From assembly GCA_900095875.1 (NCBI GenBank), contig LT608311.1, forward strand, positions 434,001 to 498,000: 64,000 bases of DNA. The letters run 5' to 3'. The number at the start of each line of letters is the position of its first letter. Within the stretch, counting starts at the first letter, position 1. The notes beneath the pieces were generated by a model, which saw only the letters and a program-made list of their open reading frames with translations, did no database searches and was not told the DNA's origin. Of this stretch, positions 1-64,000 are shown in pieces. Source of the stretch: Caecibacter massiliensis (GTDB lineage Bacteria > Bacillota > Negativicutes > Veillonellales > Megasphaeraceae). A program made the position numbers and the translations under genes.

Positions 1-337
1 TCCACTGTTTCAGATGGGGTTCCTTTTCTACCAGTTCATCGGAGAGAATGATTTCCTGCATGGGCAGAATGCCGAATTCATTATTGACTTTACCATTATC
101 AGAGGCCCCCATGCGGACGATGGCCCCTTCGACGACAATGCCGTCACTAGTAGTCGTCACAGCATCCATATCAAATACATTGATAGCTGCCGGCCCCTGA
201 ATGGTAGCTGCTACTTTGCGGATAGCATCATCCTGGGAAAGACCACTTTTTTCAATTTCCTTGACATCGAGAAATACGACCGATACAGGTATAATCTTAT
301 CATCTATATCCCCGCCGGGAAGAACTCTATATTTCAT
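1..337 (-). CDS. Unrecognised protein, C-terminus cut by window edge
   Basis: The start ATG at 337 follows an AGGAGGCGC-type ribosome binding site, and the frame stays open to base 1, so only the first 112 residues are visible. The protein begins MKYRVLPGGDID and has no signal peptide or membrane segment. I do not recognise a family. It starts 15 bases after the stop of the upstream gene (353-736), so the two are very probably cotranscribed from the promoter at 818-845 and controlled with it. The pairing of two small soluble proteins next to a FadR-type regulator suggests a catabolic or carboxylate-related operon, but this is only inference from context. Confidence 0.7.
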   Translation of the reverse strand, partial: MKYRVLPGGDIDDKIIPVSVVFLDVKEIEKSGLSQDDAIRKVAATIQGPAAINVFDMDAVTTTSDGIVVEGAIVRMGASDNGKVNNEFGILPMQEIILSDELVEKEPHLKQW

Positions 338-352
338 GATGTATGCGCCTCC

Positions 353-736
353 TTAGTGCAGACCCAGTTTTGGTCTTCTGTCTTCAATATCCGTACAACC
401 GTCAAATTCCGTTTCTTCCGTCGGATGGATAATATTGATGACTTCCATAATAATCTTGGTCGTCTTGCCGTTTTCATCTTTGCCCTTAATGAGAACCGTA
501 TGCATCGTTTCGGGGACACGGGGCAGGACCAGAACTTCGACATGCTTGACATCATCCCGTCCGGCGATTTCATGAACAGCTTCTTCAATGCGGCCCGTAC
601 GCAGTGACTGCATCTTGGCGCTGTGCAGACTTTCCAGACCATGGACTTCCATCGTCTTTGTGTCGTCCACATCGTGGACAGCAACATACATTTTCTTGAT
701 AAATTCCGGGAGCTTTGTGTGCATGAACCTGAACAT
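353..736 (-). CDS. Unrecognised 127-residue protein, first gene of a GntR-linked operon
   Basis: A soluble 127-residue protein starting MFRFMHTKLPEF, preceded by a GAGAGGAGAGAG ribosome binding site. There is no signal peptide, membrane helix or cysteine cluster. The C-terminal half is rich in beta-type hydrophobic patterns (HVEVLVLPRV, HTVLIKGKDENG). I cannot name a family. It is the promoter-proximal gene of a minus-strand operon continuing into 1-337 and beyond the window, and it is divergent from the GntR/FCD regulator at 981-1646. A consensus-like sigma-70 promoter (818-845) and a palindromic operator (791-813) lie immediately upstream, so repression by that regulator is likely. Confidence 0.75.
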   Translation of the reverse strand: MFRFMHTKLPEFIKKMYVAVHDVDDTKTMEVHGLESLHSAKMQSLRTGRIEEAVHEIAGRDDVKHVEVLVLPRVPETMHTVLIKGKDENGKTTKIIMEVINIIHPTEETEFDGCTDIEDRRPKLGLH

Positions 737-790
737 AATACTCTCTCCTCTCTAAAATAATATTCTAGAATTTATAATTTACGCACATCC

Positions 791-813
791 GGTATACCGA
801 TATACCGGTATAC
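791..813. promoter_or_regulatory. Palindromic GTATAC operator for the GntR regulator
   Basis: The sequence GGTATACCGATATACCGGTATAC contains two GTATAC cores around a third, imperfect one. It lies just downstream of the -10 box of the minus-strand promoter, covering the expected start site. FCD-type GntR proteins commonly bind palindromes of this kind. That the neighbouring regulator binds here is inference. Confidence 0.6.
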
Positions 814-817
814 TATT

Positions 818-845
818 ATTATAATCGCTCATATATGTTTGTCAA
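818..845 (-). promoter_or_regulatory. Sigma-70 promoter of the 353-736 operon
   Basis: On the minus strand TTGACA (840-845) and TATAAT (818-823) are separated by 16 bases. Both boxes match the consensus exactly. The predicted start falls inside the operator at 791-813. Confidence 0.75.
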
Positions 846-914
846 TAATAGTTATATTGCTAAAATATCATTGCTGGTTATTTTATTATACAAAATAGTT
901 TTAACCGTCCTATT

Positions 915-944
915 GGAATTACTTTGCCAGTAAGTATATAATAA
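915..944 (+). promoter_or_regulatory. Probable promoter of the GntR regulator gene
   Basis: TTGGAA (915-920) and TATAAT (939-944) with an 18-base spacer, 36 bases upstream of the regulator start. Typical sigma-70 layout, but it is one of several possibilities in an AT-rich region. Confidence 0.5.
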
Positions 945-980
945 ATATAGTATATGTAAAAAACAAAAGGATGTGATGTC

Positions 981-1646
981 ATGCAATCACGCAAATCGTT
1001 GCAAGATAAAGCTTATGAATATTTAAAAGCCCAGATTATGGACGGAGCCTTTGAAAAGGGAAAAATCTATTCTCTGGCAGCCATCACAGCCTCATTGAAT
1101 ATGTCGCGCACGCCGGTCCGCGATGCGCTTCTCAGCCTCAGTCAGGAAAACCTCGTCGATGTCCTTCCCAGCCGGGGATTCCAGCTCCACGAAGTGACCC
1201 GCCGGGAAATCATCGAACTCTACCAGCTGCGCTGTGCCATCGAGGGGTATTGTGCCGCTTTCCTGGCCTCCTGCTATGCTGCAGATTCATCCCGTAGTGA
1301 AATAGCCATGCTCGATAAAAATTTGAAACTCCAGGAAAAGGCCGTATACGACCATCAGTCAGCCGACGAATATTATATCCTTGATATGGAATTCCATAAT
1401 ATCATTATTTCCTCGACAAAAAATAAGCATTTTTACCATATCATCAAAAACAACCGCGTCCGCAGCAGTGATTTCTCTCTCGTTTCCCTGCGTAAAGAAG
1501 GCGTCATAGAGCGGACCCTGAAAGAACACAAGGCCATCTACGAAGCCTTGTGCACCGGCGATCCCGTCCTGAGTCAGGAAAAGATGATACTCCATCTGGA
1601 TACGCCATTGCAAAACAACCTGTCCAGCAAATTGCTGTCGGACTGA
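981..1646 (+). CDS. GntR family transcriptional regulator, FCD (FadR) subfamily
   Basis: A 221-residue cytoplasmic DNA-binding regulator. Residues about 10-70 form the winged helix-turn-helix (SLAAITASLNMSRTPVRDAL is the signature recognition region); residues about 85-210 are the all-helical FCD ligand-binding domain, usually a metal and carboxylate sensor. Length is normal for the family. The start ATG follows AAAGGATG. The gene is divergent from two unrecognised genes at 1-736 and faces the polyamine operon tail across a shared terminator. It probably represses the divergent operon through the 791-813 palindrome. The effector cannot be told from sequence. Confidence 0.9.
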   Translation: MQSRKSLQDKAYEYLKAQIMDGAFEKGKIYSLAAITASLNMSRTPVRDALLSLSQENLVDVLPSRGFQLHEVTRREIIELYQLRCAIEGYCAAFLASCYAADSSRSEIAMLDKNLKLQEKAVYDHQSADEYYILDMEFHNIIISSTKNKHFYHIIKNNRVRSSDFSLVSLRKEGVIERTLKEHKAIYEALCTGDPVLSQEKMILHLDTPLQNNLSSKLLSD

Positions 1647-1653
1647 AGGAACA

Positions 1654-1704
1654 AAAAAACTTGCCGCACAACGGTAAAAATCGTTGTGCGGCAAGTTTTT
1701 TTTC
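1654..1704. terminator. Bidirectional intrinsic terminator between gntR and nspC
   Basis: A near-perfect hairpin with arms AAAACTTGCCGCACAACG and CGTTGTGCGGCAAGTTTT (1656-1673 and 1682-1699) has T-runs on both strands, so it can end transcription of the regulator and of the convergent polyamine operon. Confidence 0.9.
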
Positions 1705-2909
1705 TATTTTCCCAGACGATAGCGGAAATCATCATAACCGAAATGGCATAACTCTTCTATCGTGCCCGTTTCATGGCGAACGTAGAGGTCCGGAAGAGGC
1801 ATACCATTGAATGTATTAGTTTTACAAGTTGTATAAATAGCCATGTCACCGAAAAGGAGCAAATCACCTGCTTCAAGAGGCTTATCGAAGCTGTAATCTC
1901 CTATGACATCACCAGACAGGCAGGTCGGCCCGCCCAGACGATACGTATAAGGACGCGCGCCGGCTTCTCCGCTTCCAAACAGTGGCGGCCGGTATGGCAT
2001 TTCCAGTACGTCCGGCATATGGCAGGCCGCGCTGGTATCGACAATGGCAATCTTCGTATTGCCATTGGTCAGCACATCCAGCACACGCGTTGCCAGATAG
2101 CCTGCATGAAGGGCACAGGCTTCTCCCGGTTCGAGATAGACCTGGACATTCCACTTTTTTTGCGCCGTGCGGATACAGTCTTCGAGAAGATTTATCTGGT
2201 ATCCGGGACGGGTAATGTGATGACCGCCACCCATGTTGAGCCACTTCATCTGGGGCAGGATATCACCGAATGTCGTCTCTACTGCTTTCAGGGTCGTAGC
2301 CAGATCATCCGCATCCTGTTCACACAATGTATGGAAATGGAGTCCGTCGAGGAGCGCTTTCCCCTCGTCGGTCATCAAGGCGTTCCACTGCTCCCGTGTC
2401 GTTCCCAGCCGGCTGCCGGGAGCGCAGGGGTCATAAATATCATGCCCGTCCTGAGTAGACCATTCAGGATTAATCCTGAGGCCTATGCTCCGGCCTGCTA
2501 CTTTTGCCTGACGCCCGAAACGCATGAGCTGGCTTGGCGAATTGAATACGATGTGGTCTGCATAGTGCAGTAGTTCCACAAACTGGTCATCCCGGTAGGC
2601 CGCCGAAAACACATGCACTTCTTTGCCGGGCATCTTCTCTGCTCCAAGGCGTGCCTCATACAATCCGCTCGCCTCCGTACCGGCCAGATAGGGTTCCAAA
2701 GCCGGATACAGATCGTAATTGGAAAAGGCTTTCTGCGCCAGGAGGACCCGGCAGCCCGTCCGTTCTGCCAGGCCGGCCAGGATTTCGCCATTATGCTGCA
2801 GAGCCCGCTCCTCCAGGATATAGCACGGCGTCGGCAGCCGGCCAAACCAGTACTCCGGAGTACCTCCCTCCAGATAGCGGAACGGCGGCGTATACATCGT
2901 ATCGCCCAT
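1704..2909 (-). CDS. nspC: Carboxynorspermidine/carboxyspermidine decarboxylase
   Basis: A PLP enzyme of the alanine racemase fold (fold type III) that removes the carboxyl group from carboxyspermidine or carboxynorspermidine to give the triamine. The Schiff-base lysine lies in LAQKAFS near residue 60; a glycine-rich phosphate loop GGGHHIT and the C-terminal CxSGD motif (CLSGDVIGDY) are present. About 401 residues, normal for the family. The ATG at 2909 overlaps the stop of the upstream dehydrogenase as TGATG; a GTG at 2912 is also possible. Tight coupling to the dehydrogenase gene supports the two-step pathway from aspartate semialdehyde and a diamine. Confidence 0.9.
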   Translation of the reverse strand: MGDTMYTPPFRYLEGGTPEYWFGRLPTPCYILEERALQHNGEILAGLAERTGCRVLLAQKAFSNYDLYPALEPYLAGTEASGLYEARLGAEKMPGKEVHVFSAAYRDDQFVELLHYADHIVFNSPSQLMRFGRQAKVAGRSIGLRINPEWSTQDGHDIYDPCAPGSRLGTTREQWNALMTDEGKALLDGLHFHTLCEQDADDLATTLKAVETTFGDILPQMKWLNMGGGHHITRPGYQINLLEDCIRTAQKKWNVQVYLEPGEACALHAGYLATRVLDVLTNGNTKIAIVDTSAACHMPDVLEMPYRPPLFGSGEAGARPYTYRLGGPTCLSGDVIGDYSFDKPLEAGDLLLFGDMAIYTTCKTNTFNGMPLPDLYVRHETGTIEELCHFGYDDFRYRLGK

Positions 2910-4168
2910 CACGGTACCAGTACCGGGTTTTCATCAATGCTGCGCGGGAGGCCATATTTGTCCAGTGCATCGAGGAACGGATCCGGATCCAGTTCATCTA
3001 CCGTATAGACACCCGGTTTCTGCCATTTTCCCGTAAGCATCATGAGTGCACCGCACATAGCCGGTACGCCCGTCGTGTAGCTGACGCCCTGACTGCCCAC
3101 TTCATGGTAGCATTCCTGATGATCGCAGACATTGTAAATATACCAGGTCTTATCTTTGCCATCTTTCGTTCCCGTAAAGATGCAGCCGATATTGGTCTTG
3201 CCTTTCGTCCGCGGTCCCAGGCTGGCAGGATCAGGAAGCAGGGCTTTTAGGAATTTAATCGGCACAATCTGATGGCCTTCAAATTCAACCGGCGTCGTAG
3301 ATAACATTCCCACATCTTCCAGACATCTCATATGATCGAGATAACTCTGTCCAAAGGTCATAAAGAAACGGATCCGCTTCGCTTCAGGGATGGTCTGGGC
3401 CAGACTTTCGATTTCTTCATGGTGCAGGAGGTACATATCCTTTTCCCCGACCTGATCGAAATGGTATTCCCGTTTGATACTCATGGCCGGTATTTCAATC
3501 CAGTGTCCGTCTTCCCAGTAACTGCCGGGAGCCGATACTTCGCGGAGGTTTACTTCCGGGTTGAAATTAGTCGCGAAGGCATAGCCGTGGTCACCGCCGT
3601 TGCAGTCGAGAATATCAATCGTATCGATATGATCGAATTCATGTTTTTTGGCATAGGCACAATATGCCTGGGTTACGCCCGGGTCAAAGCCGCAGCCTAA
3701 GAGGGCCATGAGACCGGCATCTTCGAATTTTTTGCGATATGCCCATTGCCAGCTGTAATCAAAATATGCCGAGAAACCCGCTTCTTTACAGCGTTTTTCA
3801 TAGATGGCACGCCACTGGGGATCATCGGTATTTTCCGGTTCGTAGTTAGCCGTATCCATGTAATTGACGCCGCAGGCCAGGCAGGCATCCATGATAGTCA
3901 GGTCCTGATACGGCAGCGCCACATTCATGACCAGATCCGGCTTTTCCTTCTGGATGAGGGCAATAAGCTGGTTTACGTCATCAGCATCTACCTGTGCTGT
4001 CGTAATTTTCGTATCCGTGTGGCCTTTCAATTTGGCAGCCAGGTCATCACATTTGGATTTCGTACGGCTGGCAAGACACAATTCCGTAAATACATCACTC
4101 ACCTGACAGCATTTCTGAATCGCTACGGAGGCAACGCCGCCACAACCAATGACAAGAACTTTACTCAT
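2909..4168 (-). CDS. Carboxynorspermidine synthase (saccharopine dehydrogenase-like)
   Basis: A 419-residue NADPH-dependent enzyme of the saccharopine dehydrogenase family. The N-terminal Rossmann motif VIGCGGVASVA is at residues 6-16, and the family signature GCGFDPGVTQAY is near residue 158. In this family members with this architecture condense aspartate beta-semialdehyde with putrescine or diaminopropane and reduce the imine to carboxy(nor)spermidine. The adjacent nspC fixes this role over lysine metabolism. The ribosome binding site is AAAGGAGAC. The gene lies 71 bases after agmatinase, without a terminator between them, so it is probably the fourth cistron of the polyamine operon. Confidence 0.87.
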   Translation of the reverse strand: MSKVLVIGCGGVASVAIQKCCQVSDVFTELCLASRTKSKCDDLAAKLKGHTDTKITTAQVDADDVNQLIALIQKEKPDLVMNVALPYQDLTIMDACLACGVNYMDTANYEPENTDDPQWRAIYEKRCKEAGFSAYFDYSWQWAYRKKFEDAGLMALLGCGFDPGVTQAYCAYAKKHEFDHIDTIDILDCNGGDHGYAFATNFNPEVNLREVSAPGSYWEDGHWIEIPAMSIKREYHFDQVGEKDMYLLHHEEIESLAQTIPEAKRIRFFMTFGQSYLDHMRCLEDVGMLSTTPVEFEGHQIVPIKFLKALLPDPASLGPRTKGKTNIGCIFTGTKDGKDKTWYIYNVCDHQECYHEVGSQGVSYTTGVPAMCGALMMLTGKWQKPGVYTVDELDPDPFLDALDKYGLPRSIDENPVLVP

Positions 4169-4239
4169 AGTAGTCTCCTTTCAGTTTGAACAAAAAAACA
4201 GATATATGGAAATCTATAGTGAACTACATATATTTTCAA

Positions 4240-5103
4240 CTATGACAGCGGATACAGTGCCAGCATCAGCTCCCGCACGACTTTGCAGGCCAGTGCCGTA
4301 GACGCGCCACTGGCATCCAGCATCGGCGCCAGTTCGGTCACATCGGCACCGATGACACGGGTCTGGGAAACGAGCTGTATGGCTCTGAGCAGGGCGGGAA
4401 ACCAGACGCCTCCCGCTTCTGGCGTCCCCGTTCCGGGAAACGCCGCCGGATCCAGGCAATCGAGGTCAATCGTAACATAAACCGGCAGATTCTGTTCCCT
4501 CAATTCGTCAACGACCTGTTCCAGTCCTCCAAATCCGAAGGGATGCATGTCCGTATGCTCCCAGGCAAAGCGGAACTCTTCCCGTTCCCCGCTGCGGATA
4601 CAGAATTGATGGATCCGCCCATCTCCCAGGATGTCATGGCATCGCCGGAGCACGCAGGCATGACTGAGCCTTGCTCCCAGATAGTCGTCCCGCAGATCGG
4701 CATGGGCATCAAAATGGATGATGTGCAGATCCGGCCACTGCCGGGCAGCTGCCCGTACGGCACCGAGTGTCACCAGATGTTCCCCGCCGAGGAGCAGAGG
4801 CAGCTTACCATCAGCAAGAATCACCGACGCCCGTTCTTCTATATCGGCCAGGGCCTGTTCCGAACTGCCGAAACACAATTCCATATCGCCACTGTCAAAA
4901 ATCCGGCAATCTTCCAGATCTTTATCCTGATACGGACTGTACGTTTCCAGGCCAAAACTTTCATGACGTATGGCCGGCGGGCCAAAGCGGGCGCCGGGGC
5001 GGAAACTCGTCGTCGAATCGAAGGGAGCACCGTAAAGGACGATGCGTGATTCTTCATAGGAAGCATCACAGGCCAGGAATGTTTCTACATTAGGTTTCAG
5101 CAT
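4240..5103 (-). CDS. speB: Agmatinase
   Basis: A 287-residue binuclear manganese ureohydrolase converting agmatine to putrescine and urea. Metal-binding motifs are visible in order: GGEH (106-109), DAHAD (132-136) and DLDCLDP (213-219). The frame is open 36 codons further upstream, but the ATG at 5103 has an AGGAGG 10 bases before it and overlaps the spermidine synthase stop as TGATG, so it is the real start. In some bacteria closely related ureohydrolases act on aminopropylagmatine or guanidino compounds instead; with arginine decarboxylase next door, agmatine or its aminopropyl derivative are both possible substrates. Confidence 0.9.
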   Translation of the reverse strand: MLKPNVETFLACDASYEESRIVLYGAPFDSTTSFRPGARFGPPAIRHESFGLETYSPYQDKDLEDCRIFDSGDMELCFGSSEQALADIEERASVILADGKLPLLLGGEHLVTLGAVRAAARQWPDLHIIHFDAHADLRDDYLGARLSHACVLRRCHDILGDGRIHQFCIRSGEREEFRFAWEHTDMHPFGFGGLEQVVDELREQNLPVYVTIDLDCLDPAAFPGTGTPEAGGVWFPALLRAIQLVSQTRVIGADVTELAPMLDASGASTALACKVVRELMLALYPLS

Positions 5104-5957
5104 CAGGGTTCTACCTCCTGGAGCATGTCTTCCAGAAATGCCGGCAGCCAGAATGAACCGACATGGAGCCGCGTCGTATAGTACCGCGTGTGGAGATGGA
5201 GCTTTTCCCACGCCGCCGCGTCGAGGTCATTGACGGGATGATATTTTTTGCTGGCAAATCCGAACAGCCAGTATCCGGCCGCATAGGTCGGGATATGAGC
5301 CTGATAGACCTTACTGATAGGGAAGGTACTGACGATGCGCTGGTGGCTGCGCTGCATGGCCAGAGCGTCTTCTTTATAAAATGGGCTCCCCTGCTGATTG
5401 ACCATGATGCCGTCATCGCGCAGGGCATGATAACAGCTGCCATAAAATTCCTTCGTAAACAACCCCTCAGATGGTCCGAACGGATCGGTCGAATCGACGA
5501 TGATCAGGTCATATTCCGCTTCGCAGCTGCGGATAAACTTCAGGGCATTTTCAAAATGGATATGAACGCGGCTGTCATCGAGGCGGCAGGCATTGCCCGG
5601 CAGATAATTGCGGCAGGCTTCGACAACGGCCGGATCCATTTCTACCAAATCGACAGACCGTACCCGGTCATAGCGCGTCAATTCCCGCACGACTCCGCCG
5701 TCCCCGGCACCGATGACCAGGATATCCTGGCACTGCTGATGTACTGCCATGGGCACATGAGTAATCATTTCATCATAGATAAATTCATCCCGTTCGGTAA
5801 GCATGACGTTGCCATCAAGGGTCAGGACGCGGCCAAATTCCGGTGTTTCAAAAATATCGATGCGCTGATATTCGCTCTGCCGGGAATACAGATGGCGGTT
5901 GACGCGGATACTGTGCTTGACATCGGGCGTATGAAATTCACTGAACCAAAATTCCAT
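5103..5957 (-). CDS. speE: Spermidine synthase (polyamine aminopropyltransferase)
   Basis: A 284-residue class I methyltransferase-fold enzyme that moves the aminopropyl group from decarboxylated S-adenosylmethionine to a diamine. The nucleotide motif VIGAGDGGVVREL (81-93) and the acidic catalytic loop VDSTDPFGPSEGLF (154-167) are intact. The ATG at 5957 has GGAAGG upstream; the 54 extra open codons before it have no ribosome binding site. It lies 14 bases after the decarboxylase gene and overlaps agmatinase by one base. No S-adenosylmethionine decarboxylase (speD) is in the operon or elsewhere in the window, so its donor must come from a gene outside the window. Confidence 0.9.
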   Translation of the reverse strand: MEFWFSEFHTPDVKHSIRVNRHLYSRQSEYQRIDIFETPEFGRVLTLDGNVMLTERDEFIYDEMITHVPMAVHQQCQDILVIGAGDGGVVRELTRYDRVRSVDLVEMDPAVVEACRNYLPGNACRLDDSRVHIHFENALKFIRSCEAEYDLIIVDSTDPFGPSEGLFTKEFYGSCYHALRDDGIMVNQQGSPFYKEDALAMQRSHQRIVSTFPISKVYQAHIPTYAAGYWLFGFASKKYHPVNDLDAAAWEKLHLHTRYYTTRLHVGSFWLPAFLEDMLQEVEP

Positions 5958-5971
5958 GATATTCCTTCCTT

Positions 5972-7429
5972 TCACGCCAGGACATTGATGTGCTGCAAAT
6001 CGGGATCTTCTGATCCGGTCATGCTGCAGCCTTTTTCTTTGGCATAACATATGTGTTCCAGGATTTCTGCCGTAATCCGTTCGCCCGGCGCCAGAATGGG
6101 AATGCCCGGAGGATAACACATGACGAATTCACTGCATACGCGCCCTTCACTCTGTGCCAGAGGCAGACTGACCTTATCAGCATAAAACGCGTCCTGGGGG
6201 CTCATGACGACTTCCGGTTCCACATATTCCTGAGTCAGCATTCCTGCCGGATCTTTCTGATGATGGCGGCGGATTTCTGCCAGGGCACTGACCAGCCGTT
6301 CCAGTTCCTGTATGCGGTCTCCCATCGACAGATAGGCCAGAATATTGCCAATATCACCGAACTCAATCTGAATATCGTATTCATCGCGCAGGAGGTCATA
6401 GACTTCAATACCTGCCAGCCCGATGTCACGGGTATGGACGCTAAGTTTCGTACTGTCAAAATCAAAGACAGAATCGCCATTCATCAATTCCCGCCCAAAG
6501 GCATAATATCCGCCGATGGCATTGATTTCCTGACGGGCATAATCGGCCATATCGACGACTTTATGGAAAATTTCACGGCCGTGAAGTGCCAGGTGGCGAC
6601 GGCTGATATCCAGACTGGACATGAGAAGATAGCTCCCCGATGTCGTCTGAGTCAGGTTGATGATCTGCCGTACGTAGCCTGCATGCACATCCGGCCCGGT
6701 CAGAAGGAAGCTGGACTGGGTCAGGCTGCCACCGCTCTTGTGCATCGATACGGCCGCCATATCGGCACCAGCCGCCATAGCCGATACGGGAAGGCCATGG
6801 CCAAAATAGAAATGCGTACCATGGGCTTCATCGGCCAGACATCGCATCCCCGCATCATGAGCCATGCGGACAATGGCCCGCAGGTCACTGCATATTCCGT
6901 AATAGGTCGGGTTATTGACCAATACGGCTACGGCGTCAGGATTTTCCTCGATGGCCCGCGCTACCTGCTGGCGCTGCATACCCAGAGAAATGCCCAGCCG
7001 TGCATCGACTTCCGGATTGACATATACAGGTATGGCTCCACAGAGCACCAGAGCATTGATGACACTTTTATGGACATTGCGCGGCAGAATGATTTTATCT
7101 CCCCGCTTACAGACGGTCAGTACCATGCTCTGCACGGCACTGGTCGTCCCGCCGACCATCAGAAAGGCATGGGCGGCCCCAAAGGCCTCTGCGGCCAGTT
7201 CTTCCGCCTCGCGGATGACAGAAACAGGATGACACAGATTATCCAGCGGTTTCATACTGTTGACATCGACGCCGACGCACTGTTTCCCGAGGAAAGCCGT
7301 CAGTTCCGGATTTCCCCGGCCTCTCTTATGTCCCGGTACATCAAAAGGGACAACACGCATATCACGGAATCGCTGCAGAGCTTCATATATTGGTGCCCGT
7401 TGCTGTGATATGGCCGCTTGTTTTGACAT
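5972..7429 (-). CDS. speA: Arginine (or lysine/ornithine) decarboxylase, PLP fold type I
   Basis: A 485-residue member of the Orn/Lys/Arg decarboxylase group I family in its short, wing-less Firmicute form. Visible motifs are DVPGHKRG near the N-terminus, NPTYYG, the PLP-ring aspartate in DEAHGTH (about 200) and the Schiff-base lysine in SMHKSGGSLTQS (about 231). Followed by agmatinase, it most probably decarboxylates arginine to agmatine. The ATG at 7429 is nine bases after GGGGAG; an ATG at 7435 is too close to that site. It is the first gene of the polyamine operon and follows an attenuator-like terminator at 7458-7492. Confidence 0.87.
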   Translation of the reverse strand: MSKQAAISQQRAPIYEALQRFRDMRVVPFDVPGHKRGRGNPELTAFLGKQCVGVDVNSMKPLDNLCHPVSVIREAEELAAEAFGAAHAFLMVGGTTSAVQSMVLTVCKRGDKIILPRNVHKSVINALVLCGAIPVYVNPEVDARLGISLGMQRQQVARAIEENPDAVAVLVNNPTYYGICSDLRAIVRMAHDAGMRCLADEAHGTHFYFGHGLPVSAMAAGADMAAVSMHKSGGSLTQSSFLLTGPDVHAGYVRQIINLTQTTSGSYLLMSSLDISRRHLALHGREIFHKVVDMADYARQEINAIGGYYAFGRELMNGDSVFDFDSTKLSVHTRDIGLAGIEVYDLLRDEYDIQIEFGDIGNILAYLSMGDRIQELERLVSALAEIRRHHQKDPAGMLTQEYVEPEVVMSPQDAFYADKVSLPLAQSEGRVCSEFVMCYPPGIPILAPGERITAEILEHICYAKEKGCSMTGSEDPDLQHINVLA

Positions 7430-7457
7430 TACCATATTCTCCCCCCATTGCCTGCAT

Positions 7458-7492
7458 AAAAAAGCGCAAGCTGCGCTGCTGCACAACTTGCG
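7458..7492 (-). terminator. Intrinsic terminator or attenuator in the speA leader
   Basis: On the minus strand arms CGCAAGTTGTGC and GCGCAGCTTGCG (7465-7492) pair fully if G-U pairs are allowed, with a four-base AGCA loop and a six-T run (7458-7463). It ends only about 15 bases before the speA ribosome binding site. It may end the upstream operon, or act as a conditional attenuator for speA. Confidence 0.8.
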
Positions 7493-7838
7493 TCCTGACA
7501 ATTCCAATATACTAAGACGATGGAAACATCCTGTCCGTCATCCGTCTTAGTGGAAAATATGATCAGAGTCTATATAGCAATTCTACTTTTACTACTCCTA
7601 TTGATCGGTTCACAAGTGTGCCTGCGCACATTTCGGTTATGAAGTAACCAACTCTTGAAAACTGAGCATACAGCTCAATCAATAAGGCAGCAATCATGCC
7701 GCCAATCGGCAGTGGACCCGGCTGTCCGTATGGCCTGAACTTTAAAAAAAGTGGTCCCGTACAATTGCTTTGAAAAGACCTGTTCTGTCATCTTTCCAAA
7801 ATCATACCAATCGTATCATAAAGAAAAATACCTGTCAA
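7493..7838. other. Leader/intergenic region between nifH-like gene and speA
   Basis: 346 bases without a clear gene. It holds a hairpin at 7511-7551 (arms ACTAAGACG and CGTCTTAGT) and a small one near 7634-7648. It also has minus-strand short frames of 38 codons (7675-7791, MTEQVFSKQ...) and 44 codons (7563-7697, MIAALLIELY...), and a 27-codon plus-strand frame (7559-7642) encoding a highly hydrophobic peptide with a run of seven leucines. None has a strong ribosome binding site. The region may be a structured 5' leader controlling the polyamine operon. Confidence 0.4.
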
Positions 7839-8603
7839 CTATCTGGCGTCACTTGCCGGCGTATCCATCAGTTTCCGGGCCAGTTCCTGGTACAGGAGGC
7901 TCACGGGCAGATCCGGATTACCTTCGACGACGGTCATGCCCTGGTTTTCATAATACTGGATTTCTTTACTGCGCGGTATATCGGCTATAATGGGCAGATT
8001 ATGGCTGTTGGCAAAAGCCTGTACGATATCATACTCGTTCTCTACGTTGCGCCTGTTGAGGATGATTCCCCGGACCTGGGCATATCCCCGGTCTTTGAAA
8101 TTTTCTACTGCTTTGATGATATTGCCGGCAGCATACAGAGCCATTTTTTCTCCCGACGTGACAATGAAGATTTCGTCGGCGTACCCATCCCGTATAGGAG
8201 CCGAAAAGCCACCGCACACGACATCGCCCAGTACGTCATACAACACGACATCCGGCTGGATCCGGTCGAAGACTTCCAGTTCATCTATGAGATCAAAGGT
8301 AGCAATGATACCTCTTCCTGCACAGCCCAGCCCCGGCGTAGGTCCGCCCGTTTCGATGCAGAAGACACCGCCATACCCGGTTTTACCGATATGCTCGAAA
8401 TCCGGTTCTTCCGTATAGGTCCGGTAATAATCCATGACCGGCATGACAGGCTCGCCATGAAGGAGATTCCACGTCGAATCGGCCTTGGGATCGCAGCCGA
8501 TTTGGATGACCTTCTTCCCCAGTCTGGCCAGAGAAGCCGAAATATTGGCAGCTGTCGTCGATTTGCCGATGCCGCCTTTTCCATAAATCGCAAATTTTCT
8601 CAT
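7839..8603 (-). CDS. NifH-like iron protein (nitrogenase reductase family ATPase)
   Basis: A 254-residue homodimeric ATPase of the NifH/BchL/CfbC family that passes electrons from a [4Fe-4S] cluster to a component-1 partner. The Walker A motif GKGGIGKST is at 8-16, switch region GCDPKAD at 36-42, and both cluster cysteines are in place: C94 in GLGCAGRG and C130 in [11 protein letters not shown]. It is shorter than true NifH (about 290) and lacks its long C-terminal tail. It is the last gene of the operon, 13 bases after a component-1-like gene, with AGGAAAGG as ribosome binding site. The partner is most likely one or both component-1-like pairs encoded upstream; the substrate is unknown. Confidence 0.93.
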
Positions 8604-8616
8604 CGTATTTCCTTTC

Positions 8617-9843
8617 CTATTTCAAACGATCCCGCAACCAGTCCGCTATGTCCGGCCCAGCAATCACAGGCATTTCATCGTGATAGTGGCGCCCAGAATA
8701 CGCTTCGTGGGGCAGAGAAATAAATGCATCCTGTTTTTCCGGAAGCAGCCGGGCATAAATGGGGTCTGCCAAGACATGCTGCGCCTTGCGGCATTCTTCG
8801 CGGATGACCGGTTCGACACTGACCGTTTCTATATGGCGCAGGAGCAGCTGAGGCGCATCGGCCAGCGGGCATAAGAGCCGCACCGTAGAAAGACCCAGCT
8901 CATGGCGCAGCAGATTTCCCATAGAAAGGAGATATACCGGCTCGCCAATGACCAGGGCATCACAGGGCTGGTCATCATACACCGTTTCCGTCTTCCAGGC
9001 ATTGAGATCGGCCAGAGCGTACTGCGGCTTTTCCCGGGGTTCTCTTCCCGTAAGACCTGTCAGATACGATGTATCCCCTTCACGCAATGCCTGCAGCCAG
9101 TCTGCTGTTCCCTGTTTTCCCATAGGGATGCCGGCTACATAAGGAATCCCGTACTGTTCCTGCATATATTGGGCCAGATACAACCCCGTAGAAGAGACGA
9201 CGGCATTGACATCGGCGTTGGCCGCTTCAAACAGATTATCCAGCGTATCTCCCATAGACCACGAACTCTGTATGATGAATCCCGCTTCTGTCAAAATGGT
9301 TTTGATAGCAGTTGCATTGCCGACGACAGAAAAATCCAGAGGTGTCAGTCCCAGGATGTTGATTCTTCGCGCCGGCCGCTGTGGCTGTCTGAACGGACGT
9401 TTCAGGAAATGCTGCGCCAGGCGGACGTAAGCATTCCCCGCACCGGGAAGATAACTGTGGATACCGTCCGTCCGGAATCCCATCGTAAAAATACCCGTCC
9501 GTTCTTGTACCATTTTTTCAATGGCCCGGAAATCCGTCCCGATTGCATTAGGCATGGGACTGCCTCCGATAGCGATAAAAGCCGGATGGACGGCATCGGT
9601 TACTTCGGCAATATCATGGATGAGCCGCTGGTCGTTGCCCTGAATAGTGTCGATTTCATTGAGTCCTGATATGTACACCATGGATGGTGTATCGTACCAT
9701 CGCGGCTCATCATGGGTATCATACGTCGAATTACAACCTGATGCATCGTGCATGACAACCAGCCCGCCCAGTTCAAACAGGGCCGAAGCGATACCAAACA
9801 TATCTACGGCATAGGTAGATAAGACTCGTTGTGCTTGTTTCAT
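8617..9843 (-). CDS. Nitrogenase component 1-like protein, B-type subunit of pair 2
   Basis: A 408-residue protein of the nitrogenase molybdenum-iron/BchNB superfamily. The segment [19 protein letters not shown] (32-50) matches the HGPxGC P-cluster segment, with one conserved cysteine, C37. The second cysteine site is replaced by [13 protein letters not shown] (93-105), so a full NifDK-type P-cluster is not expected from this chain. The ATG at 9843 overlaps the upstream stop as ATGA and follows GGGGGTG. It is clearly paralogous to the 343-residue protein at 15877-16908 (shared DEPRW and IGTDF motifs). I infer a D/K-like heterodimer with the 451-residue protein just upstream. Confidence 0.85.
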
Positions 9844-11195
9844 CCATGACACCCCCAGGCTTTGACTTGAATAATCTCTCTCATGTTCGGATTTTCTTTA
9901 CCAGCGGCATCACCGATCCAGTCCAGCAGTTTCATAAGACCCACATACCCATACAGGCCGCTGTTTTCAATGATATTGACAAAATACTTCGTATCCGTAA
10001 AGTAAGCTGCCATCTGGCCGATAGCCAGGACTTTTCCATATTTCCGGCTGTCATCCCGCGGCAGGAGACGCCGCTTGAAATGCATGGTCGAACGCAGGGA
10101 CAGGTTTGGATAATGTTCTTTCAAGAAAAAGAAACTGTCTTTTTCATCTGGTGAAATGGCATCGAGATACACGGCATACACATTACATCCATGAGTCAGC
10201 AGGAACCGTGCCAGTCCCAGAGGCCGCGGTGTCGCTGTAAAATCGATGGCAATCGGCGTCTGCCCGAGTATATTATGCAATTTCATCGCCTTCTCTTCTA
10301 TCTGCTGTTCAAAGGCATCGCAATCAGGCATGGTAAGGTGCAGTACATCCGCTGCCTTCTGCAGGTTCTTCCGCAATGTCCCATAGTCGTAGGCATACGG
10401 CAGATACAGGGCATCCTGTCCCAGACGACGCTTCATGTCGCGGGCTGCCGGTGCAGCATTTTCCAGGAAATAAATATTGGCTGCCGATTCCCCCATCTGT
10501 TTATATTCATCATACGTACGGCAGTCCGCAAAATCGTGAATGGCATACCCGCCAGCACAGAGCATGGCTGTCAATTCATTATCTCCATCGACAGGGTAAT
10601 AATTGACGATGTAATTCACGGCCCGGCGTGGCGGCATTTTCGTCACGGCCCGCATCAGCTGCCGCCGTCCCAGAATATCCGGCGTATACCTTCGCTGCAA
10701 AGTGGGCGTCATATAGCCGTCGATGAAATCGATGTCAGGAAACCGCTGGCGCAGCGTGTCGTAGACGATGCGGACATCGATATGGAGGAAATGCTGCATG
10801 CAGCTCGTAAAACCTTCGACGCAACGGGGCCGTTCCGGCAATTCTTCTATAATCCGGGATATACCGTCGATCATCATGTCTTCCAGATTGCCTTTGATGA
10901 GATTTTCATTGGTCAGGGTCACCATGGAAAAACGCCCGGCGCCATCGGGGATTTCATCAGCCGATAAGACGACGCCGTGAAGACAGCAGGCACAGCAGAC
11001 GTATATTTCATGGCACTGGGGAATGAGCATAGGCGAGTGGGCGATGGTCCAGTGGCCCCGGGCCGGTGAAGCATACTGCAGGCCAATATAAAACGGTTTG
11101 GGAAAATCCGCCCTGCCTATGGAAATTTCGGCACCATCCGGCGTAACCGTATATCGGGGCACCTGAGGCGGATGGATTTCATTTTCGTAAATCAT
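9840..11195 (-). CDS. Nitrogenase component 1-like protein, A-type subunit of pair 2
   Basis: A 451-residue divergent member of the nitrogenase component-1 superfamily. The region SPMLIPQCHEIYVCCACC (54-71) stands where NifD has its GPxGC ligand segment and is unusually cysteine-rich (C61, C67, C68, C70, C71). FTSCMQHFLHID (129-140), with C132, corresponds to the second ligand segment, and LTNENLIKGNLEDM to the E-DIVFGG element. It starts 15 bases after hypE with GAGGGAG as ribosome binding site. It pairs with the 408-residue protein encoded directly downstream and is a diverged paralogue of 16905-18221. No function is known to me for this subgroup. Confidence 0.8.
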   Translation of the reverse strand: MIYENEIHPPQVPRYTVTPDGAEISIGRADFPKPFYIGLQYASPARGHWTIAHSPMLIPQCHEIYVCCACCLHGVVLSADEIPDGAGRFSMVTLTNENLIKGNLEDMMIDGISRIIEELPERPRCVEGFTSCMQHFLHIDVRIVYDTLRQRFPDIDFIDGYMTPTLQRRYTPDILGRRQLMRAVTKMPPRRAVNYIVNYYPVDGDNELTAMLCAGGYAIHDFADCRTYDEYKQMGESAANIYFLENAAPAARDMKRRLGQDALYLPYAYDYGTLRKNLQKAADVLHLTMPDCDAFEQQIEEKAMKLHNILGQTPIAIDFTATPRPLGLARFLLTHGCNVYAVYLDAISPDEKDSFFFLKEHYPNLSLRSTMHFKRRLLPRDDSRKYGKVLAIGQMAAYFTDTKYFVNIIENSGLYGYVGLMKLLDWIGDAAGKENPNMREIIQVKAWGCHG

Positions 11196-11210
11196 GCTCT
11201 CCCTCCTCGG

Positions 11211-12215
11211 TCAGCATATGCGGGGCAGCAATTCTCCCCCCGGCGGCGGGAGCATCGTTTCCGCACCGATTTCCGTGCGCAATATGACCCGGCCCGGCTG
11301 TTCTGCCGTGACCTGTCCGATGATAGCGGCATCTTGAGAATAAGGCTGCCGGTGCAGCACATCCAGAATCGCCGGCGCTTCACATTCTGGCGCGACGATG
11401 ACCAGACAGCCTTCACAGGCCAGGTAGAGCGGTTCCAGTCCAAGCATGCCACAGACGCCGCGGACGGAGGGATGTACCGGTACGGACTGGCTGTCCAGAT
11501 GAATGCCGACGTGGCTCTGGCTGGCGATCTCATACAGGACCGTTCCCACGCCACCCCGGGTGGCATCGCGGATAACGTGGATATCTTTCGTCTGCCCGAG
11601 CATGGCTTCTACCGTTCCCCATAAGGGAGCACAATCGCTGGTTACATCGGCGTCGATGCCGAACTGATTCCGTGCCAGCAAAATCGTACAGCCATGGCGG
11701 CCAACATCGCCACTGACAATGACTACATCGCCGGGGCGTGCCAGCGTACCGGACGTATGGACGCCAGTCAGGCGCTGTCCGATTCCCGTAGTCGTAATAA
11801 ACAAGTGGTCTACCTGCCCTTTTCCTGCTACTTTCGTATCGCCGGCTACGATGCGCACCCCCGCCTCGGCAGCCGTACGGGCCATAGATGCGGCATACTC
11901 TTCGACCTTAGCCAGAGGGAATCCTTCTTCGATGACAAAAGCACAGGACAGATATAATGGCCGTGCTCCCATACAGGATAAATCATTGACCGTGCCACAG
12001 ATGCTGAGTTTGCCAATATTGCCACCGGGAAAATCCGGCGGGGAAACGATAAACCCATCAGTCGTAAAGGCCAGGTCGGCACCGCCGATGGAAAGGACGG
12101 CCGCATCATCACCGGTAAACTGAGGGTTGGAAAAATGGGCTTTAAATACGCGGTCGATCAGTTCGGCCGTCTGTCTGCCACCGGCCCCATGGGCCAGCGT
12201 AATCACATCATTCAT
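11211..12215 (-). CDS. hypE: Hydrogenase maturation protein HypE
   Basis: A 334-residue PurM-like ATPase that dehydrates a carbamoyl group on its C-terminal cysteine to thiocyanate, the cyanide donor of the Fe(CN)2CO group. The N-terminus LAHGAGG and the C-terminal PRIC (331-334), carrying the essential last cysteine, are both intact, so the protein should be active. Start ATG overlaps hypD as ATGA, with GGAGGAAAG upstream. It lies between hypD and the second component-1-like pair in the same operon. Confidence 0.96.
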   Translation of the reverse strand: MNDVITLAHGAGGRQTAELIDRVFKAHFSNPQFTGDDAAVLSIGGADLAFTTDGFIVSPPDFPGGNIGKLSICGTVNDLSCMGARPLYLSCAFVIEEGFPLAKVEEYAASMARTAAEAGVRIVAGDTKVAGKGQVDHLFITTTGIGQRLTGVHTSGTLARPGDVVIVSGDVGRHGCTILLARNQFGIDADVTSDCAPLWGTVEAMLGQTKDIHVIRDATRGGVGTVLYEIASQSHVGIHLDSQSVPVHPSVRGVCGMLGLEPLYLACEGCLVIVAPECEAPAILDVLHRQPYSQDAAIIGQVTAEQPGRVILRTEIGAETMLPPPGGELLPRIC

Positions 12216-13267
12216 CGTATCTTTCCTCCATACGTATAATACGCAGAGCAGGCACCTTCATGAGATACCATGCAGGCTCCGACCGGCTGTTCCGGTGTGC
12301 ATACCGTACCGAACAGCGGGCACTGGGGTGGCGTGCATTTTCCCTGCAGGATATCACCACAACGGCAGGCCGGATTGGCCTTTCCCTTCATGGGCGGCAC
12401 GCTGTATTTACGGCGGGCATCCCACGCTGCGTAATCGGAGCGGAGCCGCAGTCCCGATTGAGAAATACAGCCCAGACCGCGCCATTCATCATCACACGGC
12501 ACCATAACGTCTGCCATGAGTTCTTTAGCTGTCCGGCTTCCTTCTCTGGTGACGACGCGGGGATAGCAGTTTTTAAAGAACGGCCTGCCCTGCCGTATTT
12601 TCTTCAGGATAACGGCAAAGGCTGTCATCAGTTCTTTTGCCGTAAAACCGGCGACGACACCAGAAACGCCCTGCTGTACCATGGCTTCACAATCACCAGT
12701 CCCCATGACGGCACAGACATGGCCGGGATACAGGAATGCATCGGCGCTATCCTTCATCGCTTCGTAAGCACGGGGCATTGTTTTATTGGCCGTGAGGAGA
12801 GAAAAATTCATCACCCCTTCCGCTCTGGCTGTCCGGACGGCCAGGCAGGAGGGCGGCGTCGTCGTCTCAAATCCTACGGACAAAAATACGACTTCTTCAT
12901 CACGGTGCTGCCGGGCATAGTCGTAGGCGTCGAGGGGTGAATAGACAATTTCTACATGGGCTCCCATGCTCCGCGCCCCGGCCAGGCTCTGTGTGCTCCC
13001 CGGTACACGGACGAGATCGCCGAACGTACAAATGGTCACCTTCCGTTCCAGAGCCAGCCAGATGGCTTCGTCTATGTAGCGGACAGGCGTCACGCAGACC
13101 GGGCAGCCCGGTCCAGAAATGACTTCCACCGCTTCCGGCAGAATCTGTCTGATTCCCAGCCGGAAAATTTCATGAGTATGAGTCCCGCAGACTTCCATAA
13201 TCCGTACAGGCGGGCCATCATACGAACGTATTATCTGAAGTGCCGTTTGTGTATATTCATTTCCCAT
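12212..13267 (-). CDS. hypD: Hydrogenase maturation protein HypD
   Basis: A 351-residue iron-sulfur protein on which, with HypC, the Fe(CN)2CO unit is assembled. Conserved motifs CGTHTH (27-32) and GPGCPVC (52-58) contain the iron and redox cysteines, and the C-terminal cysteine set (CRCGDILQGKC, QCPLFG, GACMVS) for the [4Fe-4S] cluster is complete. Start overlaps hypC as TGATG. Nothing suggests degeneration, so a working Fe(CN)2CO assembly complex is expected even though no hydrogenase subunit is near. Confidence 0.96.
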   Translation of the reverse strand: MGNEYTQTALQIIRSYDGPPVRIMEVCGTHTHEIFRLGIRQILPEAVEVISGPGCPVCVTPVRYIDEAIWLALERKVTICTFGDLVRVPGSTQSLAGARSMGAHVEIVYSPLDAYDYARQHRDEEVVFLSVGFETTTPPSCLAVRTARAEGVMNFSLLTANKTMPRAYEAMKDSADAFLYPGHVCAVMGTGDCEAMVQQGVSGVVAGFTAKELMTAFAVILKKIRQGRPFFKNCYPRVVTREGSRTAKELMADVMVPCDDEWRGLGCISQSGLRLRSDYAAWDARRKYSVPPMKGKANPACRCGDILQGKCTPPQCPLFGTVCTPEQPVGACMVSHEGACSAYYTYGGKIR

Positions 13268-13476
13268 CAGTCCAGGTCCTCCAGAATATCATCCATTTCT
13301 TCTTCATCATCCCCGGTAATCCGGGCAATAGCCATTCCGGCATGGACCATGACATAATCACCGGGATCCAGTTCGTCCAGCAGTGCTGCCGATACTTCCC
13401 TTCTGGCTCCGGATGCATCGACCAAAGCCATTCCCTGATGCACTTTTACGACCCGTGCAGGTAATCCGACACACAT
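13267..13476 (-). CDS. hypC: Hydrogenase assembly chaperone HypC
   Basis: A 69-residue OB-fold chaperone beginning MCVGLPARV. The second residue is the conserved cysteine that, after methionine removal, binds the iron of the Fe(CN)2CO unit and carries it from HypD to the target protein. AAGGAGG lies ahead of the ATG. The gene follows a 109-base, very AT-rich gap (13477-13585), the only sizeable gap in the operon, which could hold an internal promoter. The acidic C-terminus (DDEEEMDDILEDLD) is usual in this family. Confidence 0.95.
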   Translation of the reverse strand: MCVGLPARVVKVHQGMALVDASGARREVSAALLDELDPGDYVMVHAGMAIARITGDDEEEMDDILEDLD

Positions 13477-13585
13477 GGCGATTCCTCCTTACATACAGTA
13501 AATAGATATTTATATTAATATTGTATATATAGCATATTAATATATGCTTTATTTTTAATTAAATTGATTTCTAAATCGTTCTATC

Positions 13586-15877
13586 TCATTGCCGTTCCTG
13601 GTTCATCATGGCATATACAGCCTGCCCCAGGGCAATACCACCATCAGTGGCAGGAACGAGATGATGGCGTAGAACGCCCAGCCCAGCCTGTCCCAATGCC
13701 TGTTCACACAAGGACAGGAGCAGCGTATTCTGAAACACGCCGCCACTCAGAGCCACGGTCTTCACACCCGTTTCCTGCGAAATCTGCAAACAGGCACCGG
13801 CAATTTGTCCGGCCAGCCGGCAATGGAAAATATAAGCCAGGAAATCCGGATCTCTGCCAGCCATTTTTTCTTCTGCCAGATATTGCACCAGTTCCATCGT
13901 CGGCAGTATCCACCGGCCGTTTTCCTTCTGAGGCGGTATCAGGGTCTCCGGTCTGGTATGATGATCTTTCATCCATCGCCAGGCTGCAAACTGAATCTTC
14001 ATCGCCGCTTCGCCTTCAAACGACGACTGCCGCGCCAGACCCAGAATAGCACTGACGCCATCAAACAAGCGGCCCGCACTGGTAGACAAAATACTATTTA
14101 TACCCTGTTGCGTCATAAAAGCCTGCATCTGCCATTCTTTCCGGCTGCAGAGGCGCAGTCTGTCCACTACAGCCACAGCCTCATCCGTCTTTGGATACAA
14201 ATGGCTGATAAGGCTGACGGCAATGCGCCATCCTTCCCGGGCTGCCACATCACCACCGCGCTGCCAGAAAGGTGCGATAGACGCACTGCGGTGGAATCCA
14301 TGACAGTCACAGAGGAGTATTTCTCCTCCCCATACGGTGCCATCGGTTCCATACCCGGTCCCGTCAAAAGCTACACCTATGACAGGCTGTTCCCAATCGT
14401 TTTCTGCCATACAGGACAGGATATGAGCAAAATGATGCTGGACGGGAATGACAGGCAGCCCCATTTCCTGAGCAACAGCTGTCGTATTATACCGGGGATG
14501 AAGATCACAGGCCACGCAGGCCGGTTCTATTTCAAGGAGCGTTTTCATCCGGGAAACACCATCCCGCAGGGCCTGTACGGTCCGGACATCGGCCATGTCC
14601 CCGATATATGGAGACAAGTAATACAGCCGGTCCCTGACCAGGCAAAAGCTATTTTTCAGTTCTCCGCCCAGTGCCAGAACCGTCCCCGTTTCCCTGCCAT
14701 AGAAAAACGGCAACGGCGCATAGCCGCGGGAACGGCGTATCATGTACGGACTGCCATCATACCAGTTTATTACGGAATCATCGGCCCGCAGCCGGATCCG
14801 CCGGTTATGGCTGAGAATGGCATCACACAAGTCAGGAAGTTCCTGCCGTGCTTCTGCTTCATCGTGGCATATGGGAGCACCCGATACATTGGCGCTGGTC
14901 ATGACCAGCGCATCCGGTACGTCCAGACCATCATCATACGTAAAGAGCAGCAGATGAAGAGGCGTGTACGGGAGCATGACGCCCAAAAAAGGATTTTCCG
15001 GTGCCAGCGAAGGTGCCAGCGTAGTATCAGACCGTTTTTCCAACAGAATGATGGGCTTTTCATGCCCGTCCAGCACCCGGTCTGCCCCGGCAGGTATGAC
15101 ACAGTGACGGTCCACGGTAGCCATATCCTTCATCATGACGGCAAAGGGTTTTGCCGGCCGGTGTTTCAGACAGCGCAGGCGCTGTACAGTTTTTTCCTGA
15201 AACGCATCACAACAAAGATGATATCCTCCGATGCCTTTGACAGCTATGATACGGCCCGATACAAGAGCCTGCCGGGCAGCCGTGACTGCATCCCGCCCCC
15301 GTTCTGTACTATCCAGTATATAGACTTCCGGTCCGCAATCGGGGCAGCATACCGGCTGAGCGTCATAGCGCCGTGTTTCCCGATGGGTATATTCATATTC
15401 ACATTGGGAGCACATGGGAAATTCTGCCATACTCGTCCGTTCCCGGTCATAGGGCATGGCATCGAGGATGGTCATGCGGGGCCCGCAGGCCGTGCAGTTG
15501 ATGAACGGATGGAGATAGCGGCGGTTCTGCGGATCAAACAACTCTTTTTTGCAATCGTCACAGATGGCGATATCAGGAGACACAAAGACGTCTCCTTCCT
15601 CTGCTTCACTTTCGACAATAGAAAAATCAGGAAAGGGCGGTACATCCGTCTGCTCCGTTATGATTTTGAGAATTGCTGACCGTGCCGGCGCTTTTTCAGG
15701 TAACTTCTGTTGAAACTGTTTCCGGGCCTCCTCTGGCCCCTGGACCAATATTTCTACATAAGACCCCTTATTGCAGACCGTGCCACGAACGTGACAGAAA
15801 TGGGCCAGCCGGCTGACGAACGGTCGGAACCCGACTCCCTGCACGATACCGAGTACACAAATCCGAACTGTTTCCAT
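13586..15877 (-). CDS. hypF: Carbamoyltransferase HypF
   Basis: A 763-residue protein that uses carbamoyl phosphate and ATP to carbamoylate HypE. All domains are visible: N-terminal acylphosphatase (QGVGFRPF, about 15-22), two zinc fingers (CDDC...CTAC and CSQC...CPDC, about 108-183), a YrdC-like domain (about 195-375), and the C-terminal Kae1-like domain with the iron-binding HHFAH motif and the ALSGGVFQN motif. The ATG at 15877 overlaps the upstream stop as TGATG, with GGGGAGG before it. It is the first hyp gene in the operon, directly coupled to a nitrogenase-like gene. Confidence 0.96.
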   Translation of the reverse strand: METVRICVLGIVQGVGFRPFVSRLAHFCHVRGTVCNKGSYVEILVQGPEEARKQFQQKLPEKAPARSAILKIITEQTDVPPFPDFSIVESEAEEGDVFVSPDIAICDDCKKELFDPQNRRYLHPFINCTACGPRMTILDAMPYDRERTSMAEFPMCSQCEYEYTHRETRRYDAQPVCCPDCGPEVYILDSTERGRDAVTAARQALVSGRIIAVKGIGGYHLCCDAFQEKTVQRLRCLKHRPAKPFAVMMKDMATVDRHCVIPAGADRVLDGHEKPIILLEKRSDTTLAPSLAPENPFLGVMLPYTPLHLLLFTYDDGLDVPDALVMTSANVSGAPICHDEAEARQELPDLCDAILSHNRRIRLRADDSVINWYDGSPYMIRRSRGYAPLPFFYGRETGTVLALGGELKNSFCLVRDRLYYLSPYIGDMADVRTVQALRDGVSRMKTLLEIEPACVACDLHPRYNTTAVAQEMGLPVIPVQHHFAHILSCMAENDWEQPVIGVAFDGTGYGTDGTVWGGEILLCDCHGFHRSASIAPFWQRGGDVAAREGWRIAVSLISHLYPKTDEAVAVVDRLRLCSRKEWQMQAFMTQQGINSILSTSAGRLFDGVSAILGLARQSSFEGEAAMKIQFAAWRWMKDHHTRPETLIPPQKENGRWILPTMELVQYLAEEKMAGRDPDFLAYIFHCRLAGQIAGACLQISQETGVKTVALSGGVFQNTLLLSLCEQALGQAGLGVLRHHLVPATDGGIALGQAVYAMMNQERQ

Positions 15878-16908
15878 CAATACCTCCCCGATACGGCGAA
15901 ATGAGGCACATCCACATACAGGCCATGGAAATGAGACAGGGCCCGCTTGAAATAGATATCACCCAGGATGACATCGAAGTCATCATTATCGGCCAGCTGG
16001 CACCAGTCGTCTTCTTCCTTCAGCTGGACATGTCCCGGCCGGATACAAGACGATTCCGTCCGGAACCATCCTGCTGTCTGTACCAAAGCCGCACCAGCAT
16101 TCCGTACCGCTTCTGCCATGGCATTGGCCGTAACCTGCTGATGGACGACCAGTACCCGCTTCCCTGTTACGGCAGCCCGGATATCTTCCGGCAGGGGCCG
16201 TCCCAGATAGCGTACTTCATAAGGGGTCCCAAACCGTTCATACAGATAGCGTGCTCCTTCCAGTGCTGCCGGTGATACGACAAAATTCTTCTCATTCCTG
16301 CCAGCTTGTTCATACGCTTCCCGGCAGTCAAAAAGTATTACCTGCTTCCAGCCTTCCCCATGCAGTATCTCCATGAGGGCCTGTTGTTCATCCGGGGAAG
16401 CCATTTCCAGGGGAACTGCCCCGAGGACACCGGCCCGGCCTCGTTCCACCACTGTCTCCGGCTGGGCCAGGACAGGAAGCAGCGCGTTGTAAGCTGCCTG
16501 CATCCCGTCGTCATAATAGCCAATTCCTGTCGTCGGGACGGCCAGTGCCGGTATGTTGAGTGTACGGGATATCATACGGCACAGCGCCTTGAAATCCGTA
16601 CCGATGACAGCTGGAACGGGAGTACCCACCAGTGCCACAAAGGCAGCATTCACTGTTTCTGCCGCTGCGCACACTTTGCGTACGAGCAGATCATCGCGGC
16701 CGAGGATGGCATCCATGTCGCGCAGTCCTGCACTAAAAACGGCACTCCTTTTACCGCTGAACCAGCGCGGTTCATCAAAGCCGCAGATATTCCCGGCACA
16801 GCCACCGGCATCACAGATAACGACGATGCCACCCAGACCGTAGAGTACGGCGGCCGCTCCTGACTGGTCCGGAGCAAAGGGAGACAAATATTTCCACAAT
16901 CCTTTCAT
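15877..16908 (-). CDS. Nitrogenase component 1-like protein, B-type subunit of pair 1
   Basis: A 343-residue protein of the nitrogenase component-1 superfamily. CDAGGCAGNICGFDEPRWF (32-50) is the P-cluster-like segment with C32, C37 and C42; the second ligand site is again lost (VGTPVPAVIGTDF). It is shorter than NifK (over 450), lacking much of the C-terminal third. It overlaps the upstream A-type gene as ATGA and hypF as TGATG, so translation is coupled across the nitrogenase-like/hyp boundary. It is a paralogue of 8617-9843. The likely partner is the 438-residue protein upstream. Confidence 0.85.
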   Translation of the reverse strand: MKGLWKYLSPFAPDQSGAAAVLYGLGGIVVICDAGGCAGNICGFDEPRWFSGKRSAVFSAGLRDMDAILGRDDLLVRKVCAAAETVNAAFVALVGTPVPAVIGTDFKALCRMISRTLNIPALAVPTTGIGYYDDGMQAAYNALLPVLAQPETVVERGRAGVLGAVPLEMASPDEQQALMEILHGEGWKQVILFDCREAYEQAGRNEKNFVVSPAALEGARYLYERFGTPYEVRYLGRPLPEDIRAAVTGKRVLVVHQQVTANAMAEAVRNAGAALVQTAGWFRTESSCIRPGHVQLKEEDDWCQLADNDDFDVILGDIYFKRALSHFHGLYVDVPHFAVSGRY

Positions 16909-18221
16909 CGCCCGTTTTTCCCCCTTTCGTCCAGAGCCAATCCAATATGCCGCAACAGAGAAAGGACGCCAGCATATCCGAAAGGCTGGATATCGTCATC
17001 CCAATTCACGTGGGCAGCCGTTTCATGATACCAGGCCGCATCCTTGCCAATGGTCAGATCGACCGGATGGGATGCTCCTTCATAGTAGAGCATGGTAGGA
17101 GACAAGTTGGAGTATACCTTTGTTTCCGGGCTCCATTGTGCCAGATGACGCAGATAGACAAAATCATCCGGACTGAGACTAGCATATATTTCTTTGATCG
17201 TAAACCCGTACCGTGTCAGAGCCAGTGCCATTTCGTAAGCATTGCCATTCTGCATGCCACCTATAGCCACAGTCGTACCACTATAGCGGGCGCGGACTGC
17301 TTCAACAACCTGGCGGGCCTGTTCCAGCCACGATTCATCCTGAATAGGGGCACCGAGAACGCGGGACAAGGCCATGTACTGGCGGTGAATCTGTGATACC
17401 TGATACAATCGTGTCAGGGTAATAGACGGGATACCCAGTCTTTTTTCCATATCCTGCGCCGCCAGCCACGACTCCGGATGGAGGACGAGGTTAAAATTAG
17501 CCTGGGACATAGCCAGATATTCTTCAAAATTACGGCAGCGGGCTAGTTCCTGTATCTGTTTGATTCCTGTCTGACGCAGGATAGGATACAGCTCGCAATC
17601 ATCCTGCAGGGGAGAAAAAAATCCCAGCAGATTGACCGTACGGCGATGACGCGGCTGCTTTTCCAGCAGGGAATAGAGGGCACGGCGTACATCGACCATC
17701 GGCGGTTTGCGCCCTTCCCGCGTCAGAGCGTACATGTAACACGGCACGACAGGGACGCCGCAGACCGAAGCCGCTTTCCGGCTGACCCGTTCCATATCCG
17801 TTCCCAGGAGGGCATCGACGCAGGTCATGCAGAGCATGACCACCGATGGCTTCTCCCGTCGGGATTCCACGATTTCCGCGACAGCCTGCGGAATCTTCTG
17901 CAAGTGCCTGCCCGTGACGATATCCGTTTCATCGAGGATATAGAAGTAAAACCGGTCCTGATAGCCTCCCTGCTCGCCCAAAATGGTCGTATTGCGGCCA
18001 CAACAGCCAGGACCGATGAGGAGCATGATAGATCCCGGTATAGAAAGGCCCGCCCGTTTTACGCCGAATCCCTGTGCTCCCGGGGAATTAAAAGCCAGTG
18101 CTGCCGGCGAATTGTAAATCAGATGCTTCGAGGATAGAAGTTCTTCCGGGATATGGTCTTTTCCTTTCTGCACCAGATCACCTACGGTAATAGCATAAGG
18201 CTGTGTATCTTTATATTCCAT
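16905..18221 (-). CDS. Nitrogenase component 1-like protein, A-type subunit of pair 1
   Basis: A 438-residue protein that best preserves NifD-like features in this operon. IGPGCCGRNTTI (69-80) matches HGPxGC, with C73 and C74. LDETDIVTGRHL (96-107) matches the E-DIVFGG motif. VVMLCMTCVDALLGTDM (127-143) matches the second ligand segment before IGDD, with C134. The NifD N-terminal ligand (GCxYAG) is not evident; FNSPGAQGFGVKRAG stands there. Three in-frame ATGs exist (18227, 18224, 18221); the last is best spaced from GGGTGG. It follows the TM1266-like regulator by 12 bases and overlaps the B-type gene. Confidence 0.87.
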   Translation of the reverse strand: MEYKDTQPYAITVGDLVQKGKDHIPEELLSSKHLIYNSPAALAFNSPGAQGFGVKRAGLSIPGSIMLLIGPGCCGRNTTILGEQGGYQDRFYFYILDETDIVTGRHLQKIPQAVAEIVESRREKPSVVMLCMTCVDALLGTDMERVSRKAASVCGVPVVPCYMYALTREGRKPPMVDVRRALYSLLEKQPRHRRTVNLLGFFSPLQDDCELYPILRQTGIKQIQELARCRNFEEYLAMSQANFNLVLHPESWLAAQDMEKRLGIPSITLTRLYQVSQIHRQYMALSRVLGAPIQDESWLEQARQVVEAVRARYSGTTVAIGGMQNGNAYEMALALTRYGFTIKEIYASLSPDDFVYLRHLAQWSPETKVYSNLSPTMLYYEGASHPVDLTIGKDAAWYHETAAHVNWDDDIQPFGYAGVLSLLRHIGLALDERGKNGR

Positions 18222-18233
18222 CATCATTCCACC

Positions 18234-18485
18234 CTACTGCGGCAACGGCGGATAAATCGTCTTAGTACTCACATCGGGAAGCATGCCCAGCTTTCCCGAC
18301 AGGGCGCTGATGACATCCTGGGGGGCATCGACGATGATGCTGATGACATTGACATGCTTATCTTTATAAGGAACTCCCATGCGGCCGACAATGTATTGGC
18401 CATATGCATGGAGGATTTCATTCAGCTTCCCCGACTCATTGCGGTCTGCAACGATAATACCAATCAGTGCGATTCTCGTTTCCAT
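18234..18485 (-). CDS. TM1266-family iron-only hydrogenase system regulator
   Basis: An 83-residue ferredoxin-like (ACT/NikR C-domain type) protein beginning METRIALIGIIVADR and containing YIVGRMGVPYKDKHVNVISI. Members are called iron-only hydrogenase system putative regulators because they occur with HydE/F/G maturases; their ligand is not established. The ATG at 18485 has GAGGTGA at good spacing, while the open frame upstream has none. It is the first gene of the ten-gene operon, following a leader of roughly 160 bases. Its presence links this nitrogenase-like system to hydrogenase-type cofactor biology. Confidence 0.85.
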   Translation of the reverse strand: METRIALIGIIVADRNESGKLNEILHAYGQYIVGRMGVPYKDKHVNVISIIVDAPQDVISALSGKLGMLPDVSTKTIYPPLPQ

Positions 18486-18661
18486 ATGTATCACCTCATA
18501 AAAAAAATCCCATGCCAAAAGCACAGGACGACAGACACGTTGTGTGTAAGATGTGCTTTCCGCCTCATCTGTGCAGGACACCTTTACAGAAAAGTACGAC
18601 AGCTTTTGCATGACGTTCTCCCGCAGGAAATCCGTTGGGATGACATGTTTAATTCATTATA
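18486..18661 (-). promoter_or_regulatory. Promoter and structured leader of the nitrogenase-like/hyp operon
   Basis: TATAAT at 18656-18661 on the minus strand is a perfect -10 box; the -35 is poor. The leader of about 160 bases contains a hairpin with arms AAAGCACA and TGTGCTTT (18518-18559) close to an eight-T run (18500-18507). ATCCCA (18636-18641) and TGGGAT (18507-18512) could close the leader in a long-range stem. The layout resembles a riboswitch or attenuator. I could not match it to a known class. Confidence 0.5.
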
Positions 18662-18799
18662 ACAAATATCACCGTTCGTGGCTATTGTTTTTTACATATG
18701 TCATGGAATTTGATAATACACTTGTATATTTTCAGAATGCCACGTATACTATTATAAAAATATATCCTACAAATTCACCATGAAAGAGAGGTCTTTTCT

Positions 18800-19582
18800 A
18801 TGATACAGCAACCATTTCCCGTCATCTTCTCCGGCCATGGCAGCCCCATGCTGGCCCTTCAACACAATGATATTACCCGCAATCTGAGCCGGATTGGTGG
18901 CCAGCTTTGCTCCCGCCACGGCACGCCCCGGGCCATTCTGGCTATTTCTGCCCATTGGTATGTTCCCGGCACATTTATCCAGAGCGCACCCCAGCCGCGC
19001 CAGGTTTACGACATGTATGGATTTCCAGAAGAGCTGTATCAGGTCACCTATCCCGTACCGGGCGATGCCAGTCTGACCCGGTCTGTACAAAACCTACTGG
19101 GACCCGCTGTATCCATCAATGACCAGTGGGGCATCGACCACGGTACCTGGACGATATTAATCCATATGTTCCCTGACGCTGATATTCCCGTCGTCCAGCT
19201 CTCCGTAAACTGCGACCTCACGCCGCAGGAACTATACGACCTCGGTCAGAAACTGGCGCCACTGCGCAATCAGGGATACCTGATTTTCGCCAGTGGCAAC
19301 GTCGTCCACAACCTGGGACGCGTCGAATGGAACAATCCCGGCGGTACGCCTCAAGCACTGCGTTTCAATGACTACATCATCAATGCCGTACAAAATCGCA
19401 ACGATGACGCAGTCATCCACTATGCTAATCATCCCGATGCTGCTTATGCCGTTCCCACACCGGATCACTTCCTGCCCCTTGTGATGACACTGGGCGCAGC
19501 ACAGGGTGAAACGGCTGCCATATTTAACAATACGTGTAATCTCGGATCCATGGCCATGACTGGCTTTATTTTTGGGTTTTAA
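18800..19582 (+). CDS. 4,5-DOPA dioxygenase extradiol-like protein (YgiD family)
   Basis: A 260-residue class III extradiol ring-cleaving dioxygenase of the DODA/YgiD type. Metal and active-site motifs are GHGSPM (13-18), SAHWY, and the conserved histidine in DHGTW. Length fits the family. Such proteins are widespread in anaerobes, where the physiological substrate is not known and oxygenase activity is doubtful. It stands alone on the plus strand, 311 bases from the divergent regulator gene, and is followed by its own terminator at 19597-19645. GAGAGG lies upstream of the ATG. Confidence 0.9.
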   Translation: MIQQPFPVIFSGHGSPMLALQHNDITRNLSRIGGQLCSRHGTPRAILAISAHWYVPGTFIQSAPQPRQVYDMYGFPEELYQVTYPVPGDASLTRSVQNLLGPAVSINDQWGIDHGTWTILIHMFPDADIPVVQLSVNCDLTPQELYDLGQKLAPLRNQGYLIFASGNVVHNLGRVEWNNPGGTPQALRFNDYIINAVQNRNDDAVIHYANHPDAAYAVPTPDHFLPLVMTLGAAQGETAAIFNNTCNLGSMAMTGFIFGF

Positions 19583-19596
19583 TGGGATAAATCAGA

Positions 19597-19645
19597 AATA
19601 GTCTCCTGTCTGTCTACGGAAAAGGACAGTCAGAAGACTATTTTT
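19597..19645 (+). terminator. Intrinsic terminator of the ygiD-like gene
   Basis: AATAGTCTcCTGTC ... GACAGtcagaAGACTATT followed by five Ts, directly after the dioxygenase stop codon. Confidence 0.85.
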
Positions 19646-19684
19646 GCTTCTCCTTATTCTGCTGTAATCTGCTAATAAAAAAGC

Positions 19685-19740
19685 AGAAAATTTTCTCATA
19701 CTCCGCCTGTTCAGGCAGCTATATGAGGGAGTTTTCTATT
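19685..19740 (-). terminator. Intrinsic terminator of the methyltransferase/phosphatase pair
   Basis: On the minus strand AGAAAACTCCCTCATA pairs imperfectly with TATGAGAAAATTTTCT, and GCTTTTTT follows. It lies just after the methyltransferase stop. Confidence 0.7.
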
Positions 19741-19751
19741 TGCTTGCATTA

Positions 19752-20369
19752 TCAGGCACGGTAATCCGGTTGCAGGCGCAGGACCAGAATCTGCTCACGG
19801 TCATCGTCCTTCGGAAACAGGTCACGGCAGTCTATCCGCTTTTCGACGATAAGTCCGTCATGGTGTGTCAGGAACGCTTCTGTTTGTTCATAGGGATAAT
19901 AGAAAAAGAGACGTATTGTCCGCGGCAGACGATAATAGGAATCAAACATCTGCTTTAAAACCAGTTTCAGCGTATGCAGTCCAAAGGGATTGAAGAAAAA
20001 GAAACAATCAGCTTCTGTCGGGACCTCGTATACTGCTGCGTCTTTCAAGACGAATGTCACACGGCACCCTGACACGGCAGTACAACTATTGGTCATAGCC
20101 TTTTCCCACAAACGACGGTCATACTCCACCCCGATGGCGTGACAACGCGTCTGATAGGCCAGAAAAAAACTGATCCGCCCTTTACCGCTGCCGTAGTCGA
20201 TGAGTGTATTCTTTTTTCCCATATAACCACTATTAGCCAGACGCTCAAGGACACAATAATCCGTCGGTTCATAGGGGTGATGCTCCCCATCAGACTGACT
20301 GTCATCACGTCCGGTCGTCTTGATACCCAGTATATGCTCCCATTCCTGTTCGTCCATCTCAATCGCCAT
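19752..20369 (-). CDS. Class I SAM-dependent methyltransferase
   Basis: A 205-residue cytoplasmic methyltransferase. The SAM-binding motif I LIDYGSGKGRISFFLA is near residue 56, motif II GVEYDRRLWEKA follows, and FFFFNPFG near 125 takes the place of motif IV. I cannot name the substrate. ATG follows CAGGAAAG and overlaps the phosphatase gene by 11 bases, so the two are cotranscribed. The prophage begins on the far side of the phosphatase gene. Confidence 0.85.
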   Translation of the reverse strand: MAIEMDEQEWEHILGIKTTGRDDSQSDGEHHPYEPTDYCVLERLANSGYMGKKNTLIDYGSGKGRISFFLAYQTRCHAIGVEYDRRLWEKAMTNSCTAVSGCRVTFVLKDAAVYEVPTEADCFFFFNPFGLHTLKLVLKQMFDSYYRLPRTIRLFFYYPYEQTEAFLTHHDGLIVEKRIDCRDLFPKDDDREQILVLRLQPDYRA

Positions 20370-20838
20370 CTTTCCTGCTTTTCAAAACGTCCAGCAGACC
20401 ACGGCAGCCTTCCTGGACGTCGTCCCAGGTCTTCTGGAAATCCCGCGTATACCACGGGTCGGCTACGGGACGGGGATTGGTTGTATAATCCATGAGAAGC
20501 GAACACTTATGAAGAGGATCACCGTGAAAAATGCGCTTCATATCCCGCAGGTTCTCGTCATCCATACCGATGAAATAATCATAAACATCGTAATCGCCAG
20601 CCGTCAGCAAGGCCGCCCGCTTATCGCCAGGGTCCATGTCATGCTCCCTGAGCAGTCGTTTCACTGGCGGATAGACGGGATTGCCGTAACCGTTCCAGAT
20701 TTCCTCATCCGTCGTAGCAGCTGAAGCTACATCAAACTGATCCGCCAGACCTGCCCGTTCCGCAATTTGCCGGAACACAAACTCCGCCATGGGCGACCGG
20801 CAGATATTGCCGTGGCAAATGAAAAGTATCTTTATCAC
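20359..20838 (-). CDS. Low molecular weight protein tyrosine phosphatase
   Basis: A 159-residue phosphatase. The catalytic P-loop CHGNICRS (8-15, CX5R) and the general-acid loop DPWYTRDF (about 126-133) are intact. The start is a GTG at 20838 preceded by GGAGT. It likely removes phosphate from tyrosine on bacterial proteins, but its partner kinase is not in the window. It is the last host gene before the integrase side of the prophage, so the attachment site lies just upstream of it. Confidence 0.93.
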   Translation of the reverse strand: MIKILFICHGNICRSPMAEFVFRQIAERAGLADQFDVASAATTDEEIWNGYGNPVYPPVKRLLREHDMDPGDKRAALLTAGDYDVYDYFIGMDDENLRDMKRIFHGDPLHKCSLLMDYTTNPRPVADPWYTRDFQKTWDDVQEGCRGLLDVLKSRKDGD

Positions 20839-21086
20839 TTTATTTTTACTCCTTCCTATGCCGGGTTACGCCGCTAAATGCCGTATTATAGCGGTTCTCC
20901 CGTTCCAGGCGATTTACCTCATATATTCCATAAAGTAGTATAAGTCGGCATAACTCAGCCACCATTCGTAGTAAAATCGGTAGTAAACAGGGACTACCGT
21001 ACTACCGTAAAAATCTTCTGCGTAAAATGCATGGTTCCATTGTAACAGAAAATGCGCCTGCTTTCATCAGGAGATGCTATTTAAAT
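20839..21086. other. Left prophage junction with candidate integrase-binding repeats
   Basis: About 250 bases without a gene between the phosphatase gene and the integrase terminator. It contains GTAGTAAAATCGGTAGTAA, the inverted repeat CGGTAGT...ACTACCG, and the direct pair ACTACCGT ACTACCGT (about 20965-21010). These could be arm or core sites for the Tn916-type integrase. I see no tRNA gene here. The exact core cannot be set without the right junction. Confidence 0.4.
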
Positions 21087-21124
21087 AAAAGGACCCACGG
21101 CCATTGATACCGCGAGTCCTTCTT
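21087..21124 (-). terminator. Intrinsic terminator of the integrase gene
   Basis: Minus strand AAGGACTCGCGG and CCGTGGGTCCTTTT pair with G-U allowed, followed by a short T-rich tail, just after the integrase stop. Confidence 0.8.
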
Positions 21125-21139
21125 TGCATATTCTTTTGT

Positions 21140-22432
21140 CTACGCCTCATTCTTGAAGGAGATAATCTTAGGCCGAATGGCACCTACCTGCTCTAATTCT
21201 TTGCGTACGTTCTCCATTTCTTTCTGCTGCCGCTGCTGGACAAGTTCCACTTCTTTCTGAGCATCATCGAATTTGATATGCGTATACACATTGAGCGTGA
21301 TGGAAATATCGCTGTGCCCCATCAAGTACTGCAGGGTCTTGGCGCTTACCCCGGAAAGAGCCATGTTGGTACAGTACGTGTGCCTGCAAACATGCGGAGT
21401 AATCGGCGGCAGTTGGTAGCGGTAAATCCGATTGTATTTATTAACGGCTCGGCCAAAATAATGTTCCCAATGCATCGCTACCAAGGGATTACCGTTTTTA
21501 TCATAATAGAGGAAGTTACCATGACCATCAATCATCGCTTCAACTTTAGGCGGTTTTCGACAGCGCAGGATTTCAGCAAAACACTGATATACTTCTTCTG
21601 TCATGGGCAGCACCCTAGCCCCAGCCTTTGTTTTAGTAGAGATGATATATCGTCTCCCTGTCGTATCTCGCTGAAGCTGTTTATCTACATTGATGGTACG
21701 TTTTTCCATATCAATGTCGCCAACAGTCAATCCGCAGAATTCTGAAATTCGCAGCCCCGTGTGGAAAAGTATAAAGACTGCTTCATAGTATTTTTTATAA
21801 TGCCGGTCGTTTTTCAAAAATTCCAGGAAGATTCTCATATCCTTTCGGGAAACCGCTTCCCGTTTCACACTGTCATTGATGAGGATTTCTTTCATTTCAA
21901 AATTAAAAGGATTCCTCCATAAAATTTCATCATCGACCGCCATCTGGAAAGCGGGCCGTACAACACCCCGGACGCTGTGAATGGAGCTATATCCCTTCCC
22001 TTCTGACTGCATTTTGACCAGCCATAACTTGGCGTCAGACATTTTGACTTTACCGATAGGTTTTTGCGAAAAAGGGTCTTTCGCCAGTAGTTTGACAACA
22101 AAATTATAATTCGTCCTTGTGTTAGGTTTGACACCTGTCTTAACGGCTAGATAGCGCTGCACCAATTCCATAACGGTCATAGTATCATCATCACGATTAG
22201 GACAAATAGCAGAACGGATTTCTAAATCCTTCTCTAACTCTCTCAGCGATTTGCATGGCTTCTTCCCTGCCGGTAGTGGGTCTGTAGGTTCCAACTTCCA
22301 ACTGTAAAAGAACTTTGGTTTTCCATTTAACTGATATTTGAACTGATATCTTCCATCTGCCCGGACCGTTTCACCAGGCCGTAATTTTCGTTTTTTCTTA
22401 TCCCTACGGATACCTGACTGCGTACATGGCAT
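21140..22432 (-). CDS. int: Tn916-type tyrosine recombinase (phage integrase)
   Basis: A 430-residue site-specific recombinase. The N-terminal arm-binding domain resembles the Tn916 Int start (RADGRYQFKYQLNGKPKFFYSWKLEPTDPLPAGKK), shown here only as the shared YSWKL..TD..PAGK pattern. A SAM-like core-binding domain follows, then the catalytic domain with arginine in TGLRISE, HxxR in HVCRHT, histidine in MGHSD and the tyrosine in NVYTH. The ATG at 22432 has AAAGGAG upstream; the open frame before it overlaps xis. A copy of the prophage promoter motif (22467-22495) sits directly upstream. Confidence 0.95.
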   Translation of the reverse strand: MPCTQSGIRRDKKKRKLRPGETVRADGRYQFKYQLNGKPKFFYSWKLEPTDPLPAGKKPCKSLRELEKDLEIRSAICPNRDDDTMTVMELVQRYLAVKTGVKPNTRTNYNFVVKLLAKDPFSQKPIGKVKMSDAKLWLVKMQSEGKGYSSIHSVRGVVRPAFQMAVDDEILWRNPFNFEMKEILINDSVKREAVSRKDMRIFLEFLKNDRHYKKYYEAVFILFHTGLRISEFCGLTVGDIDMEKRTINVDKQLQRDTTGRRYIISTKTKAGARVLPMTEEVYQCFAEILRCRKPPKVEAMIDGHGNFLYYDKNGNPLVAMHWEHYFGRAVNKYNRIYRYQLPPITPHVCRHTYCTNMALSGVSAKTLQYLMGHSDISITLNVYTHIKFDDAQKEVELVQQRQQKEMENVRKELEQVGAIRPKIISFKNEA

Positions 22433-22466
22433 AATTTCAGTCTCCTTTCTCTTATGTTCTTGTCTA

Positions 22467-22495
22467 TACATCACTCTAATCAGCAAATAAGTCAA
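22467..22495 (-). promoter_or_regulatory. Shared prophage promoter motif, copy upstream of int
   Basis: Minus strand TTGACT (22490-22495), 17 bases ending in TTAGAGT, then GATGTA (22467-22472). It has the AGAGTGAT element of the other five copies and the best -35 match of the set. Confidence 0.55.
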
Positions 22496-22509
22496 TTCAT
22501 ATCCGCCAA

Positions 22510-22728
22510 TTAAATACTCGAAGTCTGGCAAAGAAACTTTTCAAATTCTTTCCGGATGATGAGCAGATGGCTTCCGTTATAGACTACGAAAGACGCATCC
22601 GGGCGTTCTGCCGCAAGTGCCTTGATTTTCTTTTCACCAATATGAAAGTACACGCTGGCTTCCTTAGGCGTCAGCATGAACCGTTGAAAAATGGGAACTG
22701 CCTTTTCAAATTCATTCTGTTCGTTCAT
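22510..22728 (-). CDS. xis: Tn916-type excisionase
   Basis: A 72-residue winged-helix excisionase with the family pattern RFMLTPKEASVYFHIGEKKI. This aligns by eye with the Tn916 Xis start (YTLTIEEASKYFRIGENKL). It should bend DNA near the attachment site and favour excision by the adjacent integrase. Its start codon is preceded by AGGAGGTG, which lies in the 3' arm of a hairpin (22731-22768), so translation may be limited. The hairpin and upstream sequence are a diverged copy of those before the gene at 33493-33900. Confidence 0.92.
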   Translation of the reverse strand: MNEQNEFEKAVPIFQRFMLTPKEASVYFHIGEKKIKALAAERPDASFVVYNGSHLLIIRKEFEKFLCQTSSI

Positions 22729-22730
22729 AA

Positions 22731-22768
22731 AAACACCTCCTGCTTAGTAGCCACCGCAGAAGGTGTTT
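22731..22768 (-). promoter_or_regulatory. Hairpin that can hide the xis ribosome binding site
   Basis: Arms 22731-22743 (AAACACCTCCTGC) and 22756-22768 (GCAGAAGGTGTTT) pair with one weak position. The AGGAGGTG of xis is in the 3' arm of the transcript. A perfect version lies at 33905-33942. Confidence 0.6.
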
Positions 22769-22782
22769 TCTGACGTTCCATT

Positions 22783-23388
22783 CTAATCTTTTTTATAAAA
22801 ATCACATTCGTAGCCATCAGCCCGTAACAAAAGCCCCTCTGCCCAGGGAGGTGTCCTCCCCATCTGCTCACAGATAGCTGCCACACTGGCGTCTTTTGGG
22901 CACTCGATGATAAGTTCATCGTGAACATGGCCCACAATGGCACAGCAGCGCAGCGTCTGCATAGCGTAGCAGAGGATGTCCCGGCTGATGGCCTGGACGA
23001 TGTTCTCCACGAACTTCGGGCCATAGCTTTCGAGCCGTTCCCACTTCTTCGTTGCGCCGATGCCTTCATAGGTGACGGATTCCCCGCCGAAGCAGTTCTC
23101 GCCTATCCGGGGCTTTACGTAGGATAGCCGCCGTCCGCTGGGGAGCTGGATGAACAGCATGCCGCTCTGATACAGGAAGCGGATGCAGCCAATCCGCATG
23201 GGGATACGTCCCTTGATGGCTGTCTTCACGGCGGCGTCCACCTGCCACCAGAAATCGACGATGTGCGGATTGGCTGACCGCCAGGACTGCACCAGAGGAT
23301 ACAGCTCATTTTCCGTAAGCCCCATCTCCAGGGCACCCATGGCTTTCAGTGCCCCGATGGAGCCGCCATAGCCAAGGGCCAGTTCGGT
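22783..23388 (-). pseudogene. Truncated C-terminal copy of the phage DNA polymerase
   Basis: The frame encodes about 200 residues that match the C-terminal third of the polymerase at 33957-35945, including GYGGS(I/V)GALKAMGAL, GRRLSYVKPR and the palm motif C HVHDELIIE. Identity looks about 80-90 percent by eye, so it is a diverged rather than recent copy. Homology stops abruptly near 23388, where the upstream exonuclease and motif A regions are absent. It cannot make a working polymerase. It is probably left from recombination with a related phage that carried this end next to xis and int. Confidence 0.85.
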
Positions 23389-23448
23389 TGCCTTACAACA
23401 TTTGATACAATTACACGATTATTCCCTTAAATTCTTGAACGATGCACC

Positions 23449-23476
23449 CTGGGGTGCAAAGTGAAGTGCACCCCAG
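23449..23476. repeat. Perfect 10-bp inverted repeat
   Basis: CTGGGGTGCA (23449-23458) and TGCACCCCAG (23467-23476) around an 8-base spacer, with a further TGCACCC just before. It lies in the gap between polymerase and recombinase remnants. It could be an operator or attachment-type site; no T-run follows. Confidence 0.5.
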
Positions 23477-23526
23477 AAGCCCCCTGCAATTGCTGTTAAA
23501 ATTAACATGCCTGGTGTTTTGGACAA

Positions 23527-23561
23527 AGAAAAAACCGCTCTGCATTTCTGCAAAGCGGTTT
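23527..23561 (-). terminator. Terminator after the recombinase fragment
   Basis: Minus strand AACCGCTTTGCA / TGCAGAGCGGTT with a T-run. A nearly identical terminator (29992-30026) follows the longer recombinase, showing the two ends share ancestry. Confidence 0.8.
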
Positions 23562-23565
23562 CTAT

Positions 23566-23865
23566 TTATGCCTTGATTTCCGTTCCGTCTTGAAAGACCA
23601 CAAAAACGTTCTCCTTGTCTTTCACTACCATCTTATCGACCAGGGCACACCAGAGTGACTGGTCAAATTCGGTGAGCAGGCTTTCCCGACCTTTCAATTC
23701 CTGGATAAACCGTCCAAGCTGTTCATTCCGAGCCTGGCCCTTTTCAATCTTCTTACACAGTTGTTCGTACTCAATCTTCATTGCATCATAGCGGCTGATG
23801 ATTTCATCATACTGCTTCTGGTACTCTTCCTGGTTCTGTACCACACGTGCATTTCGTTCCACTTC
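23566..23865 (-). pseudogene. C-terminal fragment of a large serine recombinase
   Basis: About 98 codons matching the C-terminal coiled-coil end of the recombinase at 30029-31599 (shared RESLLTEFDQSLWC, LVDKMVVKDKENV and VVFQDGTEIKA). The catalytic N-terminal domain, zinc ribbon and most of the recombinase domain are missing. Upstream of 23865 the homology ends, near a terminator-like hairpin. The fragment and its terminator mirror the right-hand copy, so the adhesin cargo is bracketed by two related recombinase ends. Confidence 0.85.
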
Positions 23866-23927
23866 TGTCTGCTTCTACTGGTAACAGGACAGGAATGAGG
23901 GACGTAAGTACCTTTTCCACGAAAAGA

Positions 23928-23957
23928 AGCCATGGCAGGAACTTCTCCACCATGGCT
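23928..23957 (-). terminator. Terminator-like hairpin, left of the adhesin zone
   Basis: Arms AGCCATGG and CCATGGCT (23928-23935, 23950-23957) enclose GTTCCTG on the minus strand, followed by TTCTTTTC. It resembles the adhesin terminator (24729-24775) and the hairpin at 29553-29581, and TTCATTTCCGCAC lies beside it as at 29585-29597. Confidence 0.5.
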
Positions 23958-24047
23958 GCATTCATTTCCGCACTAAGGTGCTCCCCCCAGCCCGTAAGCC
24001 AGGTTCCTTTATGCTTGTAAGTCTTAACAATATTTGTTAATGAACGA

Positions 24048-24270
24048 TTCATAGAACTCACTACGCGAGTTAATATCTTCAATATTATTTATACGCGATA
24101 CGAGCGAGGCAACATTATTATGACAAGCAACAAGTATTTCAGCGATTGGGGGGAATTTAATGAGCGATTCAGTGATAGTCACGGCTATTTGGTACAGACT
24201 GTTGCACCATGCACACGATGTAAACATTAAAGGAGAGAGCTACCGATTGAAAGATCGATTACGAGCAGGG
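24048..24270 (+). pseudogene. istB: IS21-family istB remnant
   Basis: Two plus-strand frames together give the C-terminal end of the IstB helper ATPase. The first reads ...NIIYTRYERGNIIMTSNKYFSDWG and the second RLLHHAHDVNIKGESYRLKDRL. Joining them needs one frameshift near 24165. The Walker A part and the whole istA gene are missing. It is the only plus-strand mobile-element sequence in this zone, so it was inserted and then decayed. Confidence 0.82.
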
Positions 24271-24425
24271 CTAAATCCGGCCGATCCTATTCTCGGCGTT
24301 GGGAAATCCGGCCATGGAAATTCTCGGCCTTAAAAGTGAGAATTGGATGCAAAAGCGCCATCTTTTGGGGTCACTTTTAACCGGCCAAATGGGTCAATTT
24401 AAGTCCGGCCTTGACAGCCCCGCAG
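24271..24425. mobile_element. IS21-type right end region
   Basis: After the istB remnant come repeats typical of IS21 ends: CTAAATCCGGCC, GGGTCACTTTTAACCGGCC (about 24369-24387) and GGGTCAATTTAAGTCCGGCC (about 24392-24411). No target-site duplication could be set because the left end is lost. Confidence 0.55.
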
Positions 24426-24728
24426 ATTTTGATTATTGCAGCATCCGTCAGCTTTCCAAATCATCTATTCGATACGCTTTCGCACGCTCCCTATATAGGA
24501 TATCTCTCATAATCAGTGCAGTATCTGAGCCAGTTTCCTGTAAAGGACCGCTGAATTCTCTGCATGCTCCTTCTCATGGCCTGGACTGGCCGGCGGCGGT
24601 CCATCCCCGGTTCTCCCCGTGTCCATTTCCGGTGTGTGACCTTTTAACAGCATCAGGACAGCCTGCTCTGCCGCAGCCGGGTCTTTCCGAAACGAAAGCA
24701 CAGGATCCGGCACACTCACGCAACCAGC
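24426..24728. other. Region between IS21 end and adhesin terminator
   Basis: No supported gene. The minus-strand frame ending at 24513 reads convincingly protein-like over its last 60 codons (FRKDPAAAEQAVLMLLKGHT ... AVLYRKLAQILH), but upstream it runs into the adhesin gene in another frame. It may be the 3' remnant of a lost gene. I do not recognise it. Confidence 0.25.
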
Positions 24729-24775
24729 AAAAAAAGAACCCTGGCAGGAACTTTTCCATTCCCACCAGAGTCCTT
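24729..24775 (-). terminator. Strong terminator of the adhesin gene
   Basis: Minus strand AGGACTCTGGTGGGAA and TTCCTGCCAGGGTTCT (24735-24750, 24759-24774) form a 16-bp stem with G-U pairs, followed by seven Ts. Confidence 0.88.
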
Positions 24776-24795
24776 TTGGCTTGTCCTGCATTTTC

Positions 24796-27700
24796 TTATG
24801 ATTTCCGGATATGAGATCCATATACATCCCTGAAATCACCACTGTCTTTATCGTCCCTATCATTGATGCGGACGCGCTCCACTTTGTGTCGGTCGTCATC
24901 CTTACCGGAGATCCGATCTACCCGGAACCGGTCAAGTTCCTGAGCCTTTGAAATTTCCGGCCCGAATTCATCCATGGACCGTATCATATTTCCATCAGAA
25001 GGAGCTCCGTTCTGAAGCGCCCGGTAGATGATCGCCGCGTATTCGTACCGGGTCATGGCACGATCACCTTTGAATTCGCCATCGGGATACCCTTTCAAAT
25101 ATCCTCTGTCTGCCAATGTCTTAACATATGTATATGCCCAATGGTTCTCAGGCACATCGGGGAAATTAATATTCCGCTGCACGGACGCCTTTCCTTTCGT
25201 TACAGATCCAGACTTGTAGGCTTCCAGTTCTTTGGTCAGGACAGCCACCTGCTGCTGTAAAGCCAACACATCTTTGGCCACGGAAACTCTCGAACGGGAA
25301 ACATTGTTTTTCTGTCCAAATTTCCAGCTGATGCCCGCATTCACCATATTTTCTCCGCCGGCGAAGGATCCTCCGATACTAAACATGGTGTCTTCATTGG
25401 GGCGATAATAAGCACCTATAGCAAAGGCATTTGCATTTTTATAATTTCCATACCCGGCCGCAAAATCCCATTTGTTGTCCGGGTCAAAATCCAGAGGATG
25501 GAGTCCGGCCAAGGCGGCAGCACCGGCACCTACCCGATTTACCCGATCGCCCAGAACGGATATATTCTGGTTTGTAGCGGCAAGCTGGCTGCCGTTCACT
25601 GCATCCGTGGACCCGGGTGCCACGGTTCCAGGTGCCACTCCCTCTATTTTGTTGCCGCCCATATTGATATTGCCATCCTGAATGGTGATGGTGCGGCTAT
25701 TGTCATTTGTCTGGATGACCATGCCGCTGTGATTGATGGTCGTATTGCCGGACTGGAAGGTATCACTGTTGACAGTCTTTGCTGTAATCGTCGTGGCCTC
25801 AATACTGTTGATGCCCTGGAGATCCCTGGCAAGCCTGACCTGTAATGCGGCATTATCGCCATCCTGCGAAGCAACGACACCGATGTTATTGCCATCAGCA
25901 TATTCCGTCGCGCCGCCGTGAACTTTGACGTTATTGTTCAGCTTCACTGCTGCACTGCCGCTGTCCCCGCTGTACTTCATGCCATCATCGAGCGTAGCTA
26001 CCGTATGCCCATCTGATGCAATGCGATGGATTTCTGTACCATCCACACCGTTGACCACGCCGTCGGCTTTTACGGATGTCTGCTTCTCTCCATCCTTGAA
26101 GGTCAAACTTCCCTGCTGCCCATCCGTCACAACGGATTTCGTTCCGTCCTGACTGGTAATAGTCAGTTTGCCATCCTTTCCATCATCCCCTGTGCTTCCG
26201 ATCGTCACATCATGACTGAGGGATATATCGTAGTTGGCGCCGGCATTCTCCGTGGCATCTGTTTTTTGGAGAACGAGATTTCCTGTTTCCGTATGGCCGT
26301 TTACAGAAACCGTAGTATGAGTTTTCGATACCTGATCTATTTTCTGATTGACATTGTCTATCTTTGTATTTACATTGGATTCCACCTGATGGAGCTGATC
26401 TTCGGTAGCTCCCTGTCCGGAAATATATGTGCCTTCCGACCAGGTCTTATTGGTCAGCCCATTCACAGTTCCCTGTCCGTCCTGATTGATGGTGATTCCG
26501 CCGGCTGTGACACTTCCATCGCTGCTGTCGAGTTTGACCTGGCTGTCACCCGTACCAACCGTCACGGTGCCTTCACTGCCCTTGATATTGATCTGCTTAT
26601 CCCCTTCGCCGAGGGTGACATCTGTAGCAAGATCCACGATATATTTCATATTGCCGTCCTGGTCTTCGCCTCCCTGGACGGAAATATTGTCAGATCCAGC
26701 TTCCACGATTGTTTCTCTGCCTGCCAGCGCCCGTACTTCCTTCAGCTGCGCGACATTCACAGCGTCCGTATCTTCGTACCCTGCCGCAACTCCCGTTATC
26801 TGCCGGGTTACATTATTTTCCGGGTCTCCAATGGCAATCGCACTTTCAGTAGAACGCCAAACGGGATCTATGCTGGTGCTTTCCTTTCCTATCTTGATAT
26901 CAAATCCAGAATGCAGCTGATGATCAGTTCCCTGCCCGGCTTCACGATCCGCCACAGAGCGACTGCCCAGTGCCATGGAATCATTGACCTTGGCCCAGGC
27001 ATCTTTACCAATAGCTGCAGAATTTCGGCCATCTGTATATTCGACATCTTCCCCCACACCGGTTTTACCGCCTAAAGCTGCCAATGAGTTATTCCCACCG
27101 GCAATGCTGTTATCTCCGAATGCAGTAGAATCTTCCCCATAGGCTTTACTCTCATCGCCCCAGGCAGTAGCTCTCACTCCCGCTGCGATAGAATATTCGC
27201 CCCAAGCCGTTGTGCTTTCACCAGAAGCCACCGCATCCATTCCCCAGGCAGACGCATTCCACCCTGATGCAACCGTATCTTCTCCCCAGGCCGTTGCATT
27301 TTCACCGGATGCAACGTTATCTTCTCCCCAGGCCGTTGCATTTTCACCGGATGCAACATTCCCATCACCCCAGGCCGTTGCCTGGTTCCCTGATGACACC
27401 GTATTTTTCCCGAAAGCAGTATTATTTTCAACTGTTTCAAAATCTCCCTCGATTGTCTGATAGGCTATAAATCCTTCTGTAGGAGTTGGGGCAATAGAAA
27501 GAGAACCATCAGCATTTACCGTTGCCTTAAACGGTTGATATCCTTTTCCAGCCACATATCTCATGACATATCCATTGCCGTCCTGCCTAACACGTATGGT
27601 TTGCCCATTATATACAACAGGTACTCCCTCCGCATCTGTCAGGAGCTGAATGCCATATCCATCCACATAAATGTCCTGATTTCCAGATTTTTTTATATAG

Positions 27701-29088
27701 GCAGTTGCACCGTTGGCAAAATATTCAATTTTATAATCTGCCGTTGTGTGATCTCCCCAGGAAGTAGAATTGTTGCCGTTCGCCGTAGAATAAAATCCGA
27801 AAGAAGTAGCAAATTCTCCGTTGGCATTCGATCTGCCAAAAGCTGTGGACGCATATCCGGCAGCAATGGTATCTTCAATGCCCCATGAAGTAGATGCCTC
27901 TCCTGTGGCATGAGTGTACTGTCCCCAGGCTGTTGCTTCATTTCCTGATGCCAGGTTTTCCGAGCCCCATGAAGTAGCATTTTCGCCTGAAGCTACATTT
28001 CTGTCCCCCCAGACAGTGGATTCCTCTCCTGAAGCTTCATTTCCCCGCCCCCAGACCGTAGACCAATCCCCGCTGGCTACATTAGTATACCAGCCAGTTC
28101 CGCCGAAAGCGACTGCATTCTCTCCGCTGGCTGTATTATTCAAACCAAAAGCAATTGAGTTTTCTCCGCTGGCTGTATTATTCAAACCAAAAGCAATTGA
28201 GTTTTCTCCGCTGGCTGTATTATTCTCACCAAAAGCGACTGCATTTTCTCCGCTGGCTGTATTATTCTCACCAAAAGCGACGGAGCTTTCACCGGAAGCC
28301 AGATTTTTCCTCCCAAATGCCAGGGAATTATTGCCGATTGCCAGATTATTCGTACCGAAAGCCACGGCATTTTTTCCGGCAATATCCTTGTCAGTCAACA
28401 GTTCCCCATAGACCTTCTCAAAAGCGACAGGGTCCTGCTCCTTAAGATAGTTTACTTTAACAGAACCATCCGCCCTTACGGTTGCCTTATAGACGTTGAC
28501 CTCGCCCCAACTTTCTCTGACAATATAAGTTTGCCCGTCTTCTCCCACAAGGACTGGCAGACTGCCGCTGAAGCACGGTGTCCCGTCCGCCTTTGTATAT
28601 ATTTTTAGTCCATCCAAAGTGGCATAAGCAGTTCCCTCACTCGTCTTATACTGAAAGTATGAAGCACCCTTGTCAGTCGTTTCCGGAGTGATTCCAGTAT
28701 AATTTCTATCCCCAAAAACAAGAGAACCAACTCCGCCGGCCACATTTCCCTCGCCTATTGCTGCGGAATAATCTCCTTTTGTTTCTGCACCTTTTCCGAT
28801 AGAGATGCTGTATACGCCACCTGCGATGCTGTTCTGGAAAACTGTTCCCCCCGTCCCGGATAAATCTGTTTCTGCGGAGACTATATTTCCTTTTCCATCC
28901 ACAAGAATTGTATATGGTTCTGCCGCCTCGACAGCAGGAGCTGTCATACTCATTGCAAGAAATGCCGCCAGAGATATGGCCCTGATGGACACACTTCTTT
29001 TTTTCTTGTGACTGGTGCCCGCTAATTCGCTGACCACTACATAGCTGTTTTTCACCCTGCACCAAATGACCTGATATACTTTGTTCAT
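24796..29088 (-). CDS. Trimeric autotransporter adhesin (YadA type) with C-terminal SLH domain
   Basis: A 1430-residue surface adhesin. An extended signal peptide (ESPR, MNKVYQVIWCRVKNSYVVVSE, here within residues 1-21) leads to cleavage after about residue 56. A long YadA-like head follows with dozens of 14-residue repeats of the pattern AFGxNNTASGEN, then neck (DAVNVAQL) and stalk regions, a second neck (STDAVNGSQL), and the four-strand membrane anchor ending FGQKN. Unusually, a coiled coil and one SLH domain (FPDVPENHWAYTYVKTLADRGYLKGYPDG) come after the anchor, with a charged tail. The SLH part would lie in the periplasm and hold peptidoglycan. GGGGGAAG precedes the ATG. It sits inside the prophage as cargo. 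Confidence 0.93.
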   Translation of the reverse strand: MNKVYQVIWCRVKNSYVVVSELAGTSHKKKRSVSIRAISLAAFLAMSMTAPAVEAAEPYTILVDGKGNIVSAETDLSGTGGTVFQNSIAGGVYSISIGKGAETKGDYSAAIGEGNVAGGVGSLVFGDRNYTGITPETTDKGASYFQYKTSEGTAYATLDGLKIYTKADGTPCFSGSLPVLVGEDGQTYIVRESWGEVNVYKATVRADGSVKVNYLKEQDPVAFEKVYGELLTDKDIAGKNAVAFGTNNLAIGNNSLAFGRKNLASGESSVAFGENNTASGENAVAFGENNTASGENSIAFGLNNTASGENSIAFGLNNTASGENAVAFGGTGWYTNVASGDWSTVWGRGNEASGEESTVWGDRNVASGENATSWGSENLASGNEATAWGQYTHATGEASTSWGIEDTIAAGYASTAFGRSNANGEFATSFGFYSTANGNNSTSWGDHTTADYKIEYFANGATAYIKKSGNQDIYVDGYGIQLLTDAEGVPVVYNGQTIRVRQDGNGYVMRYVAGKGYQPFKATVNADGSLSIAPTPTEGFIAYQTIEGDFETVENNTAFGKNTVSSGNQATAWGDGNVASGENATAWGEDNVASGENATAWGEDTVASGWNASAWGMDAVASGESTTAWGEYSIAAGVRATAWGDESKAYGEDSTAFGDNSIAGGNNSLAALGGKTGVGEDVEYTDGRNSAAIGKDAWAKVNDSMALGSRSVADREAGQGTDHQLHSGFDIKIGKESTSIDPVWRSTESAIAIGDPENNVTRQITGVAAGYEDTDAVNVAQLKEVRALAGRETIVEAGSDNISVQGGEDQDGNMKYIVDLATDVTLGEGDKQINIKGSEGTVTVGTGDSQVKLDSSDGSVTAGGITINQDGQGTVNGLTNKTWSEGTYISGQGATEDQLHQVESNVNTKIDNVNQKIDQVSKTHTTVSVNGHTETGNLVLQKTDATENAGANYDISLSHDVTIGSTGDDGKDGKLTITSQDGTKSVVTDGQQGSLTFKDGEKQTSVKADGVVNGVDGTEIHRIASDGHTVATLDDGMKYSGDSGSAAVKLNNNVKVHGGATEYADGNNIGVVASQDGDNAALQVRLARDLQGINSIEATTITAKTVNSDTFQSGNTTINHSGMVIQTNDNSRTITIQDGNINMGGNKIEGVAPGTVAPGSTDAVNGSQLAATNQNISVLGDRVNRVGAGAAALAGLHPLDFDPDNKWDFAAGYGNYKNANAFAIGAYYRPNEDTMFSIGGSFAGGENMVNAGISWKFGQKNNVSRSRVSVAKDVLALQQQVAVLTKELEAYKSGSVTKGKASVQRNINFPDVPENHWAYTYVKTLADRGYLKGYPDGEFKGDRAMTRYEYAAIIYRALQNGAPSDGNMIRSMDEFGPEISKAQELDRFRVDRISGKDDDRHKVERVRINDRDDKDSGDFRDVYGSHIRKS
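28121..28288 (-). repeat. Four tandem 42-bp repeats in the adhesin head
   Basis: Units start at 28121, 28163, 28205 and 28247 with TCTCCGCTGGCTGTATTATT. Each encodes 14 residues, one head turn (TASGENSIAFGLNN or TASGENAVAFGENN). Near-identical units allow in-frame length change by slippage or recombination. Confidence 0.9.
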
Positions 29089-29991
29089 AGTCTTCCCCCT
29101 TTTTAATAAATGGTAAAAAAATTATTTTTAGTAAAATTGCCGTTGTTAAAAAGTTTTTTCGTGCCGGCCAAAAATAACCCGACAGTGAGCGCACTCCATC
29201 TATAAACCAGGGATTCTGATCAAATTTCAGAAAATTCAAATTGCTAGGACGATACCAGTCCTGGAAACAAACAGCATATATAATTCACTGACATGATACT
29301 GGCTTACTCTGCGCTGTATAATATTCGGAAGTTCTTTATCTGTCTATTAATATATCACAAATGCCCCCCCACAAGACATTTTTAACAATCTACTATATTT
29401 TTATTAGTAATTTATCTATATTTAAAATTATTTTATAATTCGATTTCTGTACTGTCCCGAAAATCATTCCAACTGTAAACAACCGGCAATAATCCGGTTT
29501 CCGGCTGATCTGCATTCCTGTACCGAATTCATTTGGCCGGCTGCTGTCATAAAACCACAGCAGGAACTGCCTGCCGTGGTTCTTTTCATTTCCGCACAAA
29601 TACCTCCAGCAAAGCTCTGCCTGGCAAGTCGGTTTCTGTAATATTTTTAACATTCTCTTGCTCTAATGGATACGTGCGTCCCCATACCTGAAGCAATCTC
29701 TTTCCAGTATCTGGATCCTTTCAGTTCCTTTATGTAACTATTAGTCCAGTCGGTTCTTTTTTACTTTTTCCGAGCTTCTTTGCACTGCAGATCAACTCTG
29801 ATCATGTTCAGCCATTGATTTACAAATTATAGGTTCTTTTTACAATAAATAAATCAATGATTAGTTCTAGAATTACACCTGTCTTAAAACTTTTGTCTGT
29901 GGACTCCCGTTCGATACTACAGAAACTGTGTTACTTTCAAGACAATAAAAAAAGACTCATAGAAATGGGTGTGTCTGATACCCTGAACTCG
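29089..29991. other. Adhesin upstream region without a supported gene
   Basis: About 900 AT-rich bases. The first 100 upstream of the adhesin hold its ribosome binding site and presumably its promoter. A hairpin at 29553-29581 (AACCACAGCAGG / CCTGCCGTGGTT, one mismatch) resembles the terminator family seen at 23928 and 24729. A minus-strand frame of 86 codons at 29393-29653 has no ribosome binding site or recognisable motif, and I do not call it. The rest shows nothing I can support. Confidence 0.5.
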
Positions 29992-30026
29992 AAAAAACCG
30001 CTCTGCATTTCCTGCAAAGCGGCTTC
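29992..30026 (-). terminator. Terminator after the frameshifted recombinase
   Basis: Minus strand AAGCCGCTTTGCA / TGCAGAGCGGTTTTTTC. Sister of the terminator at 23527-23561. Confidence 0.82.
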
Positions 30027-30028
30027 TT

Positions 30029-31599
30029 TTATGCCTTGATTTCCGTTCCGTCTTGAAAGACCACAGTGACATTCTCTTTGTCTTTCACTACCATCTTGTC
30101 GACCAGAACACACCAAAGTGACTGGTCAAATTCGGTGAGCAGGCTCTCCCGGCCTTTCAAATCCTGTACGAACTGCCCAAGCTGCTCATACCTTGTCTGC
30201 CGTTTTTCGATTCTCTCGCACAGCTGTCTGTACTCTTCCTTCATCGCATCATAGCGGTTGATGAGCTCGTCGTACTGCTTCTGGTATTTCTCTTGATCCT
30301 GCGCTACCTGTGCGTTCCGTTCTACGGCGTTCTGGGCCATTTCCACGAGGATGCCGATTTCCTTCTGCATGGCGTCCCGTTTGGCAAGCAGTTCTCGGTT
30401 GTCACAGATTGCCCGCCGGGCTTCCTCGATTGTCTGGATGATTTCGTCCTTATCCGCGATTATCTGGTTCATCGCTCGGACGAAATACGCCTTGATTTCC
30501 TCTTCCGTCAGATGCGGTGTCCTGCATCCCGTCTTGTTGCGGAACTTGTTGTTGCACTGATAAATGATGCGGCGGTACTTATCGTTGGAGTGCCAGACTT
30601 TCGCCCCGTACCGCACTCAGCACACTGGATTTTCGTGGAAAAGATGCTAGTACCACTGAAGTACTTCCGTGCTTTATTTCTACGTTTCAGTTCCGCTTGC
30701 ACCATTTCAAAGGTCTGAGGTTCAATAATGGCTTCATGGTCATGCTCTACATAGTATTGGGGGACTTCCCCTTCGTTGATTTTCGTTTTCTTTGTAAGAA
30801 AATCAACCGTATAGCTTTTTTGTAGAAGTGCATCTCCCTTGTACTTTTCGTTTTGAAGGATACTGTAAACCGTACGTGCACTCCATTTGGATTTTCCTCC
30901 TGGGGTTTTAAGTCCTCGTTTTGTTAGTTGCTTGGCAATAGTTGTTGTTCCCAAGCCTTCTAGGAATAGCTTGTAGATGAGCTTGATCGTTGTTGCTTCT
31001 TCTGGTACAACTACTAGCCCACCGTTCGGGCCTTTCTTGTATCCCAGGAAACGGCTGTAAGCGACGCTGACTTTGCCATCGGCAAACCGCTTCCGATGAC
31101 CCCAGGTGACATTTTCTGAAATACTCCGGCTTTCTTCCTGGGCCAGGGAACTCATGATCGTCAGGAGCAATTCTCCCTTGCTGTCGAAAGTCCAGATATT
31201 TTCCTTTTCAAAGTAGCACTCTATTTTGTGTTCTTTTAATTTCCGAATAGTGGAAAGGCTATCGACGGTATTTCTAGCAAAGCGGCTGACAGACTTTGTA
31301 ATGATCAGGTCGATTTTTCCTTCCAGAGCATCATTGACCATTCGCTTGAAGCCATCGCGGTGACGCGTGTTGGTAGCCGAGATGCCTTCATCGGTGTAGA
31401 TGCCGACAAATTCCCAGTCATCCCGTTCCCTGATATAGTTCGTATAATAATCGACCTGTGCTTCATAGCTGCTGATCTGGTCATCATGGTCTGTTGAAAC
31501 CCGTGCGTAACCTGCTACTTTTCTTTTCTTCCGACTATTAATCGGAGATGATGTATAACGGCTGATTGTTGCCGGAATCGCTCTTACTGTTTTTGCCAT
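30029..31599 (-). pseudogene. Large serine recombinase, frameshifted in the zinc ribbon
   Basis: The N-terminal frame (31599 down to about 30615) has the resolvase domain with catalytic Ser35 in YARVSTDHDD, arginines in TKSVSRFARNT, then the recombinase domain (YSILQNEKYKGDALLQK). At IQCAECG the frame is lost; the natural continuation YGAKVWHSNDKYRR is in another frame that runs on to 30029 with the second zinc half, coiled coil and C-terminus. A deletion of about four bases in the CxxC region near 30612-30620 explains it. GAGGATAA precedes the ATG. Unless rescued, only a truncated protein is made. Confidence 0.87.
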
Positions 31600-31835
31600 C
31601 GATTATCCTCTCTCTTCCATTCTTCTTTCAGCGCAAGCATTATTTTTTTAGCCTCTGGGTCCTTGCGTTTTGCATATTGCATGATTTCATGCATATAAGC
31701 CCGATACGCTTCGCTATGACGGGTTCCCCGTTTTCTTTCTCTATATTGCCTGGTTTCCGTATGGCCATCTTTAAAATGGAATGTTATTTCTCCATTCAGG
31801 ACAACTGCTTTTTCATAGTGCTGTCTTTGATGGCT
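31584..31835 (-). other. Out-of-frame coding continuation of the upstream recombinase
   Basis: An 83-codon open frame with no start codon or ribosome binding site overlaps the end of the 31796-33283 gene. It reads HYEKAVVLNGEITFHFKDGH then a basic, helical tail (RSEAYR-like, EIMQYAKRKDPEAKK). The ITFHFKDGHTETRQ pattern parallels HVMVFHMKNGEQITRQ inside the recombinase. It probably encodes the true C-terminus of that recombinase, split off by a one- or two-base indel near 31800-31835. Confidence 0.45.
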
Positions 31836-33283
31836 TCATTGCCACATATACCAGCACACCGCCAGTACCGTTCCTTTTTTCCATCAGAATATGTAGTTTG
31901 TTGGCTCCTGTAATTTTCCCCACATTTCCCGCATTTGATAAACCCCGTGAACTCATTGAATATCTTTCGATTGGGATTTGTGCTTTTTAGCTTATGTCTT
32001 TCTCCCCATTCCTTCCGGCGTTCACTAGTCCATGCGTCCTTCCGGGCAGTAGAAACCCATTGCCGTGTAATCTGCTCTCCGTTTTTCATATGAAACACCA
32101 TCACATGTGGCTCAGTGACTACAATTTTATCCACTTGATTCAGAAAGACTTTTTCATCAAATTTGGAAAGCTCCAGAACTTCTGTGCATTCTTTAATAAG
32201 GACTTTTTGTGGAATTCCACCCTTTGAGTGACAAGTTCTTCCCTTTCTTTTATGAGAAATACAGGTCCAGACATTCTCTTTCTTTTGATCTCTGCGAATA
32301 CTATGTACATAGCTTTTTCCACAAATTCCACACTTAATTTTACTGGTAAAGCAGCAGGTATTAATGGACCAATTCGCTAAAGCACCCAGTTCCCTGCGTC
32401 TTTCAATTTCTTCCTTTACCTTTTTATAGGTCTCCATGGGAATTATGGCTTCATGAGTGTCTTCAACAAAATATTGTGGAAGTTCTCCATGATTGATTTT
32501 GGCTTTCCCAGTAATGGGATCTGCAATATATGCTTTCTGAAACAACATGTTGCCAGTATAAGTAATGTTCTGTAATATACCTCGAACGGCTGCATTACCG
32601 AAATGTTTCCCATTGTATGATTTTATCCCCATCTGTTCCAGCTGCTTTTCCGTACTCTCGGCTGATAGGCCCTTCAAAAAGTTATCATAAATGAGCCTTA
32701 CGATGGCTGCTTCTTTCGGTTCAACAACAAGTTGGTCATCGTTCCAGCGGTAACCGTAAATTCGGAATCGTCCATTGGGAATCCCTTTTGCAAACCGCTT
32801 CCGGGTTGCCCATTTGACATTTTCGCTGATGGAACGGCTCTCTTCCTGGGCAAAGGATGCCAGGATGGAAAGCATCAGTTCGCCGTCACCCGTAAGGGAG
32901 CGGATATGCTCTTTCTCGAACCGCACTTCTATACCCAGGTCTTTCAAATGCCGCACTGTCGTTAAAAGGTCTACCGTGTTCCTGGCAAAGCGCTGGATGG
33001 ACTTTGTAAGGATAATGTCAATCTTTCCTGCTTCACAGTCCGCCAGCATCTGCTTGAACCCTTTTCGCTTGTCGATAGTGGTTCCGCTGATTCCGTCGTC
33101 TGCATAGACACCGGCAAATTCCCATTCCGGGTTTCTCTGGATCAGTCCGTTATAGTAGCTGATCTGAGCCAATAGGGAATGGTTCATCCGTTCCGACTCC
33201 ACGGAGACCCGGGCATAGGCTGCCACTTTTTTTCTCCGCACGATGGCCGGCATGGGCCGACTGACCCGCGTGATTTTTTTCAT
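31796..33283 (-). CDS. Large serine recombinase
   Basis: A 495-residue site-specific recombinase. Catalytic Ser27 is in YARVSVESER; the resolvase core includes GVYADDGISGT and TKSIQRFARNT. A recombinase domain follows (GILQNITYTGNMLFQK), then a zinc ribbon (CGICGKS ... C) and a second zinc pair (CGKCGENY ... C). ATG follows AAAAGGAG. A copy of the shared promoter motif lies 24 bases upstream. It and the frameshifted recombinase downstream form a tandem pair as seen in many Firmicute prophages. The C-terminus may be shortened by a frameshift (see 31584-31835). With a tyrosine integrase also present, its role in integration is uncertain. Confidence 0.9.
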   Translation of the reverse strand: MKKITRVSRPMPAIVRRKKVAAYARVSVESERMNHSLLAQISYYNGLIQRNPEWEFAGVYADDGISGTTIDKRKGFKQMLADCEAGKIDIILTKSIQRFARNTVDLLTTVRHLKDLGIEVRFEKEHIRSLTGDGELMLSILASFAQEESRSISENVKWATRKRFAKGIPNGRFRIYGYRWNDDQLVVEPKEAAIVRLIYDNFLKGLSAESTEKQLEQMGIKSYNGKHFGNAAVRGILQNITYTGNMLFQKAYIADPITGKAKINHGELPQYFVEDTHEAIIPMETYKKVKEEIERRRELGALANWSINTCCFTSKIKCGICGKSYVHSIRRDQKKENVWTCISHKRKGRTCHSKGGIPQKVLIKECTEVLELSKFDEKVFLNQVDKIVVTEPHVMVFHMKNGEQITRQWVSTARKDAWTSERRKEWGERHKLKSTNPNRKIFNEFTGFIKCGKCGENYRSQQTTYSDGKKERYWRCAGICGNEAIKDSTMKKQLS

Positions 33284-33306
33284 TGTATCAACTCCTTTTG
33301 CTACTA

Positions 33307-33335
33307 TTACTCACTCTGAACCGGATTTATAGCAA
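33307..33335 (-). promoter_or_regulatory. Shared prophage promoter motif, copy upstream of the recombinases
   Basis: Minus strand TTGCTA (33330-33335), a 17-base spacer ending TTCAGAGT, then GAGTAA (33307-33312). The -10 side is the most divergent of the six copies. Confidence 0.5.
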
Positions 33336-33503
33336 GTCGATATCTGCTAATAATGGGCCGATCACAGGAGAATATTTATTCCGAATCTGCCGCTCGGCTT
33401 TTCCGTATTCAGCTTTTGTAATCAAACCCTCCTGGAGCATTCCCCTGATGAAATGCATGGCGGCCAGGTACATTTTCTCCTGCTTCAACTGCTTAGCGTC
33501 CAT
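33327..33503 (-). CDS. Small SHOCT-domain protein
   Basis: A 58-residue helical protein starting MDAKQLKQEKMYLAAM with the SHOCT-like pattern MLQEGLITKAEYGKAERQI. Such short proteins regularly occur between the HTH/zinc protein and the recombinases in this prophage type. ATG at 33503 has GGAGG eight bases upstream; a GTG nine bases earlier is also in frame. It overlaps the upstream gene by 11 bases, so the two are translationally coupled. Function unknown; SHOCT modules are thought to mediate oligomerisation. Confidence 0.8.
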   Translation of the reverse strand: MDAKQLKQEKMYLAAMHFIRGMLQEGLITKAEYGKAERQIRNKYSPVIGPLLADIDLL

Positions 33504-33900
33504 CCTGGCCACCTCCGAACCTGTCTTTTACATAGCAAGTGTGGGAGCAGTATTTGCGCTGCCCATTCCCGTAGACGGTGAATGTCTTATGGCAGCAAGG
33601 GCATTCCATCTTTCGTACGATTCTATGGTTCACCTTGTCCCGATGGCTGTTCCACCAGGCCATCCTACACGCATCAGAACAGAATTTCTTTTCCTTCCTT
33701 TTTCCGTTTTGATCGATGACCTTATTGCATTGCAGACAGTAATGGACATGTTCCAGATCTCCTTTTTGTTCTATTAGTGGATGCCGGCGGCAATAAGACT
33801 TGATGGTATTCTCTGACAGTCCCATTTCTTTTGCGATTTTCCGATATCCGGTTCCCTGGAGTCTGAGTTCCTGGATCTTTACTTTCTGCTTATCGTTCAT
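33493..33900 (-). CDS. HTH and zinc-finger phage protein (sigma-70-like annotation)
   Basis: A 135-residue protein. Residues about 8-40 form a helix-turn-helix (YRKIAKEMGLSENTIKSYC). Two zinc-binding motifs follow: YCLQCNKV ... FCSDAC and CPCCHKTF ... YCSHTC. Relatives are often annotated as RNA polymerase sigma-70 subunit because of the HTH, but it lacks sigma region 2, so a regulator of the recombinase operon is more likely. Its ribosome binding site AGGAGGTG is inside a 13-bp perfect hairpin, suggesting translational control. Confidence 0.8.
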   Translation of the reverse strand: MNDKQKVKIQELRLQGTGYRKIAKEMGLSENTIKSYCRRHPLIEQKGDLEHVHYCLQCNKVIDQNGKRKEKKFCSDACRMAWWNSHRDKVNHRIVRKMECPCCHKTFTVYGNGQRKYCSHTCYVKDRFGGGQDGR

Positions 33901-33904
33901 ATAT

Positions 33905-33942
33905 AAACACCTCCTGCTTATTAGCCACGGCAGGAGGTGTTT
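33905..33942 (-). promoter_or_regulatory. Hairpin that can hide the ribosome binding site of 33493-33900
   Basis: Arms AAACACCTCCTGC (33905-33917) and GCAGGAGGTGTTT (33930-33942) pair perfectly over 13 bp. On the transcript the 3' arm contains the AGGAGGTG just before the ATG. No U-run follows, so it acts on translation or RNA stability rather than as a good terminator. Confidence 0.65.
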
Positions 33943-33956
33943 TCTGACATTTCTGC

Positions 33957-35945
33957 TTAATCTTTCTGATAAAACTCACATTCATACCCATCCGCCCGGA
34001 GCAATAATCCCTCAGCCCATGGCGGCGTCCGCCCCATCTGTTCACAAATGGAACTAACGCTAACATCTCTGTCGCACTCAATAATCAATTCATCATGGAC
34101 ATGGCCGACAATGGCACAGCACCGTAACGTCTGTATGGCATAGCAAAGGATGTCCCGGCTGATGCCCTGGACAATATTTTCCACGAACTTCGGGCCATAG
34201 CTCTCCAGCCGTTCCCATTTTCTGGTGGCACCGATACCTTCATAGGTCACTGATTCCCCGCCGAAGCGGTTCTCACCCATCCGTGGCTTCACATAGGAAA
34301 GCCGCCGTCCGCTGGGAAGCTGGATGAACAGCATGCCGCTCTGATAAAGGAAGCGGATGCATCCTGCCCGCATAGGGACATGCTTTTTGACGGTCGTCTT
34401 TACGGCGGCATCCACCTGCCACCAGAAATCAACGATATGCGGATTGGCAGAGCGCCAGGATTGCACCAAAGGATACAGTTCATCTTCTGTAAGCCCCATG
34501 TCCAGTGCACCCATCGCCTTCAGCGCACCGACAGACCCGCCATAACCACAAGCCAGTTCTGCGATTTTACCTTTCTGCCTCAGGTGGCCATTTATCCCAT
34601 GCTTCACCACGGGTACGCCAAACATCTGACTGGCTGTCGTACAATAGATATCCTGTCCGGCCGCAAAGGCTTCTGATTTCCAGTTTTCTCCAGCAAGCCA
34701 CGAAATGACCCGTGCCTCGATGGCGGAGAAATCCGATACCACGAACTTCATGCCCTGCCGAGGCACAAGGGCGGTGCGGATGAGCTGGGACAGGACATCG
34801 GGGACAGAGTCGTACAGGAGTTCCAAAGCTTCATAATTCCCCTGTCGCACCAATTCCCTGGCCTCAGCTAAATCGGGCAGATGATTCTGTGGCAGGTTCT
34901 GCAACTGGATGTGACGTCCGGCGAATCTCCCGGTCCGGTTGGCGCCATAAAACTGGAACATGCCTCTGGCCCGATTGTCATCACAGGCCGTCATTTCCAT
35001 AGCCTGGTATTTCTTGACAGATGACTTGGCCAGCTTCTGCCGGAGCAGCAGCACACTGCGCAGCGGTTCTTCCGCAGTCTTCAGCAGTTCCTGCACCTGT
35101 TTCTTCCCCAGAGAATCTGTCTTCATGCCATGCTGTTCCAGCCAGCCAATCATCTGGATGACGGAATTCGGATTTTCTAAGCCCGTCTTTTTCTTTAACT
35201 CGCCCATCAATGATTCCCGGCATCGGGCATCCATAGCCACGGCCTTACTGACCAGCGTCCGGTCGATGGCAATACCCCGGTCGTTAATTTCCTGGTCCAG
35301 ATGGTATTCGTCCCACACCTGTTCCGGGACTGGATAATTCTTCAGCCGTTTCTGAATAGCCACTTCCACTTCCACATCCCGTTTGTTGTAGGACTTGAAC
35401 AACTTCCATTTATCTGGTGCGTGACGGGGAAAGTTCCTCGACCTGCCGCCATTCGACTTAGTTTCCTTGCAATGAGTGCAAAAATAGCGAATCAAGTCCT
35501 TGCCTTCCTTCATCTTCTGATTATCCAGATTCAAAACGGCACCGGCGTCTTTCAGGGAAAGAGGCAGCCCCATGTATGCCGACCAGATCATGGAGCATTT
35601 CCAACCCGCCGGGTTGAGGAACCGGGCGCATTCCTGGGAAAGCGGATGATGGTCATGGAAAGGATCAAGGCTCATCCCCAGGTCATTCAAGTGCCTCGAC
35701 AGGCAGATTCGTTCAAAGCTGGCATTGAAGGCCCACTTGGTGACGGATTCATCGGTTACGGCATCCAGGATGTCATCCGGAATGGATTCTCCCTGGGCCA
35801 AATCAACGACCTGTACGTCGCCGCCATCCACGGCGTAACCAAAGAGAAGAATCTCAAAGGCTGGGGATTCAGCATATTTGTATACGCCGCACTTGGTCAA
35901 GTTGACGTCACTGAACGTTTCAATATCGATACTTATGTTTTTCAT
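33957..35945 (-). CDS. Phage DNA polymerase I-like (family A) polymerase
   Basis: A 662-residue replicative polymerase. The N-terminal 3'-5' exonuclease begins with DIETFSD (7-13). The polymerase domain has motif A VSDFSAIEARVISWLAG, the motif B region around KGKIAELACGYGG, and motif C HVHDELIIE. The ATG at 35945 is well spaced from GAGGTG; the GTG at 35954 is part of that site. It copies the phage genome together with the DUF2815 and DUF2800 proteins encoded upstream. A truncated diverged copy is at 22783-23388. Confidence 0.95.
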   Translation of the reverse strand: MKNISIDIETFSDVNLTKCGVYKYAESPAFEILLFGYAVDGGDVQVVDLAQGESIPDDILDAVTDESVTKWAFNASFERICLSRHLNDLGMSLDPFHDHHPLSQECARFLNPAGWKCSMIWSAYMGLPLSLKDAGAVLNLDNQKMKEGKDLIRYFCTHCKETKSNGGRSRNFPRHAPDKWKLFKSYNKRDVEVEVAIQKRLKNYPVPEQVWDEYHLDQEINDRGIAIDRTLVSKAVAMDARCRESLMGELKKKTGLENPNSVIQMIGWLEQHGMKTDSLGKKQVQELLKTAEEPLRSVLLLRQKLAKSSVKKYQAMEMTACDDNRARGMFQFYGANRTGRFAGRHIQLQNLPQNHLPDLAEARELVRQGNYEALELLYDSVPDVLSQLIRTALVPRQGMKFVVSDFSAIEARVISWLAGENWKSEAFAAGQDIYCTTASQMFGVPVVKHGINGHLRQKGKIAELACGYGGSVGALKAMGALDMGLTEDELYPLVQSWRSANPHIVDFWWQVDAAVKTTVKKHVPMRAGCIRFLYQSGMLFIQLPSGRRLSYVKPRMGENRFGGESVTYEGIGATRKWERLESYGPKFVENIVQGISRDILCYAIQTLRCCAIVGHVHDELIIECDRDVSVSSICEQMGRTPPWAEGLLLRADGYECEFYQKD

Positions 35946-35964
35946 ACATTTCACCTCGTGTAGT

Positions 35965-35992
35965 AAAAAGGGTGGCAGAACTCTGCCACCCT
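35965..35992 (-). terminator. Terminator between DUF2815 gene and polymerase
   Basis: AGGGTGGCAGA and TCTGCCACCCT (35969-35979, 35982-35992) with a two-base loop and five Ts on the minus strand. It ends just before the polymerase ribosome binding site, so polymerase expression needs read-through or antitermination. Confidence 0.85.
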
Positions 35993-36011
35993 AGTACATT
36001 TACTTCATTCC

Positions 36012-36578
36012 TTATGCCAGAAAATCGTCATCGTCAGCCGTAGCGAAGTCATCTTCAGCACGAGGTTTGCCACCGAGGGGTTCGCCGTCACGAATCTTCT
36101 GCAGGTTGTTGAGGCCGCAGGCAATACCTTTGTTGCCATTGCTGTTGAAAGCATAGAAATTGATGGATGCACGGCCATAGACGCCAGAGTAGACTTCAGA
36201 GCGTTCCAGGATATGCTGGCAGTCAGCATCGACAATGCCCGGCTTAGTGGTAGAGTTGGCATTAATAAAGAAACTGTCTTTATAAGCGTCATCACCAGGA
36301 CGTTCCAGATCGCCGTCACGGAGCGGAATTTTGATAGCTTCGAGGGCAGGGACTGCACGGCCATTGCCTTTGAGCTTGCCCTGACCTTCATCATAAGCTG
36401 CTTTGATAGCGGCACGGATTTTTTCTATGGTCTTGGTGTCAGACTTAGGAATAATCAGGCTGACGCTGTACTTCGGCGTACCACCGTTAATGGATTTAGG
36501 TTCCCACACATTGGCATAAGACCAACGGGTATTGACACCAGTAATAACTTTGCAGGGATTTACATAATTTTTAGACAT
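36012..36578 (-). CDS. DUF2815 family phage protein (probable single-strand DNA-binding)
   Basis: A 188-residue protein starting MSKNYVNPCKVITGVNTRWSYANVWEP. The family is typical of phage replication modules, lies next to DUF2800 and DNA polymerase genes, and is thought to be an OB-fold single-strand DNA-binding protein. The acidic tail (AEDDFATADDDDFLA) matches that of SSB proteins, which use it to recruit partners. ATG at 36578 follows AAGGAGG; the open frame upstream overlaps DUF2800. Confidence 0.87.
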   Translation of the reverse strand: MSKNYVNPCKVITGVNTRWSYANVWEPKSINGGTPKYSVSLIIPKSDTKTIEKIRAAIKAAYDEGQGKLKGNGRAVPALEAIKIPLRDGDLERPGDDAYKDSFFINANSTTKPGIVDADCQHILERSEVYSGVYGRASINFYAFNSNGNKGIACGLNNLQKIRDGEPLGGKPRAEDDFATADDDDFLA

Positions 36579-36591
36579 AATGGTTTCCTCC

Positions 36592-37719
36592 TTAATTTTC
36601 ACTATTAAAATCATCTGCCGCGGTGTGCATAGCCGGGCGTTTATCCGATTCCGGCACCAAGACTGGCTTGCCCTGCGGCTTTTCAACTAAATTTGACAGC
36701 AGTTCTTCGAATCGCTTCTTACCGAGCTGCTTCGTCATCGCTGTGATACCGAGCAGTTTCTTTTCATATGGGTCGAAACCTGCTTCTGCTACTTTGGCGG
36801 CAACAGCGTCTTCACTGACGTACCGGCGATTCGACCGGCCTTCGACCAATTTCCAGCCATCCCACTTCTTACCAGACAAGGCCTGCTGCAAGGCATAGTC
36901 CTTGACATCGCCGGCCCAGTTTACCAATTCATCGGCCTTGGCCAGAACGGCTTCGATTTCTTCATCCTGCAACGTAGACGGGACGGCAAAATCGTACCGG
37001 GCCAGTTCGAGATTGTACTCAGCTCGTTTCCGGCAGGTTGCCTTTATTTTGCAGAAGCGGCAATGCTCACCGGCGCGGTATTCTCCTTCGCCCTTGGCCG
37101 CCAGTTCTGCAGCGGGTTTCAATATCGTGTCTGCCCACTGTAGCAGTTCTTCCTTAGCCATGGTGTAGGTGCTGACGTTATCACGGCGGGGCTGGAAGAT
37201 AGTCATCGATATCTGACGGATATCATAGATGCCATCGAACAGGTTCAGCGCACCAAGAGCGTAGCACATCATCTGCGGATTCTTCTCGGCATCCACCAGG
37301 ACTCCCAGACCATGTTTGTAGTCAATGACGTTCAAGGTATCATCGGCTACGATAAGGCAGTCGCCTGTGCCAAAGCCACCATGCACCCACTTCGAGAAGT
37401 CCAGCCGTTGTTCCACCATGATCAGCGGGTCATTGCAGGATGCCTTGGCAGCTGCCAGGCATTCCATGACGAACTGAGCATATTCATCGGTACATTCAGC
37501 CATTTCTTCATCGAAGTACGTTAGGAACTTCATCGGGTCTTCCAATTTTTGTCCCAGCGCCGTCTTTACTTTGAATTCGCAGAGCGTATGGGCATCAGTA
37601 CCCTGGCGGGCAAATTCACTAGAATTATCCGGCAGTTTAGCGCATTCTAGTGCGGACGGCGGACAGGCCAGCCATCGGTAACAGGATGAAGCGGACAATA
37701 CTGCGTGTTTATTCGGCAT
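36592..37719 (-). CDS. DUF2800 protein, PD-(D/E)XK nuclease-like
   Basis: A 375-residue phage replication/recombination protein related to the Cas4/RecB nuclease group. It has the N-terminal SASSCYRWLACPPS, a QGTDAHTLCE helix, GTGDCLIVADDTLNVIDYKHG as the nuclease core (GxxD and DxK residues), and cysteines CRFCKIKATC near 250 for an iron-sulfur cluster. The next gene (DUF2815) starts 13 bases downstream. ATG follows GAGGTG. Probably processes DNA ends for recombination-dependent replication. Confidence 0.88.
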   Translation of the reverse strand: MPNKHAVLSASSCYRWLACPPSALECAKLPDNSSEFARQGTDAHTLCEFKVKTALGQKLEDPMKFLTYFDEEMAECTDEYAQFVMECLAAAKASCNDPLIMVEQRLDFSKWVHGGFGTGDCLIVADDTLNVIDYKHGLGVLVDAEKNPQMMCYALGALNLFDGIYDIRQISMTIFQPRRDNVSTYTMAKEELLQWADTILKPAAELAAKGEGEYRAGEHCRFCKIKATCRKRAEYNLELARYDFAVPSTLQDEEIEAVLAKADELVNWAGDVKDYALQQALSGKKWDGWKLVEGRSNRRYVSEDAVAAKVAEAGFDPYEKKLLGITAMTKQLGKKRFEELLSNLVEKPQGKPVLVPESDKRPAMHTAADDFNSEN

Positions 37720-38020
37720 GGCCGAGCACCTCTAGTTCTTTCAGGAGAGCACTGTACTGTGCCGCATCAACACCAGACAGATTGTTAGCGCCGTGTTTCT
37801 GGATAAGGCTGCGGACTTCGTCCGTAAATCCCTGACGGGACTTATCGGCGGCGACCTTACGAACATCTTCCAGTGTCAGTGCCTTTTTTACTGGTTCCTT
37901 CGTTTCCGATTCAGCCGTCTTTTCATCTTGCGGCGCCTGCAAGGTTTCCGCGATGCGGAGAAGCACTTTTCCACAGGTTTGCAGCTCAGATGCCAGTTTA
38001 GTAAGTTCTTTGTTTGTCAT
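37709..38020 (-). CDS. Small phage protein, often called rrp5-like
   Basis: A 103-residue soluble protein starting MTNKELTKLASELQTC with a second half ALTLEDVRKVAADKSRQGFTDEVRSLIQKHGA that resembles a helical DNA-end or replication accessory fold. Homologues in Firmicute prophages are annotated rRNA biogenesis protein rrp5 without evidence. ATG at 38020 has AAGGGAG upstream. It overlaps DUF2800 by 11 bases and belongs to the early replication operon. Confidence 0.75.
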   Translation of the reverse strand: MTNKELTKLASELQTCGKVLLRIAETLQAPQDEKTAESETKEPVKKALTLEDVRKVAADKSRQGFTDEVRSLIQKHGANNLSGVDAAQYSALLKELEVLGHAE

Positions 38021-38021
38021 A

Positions 38022-38213
38022 TTAATTGCTCCCTTCTTTGACTTCATGGATTGCCAGTTCTTTTACCGAATCGCCCGGCACGATTATGATCATTTTCTCT
38101 TTGCTGCCAAGCAGGAACCGTAGAATCCGTTCCCGTACAGACATACACCGCACGGCGGCAACATGTCCGTCGCCTTTCATAGGCGAAATGCAAATACTTA
38201 ATCGTTGACTCAT
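38022..38213 (-). CDS. Small phage early protein
   Basis: A 63-residue basic protein (MSQRLSICISPM...) with GGAAAGGAG before its ATG. It is the first gene of the replication operon, one base ahead of the next start. I do not recognise a function; RMSVRERILRFLLGSKEK-like basic helix and MIIIVPGDSVKELAI could suit a nucleic acid-binding role, but that is a guess. Confidence 0.7.
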   Translation of the reverse strand: MSQRLSICISPMKGDGHVAAVRCMSVRERILRFLLGSKEKMIIIVPGDSVKELAIHEVKEGSN

Positions 38214-38325
38214 GTTTTTACTCCTTTCCGAGGTTCTTTATTATTTCTCCCTCTACTCTTTAGCCTTGGGAGTAGCTTTTTTCTGACGTTTTTCAAAAAA
38301 ATTTTTATTAAATTACAGAATAAAA
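38214..38325. promoter_or_regulatory. Gap between late and early operons
   Basis: 112 AT-rich bases between the late-operon terminator and the first early gene, so the early promoter must lie here or upstream. A plus-strand hairpin CTACTC...GAGTAG followed by CTTTTTT (38253-38282) is present, although no plus-strand gene precedes it. No convincing -35/-10 pair was found. Confidence 0.35.
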
Positions 38326-38367
38326 AAAGCCGGTACAGAACATCTCTCTATGTCCCATACCGGCTTT
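38326..38367 (-). terminator. Terminator of the late (structural and lysis) operon
   Basis: Minus strand AAAGCCGGTA ... TACCGGCTTTTTTT, with an inner ACAT/ATGT pair. It lies just after the last lysis-cluster gene. Confidence 0.88.
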
Positions 38368-38369
38368 TC

Positions 38370-38636
38370 TCATGCAATCTTCTGTTTTACGTCAGCCACG
38401 ATAGCTTTCACCGCCTGCTGCATCAAGGTAATATACAACCTATTCCGAATTTTTACCCACCAGCTGGTAGTGGTCTGGATTTCTGCTTCCAGCGGGTCTG
38501 TAAGGTTCTTCATCTGTGTCTCCACCAGTTTCTGTACATCATCCAAGTCGATGGATTTAATAGCCGCTTCAGCTTCGCTCTTGGCGAAGGACACCACGGT
38601 GTCAGCTACAGCTTTCTTGATTTCTTCTCGGTTCAT
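38370..38636 (-). CDS. Small helical protein at end of the lysis cluster
   Basis: An 88-residue, strongly helical protein (MNREEIKKAVADTVVSFAKSEAEAAIKSI...) without a signal peptide or clear membrane helix; WWVKIRNRLYITLMQQAVKAIV is amphipathic. Located 2 bases after the amidase stop and followed by the late terminator. Its place suggests a lysis or tail accessory role, but I do not recognise it. GGAGGAAAC precedes the ATG. Confidence 0.7.
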   Translation of the reverse strand: MNREEIKKAVADTVVSFAKSEAEAAIKSIDLDDVQKLVETQMKNLTDPLEAEIQTTTSWWVKIRNRLYITLMQQAVKAIVADVKQKIA

Positions 38637-38638
38637 AG

Positions 38639-39196
38639 TCAGTTTCCTCCTAAAATTAGCTGTTCATAATCCGTAACGCCACGGGCTACCGCTCCTGCCA
38701 GGGCATCCTGGGCGTTAGCCAGAAGCTCTTCATTACCCGGATTAGTAATGAAGGCCAGTTCCACCAGGACGGCAGGCATGTCTGTGTTGGTCAGGACATA
38801 CAGTCCGTTGATGCCGGGCGTGGCAATCTTCACGCCCCGGTCGGTGGTATCGAGGGCATCGACAAGCTGACTCTGGATGCAGTTCGCCAGCATACCGCCA
38901 CGGTAACTGCCGGCGCAGGCCCAGGTTTCTGTGCCATTCGCTTCTTCTGCTTCGGCAGCATTGCAATGAATGGATACGAAGATGTCGGCATCGCTGCTAT
39001 TGGCCGTTCCACAGATTTCATACAGGCTGTCGGACTGAAGCAGTTCCGTTTCTACGCCCGCCGCGTTCAGATAACTTTCGGCAGCTTTGCCGACAGCCAG
39101 CGCTACATCACATTCACGCAGGCCCGTTTCTTCGTTGACGGCACCCGGGTCGGGATTGCCGTTCGGCGCATGGCCGGGATTCAGGAATACTTTCAT
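38639..39196 (-). CDS. Endolysin: N-acetylmuramoyl-L-alanine amidase (Amidase_3)
   Basis: A 185-residue zinc amidase that cuts the amide between muramic acid and the stem peptide at the end of the phage cycle. Zinc ligands are H9 in NPGHAPNG, E in EETGLRE, H in SIHCNAAE and the catalytic E in VELAFITN. There is no cell-wall binding domain and no signal peptide, so export needs the holin encoded directly upstream (overlap ATGA). Confidence 0.94.
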   Translation of the reverse strand: MKVFLNPGHAPNGNPDPGAVNEETGLRECDVALAVGKAAESYLNAAGVETELLQSDSLYEICGTANSSDADIFVSIHCNAAEAEEANGTETWACAGSYRGGMLANCIQSQLVDALDTTDRGVKIATPGINGLYVLTNTDMPAVLVELAFITNPGNEELLANAQDALAGAVARGVTDYEQLILGGN

Positions 39197-39372
39197 GGTT
39201 TTTCTTCTCCTTTCTGATGAACGGCAGACTTCACAGTACCGCCGATGTAACCGAGAAGCCCTGACGCAATAGACATGGCCAGCTCGTTCAAGGCATAAAA
39301 AATCGCCAGGATCAGTGCTGTGACCAGCCCGATGATGACGATACAGTCGGGGATATTCACTTTCTCAAACAT
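39193..39372 (-). CDS. Small membrane protein, probable holin
   Basis: A 59-residue protein (MFEKVNIPDCIVIIGLVTALILAIFYALNE in its first half) with one clear membrane helix at about residues 11-27, a second weaker hydrophobic stretch (MSIASGLLGYIGG), and a charged C-terminus. Its stop overlaps the endolysin start as ATGA. Small membrane proteins placed like this in Firmicute phages are usually holins that time lysis. The ribosome binding site is weak (GGCGGTG). Confidence 0.8.
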   Translation of the reverse strand: MFEKVNIPDCIVIIGLVTALILAIFYALNELAMSIASGLLGYIGGTVKSAVHQKGEEKP

Positions 39373-39375
39373 GCC

Positions 39376-40542
39376 TTACACCGCCTTCGGTGTGACGGTC
39401 ACCCTGCCATCCTTGCGGACGATATTGAAATCCTCCATGGGCAGGATGCGGTCAGCTGCTGATTTCCAGTGGCTGTCTGCCTTATATGCATCCAAAGCAG
39501 CTCTGGGAACCAGGATTTTTGCCGATGCGGGCACCCCTTTGTCTGCATCGGCGGCATCCTGCATGACAAAATCCACATTCACATTATCAATGATGAGATA
39601 TTCTAAGCTGCTGCAGGGAGCAAACATGTGATAGGTATTGATAGTTTTATTCTTGCTGTTGGATAATGTATCGATATAGACACATTTCAAGCTCGAACAA
39701 AAGGCGCACATGCTGTACATGGCTGTCACATTGCCAAAGCCGCTCAAATCCAGGGATTCCAGCTTCTGATTTCCCGCAAAGGCCACTCCCAGATCAGTAA
39801 TCGCCCCTTTTTCCACATTGCTGAAATCAATGACAGATTCCGCCAGGGTTCCTTCTGCAAAACTTACCTTAGATGGATTGAACATACCGTTCATGCTCGT
39901 TGTATTTTTTGTAATATCAACGATGAACAGTTTAGCGCCATCTTTGACCAAGGATTTATTATTGAATTTTCCCTGCAAGTCCTTATCCATGTACAAGCGG
40001 CCATCGGATAAATAAAGGGGAATATATCCGAAGGGCATCCTGAGTCCGGATGCATCTTCTATTGCCTCTGTGGCACTGATAACTACGTCCCCGCAAATCA
40101 GGCCGTTCTTCAAAGCCCCAGAAATGGTTGGATTGCCTTTAATCCAGCCAGAGTCGGCTATGACTTCTGCATCAAAGGCATAGGAAAGGGCCAGATTGGT
40201 CTCGCTCGTGAGTTCGGCAGACTGGCTTCCCGACTTCTTGAATCCCGTCAGGTTTCCCGTAACTTGTGGCGTAAAAGTTACCTCGATAGTCTGATGCGGC
40301 ACCTGTTGGATGGTGACTCTGTATGGTGCCGCTTCTGCCGCTGTGCCGCCGCTTCCCGTACGGGTTCCTTCTGTATAGTTCCCGTCTGCATCATAGAAGG
40401 TCTTGCCCTGGGCCACATCGGAGGCTTTCGCCGTCGTATCCGACACTTCGCAGAAACGGGCCTTCCCGCCGCTTTTCAGCGGAATCAGGACGGACGGTAC
40501 CCCACTGTAGCTGTTCCCGGCCATTTTCACATCTACCTTCAT
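39376..40542 (-). CDS. Tail-tip protein with BspA-type leucine-rich region
   Basis: A 388-residue protein. The N-terminus (MKVDVKMAGNSYSGVPSVLIPLKSGG, within 1-26) and the GKTFYDADGNYTEGT motif match the short tail-fibre protein encoded next to it. The C-terminal half (about 195-370) has BspA-like leucine-rich repeats: MNGMFNPSKVSF, LESLDLSGFGNVTAMYSMCAFCSSLKCVYID, SSLEYLIIDNVN (quoted in parts), ending in a KILVPRAALDAYKADSHWKSAADRI-type unit typical of BspA surface proteins. I infer host receptor recognition. AAAGGGG precedes the ATG. Confidence 0.75.
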   Translation of the reverse strand: MKVDVKMAGNSYSGVPSVLIPLKSGGKARFCEVSDTTAKASDVAQGKTFYDADGNYTEGTRTGSGGTAAEAAPYRVTIQQVPHQTIEVTFTPQVTGNLTGFKKSGSQSAELTSETNLALSYAFDAEVIADSGWIKGNPTISGALKNGLICGDVVISATEAIEDASGLRMPFGYIPLYLSDGRLYMDKDLQGKFNNKSLVKDGAKLFIVDITKNTTSMNGMFNPSKVSFAEGTLAESVIDFSNVEKGAITDLGVAFAGNQKLESLDLSGFGNVTAMYSMCAFCSSLKCVYIDTLSNSKNKTINTYHMFAPCSSLEYLIIDNVNVDFVMQDAADADKGVPASAKILVPRAALDAYKADSHWKSAADRILPMEDFNIVRKDGRVTVTPKAV

Positions 40543-40554
40543 GTCATCACCCCT

Positions 40555-41061
40555 TTACTCGATGGTCAGCACCTTGGTCAGGCTGTCCTGGGATACGGTC
40601 ACGGTTGTCAGGCTCCCGGTCACTTTGGTGCCATTGACGTAGGCCGTCTTGCCGCTGATGATGGTGCCGGCTGCCGCTGTGGCATCGCCCGTATCGACGA
40701 CACTGGATTTGCCGGAGACACCGAGGATGGTCACGCCAGCCTTGATATTCCCGCTGACCAGCTTGGCCTGTTCCTCGCTGCTGATGCGGACTGCCCCTTT
40801 GCCGTTATGGAACCCGGCCGGGATGGTATACGTGCCATCGGCCTTGCTGATACTGCCGCTGACGGCTCCGTTATTGGGCATGGAACCCGCGACGAAGCCG
40901 TTCCCGATAAAAGCGGATTTCCCCGTCAGGATATCCCCCGATGCCGCCGTAGCCCCGGTCGTATCATAAAAGACAGCGGTACCTTCCCCCTCTTCTAGAG
41001 GAATCGAGACCTGCGGCACCTCTGCATAGATAACGGAATTGATTTTTACATTCTTCGCCAT
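40555..41061 (-). CDS. Short tail-fibre-like repeat protein
   Basis: A 168-residue protein with repeated glycine-rich beta modules of the kind G-SGSISKADGTYTIP, GNIKAGVTILGVSG and GTIISGKTAYVNGTKVTGS, common in phage tail fibres of Firmicutes. Shares its N-terminal design (VPQVSIPLEEGEGTAVFYD) with the upstream and downstream fibre proteins. ATG follows AAAGGAG. Likely decorates the baseplate or forms part of the adsorption apparatus. Confidence 0.72.
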   Translation of the reverse strand: MAKNVKINSVIYAEVPQVSIPLEEGEGTAVFYDTTGATAASGDILTGKSAFIGNGFVAGSMPNNGAVSGSISKADGTYTIPAGFHNGKGAVRISSEEQAKLVSGNIKAGVTILGVSGKSSVVDTGDATAAAGTIISGKTAYVNGTKVTGSLTTVTVSQDSLTKVLTIE

Positions 41062-41074
41062 ATGAATTGCTCCT

Positions 41075-41287
41075 TTACTCGACTTTTAATTCATACCCAT
41101 TAAAACTGATTCTGCCATAATTCGACGGAATGGCAGCTACCGTCACCCGGGAAAGGGCCGCATGACCGCTGTCAGCGGTGACGACCTGTTCCTCGTCGGA
41201 TGGGACGATGCATTTTTCCTGAAAGTCCCCGGAAGGGGCTTGGGGCATGGAAAGAATGCCGACAAGGTTGTTCCCCTTATGTGCCAT
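41075..41287 (-). CDS. Small tail-fibre accessory protein
   Basis: A 70-residue protein beginning MAHKGNNLVGILS. It carries the PSDEEQVVTADSGHAALSRV motif that in many Firmicute prophages marks a repeated beta module in tail-fibre proteins, followed by AIPSNYGRISFNG. It overlaps the upstream gene by 11 bases and is part of the fibre cluster. No enzymatic motif. Confidence 0.72.
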   Translation of the reverse strand: MAHKGNNLVGILSMPQAPSGDFQEKCIVPSDEEQVVTADSGHAALSRVTVAAIPSNYGRISFNGYELKVE

Positions 41288-41642
41288 TGTCCGTCACGCC
41301 CCTTTCCAGGAAAAAAGGCCGGGGCGGAATAAGGGTATCGGTGTATCCGTTCTCCCGCACCAGCTCCACATCATAGATATAACGGCCGCAGGGAAGGTTC
41401 CGGGTATCGTCCGGCCAGAAAACCAGGAAGCACGCCGCCCCTTCCTGCCGGATGCCCTGTTCCAGTGTCTTGGTCAGGACAGGTCTTTCATCGGTGAGAC
41501 TGCGCTTCAGCGTGAACGTCAGCTCATCGCGCTTTCCAGGGATGAAAGGTTCCCCCGTCACACGGTCGCAAATGACCAGGCGGATTTCTGCCGAATCGCC
41601 CCTCACCAGGCGAATCCGGTTCTGCACCACGGAGAAGCTCAT
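41277..41642 (-). CDS. Baseplate or fibre-associated phage protein
   Basis: A 121-residue beta-rich protein (MSFSVVQNRIRLVRGDSAEIRL...). The RGDSAEI pattern and LTFTLKRSLTDE, GRYIYDVELVREN resemble the N-terminal domain of baseplate upper proteins (BppU type). The ATG at 41642 is better spaced from GGGGGG than that at 41648. Overlaps its neighbours on both sides. Confidence 0.65.
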   Translation of the reverse strand: MSFSVVQNRIRLVRGDSAEIRLVICDRVTGEPFIPGKRDELTFTLKRSLTDERPVLTKTLEQGIRQEGAACFLVFWPDDTRNLPCGRYIYDVELVRENGYTDTLIPPRPFFLERGVTDNGT

Positions 41643-41911
41643 TTCCATCCCCCCTGTTCCGGCTGCCGCTGTTCCATGGCATCCAGCCTGCGGTGGGCAT
41701 GTTCTGCCAGGGCTTCCACCCGGGACAGCCGTTCCGCCATTTTCTGCCGCTTAGCTTCCGTATCCGACAGCTGGCGGCGAAGTTCTGCGATACAGTCCCG
41801 GAGGCTCCGCACCGATTCATTCAACGGCTTGATGACGCTGAAATTAAAGATGACGCCGCAGAGCATCAGGACCGATACCAAGGATGCGGCCATCTGTAAC
41901 CATTCAGCCAT
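41639..41911 (-). CDS. Membrane-anchored coiled-coil phage protein
   Basis: A 90-residue protein with an N-terminal membrane helix (about residues 9-27, AASLVSVLMLCGVIFNFSV) and a long coiled coil (LNESVRSLRDCIAELRRQLS onward). The ATG at 41911 follows AGGAGGTGAG. The design recalls XhlA-type or stopper proteins that assist lysis or sit at the membrane during infection, but order here (membrane helix first) is the reverse of XhlA. Function uncertain. Confidence 0.68.
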   Translation of the reverse strand: MAEWLQMAASLVSVLMLCGVIFNFSVIKPLNESVRSLRDCIAELRRQLSDTEAKRQKMAERLSRVEALAEHAHRRLDAMEQRQPEQGGWK

Positions 41912-41923
41912 ATTTCTCACCTC

Positions 41924-42907
41924 CTAGCCTGTCCGCTGGAACATGTACACGACGATGGACGGCTGCATGTTGTTGTGCGGCTGGCTACCACCCGTCCGGG
42001 AAAGGCTGTGGGAATGATTCCCATCCCAGGAGGTATGCCCGTCCACCTGATTCCCATGCCAGCAGCCGTCGCCATAACCTACGGCAACAGGTGCATCATT
42101 GCCTTCACAGGCATCCCACTGGAAGTTGCGCGGCAATGACCCGCAGGACCAGTGACGATGATTTCCGCTGTCTCCGACTGTATGGCCATGAGCCGGAGTT
42201 TCTGGAATCGTAAGGTTGTGCTTCTCCTCACCCAGCTTGTCCCCGGCCTTGTACATGGTTCCGCTGTCTGCTGCTCCGGCCCCGATTAGGCAACGTCCCA
42301 TGGCAAAGGCCACCCAGGTCGTCCCGGGCCAGTATGTCGCGGGATTCTTCCCGTCCGCAGAAATGTAGATGGCATTGACAGGGAACGGGCATGCCTGGAT
42401 CTTGGCCACGGCTTCCTCGTCCATATCGGCGTAGGTGACCTTGCCCCAGCTGCCGTTGCTGTGCAGGACGGTATTCAGCTTCCCAGCAGAAGGTGACGGG
42501 ACCATACCGCTCTGGCCTGCCGTCTTTTCGCCGCAGCCGCTGAAATCTGGCAGTGTAATATCCTTCGTGCCATCAAAGACAACCCGGTGAATCTTCCGCC
42601 CCGTCTGCAGCTTCGACGCACTGGCCGCATTGCCGCTGATGCCAGTTGCGTGGGCATTGGCGTCCGTCAGATGGGCATTGATGTCGGCAGCCGTAGCGGA
42701 AATCCGCTCATAGAGCCGGGCATCATTGCTGACCAGCTGGGACACAGTCTTGTTCTGCTGGTTGAAGACGACCGGGTCTTCTGAAAGATACTGTGGGAAA
42801 AGCACATCATAATCCAGCGTATTCTCCACAGCTTCTGTGGGCCGGACTTCCTGTCCGGCACGGTCCGGGAAGTCGGCAGACCATTTCTCTTTGCTGTAAT
42901 CATCCAT
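41924..42907 (-). CDS. Phage tail fibre with collar-type C-terminus
   Basis: A 327-residue fibre. N-terminal baseplate attachment (about 1-70), a shaft, and a C-terminal collar-like domain: GRCLIGAGAADSG, GEEKHNLTIPETPAHGHT, a histidine-rich loop (HSHSLSRTGG), and the end HNNMQPSIVVYMFQRT. This pattern is that of tail collar fibres whose histidines bind iron. It follows the DUF2313 protein and overlaps it by eight bases. ATG has AAAGGAG. Confidence 0.87.
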   Translation of the reverse strand: MDDYSKEKWSADFPDRAGQEVRPTEAVENTLDYDVLFPQYLSEDPVVFNQQNKTVSQLVSNDARLYERISATAADINAHLTDANAHATGISGNAASASKLQTGRKIHRVVFDGTKDITLPDFSGCGEKTAGQSGMVPSPSAGKLNTVLHSNGSWGKVTYADMDEEAVAKIQACPFPVNAIYISADGKNPATYWPGTTWVAFAMGRCLIGAGAADSGTMYKAGDKLGEEKHNLTIPETPAHGHTVGDSGNHRHWSCGSLPRNFQWDACEGNDAPVAVGYGDGCWHGNQVDGHTSWDGNHSHSLSRTGGSQPHNNMQPSIVVYMFQRTG

Positions 42908-43466
42908 TTGTCATCACTCCTTTCTTGGATACGATGGTCGCCGTCGAGAAGGTAGCTTCCCCGTTCCAGTAAATCTTGCCATTCCAGGAATAACCCAGGT
43001 AGATGGCGTATCCCAGATGGGCCGGCTTGTAGATGTTGAGCTGCGTGATGAGCTTCTGCAAGGTCGTGGTATCTTTGCCGTTCATGATGCAGTACACCTT
43101 GAAGTAGTATTCCTCATTGACTTCCTCGATATGGCCGACACTGTAGAGATTGATGATGGAGTTCATGAAATCTTCTGTAGACACATCCACGTGCTGCAGC
43201 TTGAAGAGAATCCGCTGCCTGCAGAATTCGTCACTATCTCCGTCACTGGGCTTGATGCCCAGGAACGATTCATAAAGCGGCAGCGCCCAGGTGGCGGTGT
43301 TTACGAAGAAGTTGTCCGCCAGGTCCTGCAGAGCCAGGCGCAGACGGTCATGCTCCTCATTGCAGGTTTCTGCCGCACAGTGGAACATCGGGTCTTTGGA
43401 TAAGAAATTCGGCAAATACTTCAGGATATCCATCCGGCTCTGCCGCATCCAGTCATTGGCTGACAA
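42900..43466 (-). CDS. DUF2313 / YmfQ-like tail protein
   Basis: A 188-residue baseplate component of the Mu gp48 / YmfQ group, recognised by MDILKYLPNFLSKDP near the start, by NTATWALPLYESFLGI, and by its position directly after the baseplate J protein. The likely start is TTG at 43466, nine bases after AAAGGTGG; the first ATG (43448) has no ribosome binding site. It links the baseplate to tail fibres. Confidence 0.83.
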   Translation of the reverse strand: MSANDWMRQSRMDILKYLPNFLSKDPMFHCAAETCNEEHDRLRLALQDLADNFFVNTATWALPLYESFLGIKPSDGDSDEFCRQRILFKLQHVDVSTEDFMNSIINLYSVGHIEEVNEEYYFKVYCIMNGKDTTTLQKLITQLNIYKPAHLGYAIYLGYSWNGKIYWNGEATFSTATIVSKKGVMTNG

Positions 43467-44520
43467 GGTTCAGCACCACCTTTCCTGCCACGGGGATCTG
43501 CTCGTTCGTCAGTTCCACGTTGGCCGCTTTTCCATTAAGCTTCAAATCCTTATAATCCGTAATGCCGCTGATGGAAAGGAGGAGTTTCCCCATCTGGGCC
43601 AGGCTGACATAAGAAAGCGTGAAGCCCGTCTGCTTGAGATAGGCTGTCATGGCTGCCTTTACGGCATCGGGGCTGGCGGTGCCATAGACATCTGCCGTCA
43701 AATCAATGGATAATGGCGCCGGCGAAACGACGGTCACGGTCGCACCGATAGGCCGCTGGCTTTCGATGTAGTCATAGACCTCCTGGATCAGTTCAGCCGA
43801 TGCCGATTCATTCTCTGCCGTGACGATGATGACCTTCACCGTGCCATTGCCCTGCCAGAGCGGGATGACTTTGCAGTTCCCGACGCCATCGACAGACATG
43901 GCCCAGTCACGATAATGATTGGCATTGCCCGAGGTGATAGGCTGGCGCACCCGGAACAGGAGCCGGGCAAGGAGTGCGTCATCCGTTTCTTCATCCGCCC
44001 CATCGGTGCATTTCTTATGGTTAACGACTGCCGAGATATTCGGGATGGAATAGGGGATTTCTGTAATCGTTCCTTCGGCCACATTGCCACTCGCCCCGGC
44101 ATCGGCAGCTTCCACGGGAATCGTAACCTCAGCGGCATCAGCAGGAATGGTGGCCGACTCCAGGGTATAAAATCGCTGGCCGTCTTTTGTCTGGAAGAGA
44201 CTGCTGCGAATGATGTAGGCTCCTGCCATCCCCGTCACCGTAACTTCTCCTTTGGCCTTGACGGCTTTCTTGCGATCGACGCCAAATTCCGCTGCCCGCA
44301 GCGTCAGGTAGTCGCCCCAGGACGTTTCGGCAAAGGCCGCGTCGCGCAACATGGCCATCTCGGCATAGCTGCTCTCAAATTCCACAGCATTGGCGTCGAT
44401 CAGGTCGCGGGCAAAGGTACCTTCCATGGTACTTTGCTCTTTTTCCGTGATGGTGTGCAGGGTCTGGGCCATGCGGCTCTCAATCACATCTTTGGTCTGT
44501 GCATCAAATAAATTGCTCAT
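43453..44520 (-). CDS. Baseplate J family protein (XkdT-like)
   Basis: A 355-residue wedge protein of contractile tails. The N-terminal EGTFARDLIDANAVEFESSYAEM region, the central beta domain (GASGNVAEGTITEIPYSIPNI, as parts) and GNANHYRDWAMSVDGVGNCKVIP are hallmarks of the Mu gp47/XkdT family. ATG at 44520 overlaps the XkdS gene as ATGA. AAGGAG lies upstream. Confidence 0.92.
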   Translation of the reverse strand: MSNLFDAQTKDVIESRMAQTLHTITEKEQSTMEGTFARDLIDANAVEFESSYAEMAMLRDAAFAETSWGDYLTLRAAEFGVDRKKAVKAKGEVTVTGMAGAYIIRSSLFQTKDGQRFYTLESATIPADAAEVTIPVEAADAGASGNVAEGTITEIPYSIPNISAVVNHKKCTDGADEETDDALLARLLFRVRQPITSGNANHYRDWAMSVDGVGNCKVIPLWQGNGTVKVIIVTAENESASAELIQEVYDYIESQRPIGATVTVVSPAPLSIDLTADVYGTASPDAVKAAMTAYLKQTGFTLSYVSLAQMGKLLLSISGITDYKDLKLNGKAANVELTNEQIPVAGKVVLNLVSQ

Positions 44521-44966
44521 GCCTCGCTCCTTCCTGCCGTCACGGTCAATGATTCGTCACTGTAAATGGAAGTGACGTCAACCGTAATGGCCAAATCATC
44601 CCGTTCCCGCTTCTCCACCTCGATATGGTTAATGCGGGCAATGTACGGATTCACCATCAATCCCTCACGGATATTCTGGCAAATCCTGTCTGCCGTATAC
44701 TGGCTGTTTGGCGTCCTCCCCTGATACGGCTCGATGGTAATGCCATAGCTGTCATCATAGGCCAAGTAGCGATACCGCTCGGTGAGGATTGCCTTATAAA
44801 TCCAGACCTTGAGGGCTTCATTTTCTGTCACCATCAGGTTCTGGCCTTTTTCATCGTAGCGGAAGCACTGCTTATCAAAGTCATAGCCGTATTCTACGAA
44901 AAGAGGCAGCGACTCATTCCGGTTCGCTGCCTGGATGCTGTTCATTGCTACAAAAGGATCAGCCAT
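44517..44966 (-). CDS. DUF2634 / XkdS-like baseplate protein
   Basis: A 149-residue baseplate wedge protein of the gp25-like (XkdS) type, recognised by NEALKVWIYKAILTERYRYLAYDDSYGI and ICQNIREGLMVNPYIARI (parts of the 50-110 region). Start at 44966 is best spaced from GAGG; two codons earlier another ATG is in frame. It overlaps the DUF2577 gene. Confidence 0.85.
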   Translation of the reverse strand: MADPFVAMNSIQAANRNESLPLFVEYGYDFDKQCFRYDEKGQNLMVTENEALKVWIYKAILTERYRYLAYDDSYGITIEPYQGRTPNSQYTADRICQNIREGLMVNPYIARINHIEVEKRERDDLAITVDVTSIYSDESLTVTAGRSEA

Positions 44967-45378
44967 GACCATCAATCCTCACAATCTCATCCAAAATAAT
45001 GTACTGCTGAATCCGGTCGTTGATGAGCATGGGCATGATGGCCACGTACATGCCGGGCTTTAGTGTATCCGTATAGATGACGGAATCGGTGTAGTCATTA
45101 TCGATATCATGATTATGGGACTGGTAAGCCGCATCACCGCTGCCGCCGGCACGATTCTGTGTCGCCGATACCAGATGCCCTTTAGCTGTGCGGCCATAAC
45201 CTGCCAGGAGATAATGGGAAATCCACAGCTCCTCTTTGGTCAAAATGATGCCATTGTAGCGGACCTTGATATCTGGCGGCGAAGCAAGGATCTGCCCGAT
45301 TTGAATGTCCGGGCTGTTGCTGCTACGGCTGACCTGCTCCATCAGATTCAGCAGGCTGATATACGGATTTTTCTGCAT
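44959..45378 (-). CDS. DUF2577 / XkdR-region tail protein
   Basis: A 139-residue protein (MQKNPYISLLNLMEQV...) with the DUF2577 pattern IGQILASPPDIKVRYNGI and LKPGMYVAIMPMLIND. In PBSX-like tails this protein sits between XkdQ and XkdS and forms part of the baseplate hub or spike. GGGGGTG precedes the ATG. Confidence 0.82.
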   Translation of the reverse strand: MQKNPYISLLNLMEQVSRSSNSPDIQIGQILASPPDIKVRYNGIILTKEELWISHYLLAGYGRTAKGHLVSATQNRAGGSGDAAYQSHNHDIDNDYTDSVIYTDTLKPGMYVAIMPMLINDRIQQYIILDEIVRIDGHG

Positions 45379-45384
45379 CTCCTG

Positions 45385-46905
45385 TCACCCCCTCGATGTC
45401 TTGATGATGGTCGCCGGATAATAGTCGCTCCCCATATCGATGCTGCCTTCGTAGTGATGAAAACAGCCATAGACATTGGAGCTGTTGCCCCAGCAGCCGC
45501 CGCTTCCGTCATAGACGACGACATGCCAGTTCGGGTCCGGCTTGCTGTAGCGGTTGTACATGATGATGTCGCCCTTTTCGAGCTGCGACGGGTCATAAGG
45601 GATAGCCAGGCCCTGCGCTTCGGCATCGGCCCGGAGCTGGTCGCAGCCTTTCACGCCATTGTTATATTCCTGCGCTGCAAAAGGGGAATAGCCCGCCGCG
45701 GCGATGGTCGCCCGGTCGACACAGCCTTCTGAGCCATAGGGAGAAACGGTACCCTCGAAATTGGCCATGCACGCATCGACCACACTGCTGCCAGCCACAG
45801 CGCCACCTGTAGAAACAGAAGATGTCGATTTCGTTTCCGCTGGCGGCACATAGTCCGGGTTGGCATTGTACGATGTACTGTCCAGTTCCTGTTTCTGCTC
45901 ATCCAGCAGTTTGTTGAACACCAGATGCAGCTCCATCAGGTGCTTGTTGCCTTCGATTTTATGGCTGTCCGACTTGATGAAGAACTGCCCCTTGAGCTGT
46001 TCTTCCTGGACTGAGACAGAAAAACCGGCGATGCACTGGATATGACCGATGGCCCGGATGGACATGTCATGGGCGACGGTCTTCAGCATGGCCCTTGCCT
46101 GCGAAGCATCGTCCTGTTTGGGGTCGGCCTTGCAAATGGCCTGGATGATACCAAATTTCTGGATGTCTGTAGTATTGGGCAGCTCCCCCTTCGTCTGTCC
46201 TGTACTGTCAACGACGACCACTTTCGATACCATGTCTTCCACCGATTCAGAAACAGACGCGCCCGTCAGATTCGTCACATCGCTGATCAGGAAGTCCTCC
46301 ACCACCTGGTCATTCATGCAGACCACGTTGAGCTTCCCTTCGGTCATGTAGATATGGTATCCCTTGCCATCCTGTGCAGACTGATAGGATAATGCCTGCT
46401 TGATAGCCTCCGTAGCCGAGATATCATCGGCAATGAAATTGCAGGTGACGGGCAGGTCGGGAATAGTCCCGGCCGGAATAGAAAAGTCATTGATGGTCTG
46501 GCGGATGGCGTCGGCCACTGTGACGTTCGTGTACTTCTTGGTCATGCGGGACTTGGCCAGATAGACGATATTGTCAAAGGCTGTAAAATGCATCACGGAA
46601 GAGCCGCTCTCCCGGCTGCGGCCAAAAATACGTCCCTGGAACAGGTGGACAGTCTGCTGCGTCTTATCGTCAATGTGGATAAACAGCACCTCGTCCCCCA
46701 GTTCCAGTTCCGGATTCTGCCAAGATTTATCCCGCGTCGTATAGGCCAGGTCGAATTCCAGCCTGCGTCCGGCCTGCTCGACGTCCCCGGACCAAGTTGC
46801 ACAAATCAGCCAGCCCGTAAGGTCTGCGTTCTCGGGCTTTTTCTGGCCTTCCGTCTGAGCATCCTCGGTATTGCTTTTCTTATTGATTCTTTGCAACTGG
46901 AACAT
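45385..46905 (-). CDS. XkdQ-like baseplate hub with C-terminal NlpC/P60-type domain
   Basis: A roughly 506-residue protein. The first 330 residues match the XkdQ/gpD-like hub (LTGWLICATWSGDVEQAGRR, VHLFQGRIFGRSRES, SMTKKYTNVTVADAIRQTI, as parts). After a serine-rich linker near 350 comes a C-terminal cell-wall peptidase-like domain with a candidate catalytic cysteine in GSEGCVDRATIAAAGYSPF and histidine in PNWHVVVYDGSGG. The ATG at 46905 is nine bases from AGGA. It would open peptidoglycan locally during DNA injection. Confidence 0.83.
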   Translation of the reverse strand: MFQLQRINKKSNTEDAQTEGQKKPENADLTGWLICATWSGDVEQAGRRLEFDLAYTTRDKSWQNPELELGDEVLFIHIDDKTQQTVHLFQGRIFGRSRESGSSVMHFTAFDNIVYLAKSRMTKKYTNVTVADAIRQTINDFSIPAGTIPDLPVTCNFIADDISATEAIKQALSYQSAQDGKGYHIYMTEGKLNVVCMNDQVVEDFLISDVTNLTGASVSESVEDMVSKVVVVDSTGQTKGELPNTTDIQKFGIIQAICKADPKQDDASQARAMLKTVAHDMSIRAIGHIQCIAGFSVSVQEEQLKGQFFIKSDSHKIEGNKHLMELHLVFNKLLDEQKQELDSTSYNANPDYVPPAETKSTSSVSTGGAVAGSSVVDACMANFEGTVSPYGSEGCVDRATIAAAGYSPFAAQEYNNGVKGCDQLRADAEAQGLAIPYDPSQLEKGDIIMYNRYSKPDPNWHVVVYDGSGGCWGNSSNVYGCFHHYEGSIDMGSDYYPATIIKTSRG

Positions 46906-47614
46906 TTTCATCATTCCTTTTGAGGTTCATCGTCGTCAGGCGGATGATATCCCCGGGCGAAAGACCGCCGTTACGGACGATGCTGCGATAGATCTGGAAC
47001 TTCGAGAACTGCTCATTGTTGAGCGTCACCGATTTCCCCACGGCCCGGCCGATGACGTTGCCGATGCTGTCACCGGGATAATAGGTGATGTTCTTCTTCA
47101 TCTTCGACCAGAACGATTCCGGCCGCTTCTTCAGCCCTGTCGCAGCATCGGTCTTTCCCGTCTCCGGTGCTGTGACGTAGCGGTACTCCGTCAGGCCCAG
47201 CTCGTAATAGACATCGCCGCTACCGTCCTTTTCACCAAACTTGAAGGACGAAATCAGGCAGGGCATGGAAAGCGGCGTATCCGACACCGTCAGCTGACAG
47301 ACGCTGTCACCGGTACGCATCGTTTCCAGTTGGGCGATGTATGTATAAGGCGCAAGGCCCATCATGGCAAAGGGATAATCCTGTGCTGGGAAAAATCCGG
47401 AAAGGGTCAGTGTCCTGAGTCCCGTCTTTCCCATCATGAGGTAGTCGCCGAAGTTATTGATGTTCACCGTGCCATGATTCGTATTGACAGATACCATCAG
47501 CTCCGAAGGCAGGACGGGAAAGACCACCGCTGCCGATTCAGAAGAGAGAGAAATCGTAAGGGAAGATGCAGCCTGGCCGATGGCGTTCAACAGAGATGCT
47601 AAGAAAGAACTCAT
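46880..47614 (-). CDS. XkdP-like tail protein
   Basis: A 244-residue protein with a beta-rich N-terminus (LPSELMVSVNTNHGTVNINNFGDYLMMG, in parts) and a C-terminal LysM-like segment (YPGDSIGNVIGRAVG ... GDIIRL). It lies between the tape measure protein and XkdQ, the standard XkdP position. Start overlaps the tape measure stop as TGATG. It probably joins tail tube to baseplate. Confidence 0.82.
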   Translation of the reverse strand: MSSFLASLLNAIGQAASSLTISLSSESAAVVFPVLPSELMVSVNTNHGTVNINNFGDYLMMGKTGLRTLTLSGFFPAQDYPFAMMGLAPYTYIAQLETMRTGDSVCQLTVSDTPLSMPCLISSFKFGEKDGSGDVYYELGLTEYRYVTAPETGKTDAATGLKKRPESFWSKMKKNITYYPGDSIGNVIGRAVGKSVTLNNEQFSKFQIYRSIVRNGGLSPGDIIRLTTMNLKRNDENVPVAKNQ

Positions 47615-49734
47615 CAGAGGGTCGCTCCTTTCATGCGGTTCATGCCGTACAGTCTCATTTTTTCGACGAGTTTTTCAGCGACGGCGTCGATGTCCTGCTC
47701 GCTGCGGACGTTCATCGTATCAATGCAGATGGTGATGCCGCCGCTGCCGGCGTTCATGGCCTGACGGATGCTTTCATCATGAGGTATGACCGTACTGCCG
47801 TTGGGCAGGTGTACCAGCTCGCCCCGGCGGTCTTCATTGATGACGGCAAAGCCGCCACGAAAGTTCTCGACACCGCTTTCAAAGTGGCTGATACTTGGGA
47901 TATCAAATCCCACATGGGTCGGCGCCCCTCCCGTCAGGGACGGAATGTCGATGGACAGACTATTGACGCTGGCAATGAGTCCGTTCACCTGATCGATGAT
48001 CCAGTTCACACCGCTGCGAAAGGTGTCCTTGATGCTTTCCCAGATACTGGAGGCCGTCTCGCTGATGCCGTTCATGGCTCCGTCCCAGGCAGAACTGATC
48101 CAGTTCATCCCCGCATCGACGGCGTCCGATACAACCTGTATAGCCTGTTCGATATAATGCGACACGGTATCCCAGTTCCTCCACAGAAGGTACAAGGCAG
48201 CAATAATCGCGGCAATGATGATAATGATTGGATTGGCCATGGCTGCGGCGCCTACGGCACGGATGATGGTGATCATCATGCGTCCGGCAGTCAGAAAGGT
48301 ACTGCCCATGCCCCTGGCCACGATGGCAATGCCCCGGCAGACCGGAATGAGTCCTTTGAACTGGGTCGAGAGATACTTCGAGACACTGCCGGCTTTGCTA
48401 ATGCCCGTGGCAATAGAGTTGAAAGTACCAAAAGCCCTGCCGCCGACCGTCAGGATACGGCCCAGGGTCGAACCGAAGAGCTGGAAGGTCACGATGCCAA
48501 AAGCCACCTGGCCAATCAGCGTTTTCTGTTCCGGTGTCAGTGTCCGGAACCAGGCAGCCAGTTCCTTGACGCGCATCGACATGGCCTTGAAGTACGGCGT
48601 AAACGACACCGCTAAATCCATGCCGGCATTCTTCAGCTGGTTCATGGCAATCTGCATCTGCTCCGACGGGGTCAGCATCTTCTCATAAGCTTCCCGGGTC
48701 ATACCGGCAGACTGGGCCATCTGGTCCATGACCTTATCGAAGTCCCCGGCTCCCTTGCCCGTCAGGACCAGGATGCTGTTCAGGCCCTCGACAGAGCCAA
48801 AAAGCTGGGCCATCTGTTCGGCATCGCCGCCTGTCGCCCGCTTCGCTTCGTCCAGGAACTTCACCCAGCCCACGCTCTGCAGATGAGCCGCATTGAACTC
48901 AAGGCCCAGGGACTGAGCCAGTTTCGCCGCTTCGGCAGATGGCTTCAGAATGTTGCTGTAAGCCGCCTTGAGCCCGGTAATGGCCTCGCTGGTCCGGATA
49001 CCGTTCTTGGTCAGGACGGCAATGGAACCGAACAGTTCCTGGGTACTGACATTGAGCTGTGCCGCAATGGGGATGACATTGCCCATGGACTGAGCCATCT
49101 CGCCAAAGGATGTCTTGCCGAAGTTCTGTGCCAGGAGCATCTGGTCCGTCACCGCCGTGGCTTCTTCTGCCGATTTTCCATAGGCATTGAGTACCGTGGT
49201 CACACCGTTAACGGCAGTCGTCGTGTCGGTGAAGCCGGCTTTCGCAGCAATTGTCATGTCTTTGACAAAGCCCACGGCATGGGCCGCATCGACACCAGCG
49301 GAAATGGCCTGGTAGACCGATTCCGAAAGATCAGCGACACCTGCACCCGTTTCATCGCTGACAGCACGAATCTCATCACTGACCTTCTGCATGGAAACGA
49401 CCGTCGTGTCGACCAAAGTCGAAATCTTGGCGATACCGTTGGCAAAGTCGCTGTGCAGCTTGAAGCCTGCCGTTGCGGCTGCCAGGATGGGGGCTGACAG
49501 CAGGGCCATCTTGTCTGATAAGCCGGAAATCTTGCTTCCCGTCTGCTCGATGCTCTTCGCCGTCCGTTTCTGGATGCGCTCATGCTCCGTCAGCTTGTCC
49601 GACAGTCCGCTGACCGATTGTTTCGCCGCCGCCATCTGGGTCTTCATGGTCCCCAGGCTGGCATTGACGCTACGCACGGTCGGCGTGAACAAATCCCGCA
49701 GCCGGATGGCGGCATCGATGACATTATTGGCCAT
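47614..49734 (-). CDS. Tail tape measure protein
   Basis: A 706-residue protein setting tail length. It has the TP901-type pattern (SVNASLGTMKTQM; KISGLSDKMALLSAPILAA; FANGIAKISTLVDT; GNVIPIAAQLNVSTQELFGSI, quoted in part), an alpha-helical coiled N-terminal half, membrane-like helices near residues 460-520 (IIIIIAAIIAALYLLW), and a C-terminal region similar to other Firmicute tape measures. The length implies a tail of roughly 105 nm if 1.5 angstrom per residue holds. GAGGTG precedes the ATG. Confidence 0.93.
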   Translation of the reverse strand: MANNVIDAAIRLRDLFTPTVRSVNASLGTMKTQMAAAKQSVSGLSDKLTEHERIQKRTAKSIEQTGSKISGLSDKMALLSAPILAAATAGFKLHSDFANGIAKISTLVDTTVVSMQKVSDEIRAVSDETGAGVADLSESVYQAISAGVDAAHAVGFVKDMTIAAKAGFTDTTTAVNGVTTVLNAYGKSAEEATAVTDQMLLAQNFGKTSFGEMAQSMGNVIPIAAQLNVSTQELFGSIAVLTKNGIRTSEAITGLKAAYSNILKPSAEAAKLAQSLGLEFNAAHLQSVGWVKFLDEAKRATGGDAEQMAQLFGSVEGLNSILVLTGKGAGDFDKVMDQMAQSAGMTREAYEKMLTPSEQMQIAMNQLKNAGMDLAVSFTPYFKAMSMRVKELAAWFRTLTPEQKTLIGQVAFGIVTFQLFGSTLGRILTVGGRAFGTFNSIATGISKAGSVSKYLSTQFKGLIPVCRGIAIVARGMGSTFLTAGRMMITIIRAVGAAAMANPIIIIIAAIIAALYLLWRNWDTVSHYIEQAIQVVSDAVDAGMNWISSAWDGAMNGISETASSIWESIKDTFRSGVNWIIDQVNGLIASVNSLSIDIPSLTGGAPTHVGFDIPSISHFESGVENFRGGFAVINEDRRGELVHLPNGSTVIPHDESIRQAMNAGSGGITICIDTMNVRSEQDIDAVAEKLVEKMRLYGMNRMKGATL

Positions 49735-49753
49735 GCTGTTTCACCTCTCAATG

Positions 49754-49783
49754 TTGTTACAGATATTAAAAATATAGTAAGAT
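49754..49783 (+). promoter_or_regulatory. Promoter of the plus-strand moron
   Basis: TTGTTA (49754-49759), 18-base spacer, TAAGAT (49778-49783), 31 bases before the start codon and in the gap between opposing genes. Confidence 0.6.
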
Positions 49784-49814
49784 AAAAGAAGTCTATCGTT
49801 ACGGAGGAATTCCA

Positions 49815-50510
49815 ATGCGCTATTTCAATGAAACAGAAAAAAGATTAGCTGAACGATATCACCATATGAAGCTTGGTACTTGCAAAATCTGTGAAGAATG
49901 TCACAAGAAAGAACATTTATCCTTACCGATTGGCTGCTGGTGCGTAGGTTCCGATTTTAATAAAACTTCCAAGAAAATTCTATTTGTCGGTAAAAATGCC
50001 AGGAACAATCCCGGCACGATTGAAGACGGCTTCCGTAATCCCTTTCAATATACCCGTGAATCTCTGTGGAACAAAAGCTGGCCATATTGGAGCTATACTC
50101 GTGCTATCACTCAGAGAATATTCGGTGACGATTCTATAGAACACATCGCATTTACCAATATTGTCAAATGCAACAATTCCGGAGGAAAGGATACTACCTC
50201 AGATTTTGTAAAATCCAACTGTATCCTAAACCTAAAAGTCCTTCAGCAGGAATTAAAGGTAATACATCCTACTCATATCATTTTTTATACATCTTGGTAT
50301 TATGACGATTACATCCCTAACGTTTTTGACCGTTATAATATTCATTACAACGGTTCTAAAGACATTGGGAAAAGAAAAATGCCCTGGCAGGAAGCCATTT
50401 CCACTCTGGGCAATCAAACCTTTCATGTACTACGTGTCGGCCACCCACAATGCAAGAAAAAAAGCGACTTCGTCTATGAAATATCTAAGTGGCTTGAGCC
50501 TGCCTTATGA
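49815..50510 (+). CDS. Moron protein of unknown function, weakly uracil-DNA glycosylase-like
   Basis: A 231-residue soluble protein and the only clear plus-strand intact gene in the prophage. GGAGGAATTCC precedes the ATG. The AT-rich codon use differs from its neighbours. The N-terminus has CKICEECHKKEHLSLPIGCWC, a possible metal-binding cysteine set. The patterns ILFVGKNARNNPG, HIAFTNIVKCNNSGG and HVLRVGHPQ recall, in order, the three motifs of the uracil-DNA glycosylase superfamily, but the match is weak. With its own promoter and terminator between the tail chaperone and tape measure genes, it is a moron expressed from the lysogen, so superinfection exclusion or host defence are reasonable guesses. 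Confidence 0.85.
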   Translation: MRYFNETEKRLAERYHHMKLGTCKICEECHKKEHLSLPIGCWCVGSDFNKTSKKILFVGKNARNNPGTIEDGFRNPFQYTRESLWNKSWPYWSYTRAITQRIFGDDSIEHIAFTNIVKCNNSGGKDTTSDFVKSNCILNLKVLQQELKVIHPTHIIFYTSWYYDDYIPNVFDRYNIHYNGSKDIGKRKMPWQEAISTLGNQTFHVLRVGHPQCKKKSDFVYEISKWLEPAL

Positions 50511-50532
50511 CTTTATGGCAGATAGCCGTATT

Positions 50533-50570
50533 TTCAGCAGTTAATCCGATAATGCTGAAGATACTTTTTT
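50533..50570 (+). terminator. Terminator of the plus-strand moron
   Basis: TTCAGCA (50533-50539) and TGCTGAA (50553-50559) with a T-run at 50565-50570. It overlaps the 3' end of the opposing frameshift extension. Confidence 0.75.
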
Positions 50571-50720
50571 ATTGCGTTCTTCCATCTCATAGCGGATAAA
50601 AGCATACAGCACCTGCCGTTCGCCGTATCCCAGTTTCATGACCGCTGATGGCAGCAGGTGATGCTCCCGGAACAATAGATACATCGCCTGCACTTCGCCA
50701 TCGGTCCGGATCAGTTTTTT
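50541..50720 (-). other. -1 frameshift site and C-terminal extension of the tail chaperone
   Basis: At 50714-50720 the minus strand reads A AAA AAC in the correct phase (GTA AAA AAC, then stop TGA). A -1 slip would bypass the stop and add 57 codons (LIRTDGEVQAMYLLFREHHL ... SALSD) ending at 50541. The extension has no good start of its own. This is the layout of lambda G/GT and PBSX-type tail assembly chaperones, which use such a slip to make a minor fusion product. Confidence 0.85.
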
Positions 50721-51127
50721 ACGGCTTTGTCCGCCTTTTCCTGGGTCGTATAGCCGTTAAGTTCTGTAATCTGTGCCGTAAGGTCGGCAATCTCACCTGC
50801 CAGGAAGAGCTTGCGGATGATGTCACCAGGAAGTACGGCCCCGAATTTTTCCAGCAGATCCTTGTTCTTGAGGTCCGGATCGGCAATCCCCGCCAGGAGC
50901 GTCTGGGTCTGCATCTGATAAATGTCGATATTGTCGGCGCTGCCGTTGGTGAAGTCCACGGCCATCTTCTGGATATCGGCGTAGCGTTCCGGGTCGATGG
51001 CCCGGAGCGTGATGATAAAATCGAATCCGAACAGCTTCGAGAGCCGTTCCATCTTCACTTTCTTTTCAGGCCGTTCGGCCAGCTTGTTCACTATATCTGC
51101 TTTCAGCAGTCGGTCTACCATATTCAT
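50711..51127 (-). CDS. Tail assembly chaperone (XkdN-like)
   Basis: A 138-residue protein (MNMVDRLLKADIVNKL...) matching the XkdN family by FGFDFIITLRAIDPERYADIQKMA-type core and position after the tube gene. It should bind the tape measure protein during tail assembly. Its last codons GCC GTA AAA AAC precede TGA and form a slippery site giving a longer fusion of about 195 residues. AAGGAG precedes the ATG. The tape measure gene follows, but only after the inserted plus-strand moron. Confidence 0.88.
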   Translation of the reverse strand: MNMVDRLLKADIVNKLAERPEKKVKMERLSKLFGFDFIITLRAIDPERYADIQKMAVDFTNGSADNIDIYQMQTQTLLAGIADPDLKNKDLLEKFGAVLPGDIIRKLFLAGEIADLTAQITELNGYTTQEKADKAVKN

Positions 51128-51140
51128 GTGCTTGTTCTCC

Positions 51141-51569
51141 TTATGCTAAATCCAAGAGGTCCCAGTCCGCGAAAGTGAAGCTGTAGCTTTCCTCGCCCAT
51201 CTTGTCCACTTCCCAGTCGGCCAGAATGAGGCTGTCAAAGGTCGCATCTTTGATGACGATGCGTTCGCTGCCTATGGCATCCTTGTCATCCAGGACGGAG
51301 ACGATGGTCACGACGGTCTGCTTGCCCGCCTTAATGTTGTCGTTCATCTTCTTGATCATGTAGCTCGAGACTTTATGGAGCTTCAGCTGCCCTTTGCAGT
51401 CATAGCCCGTGACCTTGTAGCCCTTGCCGACATGGCGGAGCATCTTCACTTCTTCCTTAGTCAGTGTGACCTCGGCCTTGAAAGCCGTGGCTTCGGCCAT
51501 GAGGTCGCCGTCGATATAGAGGTCGGCATACTTTCCGTTCATCACCCGTTTGGCTTCCATGCTGTTCAC
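51141..51569 (-). CDS. Tail tube protein (XkdM-like)
   Basis: A 142-residue tube subunit. Typical patterns are NGKYADLYIDGDLMAEATAF, HVGKGYKVTGYDCKGQLKLHKV (in part) and EESYSFTFADW. The start is a GTG at 51569, nine bases from AGGAGG; the first ATG is too far from that site. Follows the sheath gene, as in PBSX. Confidence 0.9.
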   Translation of the reverse strand: MNSMEAKRVMNGKYADLYIDGDLMAEATAFKAEVTLTKEEVKMLRHVGKGYKVTGYDCKGQLKLHKVSSYMIKKMNDNIKAGKQTVVTIVSVLDDKDAIGSERIVIKDATFDSLILADWEVDKMGEESYSFTFADWDLLDLA

Positions 51570-51583
51570 TGTACTTCACCTCC

Positions 51584-52666
51584 TCAGATATTGACGGCAA
51601 TCGTGACATCTTCCATGGCATCCAGGAGCGAAGCATCTACGGCGATGAATACATTGCTGCCGATATTGGCCATCTTGATGTCCATTTCCGACATATCCGC
51701 CAGTTCCTCTTTCGTATACTTGCCATTGGATTCCAGCCAGATCTTTGTGGATTCCACATCGATATAAGCCGTATTCTGCCCCTGCTCCAACAGGCCCTCC
51801 TGGGCCAGCTGGTCAAGATACCCCTGGATAGCCGTCACCAGGAGGCATCGGTTGGCATAGCTGTTGGCATACTTGCCAAGGTAATGATCCTGGGCTGTGG
51901 TGCGGATATCGTCATACATCATGTCCATCAAATCGACGAGCTTGATTTTCTGGAACGATACCCCTTTGCCCTGGACCGTCGTGACCAGGGAGTTGATGCC
52001 GCGGCCCAGCTTGACCTTTTCCCCGTCAAAGAAGAAGAACAGCTTGCCGGCATCCGTCATGGTATCCATTTCTTCCTTCGTCCAGACGTCGCAGCCAATG
52101 ACTTCCGGCAGCGGCGCATACGTACAGGCAATGGTCATCGGCGTTCCTGCGATGATGCCTGCGATGCGCCCGCAGTACTGGGCCGTCGTGTAGGTCTTCG
52201 TTTTCGTGCGGATGACCTTGTTGACGAAGTTGATGACTCCTTCCGTATCCGCCGTGCAGTCCGGCAGGACGGCCTTGATGCGCTTATTCTTATTCGTCCG
52301 CATCCCCTTGATCCAGGTCGCGATAGTGTCGATGTGGTTTTCTTCGATGTCCGGGATGACCAGGTAATCGAAGCGCTTGTTCTCGATGGCCTTGAGGACA
52401 TCGGTATAATCTTCTGCGTCCTTGCTGATGATTTCGGCGATGACCTTCTTCGGACTGTTCACGTAGCCGCGAAGGGTCAGTTCCAGCTGCTCACGGTTGC
52501 TGTCTGAGAGTTCTTTGGGAATGTCATCTGCCGTATACAGGTTCACTTCCGTCTGGGACGGCAGTGTCTCTTCTTTCAGAATCAGAAGGACAATACCGCG
52601 TTCGCTGCGTTCGACGGCACTGATGCCTTTTTCTTTGAACGCGATATTGATGGATGGCATTTTCAT
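51584..52666 (-). CDS. Contractile tail sheath protein (XkdK-like)
   Basis: A 360-residue sheath subunit, the main proof that this is a myovirus-type tail. It begins MKMPSINIAFKEKGISAVERSERG and holds RFDYLVIPDIEENHIDTIATW and the conserved C-terminal domain (DMMYDDIRTTAQDHYLGKYANS, shown in part). AAAGGAG lies nine bases before the ATG. Between the tail terminator and tube genes. Confidence 0.93.
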   Translation of the reverse strand: MKMPSINIAFKEKGISAVERSERGIVLLILKEETLPSQTEVNLYTADDIPKELSDSNREQLELTLRGYVNSPKKVIAEIISKDAEDYTDVLKAIENKRFDYLVIPDIEENHIDTIATWIKGMRTNKNKRIKAVLPDCTADTEGVINFVNKVIRTKTKTYTTAQYCGRIAGIIAGTPMTIACTYAPLPEVIGCDVWTKEEMDTMTDAGKLFFFFDGEKVKLGRGINSLVTTVQGKGVSFQKIKLVDLMDMMYDDIRTTAQDHYLGKYANSYANRCLLVTAIQGYLDQLAQEGLLEQGQNTAYIDVESTKIWLESNGKYTKEELADMSEMDIKMANIGSNVFIAVDASLLDAMEDVTIAVNI

Positions 52667-52669
52667 GGG

Positions 52670-53110
52670 TTACGTCTCCTTTCCCTGATACCGCTGATGC
52701 AGTACCTTCATGATTTCTGCCGTTTCTTCTTTTTCCCGGGCGTCATAGTACTGGAAGGTCAGCGTCAGACGCCCGCCGTCATTGTCCGTCCCCATCAGCT
52801 CCTCACTCATAGACACGACAGGGAGATAACGGTTGCCGACTTTCAGTCCGTCCCGGAATAAATTTTCCGCAGCAAAAAGCACGGCGTAGATGGCCGTGCT
52901 TTTTTCCTGCTTCTTCGGCAGATACGTAATGTAGAGGTCCGTATCCCGGTAGACCTCGTTTTCTTTCTGCGGCGTCGCTACCGTCATTGTCTTCAGGAAA
53001 AAGGCCGGCGGCGCAAAGCCTTCCTTGACTTCCTGCAGGTAGACGGGATACGGGAACCGCTCTTTGAGTTTCTGCTGCACCGCCTGCAGGATATCGAGGT
53101 CATGGATCAT
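52670..53110 (-). CDS. DUF6838-type tail terminator/completion protein
   Basis: A 146-residue protein (MIHDLDILQAVQQKLKERFPYPVYLQEV, within 1-28) with VYRDTDLYITYLPKKQEKS. It sits between the gp10-like protein and the sheath gene, where Firmicute myophages encode the tail completion protein that ends tube growth. Start overlaps the upstream stop as ATGA. Confidence 0.78.
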   Translation of the reverse strand: MIHDLDILQAVQQKLKERFPYPVYLQEVKEGFAPPAFFLKTMTVATPQKENEVYRDTDLYITYLPKKQEKSTAIYAVLFAAENLFRDGLKVGNRYLPVVSMSEELMGTDNDGGRLTLTFQYYDAREKEETAEIMKVLHQRYQGKET

Positions 53111-53526
53111 GTGCCGCCTGCTTTCTTGAGGAGCTTCTTCGTGAGTCTCTCCAGCCCCGACTGCAAGTCGCTGGCTTCGAACTGCTTGACGGATTTCTCC
53201 GTATAGTGCCGGCCTTCATAATAGCCAACGGTCCTGCCGCCCGGCGTTTTCTTGACATGGCCGTTATTCAAGAGGTGATGGACCGGATGCCTGTTGACCA
53301 GTTCATAGGTCAGCTCCGAGCCGTTATACCCTTCCACCTTATGCTTCCAGCCTTTCTTCAGCTTGCCCGTGCTGCCTTCCGGCGTGTTTTTTACGCACTC
53401 CTTTTTGAGCTTGTTGCCGATAGTGAACAGGCCTTTCTCGGCAGTGCCGGGAAACTCTTCAATAGCAGAAAGCAGTTTTTCTGAAAGGTCATCCAATCCT
53501 TTGACCTCAAAGTCACTTCCGCTCAT
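53107..53526 (-). CDS. HK97 gp10-like tail component
   Basis: A 139-residue protein of the HK97 gp10 / XkdI group, with GLDDLSEKLLSAIEEFPGTAEKGL and KKTPGGRTVGYYEGRHYTEKS. Such proteins join head and tail. Overlaps genes on both sides. Confidence 0.85.
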   Translation of the reverse strand: MSGSDFEVKGLDDLSEKLLSAIEEFPGTAEKGLFTIGNKLKKECVKNTPEGSTGKLKKGWKHKVEGYNGSELTYELVNRHPVHHLLNNGHVKKTPGGRTVGYYEGRHYTEKSVKQFEASDLQSGLERLTKKLLKKAGGT

Positions 53527-53854
53527 TGCCCGTCCCCCTCACTTCTTCCGTGCAGTACAGTTCCAGGGCTTCATGGCGCATGTACGGGTCGACGATGGTG
53601 TCGATGTCGTAGAGGTGATCCTGATACTTCACCTTCATATCGTGGGTGACACCCGGACGCCAGCGAATGGTGATCTTGCTGTACTCCGTGTCCGCCTTGC
53701 GTTCCATCTCATAGAACACTTTGCCCCGGGCAGGCTCGATGGATGCCCAGCAGCGGTACACTACGACGTCGGCCTGGGTATCGAAACCATATTCATCCGT
53801 CACGGCCTGCTTTCCCAGAATCTCAATCCGTTTATTCAAAAGTCCCGTCTTCAT
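53513..53854 (-). CDS. Head closure / head-tail adaptor protein
   Basis: A 113-residue SPP1 gp16-like protein (MKTGLLNKRIEILGKQAVTD ... ITIRWRPGVTHDMKVKYQ). It closes the portal after DNA packaging. ATG at 53854 is well spaced from GGGGG; an in-frame ATG two codons earlier is too close. Confidence 0.85.
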   Translation of the reverse strand: MKTGLLNKRIEILGKQAVTDEYGFDTQADVVVYRCWASIEPARGKVFYEMERKADTEYSKITIRWRPGVTHDMKVKYQDHLYDIDTIVDPYMRHEALELYCTEEVRGTGNERK

Positions 53855-53868
53855 GGGCATCCCCCTTT

Positions 53869-54150
53869 TCAAAAACAGCTCCGCCGGACCCCGAACAGCA
53901 GCCAGCGCAGACGTTTCAAAAGGCCTGCGTAGTCCGCTTCCTCCCGGTGCTCATATAAAAAAGCCGCAGCGAAGAGAATCGCTTCGTGAAAAACCACGGG
54001 ATTCTCTTCGGCATCGGCTTCCTCGCAGCGGGATATATCCAGGCAGAGGGCCTGGGCTGTTTCCAGGGAAGACTGGATGACGTCATCATTACTCGTGTCA
54101 TCTTCATCAATCCGCAGGTATTCCCTGGCTTCTTCCAGCGTCACAATCAT
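53869..54150 (-). CDS. Head-tail connector (gp6/YqbG-like)
   Basis: A 93-residue helical connector starting MIVTLEEAREYLRIDEDDTSND, with FHEAILFAAAFLYEHREEAD. This matches the DNA-packaging connector family that forms a ring under the portal. AAAGGGA before the ATG; 3 bases after the capsid gene start side. Confidence 0.88.
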   Translation of the reverse strand: MIVTLEEAREYLRIDEDDTSNDDVIQSSLETAQALCLDISRCEEADAEENPVVFHEAILFAAAFLYEHREEADYAGLLKRLRWLLFGVRRSCF

Positions 54151-54153
54151 GGC

Positions 54154-55344
54154 TTATCCCTTCGCTTTCATCTCCAGGGCCTTGACCGCTTCCTTGAGCA
54201 TCAGCATGCCATCGACGCGCTGGCTGGCAAGGAAGCCGATCTGGCCGTTGGCGGCATACAGTTCGTTGAGACGCTTGAAGGAGCGGTATTCCCTATCGGC
54301 AATCCAGTAGTAGCTGAAGTCCCCGAAGAGCATGGGACGGCTGCCCGCCGCCAGTTCCGGTGCAAAGGAAGTGCAGTAGCAGGGACGGTTCAGGATAGTA
54401 TCCGGCGTACCTGCGGTGACAGACGGCTGCCAGATGTAGTTGCCGTTGTTGTCCTTCACCTTGCGCAAGGCCTTAATGGTTGCATCGTTCAGGAGCCATA
54501 CGGCCTTGCGGCGGTACGGGATGCGCAGGGAGTGATACAGGTCGATGACATCATCAAAGGTGATGGATGCGCCATTGGCTGTCACGCCCAGTTCCGCGGA
54601 CGGGAACACGCCAGTCGGCTTGTTCTTCCCGTCACCGGTGAGGAAGGCTTCTTCTTCCTTCGTGCCGATACGGCGGGCAAATTCACCGGCAATGTAGCTT
54701 TCCAGGTCGAAAGCGCTGTCGTTCAGCAGTTCTTCCGACACACGGATAGCCGTCCCCAGCTTGTACGCCCCGATGGACTGCTGGCCGAAGGTATCCTGGC
54801 TGTCCGGGTAGAGGCCGTTCTCTTCCATCCAGGACGCTTCGCCATGACCCGTCACGATGGGAATCTTGCGGTCGCCGCTGGTGTGGATGACCGTGGCCAG
54901 GCCGCGGAAGAAATTCTCTTCCTGGAGCTTGTCGATGAGCTGGTGTTCGAATTCGTCCGGTACCAGATAGCCACCATCAGCATCGGTGCCTGCACTCAGG
55001 GCGTTCTGTACATCAATGAAGTTCTTATGGCGGATGCTGTCCCAGAAAGCCTTACGATAGGCATCGGACGCACGGCCTTTCTTTTCTGCTCCATTCTGGC
55101 CTGCGCCAGGGAGTTCAGTAATCGGCATCGTGGTCGGCTGGGACAGCTGGGCATCGAGCTGCTGCTGGCGTTCCAGGCGGTCGATTTCTTTGCCGAGGTT
55201 CACCACATCCGCTTCCATCTTGTCGTAGCGAGCCGCATCTTCTGCAGAGACCATGCCGTTTTCATCACGGACGGTATCCAGAAAATTCTTGGCGGCATCC
55301 CACAGATTCTTGCGTTTCTCACGCAGTGCTAAAATCGTATCCAT
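54154..55344 (-). CDS. HK97-type major capsid protein
   Basis: A 396-residue protein. Residues about 1-110 form the coiled-coil delta/scaffold segment (LREKRKNLWDAAKNFLDTV), removed by the prohead protease. The coat domain begins near LSAGTDADGGYLVPDEFEHQ and includes the GEASWMEENGLYPDSQDTFGQ region and GAKLGTAIRVSEELLND-type core. Length and order fit the HK97 family. AAGGAGG precedes the ATG. Confidence 0.94.
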   Translation of the reverse strand: MDTILALREKRKNLWDAAKNFLDTVRDENGMVSAEDAARYDKMEADVVNLGKEIDRLERQQQLDAQLSQPTTMPITELPGAGQNGAEKKGRASDAYRKAFWDSIRHKNFIDVQNALSAGTDADGGYLVPDEFEHQLIDKLQEENFFRGLATVIHTSGDRKIPIVTGHGEASWMEENGLYPDSQDTFGQQSIGAYKLGTAIRVSEELLNDSAFDLESYIAGEFARRIGTKEEEAFLTGDGKNKPTGVFPSAELGVTANGASITFDDVIDLYHSLRIPYRRKAVWLLNDATIKALRKVKDNNGNYIWQPSVTAGTPDTILNRPCYCTSFAPELAAGSRPMLFGDFSYYWIADREYRSFKRLNELYAANGQIGFLASQRVDGMLMLKEAVKALEMKAKG

Positions 55345-55355
55345 TGTTGTCCTCC

Positions 55356-56063
55356 TTAATGAATGAGCAATGCCAGCCGGTTCTCCAGGGAAGCGGCTGG
55401 CACTTTATTGACAGGTTCACGTGGTTTTAATTTCTGTACTAACGAATTGGTGACAGTAACAGGGGTGTAAATCATGGCTTCCGGCTGCTCCCCATCGTCT
55501 TTCTTCTGGTCGAAGAGGATTTCATCGGCAAAGCCAAGTTCCACGGCCTTCTTCGCGTTGAGCCAGGTCTCGTCATCCATCATGCGGGAAATCTTCGTGC
55601 GGGCCAGGCCGCTCTTGATTTCGTAAGCGTTGATAATGCTCTCCTTGACTTCGCTCAGCATGCCGATAGTCTTTTCCATCTCTGCCTGGTCGCCATAGGC
55701 CAGGGTCGCCGGATTATGAATCATCAGCATGGCCACTGGCGACATACAGACCTTGGTCCCGGCCATGGCGATGACAGAGGCCGCCGAAGCAGCCAATCCG
55801 TCAATCTTGACGGTGACGTTCCCCGGATAATCCATGAGCATGTTATAGATTTGGGCAGCGGCAAAACAGTCACCGCCCGGACTGTTGATCCATAGGGTAA
55901 TATCGCCGCTGCCCGCATTCAGTTCTTCTTTGAATGCCTTCGGTGTCACCTCATCGCCCCACCAGGTCTCATCCGAAATCTGGCCGTCCAGATACAGCGT
56001 CCGTTCACTGCCGAAAGAATCCGGTGCTTCGTTAGTCACCCACTTCCAAAATTTATGTTTCAT
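55356..56063 (-). CDS. ClpP-like prohead protease
   Basis: A 235-residue serine protease that matures the capsid. The catalytic serine is in GLAASAASVIAMAG and the histidine in MLMIHNPATLAYG; the INSPGGD motif is present. ATG at 56063 has AAGGGAG; the frame overlaps the portal gene by 11 bases. The ClpP type is common in HK97-like phages of Firmicutes. Confidence 0.93.
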   Translation of the reverse strand: MKHKFWKWVTNEAPDSFGSERTLYLDGQISDETWWGDEVTPKAFKEELNAGSGDITLWINSPGGDCFAAAQIYNMLMDYPGNVTVKIDGLAASAASVIAMAGTKVCMSPVAMLMIHNPATLAYGDQAEMEKTIGMLSEVKESIINAYEIKSGLARTKISRMMDDETWLNAKKAVELGFADEILFDQKKDDGEQPEAMIYTPVTVTNSLVQKLKPREPVNKVPAASLENRLALLIH

Positions 56064-57309
56064 TCGTATCTCCCTTCTGGGCAAAAGCCCCGGCGTCCTT
56101 GAGCTTGGTCATGCTGCCATTGACAAGGTATAGATTACCGCCTTCTTCATCCGGCACGGGATTCATGTCTTCCATCTCCCGGATATCGTTGGCGGACAGC
56201 CAGCCGTTCTGCCGGCCGATGCTGTAGCCCGTCATGCGGCTCTCATAGTCGCCGCGCATGAGACCGTTCACGTTGAACTTGAGGAAAAACTGCTTCTTTT
56301 CTTCCGGCAGGAATAAAGCTTTCTGCATGGCCTGTTCCCATCGGATGACCCACGGGTCCAGGGTGTACTTTACAAATTCCATGGACTGCTGTTCGATGTT
56401 GTTGAAAGAACTTTTATCCAGGTCCCCTATCATATGCGGCGGGATGCGGTAGAGCCTTGCGATTTCATTGAGCTGGAACTTCCGCGTTTCCAAAAACTGT
56501 GCTTCTTCCGGCGGGATGCCAATCTGCTGGTACTTCATCCCTTCTTCTAACACCGCTACCTTATGGGCATTAGCGCTGCCCTGATAGACTGCGTTCCAGG
56601 AATCCCGGACTTTCGCTGGGTCCTTAAGAACTCCAGGATGCTCTAATACACCGCTTGGACTAGCACCGTTCGCAAAGAAAGAGGCGCCGTATTCTTCACA
56701 GGCCATGGTCATACCTACGGCATTACGTGCCATAGCAATGGGTGAATAACCGACCAGGCCATCAAAGCCAAGACCGGGAATATGCAGCACTTCATCTTTT
56801 CGAAGCGGCACCTGACCATAGGGCTTGATGGCTGGATTTTCATCGGTCGTCTTGGTATAGATGTAATAAATCTGTCCGTTCTCATCACGACAGACGGTCA
56901 TCTTATCCGGGCGCAGCGGGTACAACCCCTGGACGCGTCCGAGTTTATCGCGGATGATTTGTGCATAGGCGTTTCCCCAGATCAAAAGATGACTCATCAG
57001 CGTTTCGCGGAAGATGAACGACGTCATCTCCGGATTGGGTTCATCGTGCAAGAGATGGTAGAGCGGATGGTCGTAGACCCGTTCCTTCCCTCCCGATGTG
57101 TAGCGGTAAAGCTGCAGCGGCAGGGCTGCCAGGGTTTCTGATAGGATGCGGACACAGGCATAGACTGCCGTCGTCTGCATAGCCGTAAACTCATTGACGT
57201 TCTTGCCGCTAGTCGACGGGCCAAACAAATAGCGGAAATCTGTGCCAATATAATAGTCTTTCGGCTTATCCCGTGTCCGGAACAGTTTCGATAAGAATGG
57301 GATGTGCAT
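56053..57309 (-). CDS. HK97-family portal protein
   Basis: A 418-residue portal subunit. Family features are TAVYACVRILSETLAALPL, YHLLHDEPNPEMTSF, GLVGYSPIAMARNA and ARLYRIPPHMIGDL. Twelve copies form the DNA entry ring. GAAGGAG lies upstream of the ATG; 15 bases separate it from the large terminase. Confidence 0.94.
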   Translation of the reverse strand: MHIPFLSKLFRTRDKPKDYYIGTDFRYLFGPSTSGKNVNEFTAMQTTAVYACVRILSETLAALPLQLYRYTSGGKERVYDHPLYHLLHDEPNPEMTSFIFRETLMSHLLIWGNAYAQIIRDKLGRVQGLYPLRPDKMTVCRDENGQIYYIYTKTTDENPAIKPYGQVPLRKDEVLHIPGLGFDGLVGYSPIAMARNAVGMTMACEEYGASFFANGASPSGVLEHPGVLKDPAKVRDSWNAVYQGSANAHKVAVLEEGMKYQQIGIPPEEAQFLETRKFQLNEIARLYRIPPHMIGDLDKSSFNNIEQQSMEFVKYTLDPWVIRWEQAMQKALFLPEEKKQFFLKFNVNGLMRGDYESRMTGYSIGRQNGWLSANDIREMEDMNPVPDEEGGNLYLVNGSMTKLKDAGAFAQKGDTNET

Positions 57310-57324
57310 AGAAGTCTCCTTCCG

Positions 57325-58926
57325 TTAAAACGAAATGACGCCCCGTTCGTCATAGACACTGCCGCTGCCTGTCCCGTTACGGATGCAGCGGTCGAGGGCC
57401 ATGATGCTGGCTACGATGCCGTCGATCTTTTCGACGGATTTTTCTTTGTCCGGCTTGATGTTCCCCGCCGGGTCCTGGCGCATGACCACGTTACCGGCCA
57501 TCCACTTGAGGACGGGATTGCCGCCGTGGATGATGTTTCCCTCCATCAGAAGCTTGAATAGTTCCTTTGAAGGGGGCGACATGTCTTTGAACCCCTGGCC
57601 AAAAGGGACCATGGTAAAGCCCATGTCCTCCAGATTCTGCACCATCTGGGTGGCGTTCCAGCGGTCATAGGCGATTTCCCGGATATTGTAGGTTTCACCC
57701 AGCTGCTCGATGAATTTCTCGATGAAACCGTAGTGGATGACGTTCCCTTCGGTGGTCTGGATGAAGCCCTGCTTCTGCCAGACATCGTAAAGCACATGGT
57801 CACGCCGGCAGCGCAGCTCTAAAGTGTCTTCCGGCAACCAGAAAAATGGCAACAGAATATATTTCTCATCCTCTGACCGTGGCGGGAAGGCCAGGACCAG
57901 GGCCGTAATATCTGAAGTGCTGGATAAGTCCAGGCCGGCATAACACATCCGCCCCCGAAGGGCATCGCGGTCAATGGGGAAATTGCCCTTATCGTAGACC
58001 TGCTCCGGAATCCAGCGGATGCTGGCACTGGTCCAGATGTTAAGCCGCAACTGCTTGAACACATTTTCTTCGGCCGGATTCTCGATGGCATTCTGGTACG
58101 CTTCCCGAACCCGGTCGATTTGTATGGTGTGGCCAAGGGAAGGATTCGCCTTGTACCAGTTGGCTTCATCCGTCCAGTCATCCGCTTCTGTAAGTCCATA
58201 AACAACAGGATAAAAGGCAGGATCCTTCTTCCGTCCGGCCATGAGGTCGAGTGCTTTTGTATGCAGTTCATAGCAAATGCTGTTCTTGTCGTTGCCCGCC
58301 GTGGTGATGATAAAGAAAAGCGGCTGCTCCCGGGCATCGCCGGAACCTTTCGTCAGTACATCATAAAGATGTCGGTTCGGCTGAGCATGGATTTCGTCAA
58401 AGACCAGGCCCGACACATTCAGGCCATGCTTGGTCCCTGTTTCCGCAGACAATACCTGATAGAAACCGGCATTGCGGTAATTGATGATGCGCTTCCCGGC
58501 CGTCCGTATCTTGGAGCGGCGCATCAGGGCGGGACTCATTTCGACCATCTGGCGGGCGACATCAAAGACGATGGATGCCTGGTTACGGTCACAGGCCGCA
58601 CCGTACACTTCGGCACTTGGCTCATTATCGGCGTAGAGAAGGTAGAGTGCGATGGCCGCTGCCAGCTCTGACTTCCCTTGCTTTTTTGGAATCTCTATAT
58701 AAGCCGTCAGGAACTGCCGCTTCCCGTTTTCTTTGACGATGCCGAAGAGATCACGCACAATCTGTTCCTGCCACGGCAGGAGCAGGAACGGCTGCCCGGC
58801 CCATTTGCCTTTTGTATGACAGAGATTTTCGATGAAGGCAACCGCCCTGTCAGCTTTGTCCTTATCGTAATGGGAATCCGGCAGCATGAACGCTGACGGC
58901 TTATATACAAACGCCAAATCACTCAC
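57325..58926 (-). CDS. terL: Terminase large subunit
   Basis: A 533-residue DNA packaging motor. ATPase Walker A is EIPKKQGKSELAA (78-90) and Walker B is GLVFDEIHAQ (about 168-177); the nuclease domain has CYAGLDLSSTSDITALV and EIAYDRWNATQMV. The family is the HK97/phage terminase_1 type. GTG at 58926 overlaps the small-subunit stop as GTGA; a TTG three codons later is also possible. Confidence 0.94.
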   Translation of the reverse strand: MSDLAFVYKPSAFMLPDSHYDKDKADRAVAFIENLCHTKGKWAGQPFLLLPWQEQIVRDLFGIVKENGKRQFLTAYIEIPKKQGKSELAAAIALYLLYADNEPSAEVYGAACDRNQASIVFDVARQMVEMSPALMRRSKIRTAGKRIINYRNAGFYQVLSAETGTKHGLNVSGLVFDEIHAQPNRHLYDVLTKGSGDAREQPLFFIITTAGNDKNSICYELHTKALDLMAGRKKDPAFYPVVYGLTEADDWTDEANWYKANPSLGHTIQIDRVREAYQNAIENPAEENVFKQLRLNIWTSASIRWIPEQVYDKGNFPIDRDALRGRMCYAGLDLSSTSDITALVLAFPPRSEDEKYILLPFFWLPEDTLELRCRRDHVLYDVWQKQGFIQTTEGNVIHYGFIEKFIEQLGETYNIREIAYDRWNATQMVQNLEDMGFTMVPFGQGFKDMSPPSKELFKLLMEGNIIHGGNPVLKWMAGNVVMRQDPAGNIKPDKEKSVEKIDGIVASIMALDRCIRNGTGSGSVYDERGVISF

Positions 58927-59393
58927 CCCCTTAAGATTAATTCCATTTCATCCACTTCTCGGTCGCTACTCGTTTCTTCTCCAATCATGCGGCTCCGGGC
59001 AGACGGCGTCAGGCCAAACTGCTCGCAGAACTTCAGCATGATTTTGAGGTTCGTCTGGGCAATGGACACCTGCGGTACCTGCTGCAGATATCCGTTCGGC
59101 GTCCGTACCATGTCGCCGTGCTGGGTGATGAATTCCTCAGCTCCTTTCCAGCGGGCGTAAGCCTGACAGTAACCGGCAAAGGCAGCACGGTCAATTTCGG
59201 TCAGCATCCCCATCTCGGCGAGGACTTTTCCGAGCCGCTTCCATTCTTTCTTGGCGTCATCTTCCAGCCACTCCGGGCAGCGCGGCAGTTTGCCCTTGGG
59301 CATGGGTTCTTTCTTATTGAGCGGCCGATGGCCGGGATTGCCCTCCAATACTTTGAGGGCTGTCGGTTTCGGTTTTCTTCCTCGTACTGCCAA
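58923..59393 (-). CDS. terS: Terminase small subunit, P27 family
   Basis: A 156-residue DNA-recognition subunit: RGRKPKPTALKVLEGNPGHRPLNKKEP at the start (in part), KEWKRLGKVLAEMGMLTEID, and ARSRMIGEE. The start is most likely TTG at 59393, eight bases from AGGAGG; the upstream GTG lies inside that site. It is directly preceded by an intrinsic terminator. Confidence 0.92.
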   Translation of the reverse strand: MAVRGRKPKPTALKVLEGNPGHRPLNKKEPMPKGKLPRCPEWLEDDAKKEWKRLGKVLAEMGMLTEIDRAAFAGYCQAYARWKGAEEFITQHGDMVRTPNGYLQQVPQVSIAQTNLKIMLKFCEQFGLTPSARSRMIGEETSSDREVDEMELILRG

Positions 59394-59416
59394 GCCGTAC
59401 ACCTCCTTTCGGTAAT

Positions 59417-59442
59417 GAAAAAACAGCCCCGCAGGGCTGTTT
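59417..59442 (-). terminator. Terminator between the 59454 gene and the terminase operon
   Basis: Minus strand AAACAGCCC / GGGCTGTTT with a four-base loop and T-run. Its end abuts the small-terminase ribosome binding site. Confidence 0.88.
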
Positions 59443-59453
59443 CCTATTTGCTG

Positions 59454-59780
59454 TTATTCTTCGTTCAGTTCCCTTTCCAGTTCTTCCAAGTCATCCGCCT
59501 GACTGGCCAGCCAGGGGTCGATTTCTTCCCAAGTGTCAAAATCCGCTCTCGGAAATCCGTATGGGCTTTCCATGGTACCGTCCCCAAACTCGGTGAGCCA
59601 GAGGCTTTCGTCCGTGATTACATACCGGCCAAGGTAGTGGAAAAGGAAGACTGCACCATCAAGGTATCCCAGGGTCTTTTGGGCCTTTTCAGAAAGGTTC
59701 AGCGGCCAATCCAGTGCCACCGCTGTGGCTCCGTATGCTCCGTCCAGGTTCTGTTTGTCGATTGCGTTCAAGTTTTTCAT
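59454..59780 (-). CDS. Phage protein of unknown function
   Basis: A 108-residue acidic, soluble protein (MKNLNAIDKQNLDGAYGATA...) with a DTWEEIDPWLASQADDLEELEREL tail. No family recognised. AGGAAAA precedes the ATG, and a shared promoter motif copy lies 60 bases upstream, so it is an independently transcribed unit ending at the 59417 terminator. Confidence 0.75.
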   Translation of the reverse strand: MKNLNAIDKQNLDGAYGATAVALDWPLNLSEKAQKTLGYLDGAVFLFHYLGRYVITDESLWLTEFGDGTMESPYGFPRADFDTWEEIDPWLASQADDLEELERELNEE

Positions 59781-59839
59781 GTTTTTTCCTCGCTTTCATG
59801 TGCTTTTTCTTTGGGGGTATTCCCCTTTGGTCATGTATA

Positions 59840-59868
59840 TATATCACTCTAAAGGCACATAATAGCAA
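59840..59868 (-). promoter_or_regulatory. Shared prophage promoter motif, copy upstream of 59454-59780
   Basis: Minus strand TTGCTA (59863-59868), spacer of 17 ending TTTAGAGT, GATATA (59840-59845), continuing ATATA. Confidence 0.65.
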
Positions 59869-59910
59869 GCTTTATATTGAGAATTTATGCATTTTATTAG
59901 GAATACGGAT

Positions 59911-59940
59911 GAGAAAAGAGGGCTGAGCCCCAGCCCTCTT
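59911..59940 (-). terminator. Terminator of the 59955-60134 gene
   Basis: Minus strand AAGAGGGCTG / CAGCCCTCTT with a five-base loop and TTTTCTC tail. Confidence 0.85.
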
Positions 59941-59954
59941 TGAGTTCCTGCTTC

Positions 59955-60134
59955 TTAGCGGAAGCTGATAGTCAGCATCCCTTTTCCCATCCACCAGCTG
60001 TTTTCTACCCAGGGGTCTTCCCTAAAGATCTGCTTTGCTTCCTTAATCTTTCTTTCCATGTCTTCCTTGCCGAACTGTTCGCAGGCGGCTTTCTTGCTGA
60101 TTTTCTTTCCATCCAAGGTAATGATAGTTCTCAT
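59955..60134 (-). CDS. Small phage protein
   Basis: A 59-residue protein beginning MRTIITLDGKKISKKAA, with a basic, helical middle and EDPWVENSWWMGKGMLTISF at the end. No family recognised. The ATG follows GCGAGGAAAC, the same leader as the next gene downstream, and a shared promoter motif lies 54 bases upstream. A terminator follows. The conserved promoter and terminator make it a real gene despite its size. Confidence 0.72.
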   Translation of the reverse strand: MRTIITLDGKKISKKAACEQFGKEDMERKIKEAKQIFREDPWVENSWWMGKGMLTISFR

Positions 60135-60187
60135 CGTTGTTTCCTCGCTTTCTTATGCTTTAAGTGTTTTCCCTTTCGGTATGTATA

Positions 60188-60216
60188 TATATCACTCTAA
60201 ACGCATAATATAGCAA
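60188..60216 (-). promoter_or_regulatory. Shared prophage promoter motif, copy upstream of 59955-60134
   Basis: Minus strand TTGCTA (60211-60216), 17-base spacer ending TTTAGAGT, GATATA (60188-60193). Confidence 0.65.
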
Positions 60217-60231
60217 GTCATTTCTGATAGA

Positions 60232-60840
60232 TTATTTGAGGATTTTCCATTCATCTACCCCCGGCACCAGACCAAGGCTGCAGCCCGTGTCCCATGCCAC
60301 GTGGATGGTCCCTATATCGTCGATGAACTGCACCGTACCTTCTGTTCCCGATGCCGGTGCCTGCGGGTCCTCCATATAAATCAGCTTCACCCGCATCCCT
60401 GCCATGCCTGCTTTACTGGTTTCCAGTGCTTTTTTCAGGATGGTGCGGTCGAAGCCGAATTTCCGGTAATCCCGGTCCATCTGCTCATAATACCAAGGGA
60501 ATGGCATCCCACAGTGACGGTCTTCATGCATGATGTAGACCAGTCCCGTAATCATCCCGTTTCCCGTTTGCACTTTGACATCTTTCTTGTAATAGAACGT
60601 CGGGAAGCCTTCGTAGCGGTCCAGCCGCTTTTCGTCGGCCCGAGAGATAGCCCAGACTGTGACAGGGACAATGCTTTCTTCCTTGGGTTCAATGGTGGCA
60701 TAGCAGCCCGTCAGCGAGCCTTTGAAAAGCAGCTCGTAGCCCTGAATGAATCCCGTCCCCACCAGGACGGCCTCGTGGCACCGTACGGCCATCTGCCGTT
60801 CGTCCATATTGCTCCCGTAAGCGATGTAGTATTTCTTCAT
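60232..60840 (-). CDS. Gamma-glutamylcyclotransferase-like (AIG2) protein with DUF4314 tail
   Basis: A 202-residue two-domain protein. Residues 1-140 are an AIG2/GGCT fold: YIAYGSNMDERQMAVRC is the substrate loop and RLDRYEGFPTFYYKK holds the catalytic-type glutamate. Residues about 145-202 (GMRVKLIYMEDPQAPASGTEGTV ... WDTGCSLGLVPGVDEW, in part) match DUF4314, an SH3-like beta domain. ATG at 60840 follows AAAGG. It is encoded after the amidoligase. Cyclotransferases release a cyclic product from glutamyl amides, so it may undo or edit the amidoligase product. Confidence 0.83.
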   Translation of the reverse strand: MKKYYIAYGSNMDERQMAVRCHEAVLVGTGFIQGYELLFKGSLTGCYATIEPKEESIVPVTVWAISRADEKRLDRYEGFPTFYYKKDVKVQTGNGMITGLVYIMHEDRHCGMPFPWYYEQMDRDYRKFGFDRTILKKALETSKAGMAGMRVKLIYMEDPQAPASGTEGTVQFIDDIGTIHVAWDTGCSLGLVPGVDEWKILK

Positions 60841-60883
60841 ATTGCTCATCCTTTCTGAAGGGAATGTCCTTCTACCCCCTTAA

Positions 60884-60903
60884 GGGCAGCCGGAGCTGCC
60901 CTG
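60884..60903. repeat. GC-rich hairpin between amidoligase and cyclotransferase genes
   Basis: AGGGCAGC and GCTGCCCT with a four-base loop and no T-run. It could modulate mRNA stability between the two genes. Confidence 0.5.
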
Positions 60904-60922
60904 TATGCGGTTATCGTTCCCT

Positions 60923-61822
60923 TCAGGCGGCTGCGTGTCTCCATGCGGCGTTGCCCGTCAGGTTCTTCAAAAGGTGGTGGCGGCAGGTCTTGAACTCATC
61001 ACCAATCAGGCCAAGGCGGAGCATCCAGCAGCGGAAGGCGTATTTTTCATTGTCCGTTTCCGTTTTCCGTGCCGAGGCTTTCTTCTGGGTCAGCGCCTGA
61101 TGGGTCATGGCAAGGCAGAACTGGATGTAGGCTTTGATTTCGCCGGCGTGAAGGGTGCCGTTGAAAAGGCGGAACTCGACGGTGCCTTTGGTAAAGGTGG
61201 CGTGGAGGTTCAGGCCGTGGTAGCGGCTGCTGTTGTAATGCATGTTCCGTCCGCAGGGTGCTTCCATGTACCAGAGGTCTGCGAATTTCGCCATCGTTGC
61301 CGGCCGTTTCTTGTTCAGTTCCTTGAGGAAGCGTTCGTTGGTCTTGCGGCAGTAGCGGTGTTCCCTGCCCGGGTTGATGCTAAGTGCGCGGTAGATCAAG
61401 TCTTCCTTGCTGTAAAAGACGTTCACCAGATTCCGCAGGGTCTTCGGCGTGAACCGTTCCGCACCCACATGGATGTGGATGCCGCAAGAGCTGTTGGCGA
61501 AGGCGCCAGCCTTGCGCAAGGTGCGGATGAGTTCCTGCAGGCTCGGGATGTCGTCGTAGGAAAGGATGGGGCTGACCACTTCGGTGCGGTAGTTCGTCGA
61601 AGCTTCAACGGTGCGTCCGCCGACCTTCTTTTCGGGATACAGGCTGGAGTCGTTCATGGCTTTCCATTTCCGTCCCTGTCCGTCTTCTGCAATGTAGGTA
61701 TCGTAAGCTCCGCCTGCGTGGTATTTGCTCCCGGTCCCGAAGAAGGTGGCCATCAGACTGGCCGCCTTGCTGCGGGTAATCCCTGTCATTTCGATTTCGA
61801 TGCCAAAGTGTAGTGTTTTCAT
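60923..61822 (-). CDS. Amidoligase family protein (COOH-NH2 ligase type)
   Basis: A 299-residue ATP-dependent amide ligase of the glutamine synthetase-like fold. Key features are FGIEIEMTG (6-14, metal-binding glutamates), TEVVSPILSYDD, CGIHIHVGAE and TVEFRLFNGT. The C-terminal 45 residues (NEKYAFRCWMLRLGL...) are also found at the end of the neighbouring 283-residue protein. GAAAGGACAGAGAGG precedes the ATG. Comparative genomics has predicted that phage amidoligases joined to AIG2-like cyclotransferases modify peptides or cell-wall groups; the substrate is unknown. Confidence 0.87.
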   Translation of the reverse strand: MKTLHFGIEIEMTGITRSKAASLMATFFGTGSKYHAGGAYDTYIAEDGQGRKWKAMNDSSLYPEKKVGGRTVEASTNYRTEVVSPILSYDDIPSLQELIRTLRKAGAFANSSCGIHIHVGAERFTPKTLRNLVNVFYSKEDLIYRALSINPGREHRYCRKTNERFLKELNKKRPATMAKFADLWYMEAPCGRNMHYNSSRYHGLNLHATFTKGTVEFRLFNGTLHAGEIKAYIQFCLAMTHQALTQKKASARKTETDNEKYAFRCWMLRLGLIGDEFKTCRHHLLKNLTGNAAWRHAAA

Positions 61823-61870
61823 AATCCTCTCTGTCCTTTCTATGTGTGCGTGTGTTCTTTTGGTACACTA

Positions 61871-61899
61871 TATATCACTCTAAAGGCACACAATAGCAA
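61871..61899 (-). promoter_or_regulatory. Shared prophage promoter motif, copy upstream of the amidoligase
   Basis: Minus strand TTGCTA (61894-61899), spacer of 17 ending TTTAGAGT, GATATA (61871-61876). Confidence 0.65.
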
Positions 61900-61935
61900 G
61901 TTATTTTGAGAATAATTATGAATTAAATTGAAAAT

Positions 61936-62787
61936 TTATGGGTTCTGATGCCGGCGTTCCTTCTGCTTTCTGGCATGAGCCTTGGCTTCTTCTTCCGTGC
62001 GGAAGGCGCTCCATCCCTTCAGGCCTTTTAGCAGGGCCATGCGCGATTCGTGGCTGGCCCTGGTCCCCATGCCGATGCGCAGGAGCCACATCCGCAGGTA
62101 GTACTTCTCGTTTTCAGGCTTCCGTGTGTCAGCCTGAACCCGTTTCGCTTTTTTCGCTGCGCTGACCATGAAGGCCGCTAGTTCAATCAGGGCGCGGTTC
62201 TTCACGGCATTGCCGGTTACGGCAATGCAGAATGTCACCGTATCTGCCGCAATCCAGAAGCCCCGCCCTTCCTTGCGATAGTTCTGATAGATGGCAAAGA
62301 AGGAAGTCTGGTCGGTACCAGGTTCTTCTTTCAAGTCTTCCACCAGCCTGTCCGGCACATGGATGTTTTCATGTCCTGCCGCCCGGTTCAGCAGATACTG
62401 CTGGGCGTGGAGCATGAAGACCAGGTTGCGGAGCTGCGCACCGTCCATGCCATCAATGGGAACCTTGATTTCCATCCTGTCCGGATGCGGCAGTGCGTCC
62501 GATCCTGGCGTTTCATCCTGCTCCAGCGGCTCTTGCGGCATTTCGGGTTCCGTTCCTTCTGCCGGTTCCGGCTGCGGAAGGATGCCTGCTTCCTGCAGGA
62601 AAGCCGTGATGGCGGCTTCTGTCTTTTCATCATCGCATTCGATATCGCCGCTGCGAAGGATGCGGAACCCCCGCCCTTCGTAGGCAAAGGCCGGCGTCCC
62701 CGTATAGCGGAGCTTTTCGTTATGGTTGAAGGGGATCAGCTGTCTGGCCAGTTCCTTTCGGTCGTTCAGGTTCGTCTGGATTGTCAT
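61936..62787 (-). CDS. Amidoligase-linked phage protein with shared C-terminal domain
   Basis: A 283-residue protein. The N-terminal 65 residues form a small domain (LRYTGTPAFAYEGRGFRIL), followed by an acidic, proline-rich linker (about 70-100), a middle helical domain, and a C-terminal segment NEKYYLRMWLLRIGMGTRAS that clearly resembles the end of the amidoligase (NEKYAFRCWMLRLGLIGDE). I do not know its function; the shared tail suggests both bind the same partner or assemble together. AAGGAGG precedes the ATG and a promoter motif copy lies upstream. Confidence 0.75.
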   Translation of the reverse strand: MTIQTNLNDRKELARQLIPFNHNEKLRYTGTPAFAYEGRGFRILRSGDIECDDEKTEAAITAFLQEAGILPQPEPAEGTEPEMPQEPLEQDETPGSDALPHPDRMEIKVPIDGMDGAQLRNLVFMLHAQQYLLNRAAGHENIHVPDRLVEDLKEEPGTDQTSFFAIYQNYRKEGRGFWIAADTVTFCIAVTGNAVKNRALIELAAFMVSAAKKAKRVQADTRKPENEKYYLRMWLLRIGMGTRASHESRMALLKGLKGWSAFRTEEEAKAHARKQKERRHQNP

Positions 62788-62818
62788 GGTCTATGTACCT
62801 CCTTGTTTTGCTAGTACA

Positions 62819-62847
62819 TATATCACTCTGAACGCCGATAATAGCAA
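62819..62847 (-). promoter_or_regulatory. Shared prophage promoter motif, copy upstream of 61936-62787
   Basis: Minus strand TTGCTA (62842-62847), 17-base spacer ending TTCAGAGT, GATATA (62819-62824). It begins right after the methyltransferase stop. Confidence 0.65.
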
Positions 62848-62848
62848 G

Positions 62849-64000
62849 TCATTTCTGCATATTTTTCTCAAAAGACCAGGCAATGCCGGCCAGTACGAAA
62901 TACACGCAGGGAAGTGCAACGCCGTTACCCCACATCTTGTACTCTGCAGAATCCCGATATGGATTCAGCAGCCATTTAATGATCTGGTTCCTTGTCTTTG
63001 GTTTCGTCGTTTTGCCCAGTGTCCTGCGTTGCGTCTCGAACACATCCTGCCAGAACCGAATCTCCTCTTCCGTCGGGTTCTCCGTTGCAAGGCCGCTGCA
63101 CCACCAGTCCGGGAATCCCTGCAATCTGGCACACTCTGACGGCATCAGGCGTCGGACACGGGCATGGCGGTTGATGAGCGGAGGATCCTTGTAGTCGGTG
63201 GCCACCAGTGACCCGGCCACTTCTTTTGCCGCCCGGGTGAAATGGGAATTCTTGCTGGCACTGTAGGTCAGCTCCACCACAGCGATGCCGCCCTGGTTGC
63301 TCCCCGGTACATTTCCCGAACGGTCGACGGTCCGGCAGGTATCGCTCTCATAGATATGGTTCCGCATATTGCGGGTGCCGTCCGAGGTCTGCCGTACATC
63401 ATAGGTTTTCTTTTCTCTGTTGCCCCCGCCCTGCAGGACCAGCGGCTGGTTGTTGCCGCCCGTCCCGTACCGCGCCGTGAGTGATGGGTTCACAGAGAGC
63501 GGCCCCTTGTACCGGGCATCGGCTCCATGGTTCTCAAACACCGGACCCGGCAGATTGACGATGACCGGAGGATGATGGGCTTCTGCCCGTAAGGTGTTCG
63601 TCCGCTCTTCCGTCACATCCATTCGGATGCCGCCCTGGTCATTCAGGCAGATTGTGCCTGCCGTTCCAGGGCCAGGCGCAAGACGTCCGGCAGCACCCTG
63701 CCATGCTCGGAAGCCCTGCGCAGAATACCCTGACAGGCCCTCGGACTCAAATAGAACCTTTCCGGCACTTTGTCCATCAAAATCTGCGACAAGGTAGATG
63801 CGCTTTCTTCGCTGGGGGACGCCCCAGTATTGGGCATCGAGGACGCGCCAGGCCACAGAGTACCCGTTTCCCAGGATGCATCCCGCAGGCTGCCATCTGG
63901 CACAGCCAGCCACTGAAACCGCAGGGTCTTTGATGCGGCAGATTTCTTCAAGGACCGTCCGGAAGTCCTCTCCCTTGTTGCTGGAGAAAGCCCCAGGGAC
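62849..64000 (-). CDS. DNA (cytosine-5) methyltransferase, N-terminus outside window
   Basis: The frame is open through base 64000, giving the C-terminal 383 residues of a C5 cytosine methyltransferase. Visible are VPGAFSSNKGEDF, YWGVPQRRKRIYLVADF (motif VIII, QRRxR), a long insert in the target-recognition region, RRLMPSECARLQGFPDWW (motif IX) and MWGNGVALPCVYFVLAGI (motif X). Catalytic motif IV (PC) lies beyond the window. Such stand-alone phage methyltransferases protect phage DNA from host restriction. No restriction gene is near. Confidence 0.93.
   Translation of the reverse strand, partial: VPGAFSSNKGEDFRTVLEEICRIKDPAVSVAGCARWQPAGCILGNGYSVAWRVLDAQYWGVPQRRKRIYLVADFDGQSAGKVLFESEGLSGYSAQGFRAWQGAAGRLAPGPGTAGTICLNDQGGIRMDVTEERTNTLRAEAHHPPVIVNLPGPVFENHGADARYKGPLSVNPSLTARYGTGGNNQPLVLQGGGNREKKTYDVRQTSDGTRNMRNHIYESDTCRTVDRSGNVPGSNQGGIAVVELTYSASKNSHFTRAAKEVAGSLVATDYKDPPLINRHARVRRLMPSECARLQGFPDWWCSGLATENPTEEEIRFWQDVFETQRRTLGKTTKPKTRNQIIKWLLNPYRDSAEYKMWGNGVALPCVYFVLAGIAWSFEKNMQK

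Follow-up and report, generated by a model that had tools for sequence, protein, structure and literature searches.

Two nitrogenase-like protein pairs encoded with HypCDEF: a probable HydG-independent [FeFe]-hydrogenase maturation system in Caecibacter massiliensis and its relatives

Which enzyme is served by an operon that encodes two nitrogenase component 1-like pairs, a NifH-like ATPase and the Hyp proteins of [NiFe]-hydrogenase maturation? We analysed this locus in the window, a stretch of 64,000 nucleotides from C. massiliensis. The first-pass annotation had proposed that one pair is a scaffold and the other a catalyst, with one NifH serving both and HypCDEF feeding the scaffold. Judged from gene content and gene distribution, the operon is probably a maturation system for [FeFe]-hydrogenase in which HydG has been replaced.

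Gene content of the operon

The window belongs to the complete genome of a gut-type Megasphaera. The operon lies entirely on the minus strand and holds two paralogous component 1 pairs, A and B, with HypF-C-D-E between them, and one NifH:

18234..18611, minus strand, TM1266-family small protein (PF21699, 2.1e-33; TIGR03959, 116.8 bits against a cut-off of 60.8)
16905..18227, minus strand, D_A, large component 1-like subunit of pair A (PF00148, 6.8e-34)
15877..16908, minus strand, K_A, small component 1-like subunit of pair A (PF00148, 4.0e-17)
13586..15880, minus strand, HypF, carbamoyltransferase (TIGR00143, 758.9 bits against a cut-off of 466)
13267..13476, minus strand, HypC, Fe(CN)2CO carrier beginning MCVGLPARVV (frame read between HypD and HypF)
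12212..13267, minus strand, HypD, Fe-S scaffold of the Fe(CN)2CO unit (TIGR00075, 386 bits against a cut-off of 192.8)
11211..12215, minus strand, HypE, with the C-terminal PRIC that holds the cyanide-forming Cys (TIGR02124, 405 bits against a cut-off of 251.6)
9840..11195, minus strand, D_B, large component 1-like subunit of pair B (PF00148, 3.9e-9)
8617..9843, minus strand, K_B, small component 1-like subunit of pair B (PF00148, 5.3e-33)
7839..8603, minus strand, NifH-like ATPase with [4Fe-4S] ligands C94 and C130 (PF00142, 1.9e-89)

The four component 1-like genes are open and adjacent where the first-pass annotation had placed them, with D_A now starting at 18227 and not at the second ATG (18221). 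K_B starts at an ATG, the GTG at 9852 being a longer alternative, and the TM1266-family gene probably starts at METRIALIGI; the name of that family is putative regulator of the iron-only hydrogenase system. Intergenic spacing was −4 to +15 bp, except for 109 bp before HypC. Neither hydE nor hydF is present in the window's own operon, and hypA/hypB were found in none of these operons. In a genome-wide profile search, all PF00148 genes fell within the operon, whose HypD is also the only HypD of the genome.

The NifH-like protein contains the P-loop motif and both cysteine ligands, and scored 304.9 bits against the TIGR01287 cut-off of 394, so that it is classed as NifH-like and not as a NifH equivalog. 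It is the only true NifH of the genome, the other PF00142 match (29.5 bits) covering the P-loop region alone. The single NifH is correct for this genome but is not supported as the ancestral design, since 28 of the 39 loci having both pairs carry two NifH genes; in the close relatives of the window, the second lies between the TM1266 gene and D_A.

Relationship of the two pairs

Membership of the nitrogenase component 1 superfamily, for which we required both a PF00148 score above 28.6 bits and the component 1 fold, was found for D_A, K_A, D_B and K_B. Each subunit of one pair has its paralogue in the other, as had been proposed. By BLASTP, D_A and D_B share 23% identity over 414 aa (E 9e-24) and K_A and K_B 34% over 236 aa (E 4e-35), and profile–profile comparison of the two large subunits gave a probability of 100% over 445 columns. 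Of the two motifs that the small subunits were said to share, DEPRW is invariant in both, while the second is looser across relatives, namely, [IV][GA]TD[FY]. In the tree, the D subunits form one clan and the K subunits another, each with A and B clades, in keeping with duplication of a whole D/K unit. An exclusive sister relationship of A and B was not supported, because on the D side class C, another Lachnospiraceae pair, clusters with B.

The conserved residues differ between the pairs. In pair A, C75, C76, C133, C136 and H108 of D_A (40 homologues) and C37, C42 and DEPRW of K_A are invariant, which gives six cysteines, four in D and two in K. In pair B, the invariant residues are C67, C71, C132 and H53 of D_B and C40, H35 and H47 of K_B in GTG numbering (C37, H32 and H44 from the ATG), giving three cysteines plus one, with DEPRW conserved. 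The pattern of pair A is unlike that of NifDK, in which 3+3 cysteines hold the P-cluster and Cys275/His442 hold FeMo-co.

K_A is fused to D_A in six loci, and a natural pair-A fusion was modelled confidently as one joined unit (pTM 0.90), its best solved-structure match being a natural NifEN fusion. The AF2 models of D_A–K_A and D_B (pLDDT 89.9 for D_B) match NifEN/NifDK. None of the sequences belongs to NifDK or NifEN proper, the best score being 68 bits against a cut-off of 505 (TIGR01282/01283/01285/01286). Both pairs have NifEN among their nearest relatives, and in this respect the NifEN-like character seen in the first-pass annotation was borne out.

HypCDEF, HydG and the [FeFe]-hydrogenase genes

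HypCDEF proved intact, as supposed. HypF, HypD and HypE reach equivalog level, HypC carries Cys2 and HypE ends in PRIC. The catalytic residues of the Hyp proteins and NifH are conserved: C2 and H45 of HypC in 47/47, the Cys-motif cysteines of HypD in 100% and LLPRIC of HypE in 48/48. All four hyp genes are present at 42 of 46 D_A loci; the others reach the end of a contig or have a small ORF that was missed. Of the Hyp loci, four have no D_A, and their genomes have pair-A genes on another contig or elsewhere; pair A is never without HypFCDE. No [NiFe] large subunit (PF00374) was detected in the complete own genome or in 20 relatives and system-bearing genomes searched, and the same search was sensitive enough to pick up even weak, partial matches (first ~70 positions) in 56 Lachnospiraceae. 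Among 397 Lachnospiraceae genomes sampled, 25 of the 26 with HypD and no NiFe hydrogenase carry the pairs, and all six with two HypD have a NiFe hydrogenase plus the pairs. These results show that HypF, HypC, HypD and HypE are tied to pair A, and to no nickel hydrogenase.

Ordinarily, HydG produces the Fe(CO)2CN unit; it is seen as supplying the diatomic ligands (CO and CN from tyrosine) and is normally thought essential for building the iron-only hydrogenase active site. It was found in 0/17 genomes of the window's family, 16 of which have the system, and in 28/28 genomes of the sister family, which is without it. Within Lachnospiraceae, HydG was detected in 175/397 genomes sampled overall and in 0/31 of those with pair A plus Hyp. 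Fisher's test gave 7.6e-9 for HydG against pair A in Lachnospiraceae and 5.8e-25 for HydE-like-positive, HydG-negative against HydG-positive genomes, values that overstate independence because the genomes are phylogenetically related. Pair A plus Hyp and HydG are mutually exclusive in the genomes sampled. Fourteen HydG-negative Lachnospiraceae, many of them draft MAGs, have a HydE-like match without the system, and pair B occurs alongside HydG in three genomes, all B-only. The own genome does not encode canonical HydEFG, its best HydG match (200.6 bits against a cut-off of 312) being ThiH. We rejected ThiH as a hidden HydG, as it exceeds the cut-off of its own family and its gene adjoins a ThiG-like gene.

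In relatives, hydE, hydF and a TM1266-family gene, in some cases together with aspA, belong to the operon as well; these genes typically accompany [FeFe]-hydrogenase maturation. One operon of this type combines NifH, both pairs, HypFCDE, TM1266, HydE and at least part of HydF. The HydE and HydF proteins of relatives score far over the equivalog cut-offs, and in the window's family hydF sits directly after the last nitrogenase-like gene in 15/15 relatives fetched. Either hydE or hydF was present in 30/49 A/Hyp loci, 7/9 B-only loci and 0/17 other nitrogenase-like loci, which demonstrates the link of the system to HydE, HydF and TM1266. The aspA gene adjoins hydF, an arrangement known from published hyd operons (PMC11736057). 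The own genome, the one surveyed for HydA, encodes HydE (311.5 bits against 254.6) and a group A [FeFe]-hydrogenase HydA (486 bits against 406) with TSCCP and GGCIGGGG; reading about half of this genome revealed no HydF (TIGR03918). An [FeFe]-hydrogenase has been studied in M. elsdenii, a member of the same genus (PMC7820892).

About nine Lachnospiraceae genomes have pair B but neither A nor Hyp, and in most of them hydE/hydF still lie next to it; 38/46 A/Hyp loci keep B in the same locus. The B-only loci carry a BtuCDF/FecCD-type ABC importer, as do class C loci, but the latter are without hyd genes. The A/Hyp operons share no conserved gene for a substrate or for transport.

Proposed pathway, alternatives and known systems

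In the proposed system, HypF/HypE would make cyanide from carbamoyl phosphate, and HypCD would build an Fe(CN)2CO-type unit that passes to pair A, a putative receiver rich in conserved cysteines, rather than to a [NiFe] large subunit. Because HypCD makes Fe(CN)2CO and the H-cluster needs Fe(CO)2CN, the proposal requires a ligand change, which counts against it, as do the lack of hydE and hydF in the window's own operon, the negative search for HydF in about half of the own genome, the 14 HydG-negative Lachnospiraceae without the system and the three genomes having pair B and HydG. Low-potential electrons, gated by ATP, may pass from NifH to A and then to B, and the pairs may lower the oxidation state of the iron and exchange one CN for one CO, yielding an Fe(CO)2(CN)-type unit. 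Next, the retained HydE and HydF would build the two-iron subcluster and pass it on to HydA. Pair B might act at the last, common step, as it goes elsewhere with hydE/hydF and the importer and without Hyp. On balance, we favour the view that the [NiFe], [FeFe] and nitrogenase cofactor machineries are joined here in one pathway.

The original division of labour, in which one pair is a scaffold that builds a cofactor from Fe(CN)2CO and the other acts as a nitrogenase-like reductase of an outside substrate, draws on the resemblance of both pairs to NifEN/NifDK, the presence of NifH and the association of HypCDEF with pair A. It is unlikely: pair B occurs without A and Hyp, still with hydE/hydF, and so needs no pair A as a scaffold; the strict exclusion between A/Hyp and HydG is left unaccounted for; and the A/Hyp operons have no conserved gene for such a substrate or its transport. 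The scaffold-plus-catalyst split is probably wrong because the final enzyme is likely [FeFe]-hydrogenase. Less likely still, the pairs could serve HydA or HydF as ATP-driven activases or repair factors and not make the CO/CN unit, with ThiH or free CO and cyanide standing in for HydG. NifH-like systems do activate other enzymes, such as methyl-coenzyme M reductase (PMC12176620), and HydF can take up trace CO/CN in vitro without HydG, although such activation reaches just about 1% (PMC9431212). This scheme does not account for HypCDEF, and ThiH is better assigned to its own family. It is also improbable, and somewhat more so, that pair B, its ABC transporter and class C make up a reductase pathway of their own, merely co-regulated with hyd genes; the shared importer and the three B-only genomes with HydG agree with this, whereas the retention of B in most A/Hyp loci and the contrast in hydE/hydF content (B-only 7/9, class C 0/17) do not. 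Least probable is that HypCDEF, which normally serves [NiFe]-hydrogenase, has a divergent large subunit as its client and adjoins the nitrogenase-like genes by chance, given the genome-wide searches that ruled out such a client (PF00374 in 0/20 genomes tested), the inseparability of pair A and Hyp, the second HypD of genomes having both systems and the lack of hypA/hypB.

If true, HydG-independent maturation by this operon would represent convergent assembly of one organometallic site, its ligands being drawn from HypCDEF and nitrogenase-like complexes. Nitrogenase-like proteins would gain a new class of substrate, iron–cyanide–carbonyl units, and organisms that have [FeFe]-hydrogenase, HydE and HydF while lacking HydG would be accounted for. 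A 2022 survey left a gap of this kind open for several acetogens, the majority of which have hypCDEF without hypAB as well (PMC9431212). In Clostridium ljungdahlii, C. ragsdalei and C. coskatii, hydG has been reported as undetected. In open-licence papers, we found at most incidental mentions linking nitrogenase-like proteins with Hyp or Hyd maturation.

CfbCD, DPOR BchLNB, methylthio-alkane reductase and the MCR activation complex likewise combine NifH with a component 1-like pair outside N2 fixation, but the present sequences are far under the cut-offs of the families represented in NCBIfam, and we know of none of these systems being linked to HypCDEF or the H-cluster. The likeness to NifEN lies in the component 1-fold heterodimer, the NifH partner, the D–K fusions and the best solved-structure sequence match of D_A and D_B, which is NifE; the system differs in having no NifB, in being fed by HypCDEF, in its two pairs and cysteine pattern, and in its link to hydrogenase maturation and not nitrogenase. 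With the [NiFe] HypCDEF branch it shares equivalog-level HypF, D and E, the HypC motif and the intact catalytic Cys, but it has no [NiFe] large subunit and no operon hypA/hypB, its apparent client being a nitrogenase-like pair. With HydEFG it shares the companions HydE, HydF, TM1266 and AspA and an [FeFe]-hydrogenase in the genome, whereas HydG is missing and has apparently been replaced by non-homologous machinery.

Organization of the operon and relationship of the two pairs

The system is encoded by a minus-strand operon running from 18611 down to 7839 in the order TM1266-family gene, D_A, K_A, HypF, HypC, HypD, HypE, D_B, K_B and NifH-like gene, where D and K are the large and small component-1-like subunits of pairs A and B:

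16905-18227, minus strand, D_A, large subunit of pair A
15877-16908, minus strand, K_A, small subunit of pair A
9840-11195, minus strand, D_B, large subunit of pair B
8617-9843, minus strand, K_B, small subunit of pair B
7839-8603, minus strand, NifH-like gene

The intergenic gaps range from -4 to +15 bp, the only exception being 109 bp ahead of HypC. HypF, HypD and HypE exceeded the NCBIfam equivalog cut-offs, and HypC is the small reading frame located between HypD and HypF. The D and K subunits belong to the nitrogenase component-1 superfamily (Pfam, NCBIfam), falling far under the NCBIfam cut-offs of every named nitrogenase, DPOR or CfbD family. Directly downstream (1704-7507), where relatives carry hydF, lies an apparent polyamine cluster of decarboxylases, a spermidine-synthase-like gene and an agmatinase-like gene. 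The upstream region (21140-29088) is possibly a mobile-element remnant; it contains a tyrosine-integrase-like gene, a short fragment resembling DNA polymerase A and a large gene resembling trimeric autotransporters.

The first-pass annotation had described the pairs as paralogous, and this was confirmed by alignment of D_A with D_B (23% over 414 aa, E 9e-24) and of K_A with K_B (34% over 236 aa, E 4e-35), and by comparison of the two D profiles using hhalign (100% over 445 columns). In a tree of 108 subunits, D was separated from K with full support, and A and B clades were found within both sides, indicating duplication of a whole D/K unit, as that annotation had anticipated. An exclusive A/B sister pair was not supported, because class C, a further nitrogenase-like pair of Lachnospiraceae, clusters with B on the D side. 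Class C is a third, unassigned nitrogenase-like class in this family; its NifH-D-K loci (L124-L130, L133, L135, L137, L139 and L144) lack hyd and hyp genes, and most of them encode an ABC transporter of the BtuCDF/FecCD type.

Pair A has six invariant cysteines (D_A C75, C76, C133 and C136; K_A C37 and C42) and an invariant D_A H108. Pair B has a three-plus-one set (D_B C67, C71 and C132; K_B C40), reminiscent of the NifEN/DPOR-type [4Fe-4S] site. HypC C2 and H45, the terminal LLPRIC of HypE, the cysteines of the HypD Cys motifs, and NifH C94 and C130 are kept in all or nearly all copies. In-frame natural D_A-K_A fusions of 812-888 aa, useful for structural work, occur in six related loci (L099, L106, L108, L109, L122 and L143). 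The AlphaFold2 model of the L106 fusion (pLDDT 89.5, pTM 0.90) had as its best solved match a natural NifEN fusion, with both halves aligned (E 2e-27) but placed differently relative to each other (rmsd 27.6). D_B modelled alone (pLDDT 89.9) matched NifEN and NifDK chains.

Distribution and companion genes

The genome holding the window (2.65 Mb, 100% complete) carries a single HypD, PF00148 genes confined to the operon and, by genome-wide search, no [NiFe] large subunit. The single NifH of the first-pass annotation holds for this genome but not generally: among 39 loci with both pairs, two NifH genes were found in 28 and one in 11. Close relatives have an A-side NifH between TM1266 and D_A, which the window has lost. 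The HydA survey, covering this genome, detected two [FeFe]-hydrogenase-like genes, one of group A over the cut-off with TSCCP, PCTAKKAE and EVMACPGGCIGGGG. HydF was not found in the roughly half of the genome that was read.

Within the window's family, both small subunits occur in 16 of 17 genomes. Strong matches were obtained in 56 of 397 Lachnospiraceae genomes, often draft MAGs. No [NiFe] large subunit was detected in any of the 20 genomes tested, which came from the first related loci and the window's family. HypD was present in 79 Lachnospiraceae genomes; 26 of these have no [NiFe]-hydrogenase, and 25 of the 26 carry the pairs. In the six genomes where HypD is present twice, [NiFe]-hydrogenase and the pairs always occur together. 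These results indicate that HypD tracks either the nickel hydrogenase or the A/B system. HypFCDE and pair A cannot be parted across loci: all four hyp genes were seen in 42 of 46 D_A loci, the others reflecting contig truncation (L008, L094 and L110) or an overlooked short ORF (L045), and in the genomes of the four Hyp loci without D_A, pair A is encoded on a different contig or elsewhere. Pair B occurs without A and Hyp in nine loci (L113, L114, L115, L117, L118, L119, L121, L123 and L138).

Clustering of neighbours gave two recurrent companions, HydF (566 bits against the NCBIfam cut-off of 325) and HydE (539-575 bits against 255). hydE or hydF was present in 30/49 loci with pair A and Hyp, 7/9 B-only loci and 0/17 loci with other nitrogenase-like pairs. 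In each of the 15 loci fetched from further members of the window's family, HydF lies immediately after the final nitrogenase-like gene, with aspA next in some; aspA is found adjoining hydF in hyd operons and was shown to be able to supply the bridgehead nitrogen (PMC11736057). Several Lachnospiraceae have the whole set in one operon (in L104: NifH, D_A, K_A, HypF, HypC, HypD, HypE, D_B, K_B, TM1266, HydE and HydF, the latter at least in part). In a same-genus relative (L007:8452-12994), frame changes interrupt each of D_B, the second NifH and HydF, through either decay or a sequencing error.

ABC importer ATPases (BtuD/FecE-like) with a C-terminal TM1266-like domain were identified by domain scan in B-only loci (L113:13214-14353, L115:4600-5670), and further ones are probable from length and TM1266 match (L117:11732-12832, L119:9398-10807). 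This architecture suggests that the TM1266 domain senses a ligand, and that B-only bacteria take up something connected with the synthesis of the H-cluster.

Absence of HydG

No genome of the window's family (0 of 17) scored over the HydG cut-off (TIGR03955); all 28 genomes of a sister family, which is without the system, did. The best HydG-profile match of the window's genome is ThiH (488 bits against its own-family cut-off of 380), adjoining a ThiG-like gene, and HydE, above the HydE cut-off, ranks second. In Lachnospiraceae, HydG was found in 175/397 genomes overall versus 0/31 of those that carry pair A together with Hyp (Fisher 7.6e-9, optimistic owing to kinship among genomes). This exclusion is seen in two distant families. 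Among the 51 Lachnospiraceae with a HydE-like match and no HydG, 31 have pair A and Hyp, and six more are B-only. Three genomes (G288, G420 and G458) combine pair B, hydF and HydG without A/Hyp, a mixed state that any model has to accommodate. Several Clostridium acetogens were reported to have HydE and HydF with HydG undetected, and to carry hypF-C-D-E, ordered as in the window, but no hypAB (PMC9431212); these are candidates for the A/B system.

Proposed role in H-cluster maturation

The Fe(CO)2CN unit produced by HydG is converted to the two-iron subcluster by HydE and HydF (PMC9431212; PMC13339137). In vitro, synthetic [Fe2(SH)2(CN)2(CO)4] can substitute for HydG and HydE (PMC13339137), indicating that supplying a CO/CN-bearing iron unit is what matters. 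Cyanide is made from carbamoyl phosphate by HypF/HypE, and HypCD bears Fe(CN)2CO (PMC12130793; PMC11565642). We propose that HypCD would hand its iron unit to pair A, that NifH-driven electrons within A and B would reduce the oxidation state of the iron and alter its ligands (one of the two CN on each iron giving way to a second CO), and that HydE and HydF would finish the cluster. Pair B may, speculatively, act as a shared final step, since in other genomes it is accompanied by hydE/hydF and an ABC importer but not by Hyp; the importer would then be an alternative supplier to Hyp/A.

By the evidence, all of it comparative, both pairs appear to be [FeFe]-hydrogenase maturases, and the earlier division into one scaffold and one catalyst is thus probably wrong; its analogy to NifEN and its placing of HypCDEF in the position of NifB were perceptive. 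Every single part comes from a known family. Among the open-licence papers searched, we found no precedent for the combination and its role, and no link of nitrogenase-like proteins to Hyp/Hyd maturation beyond incidental mentions.
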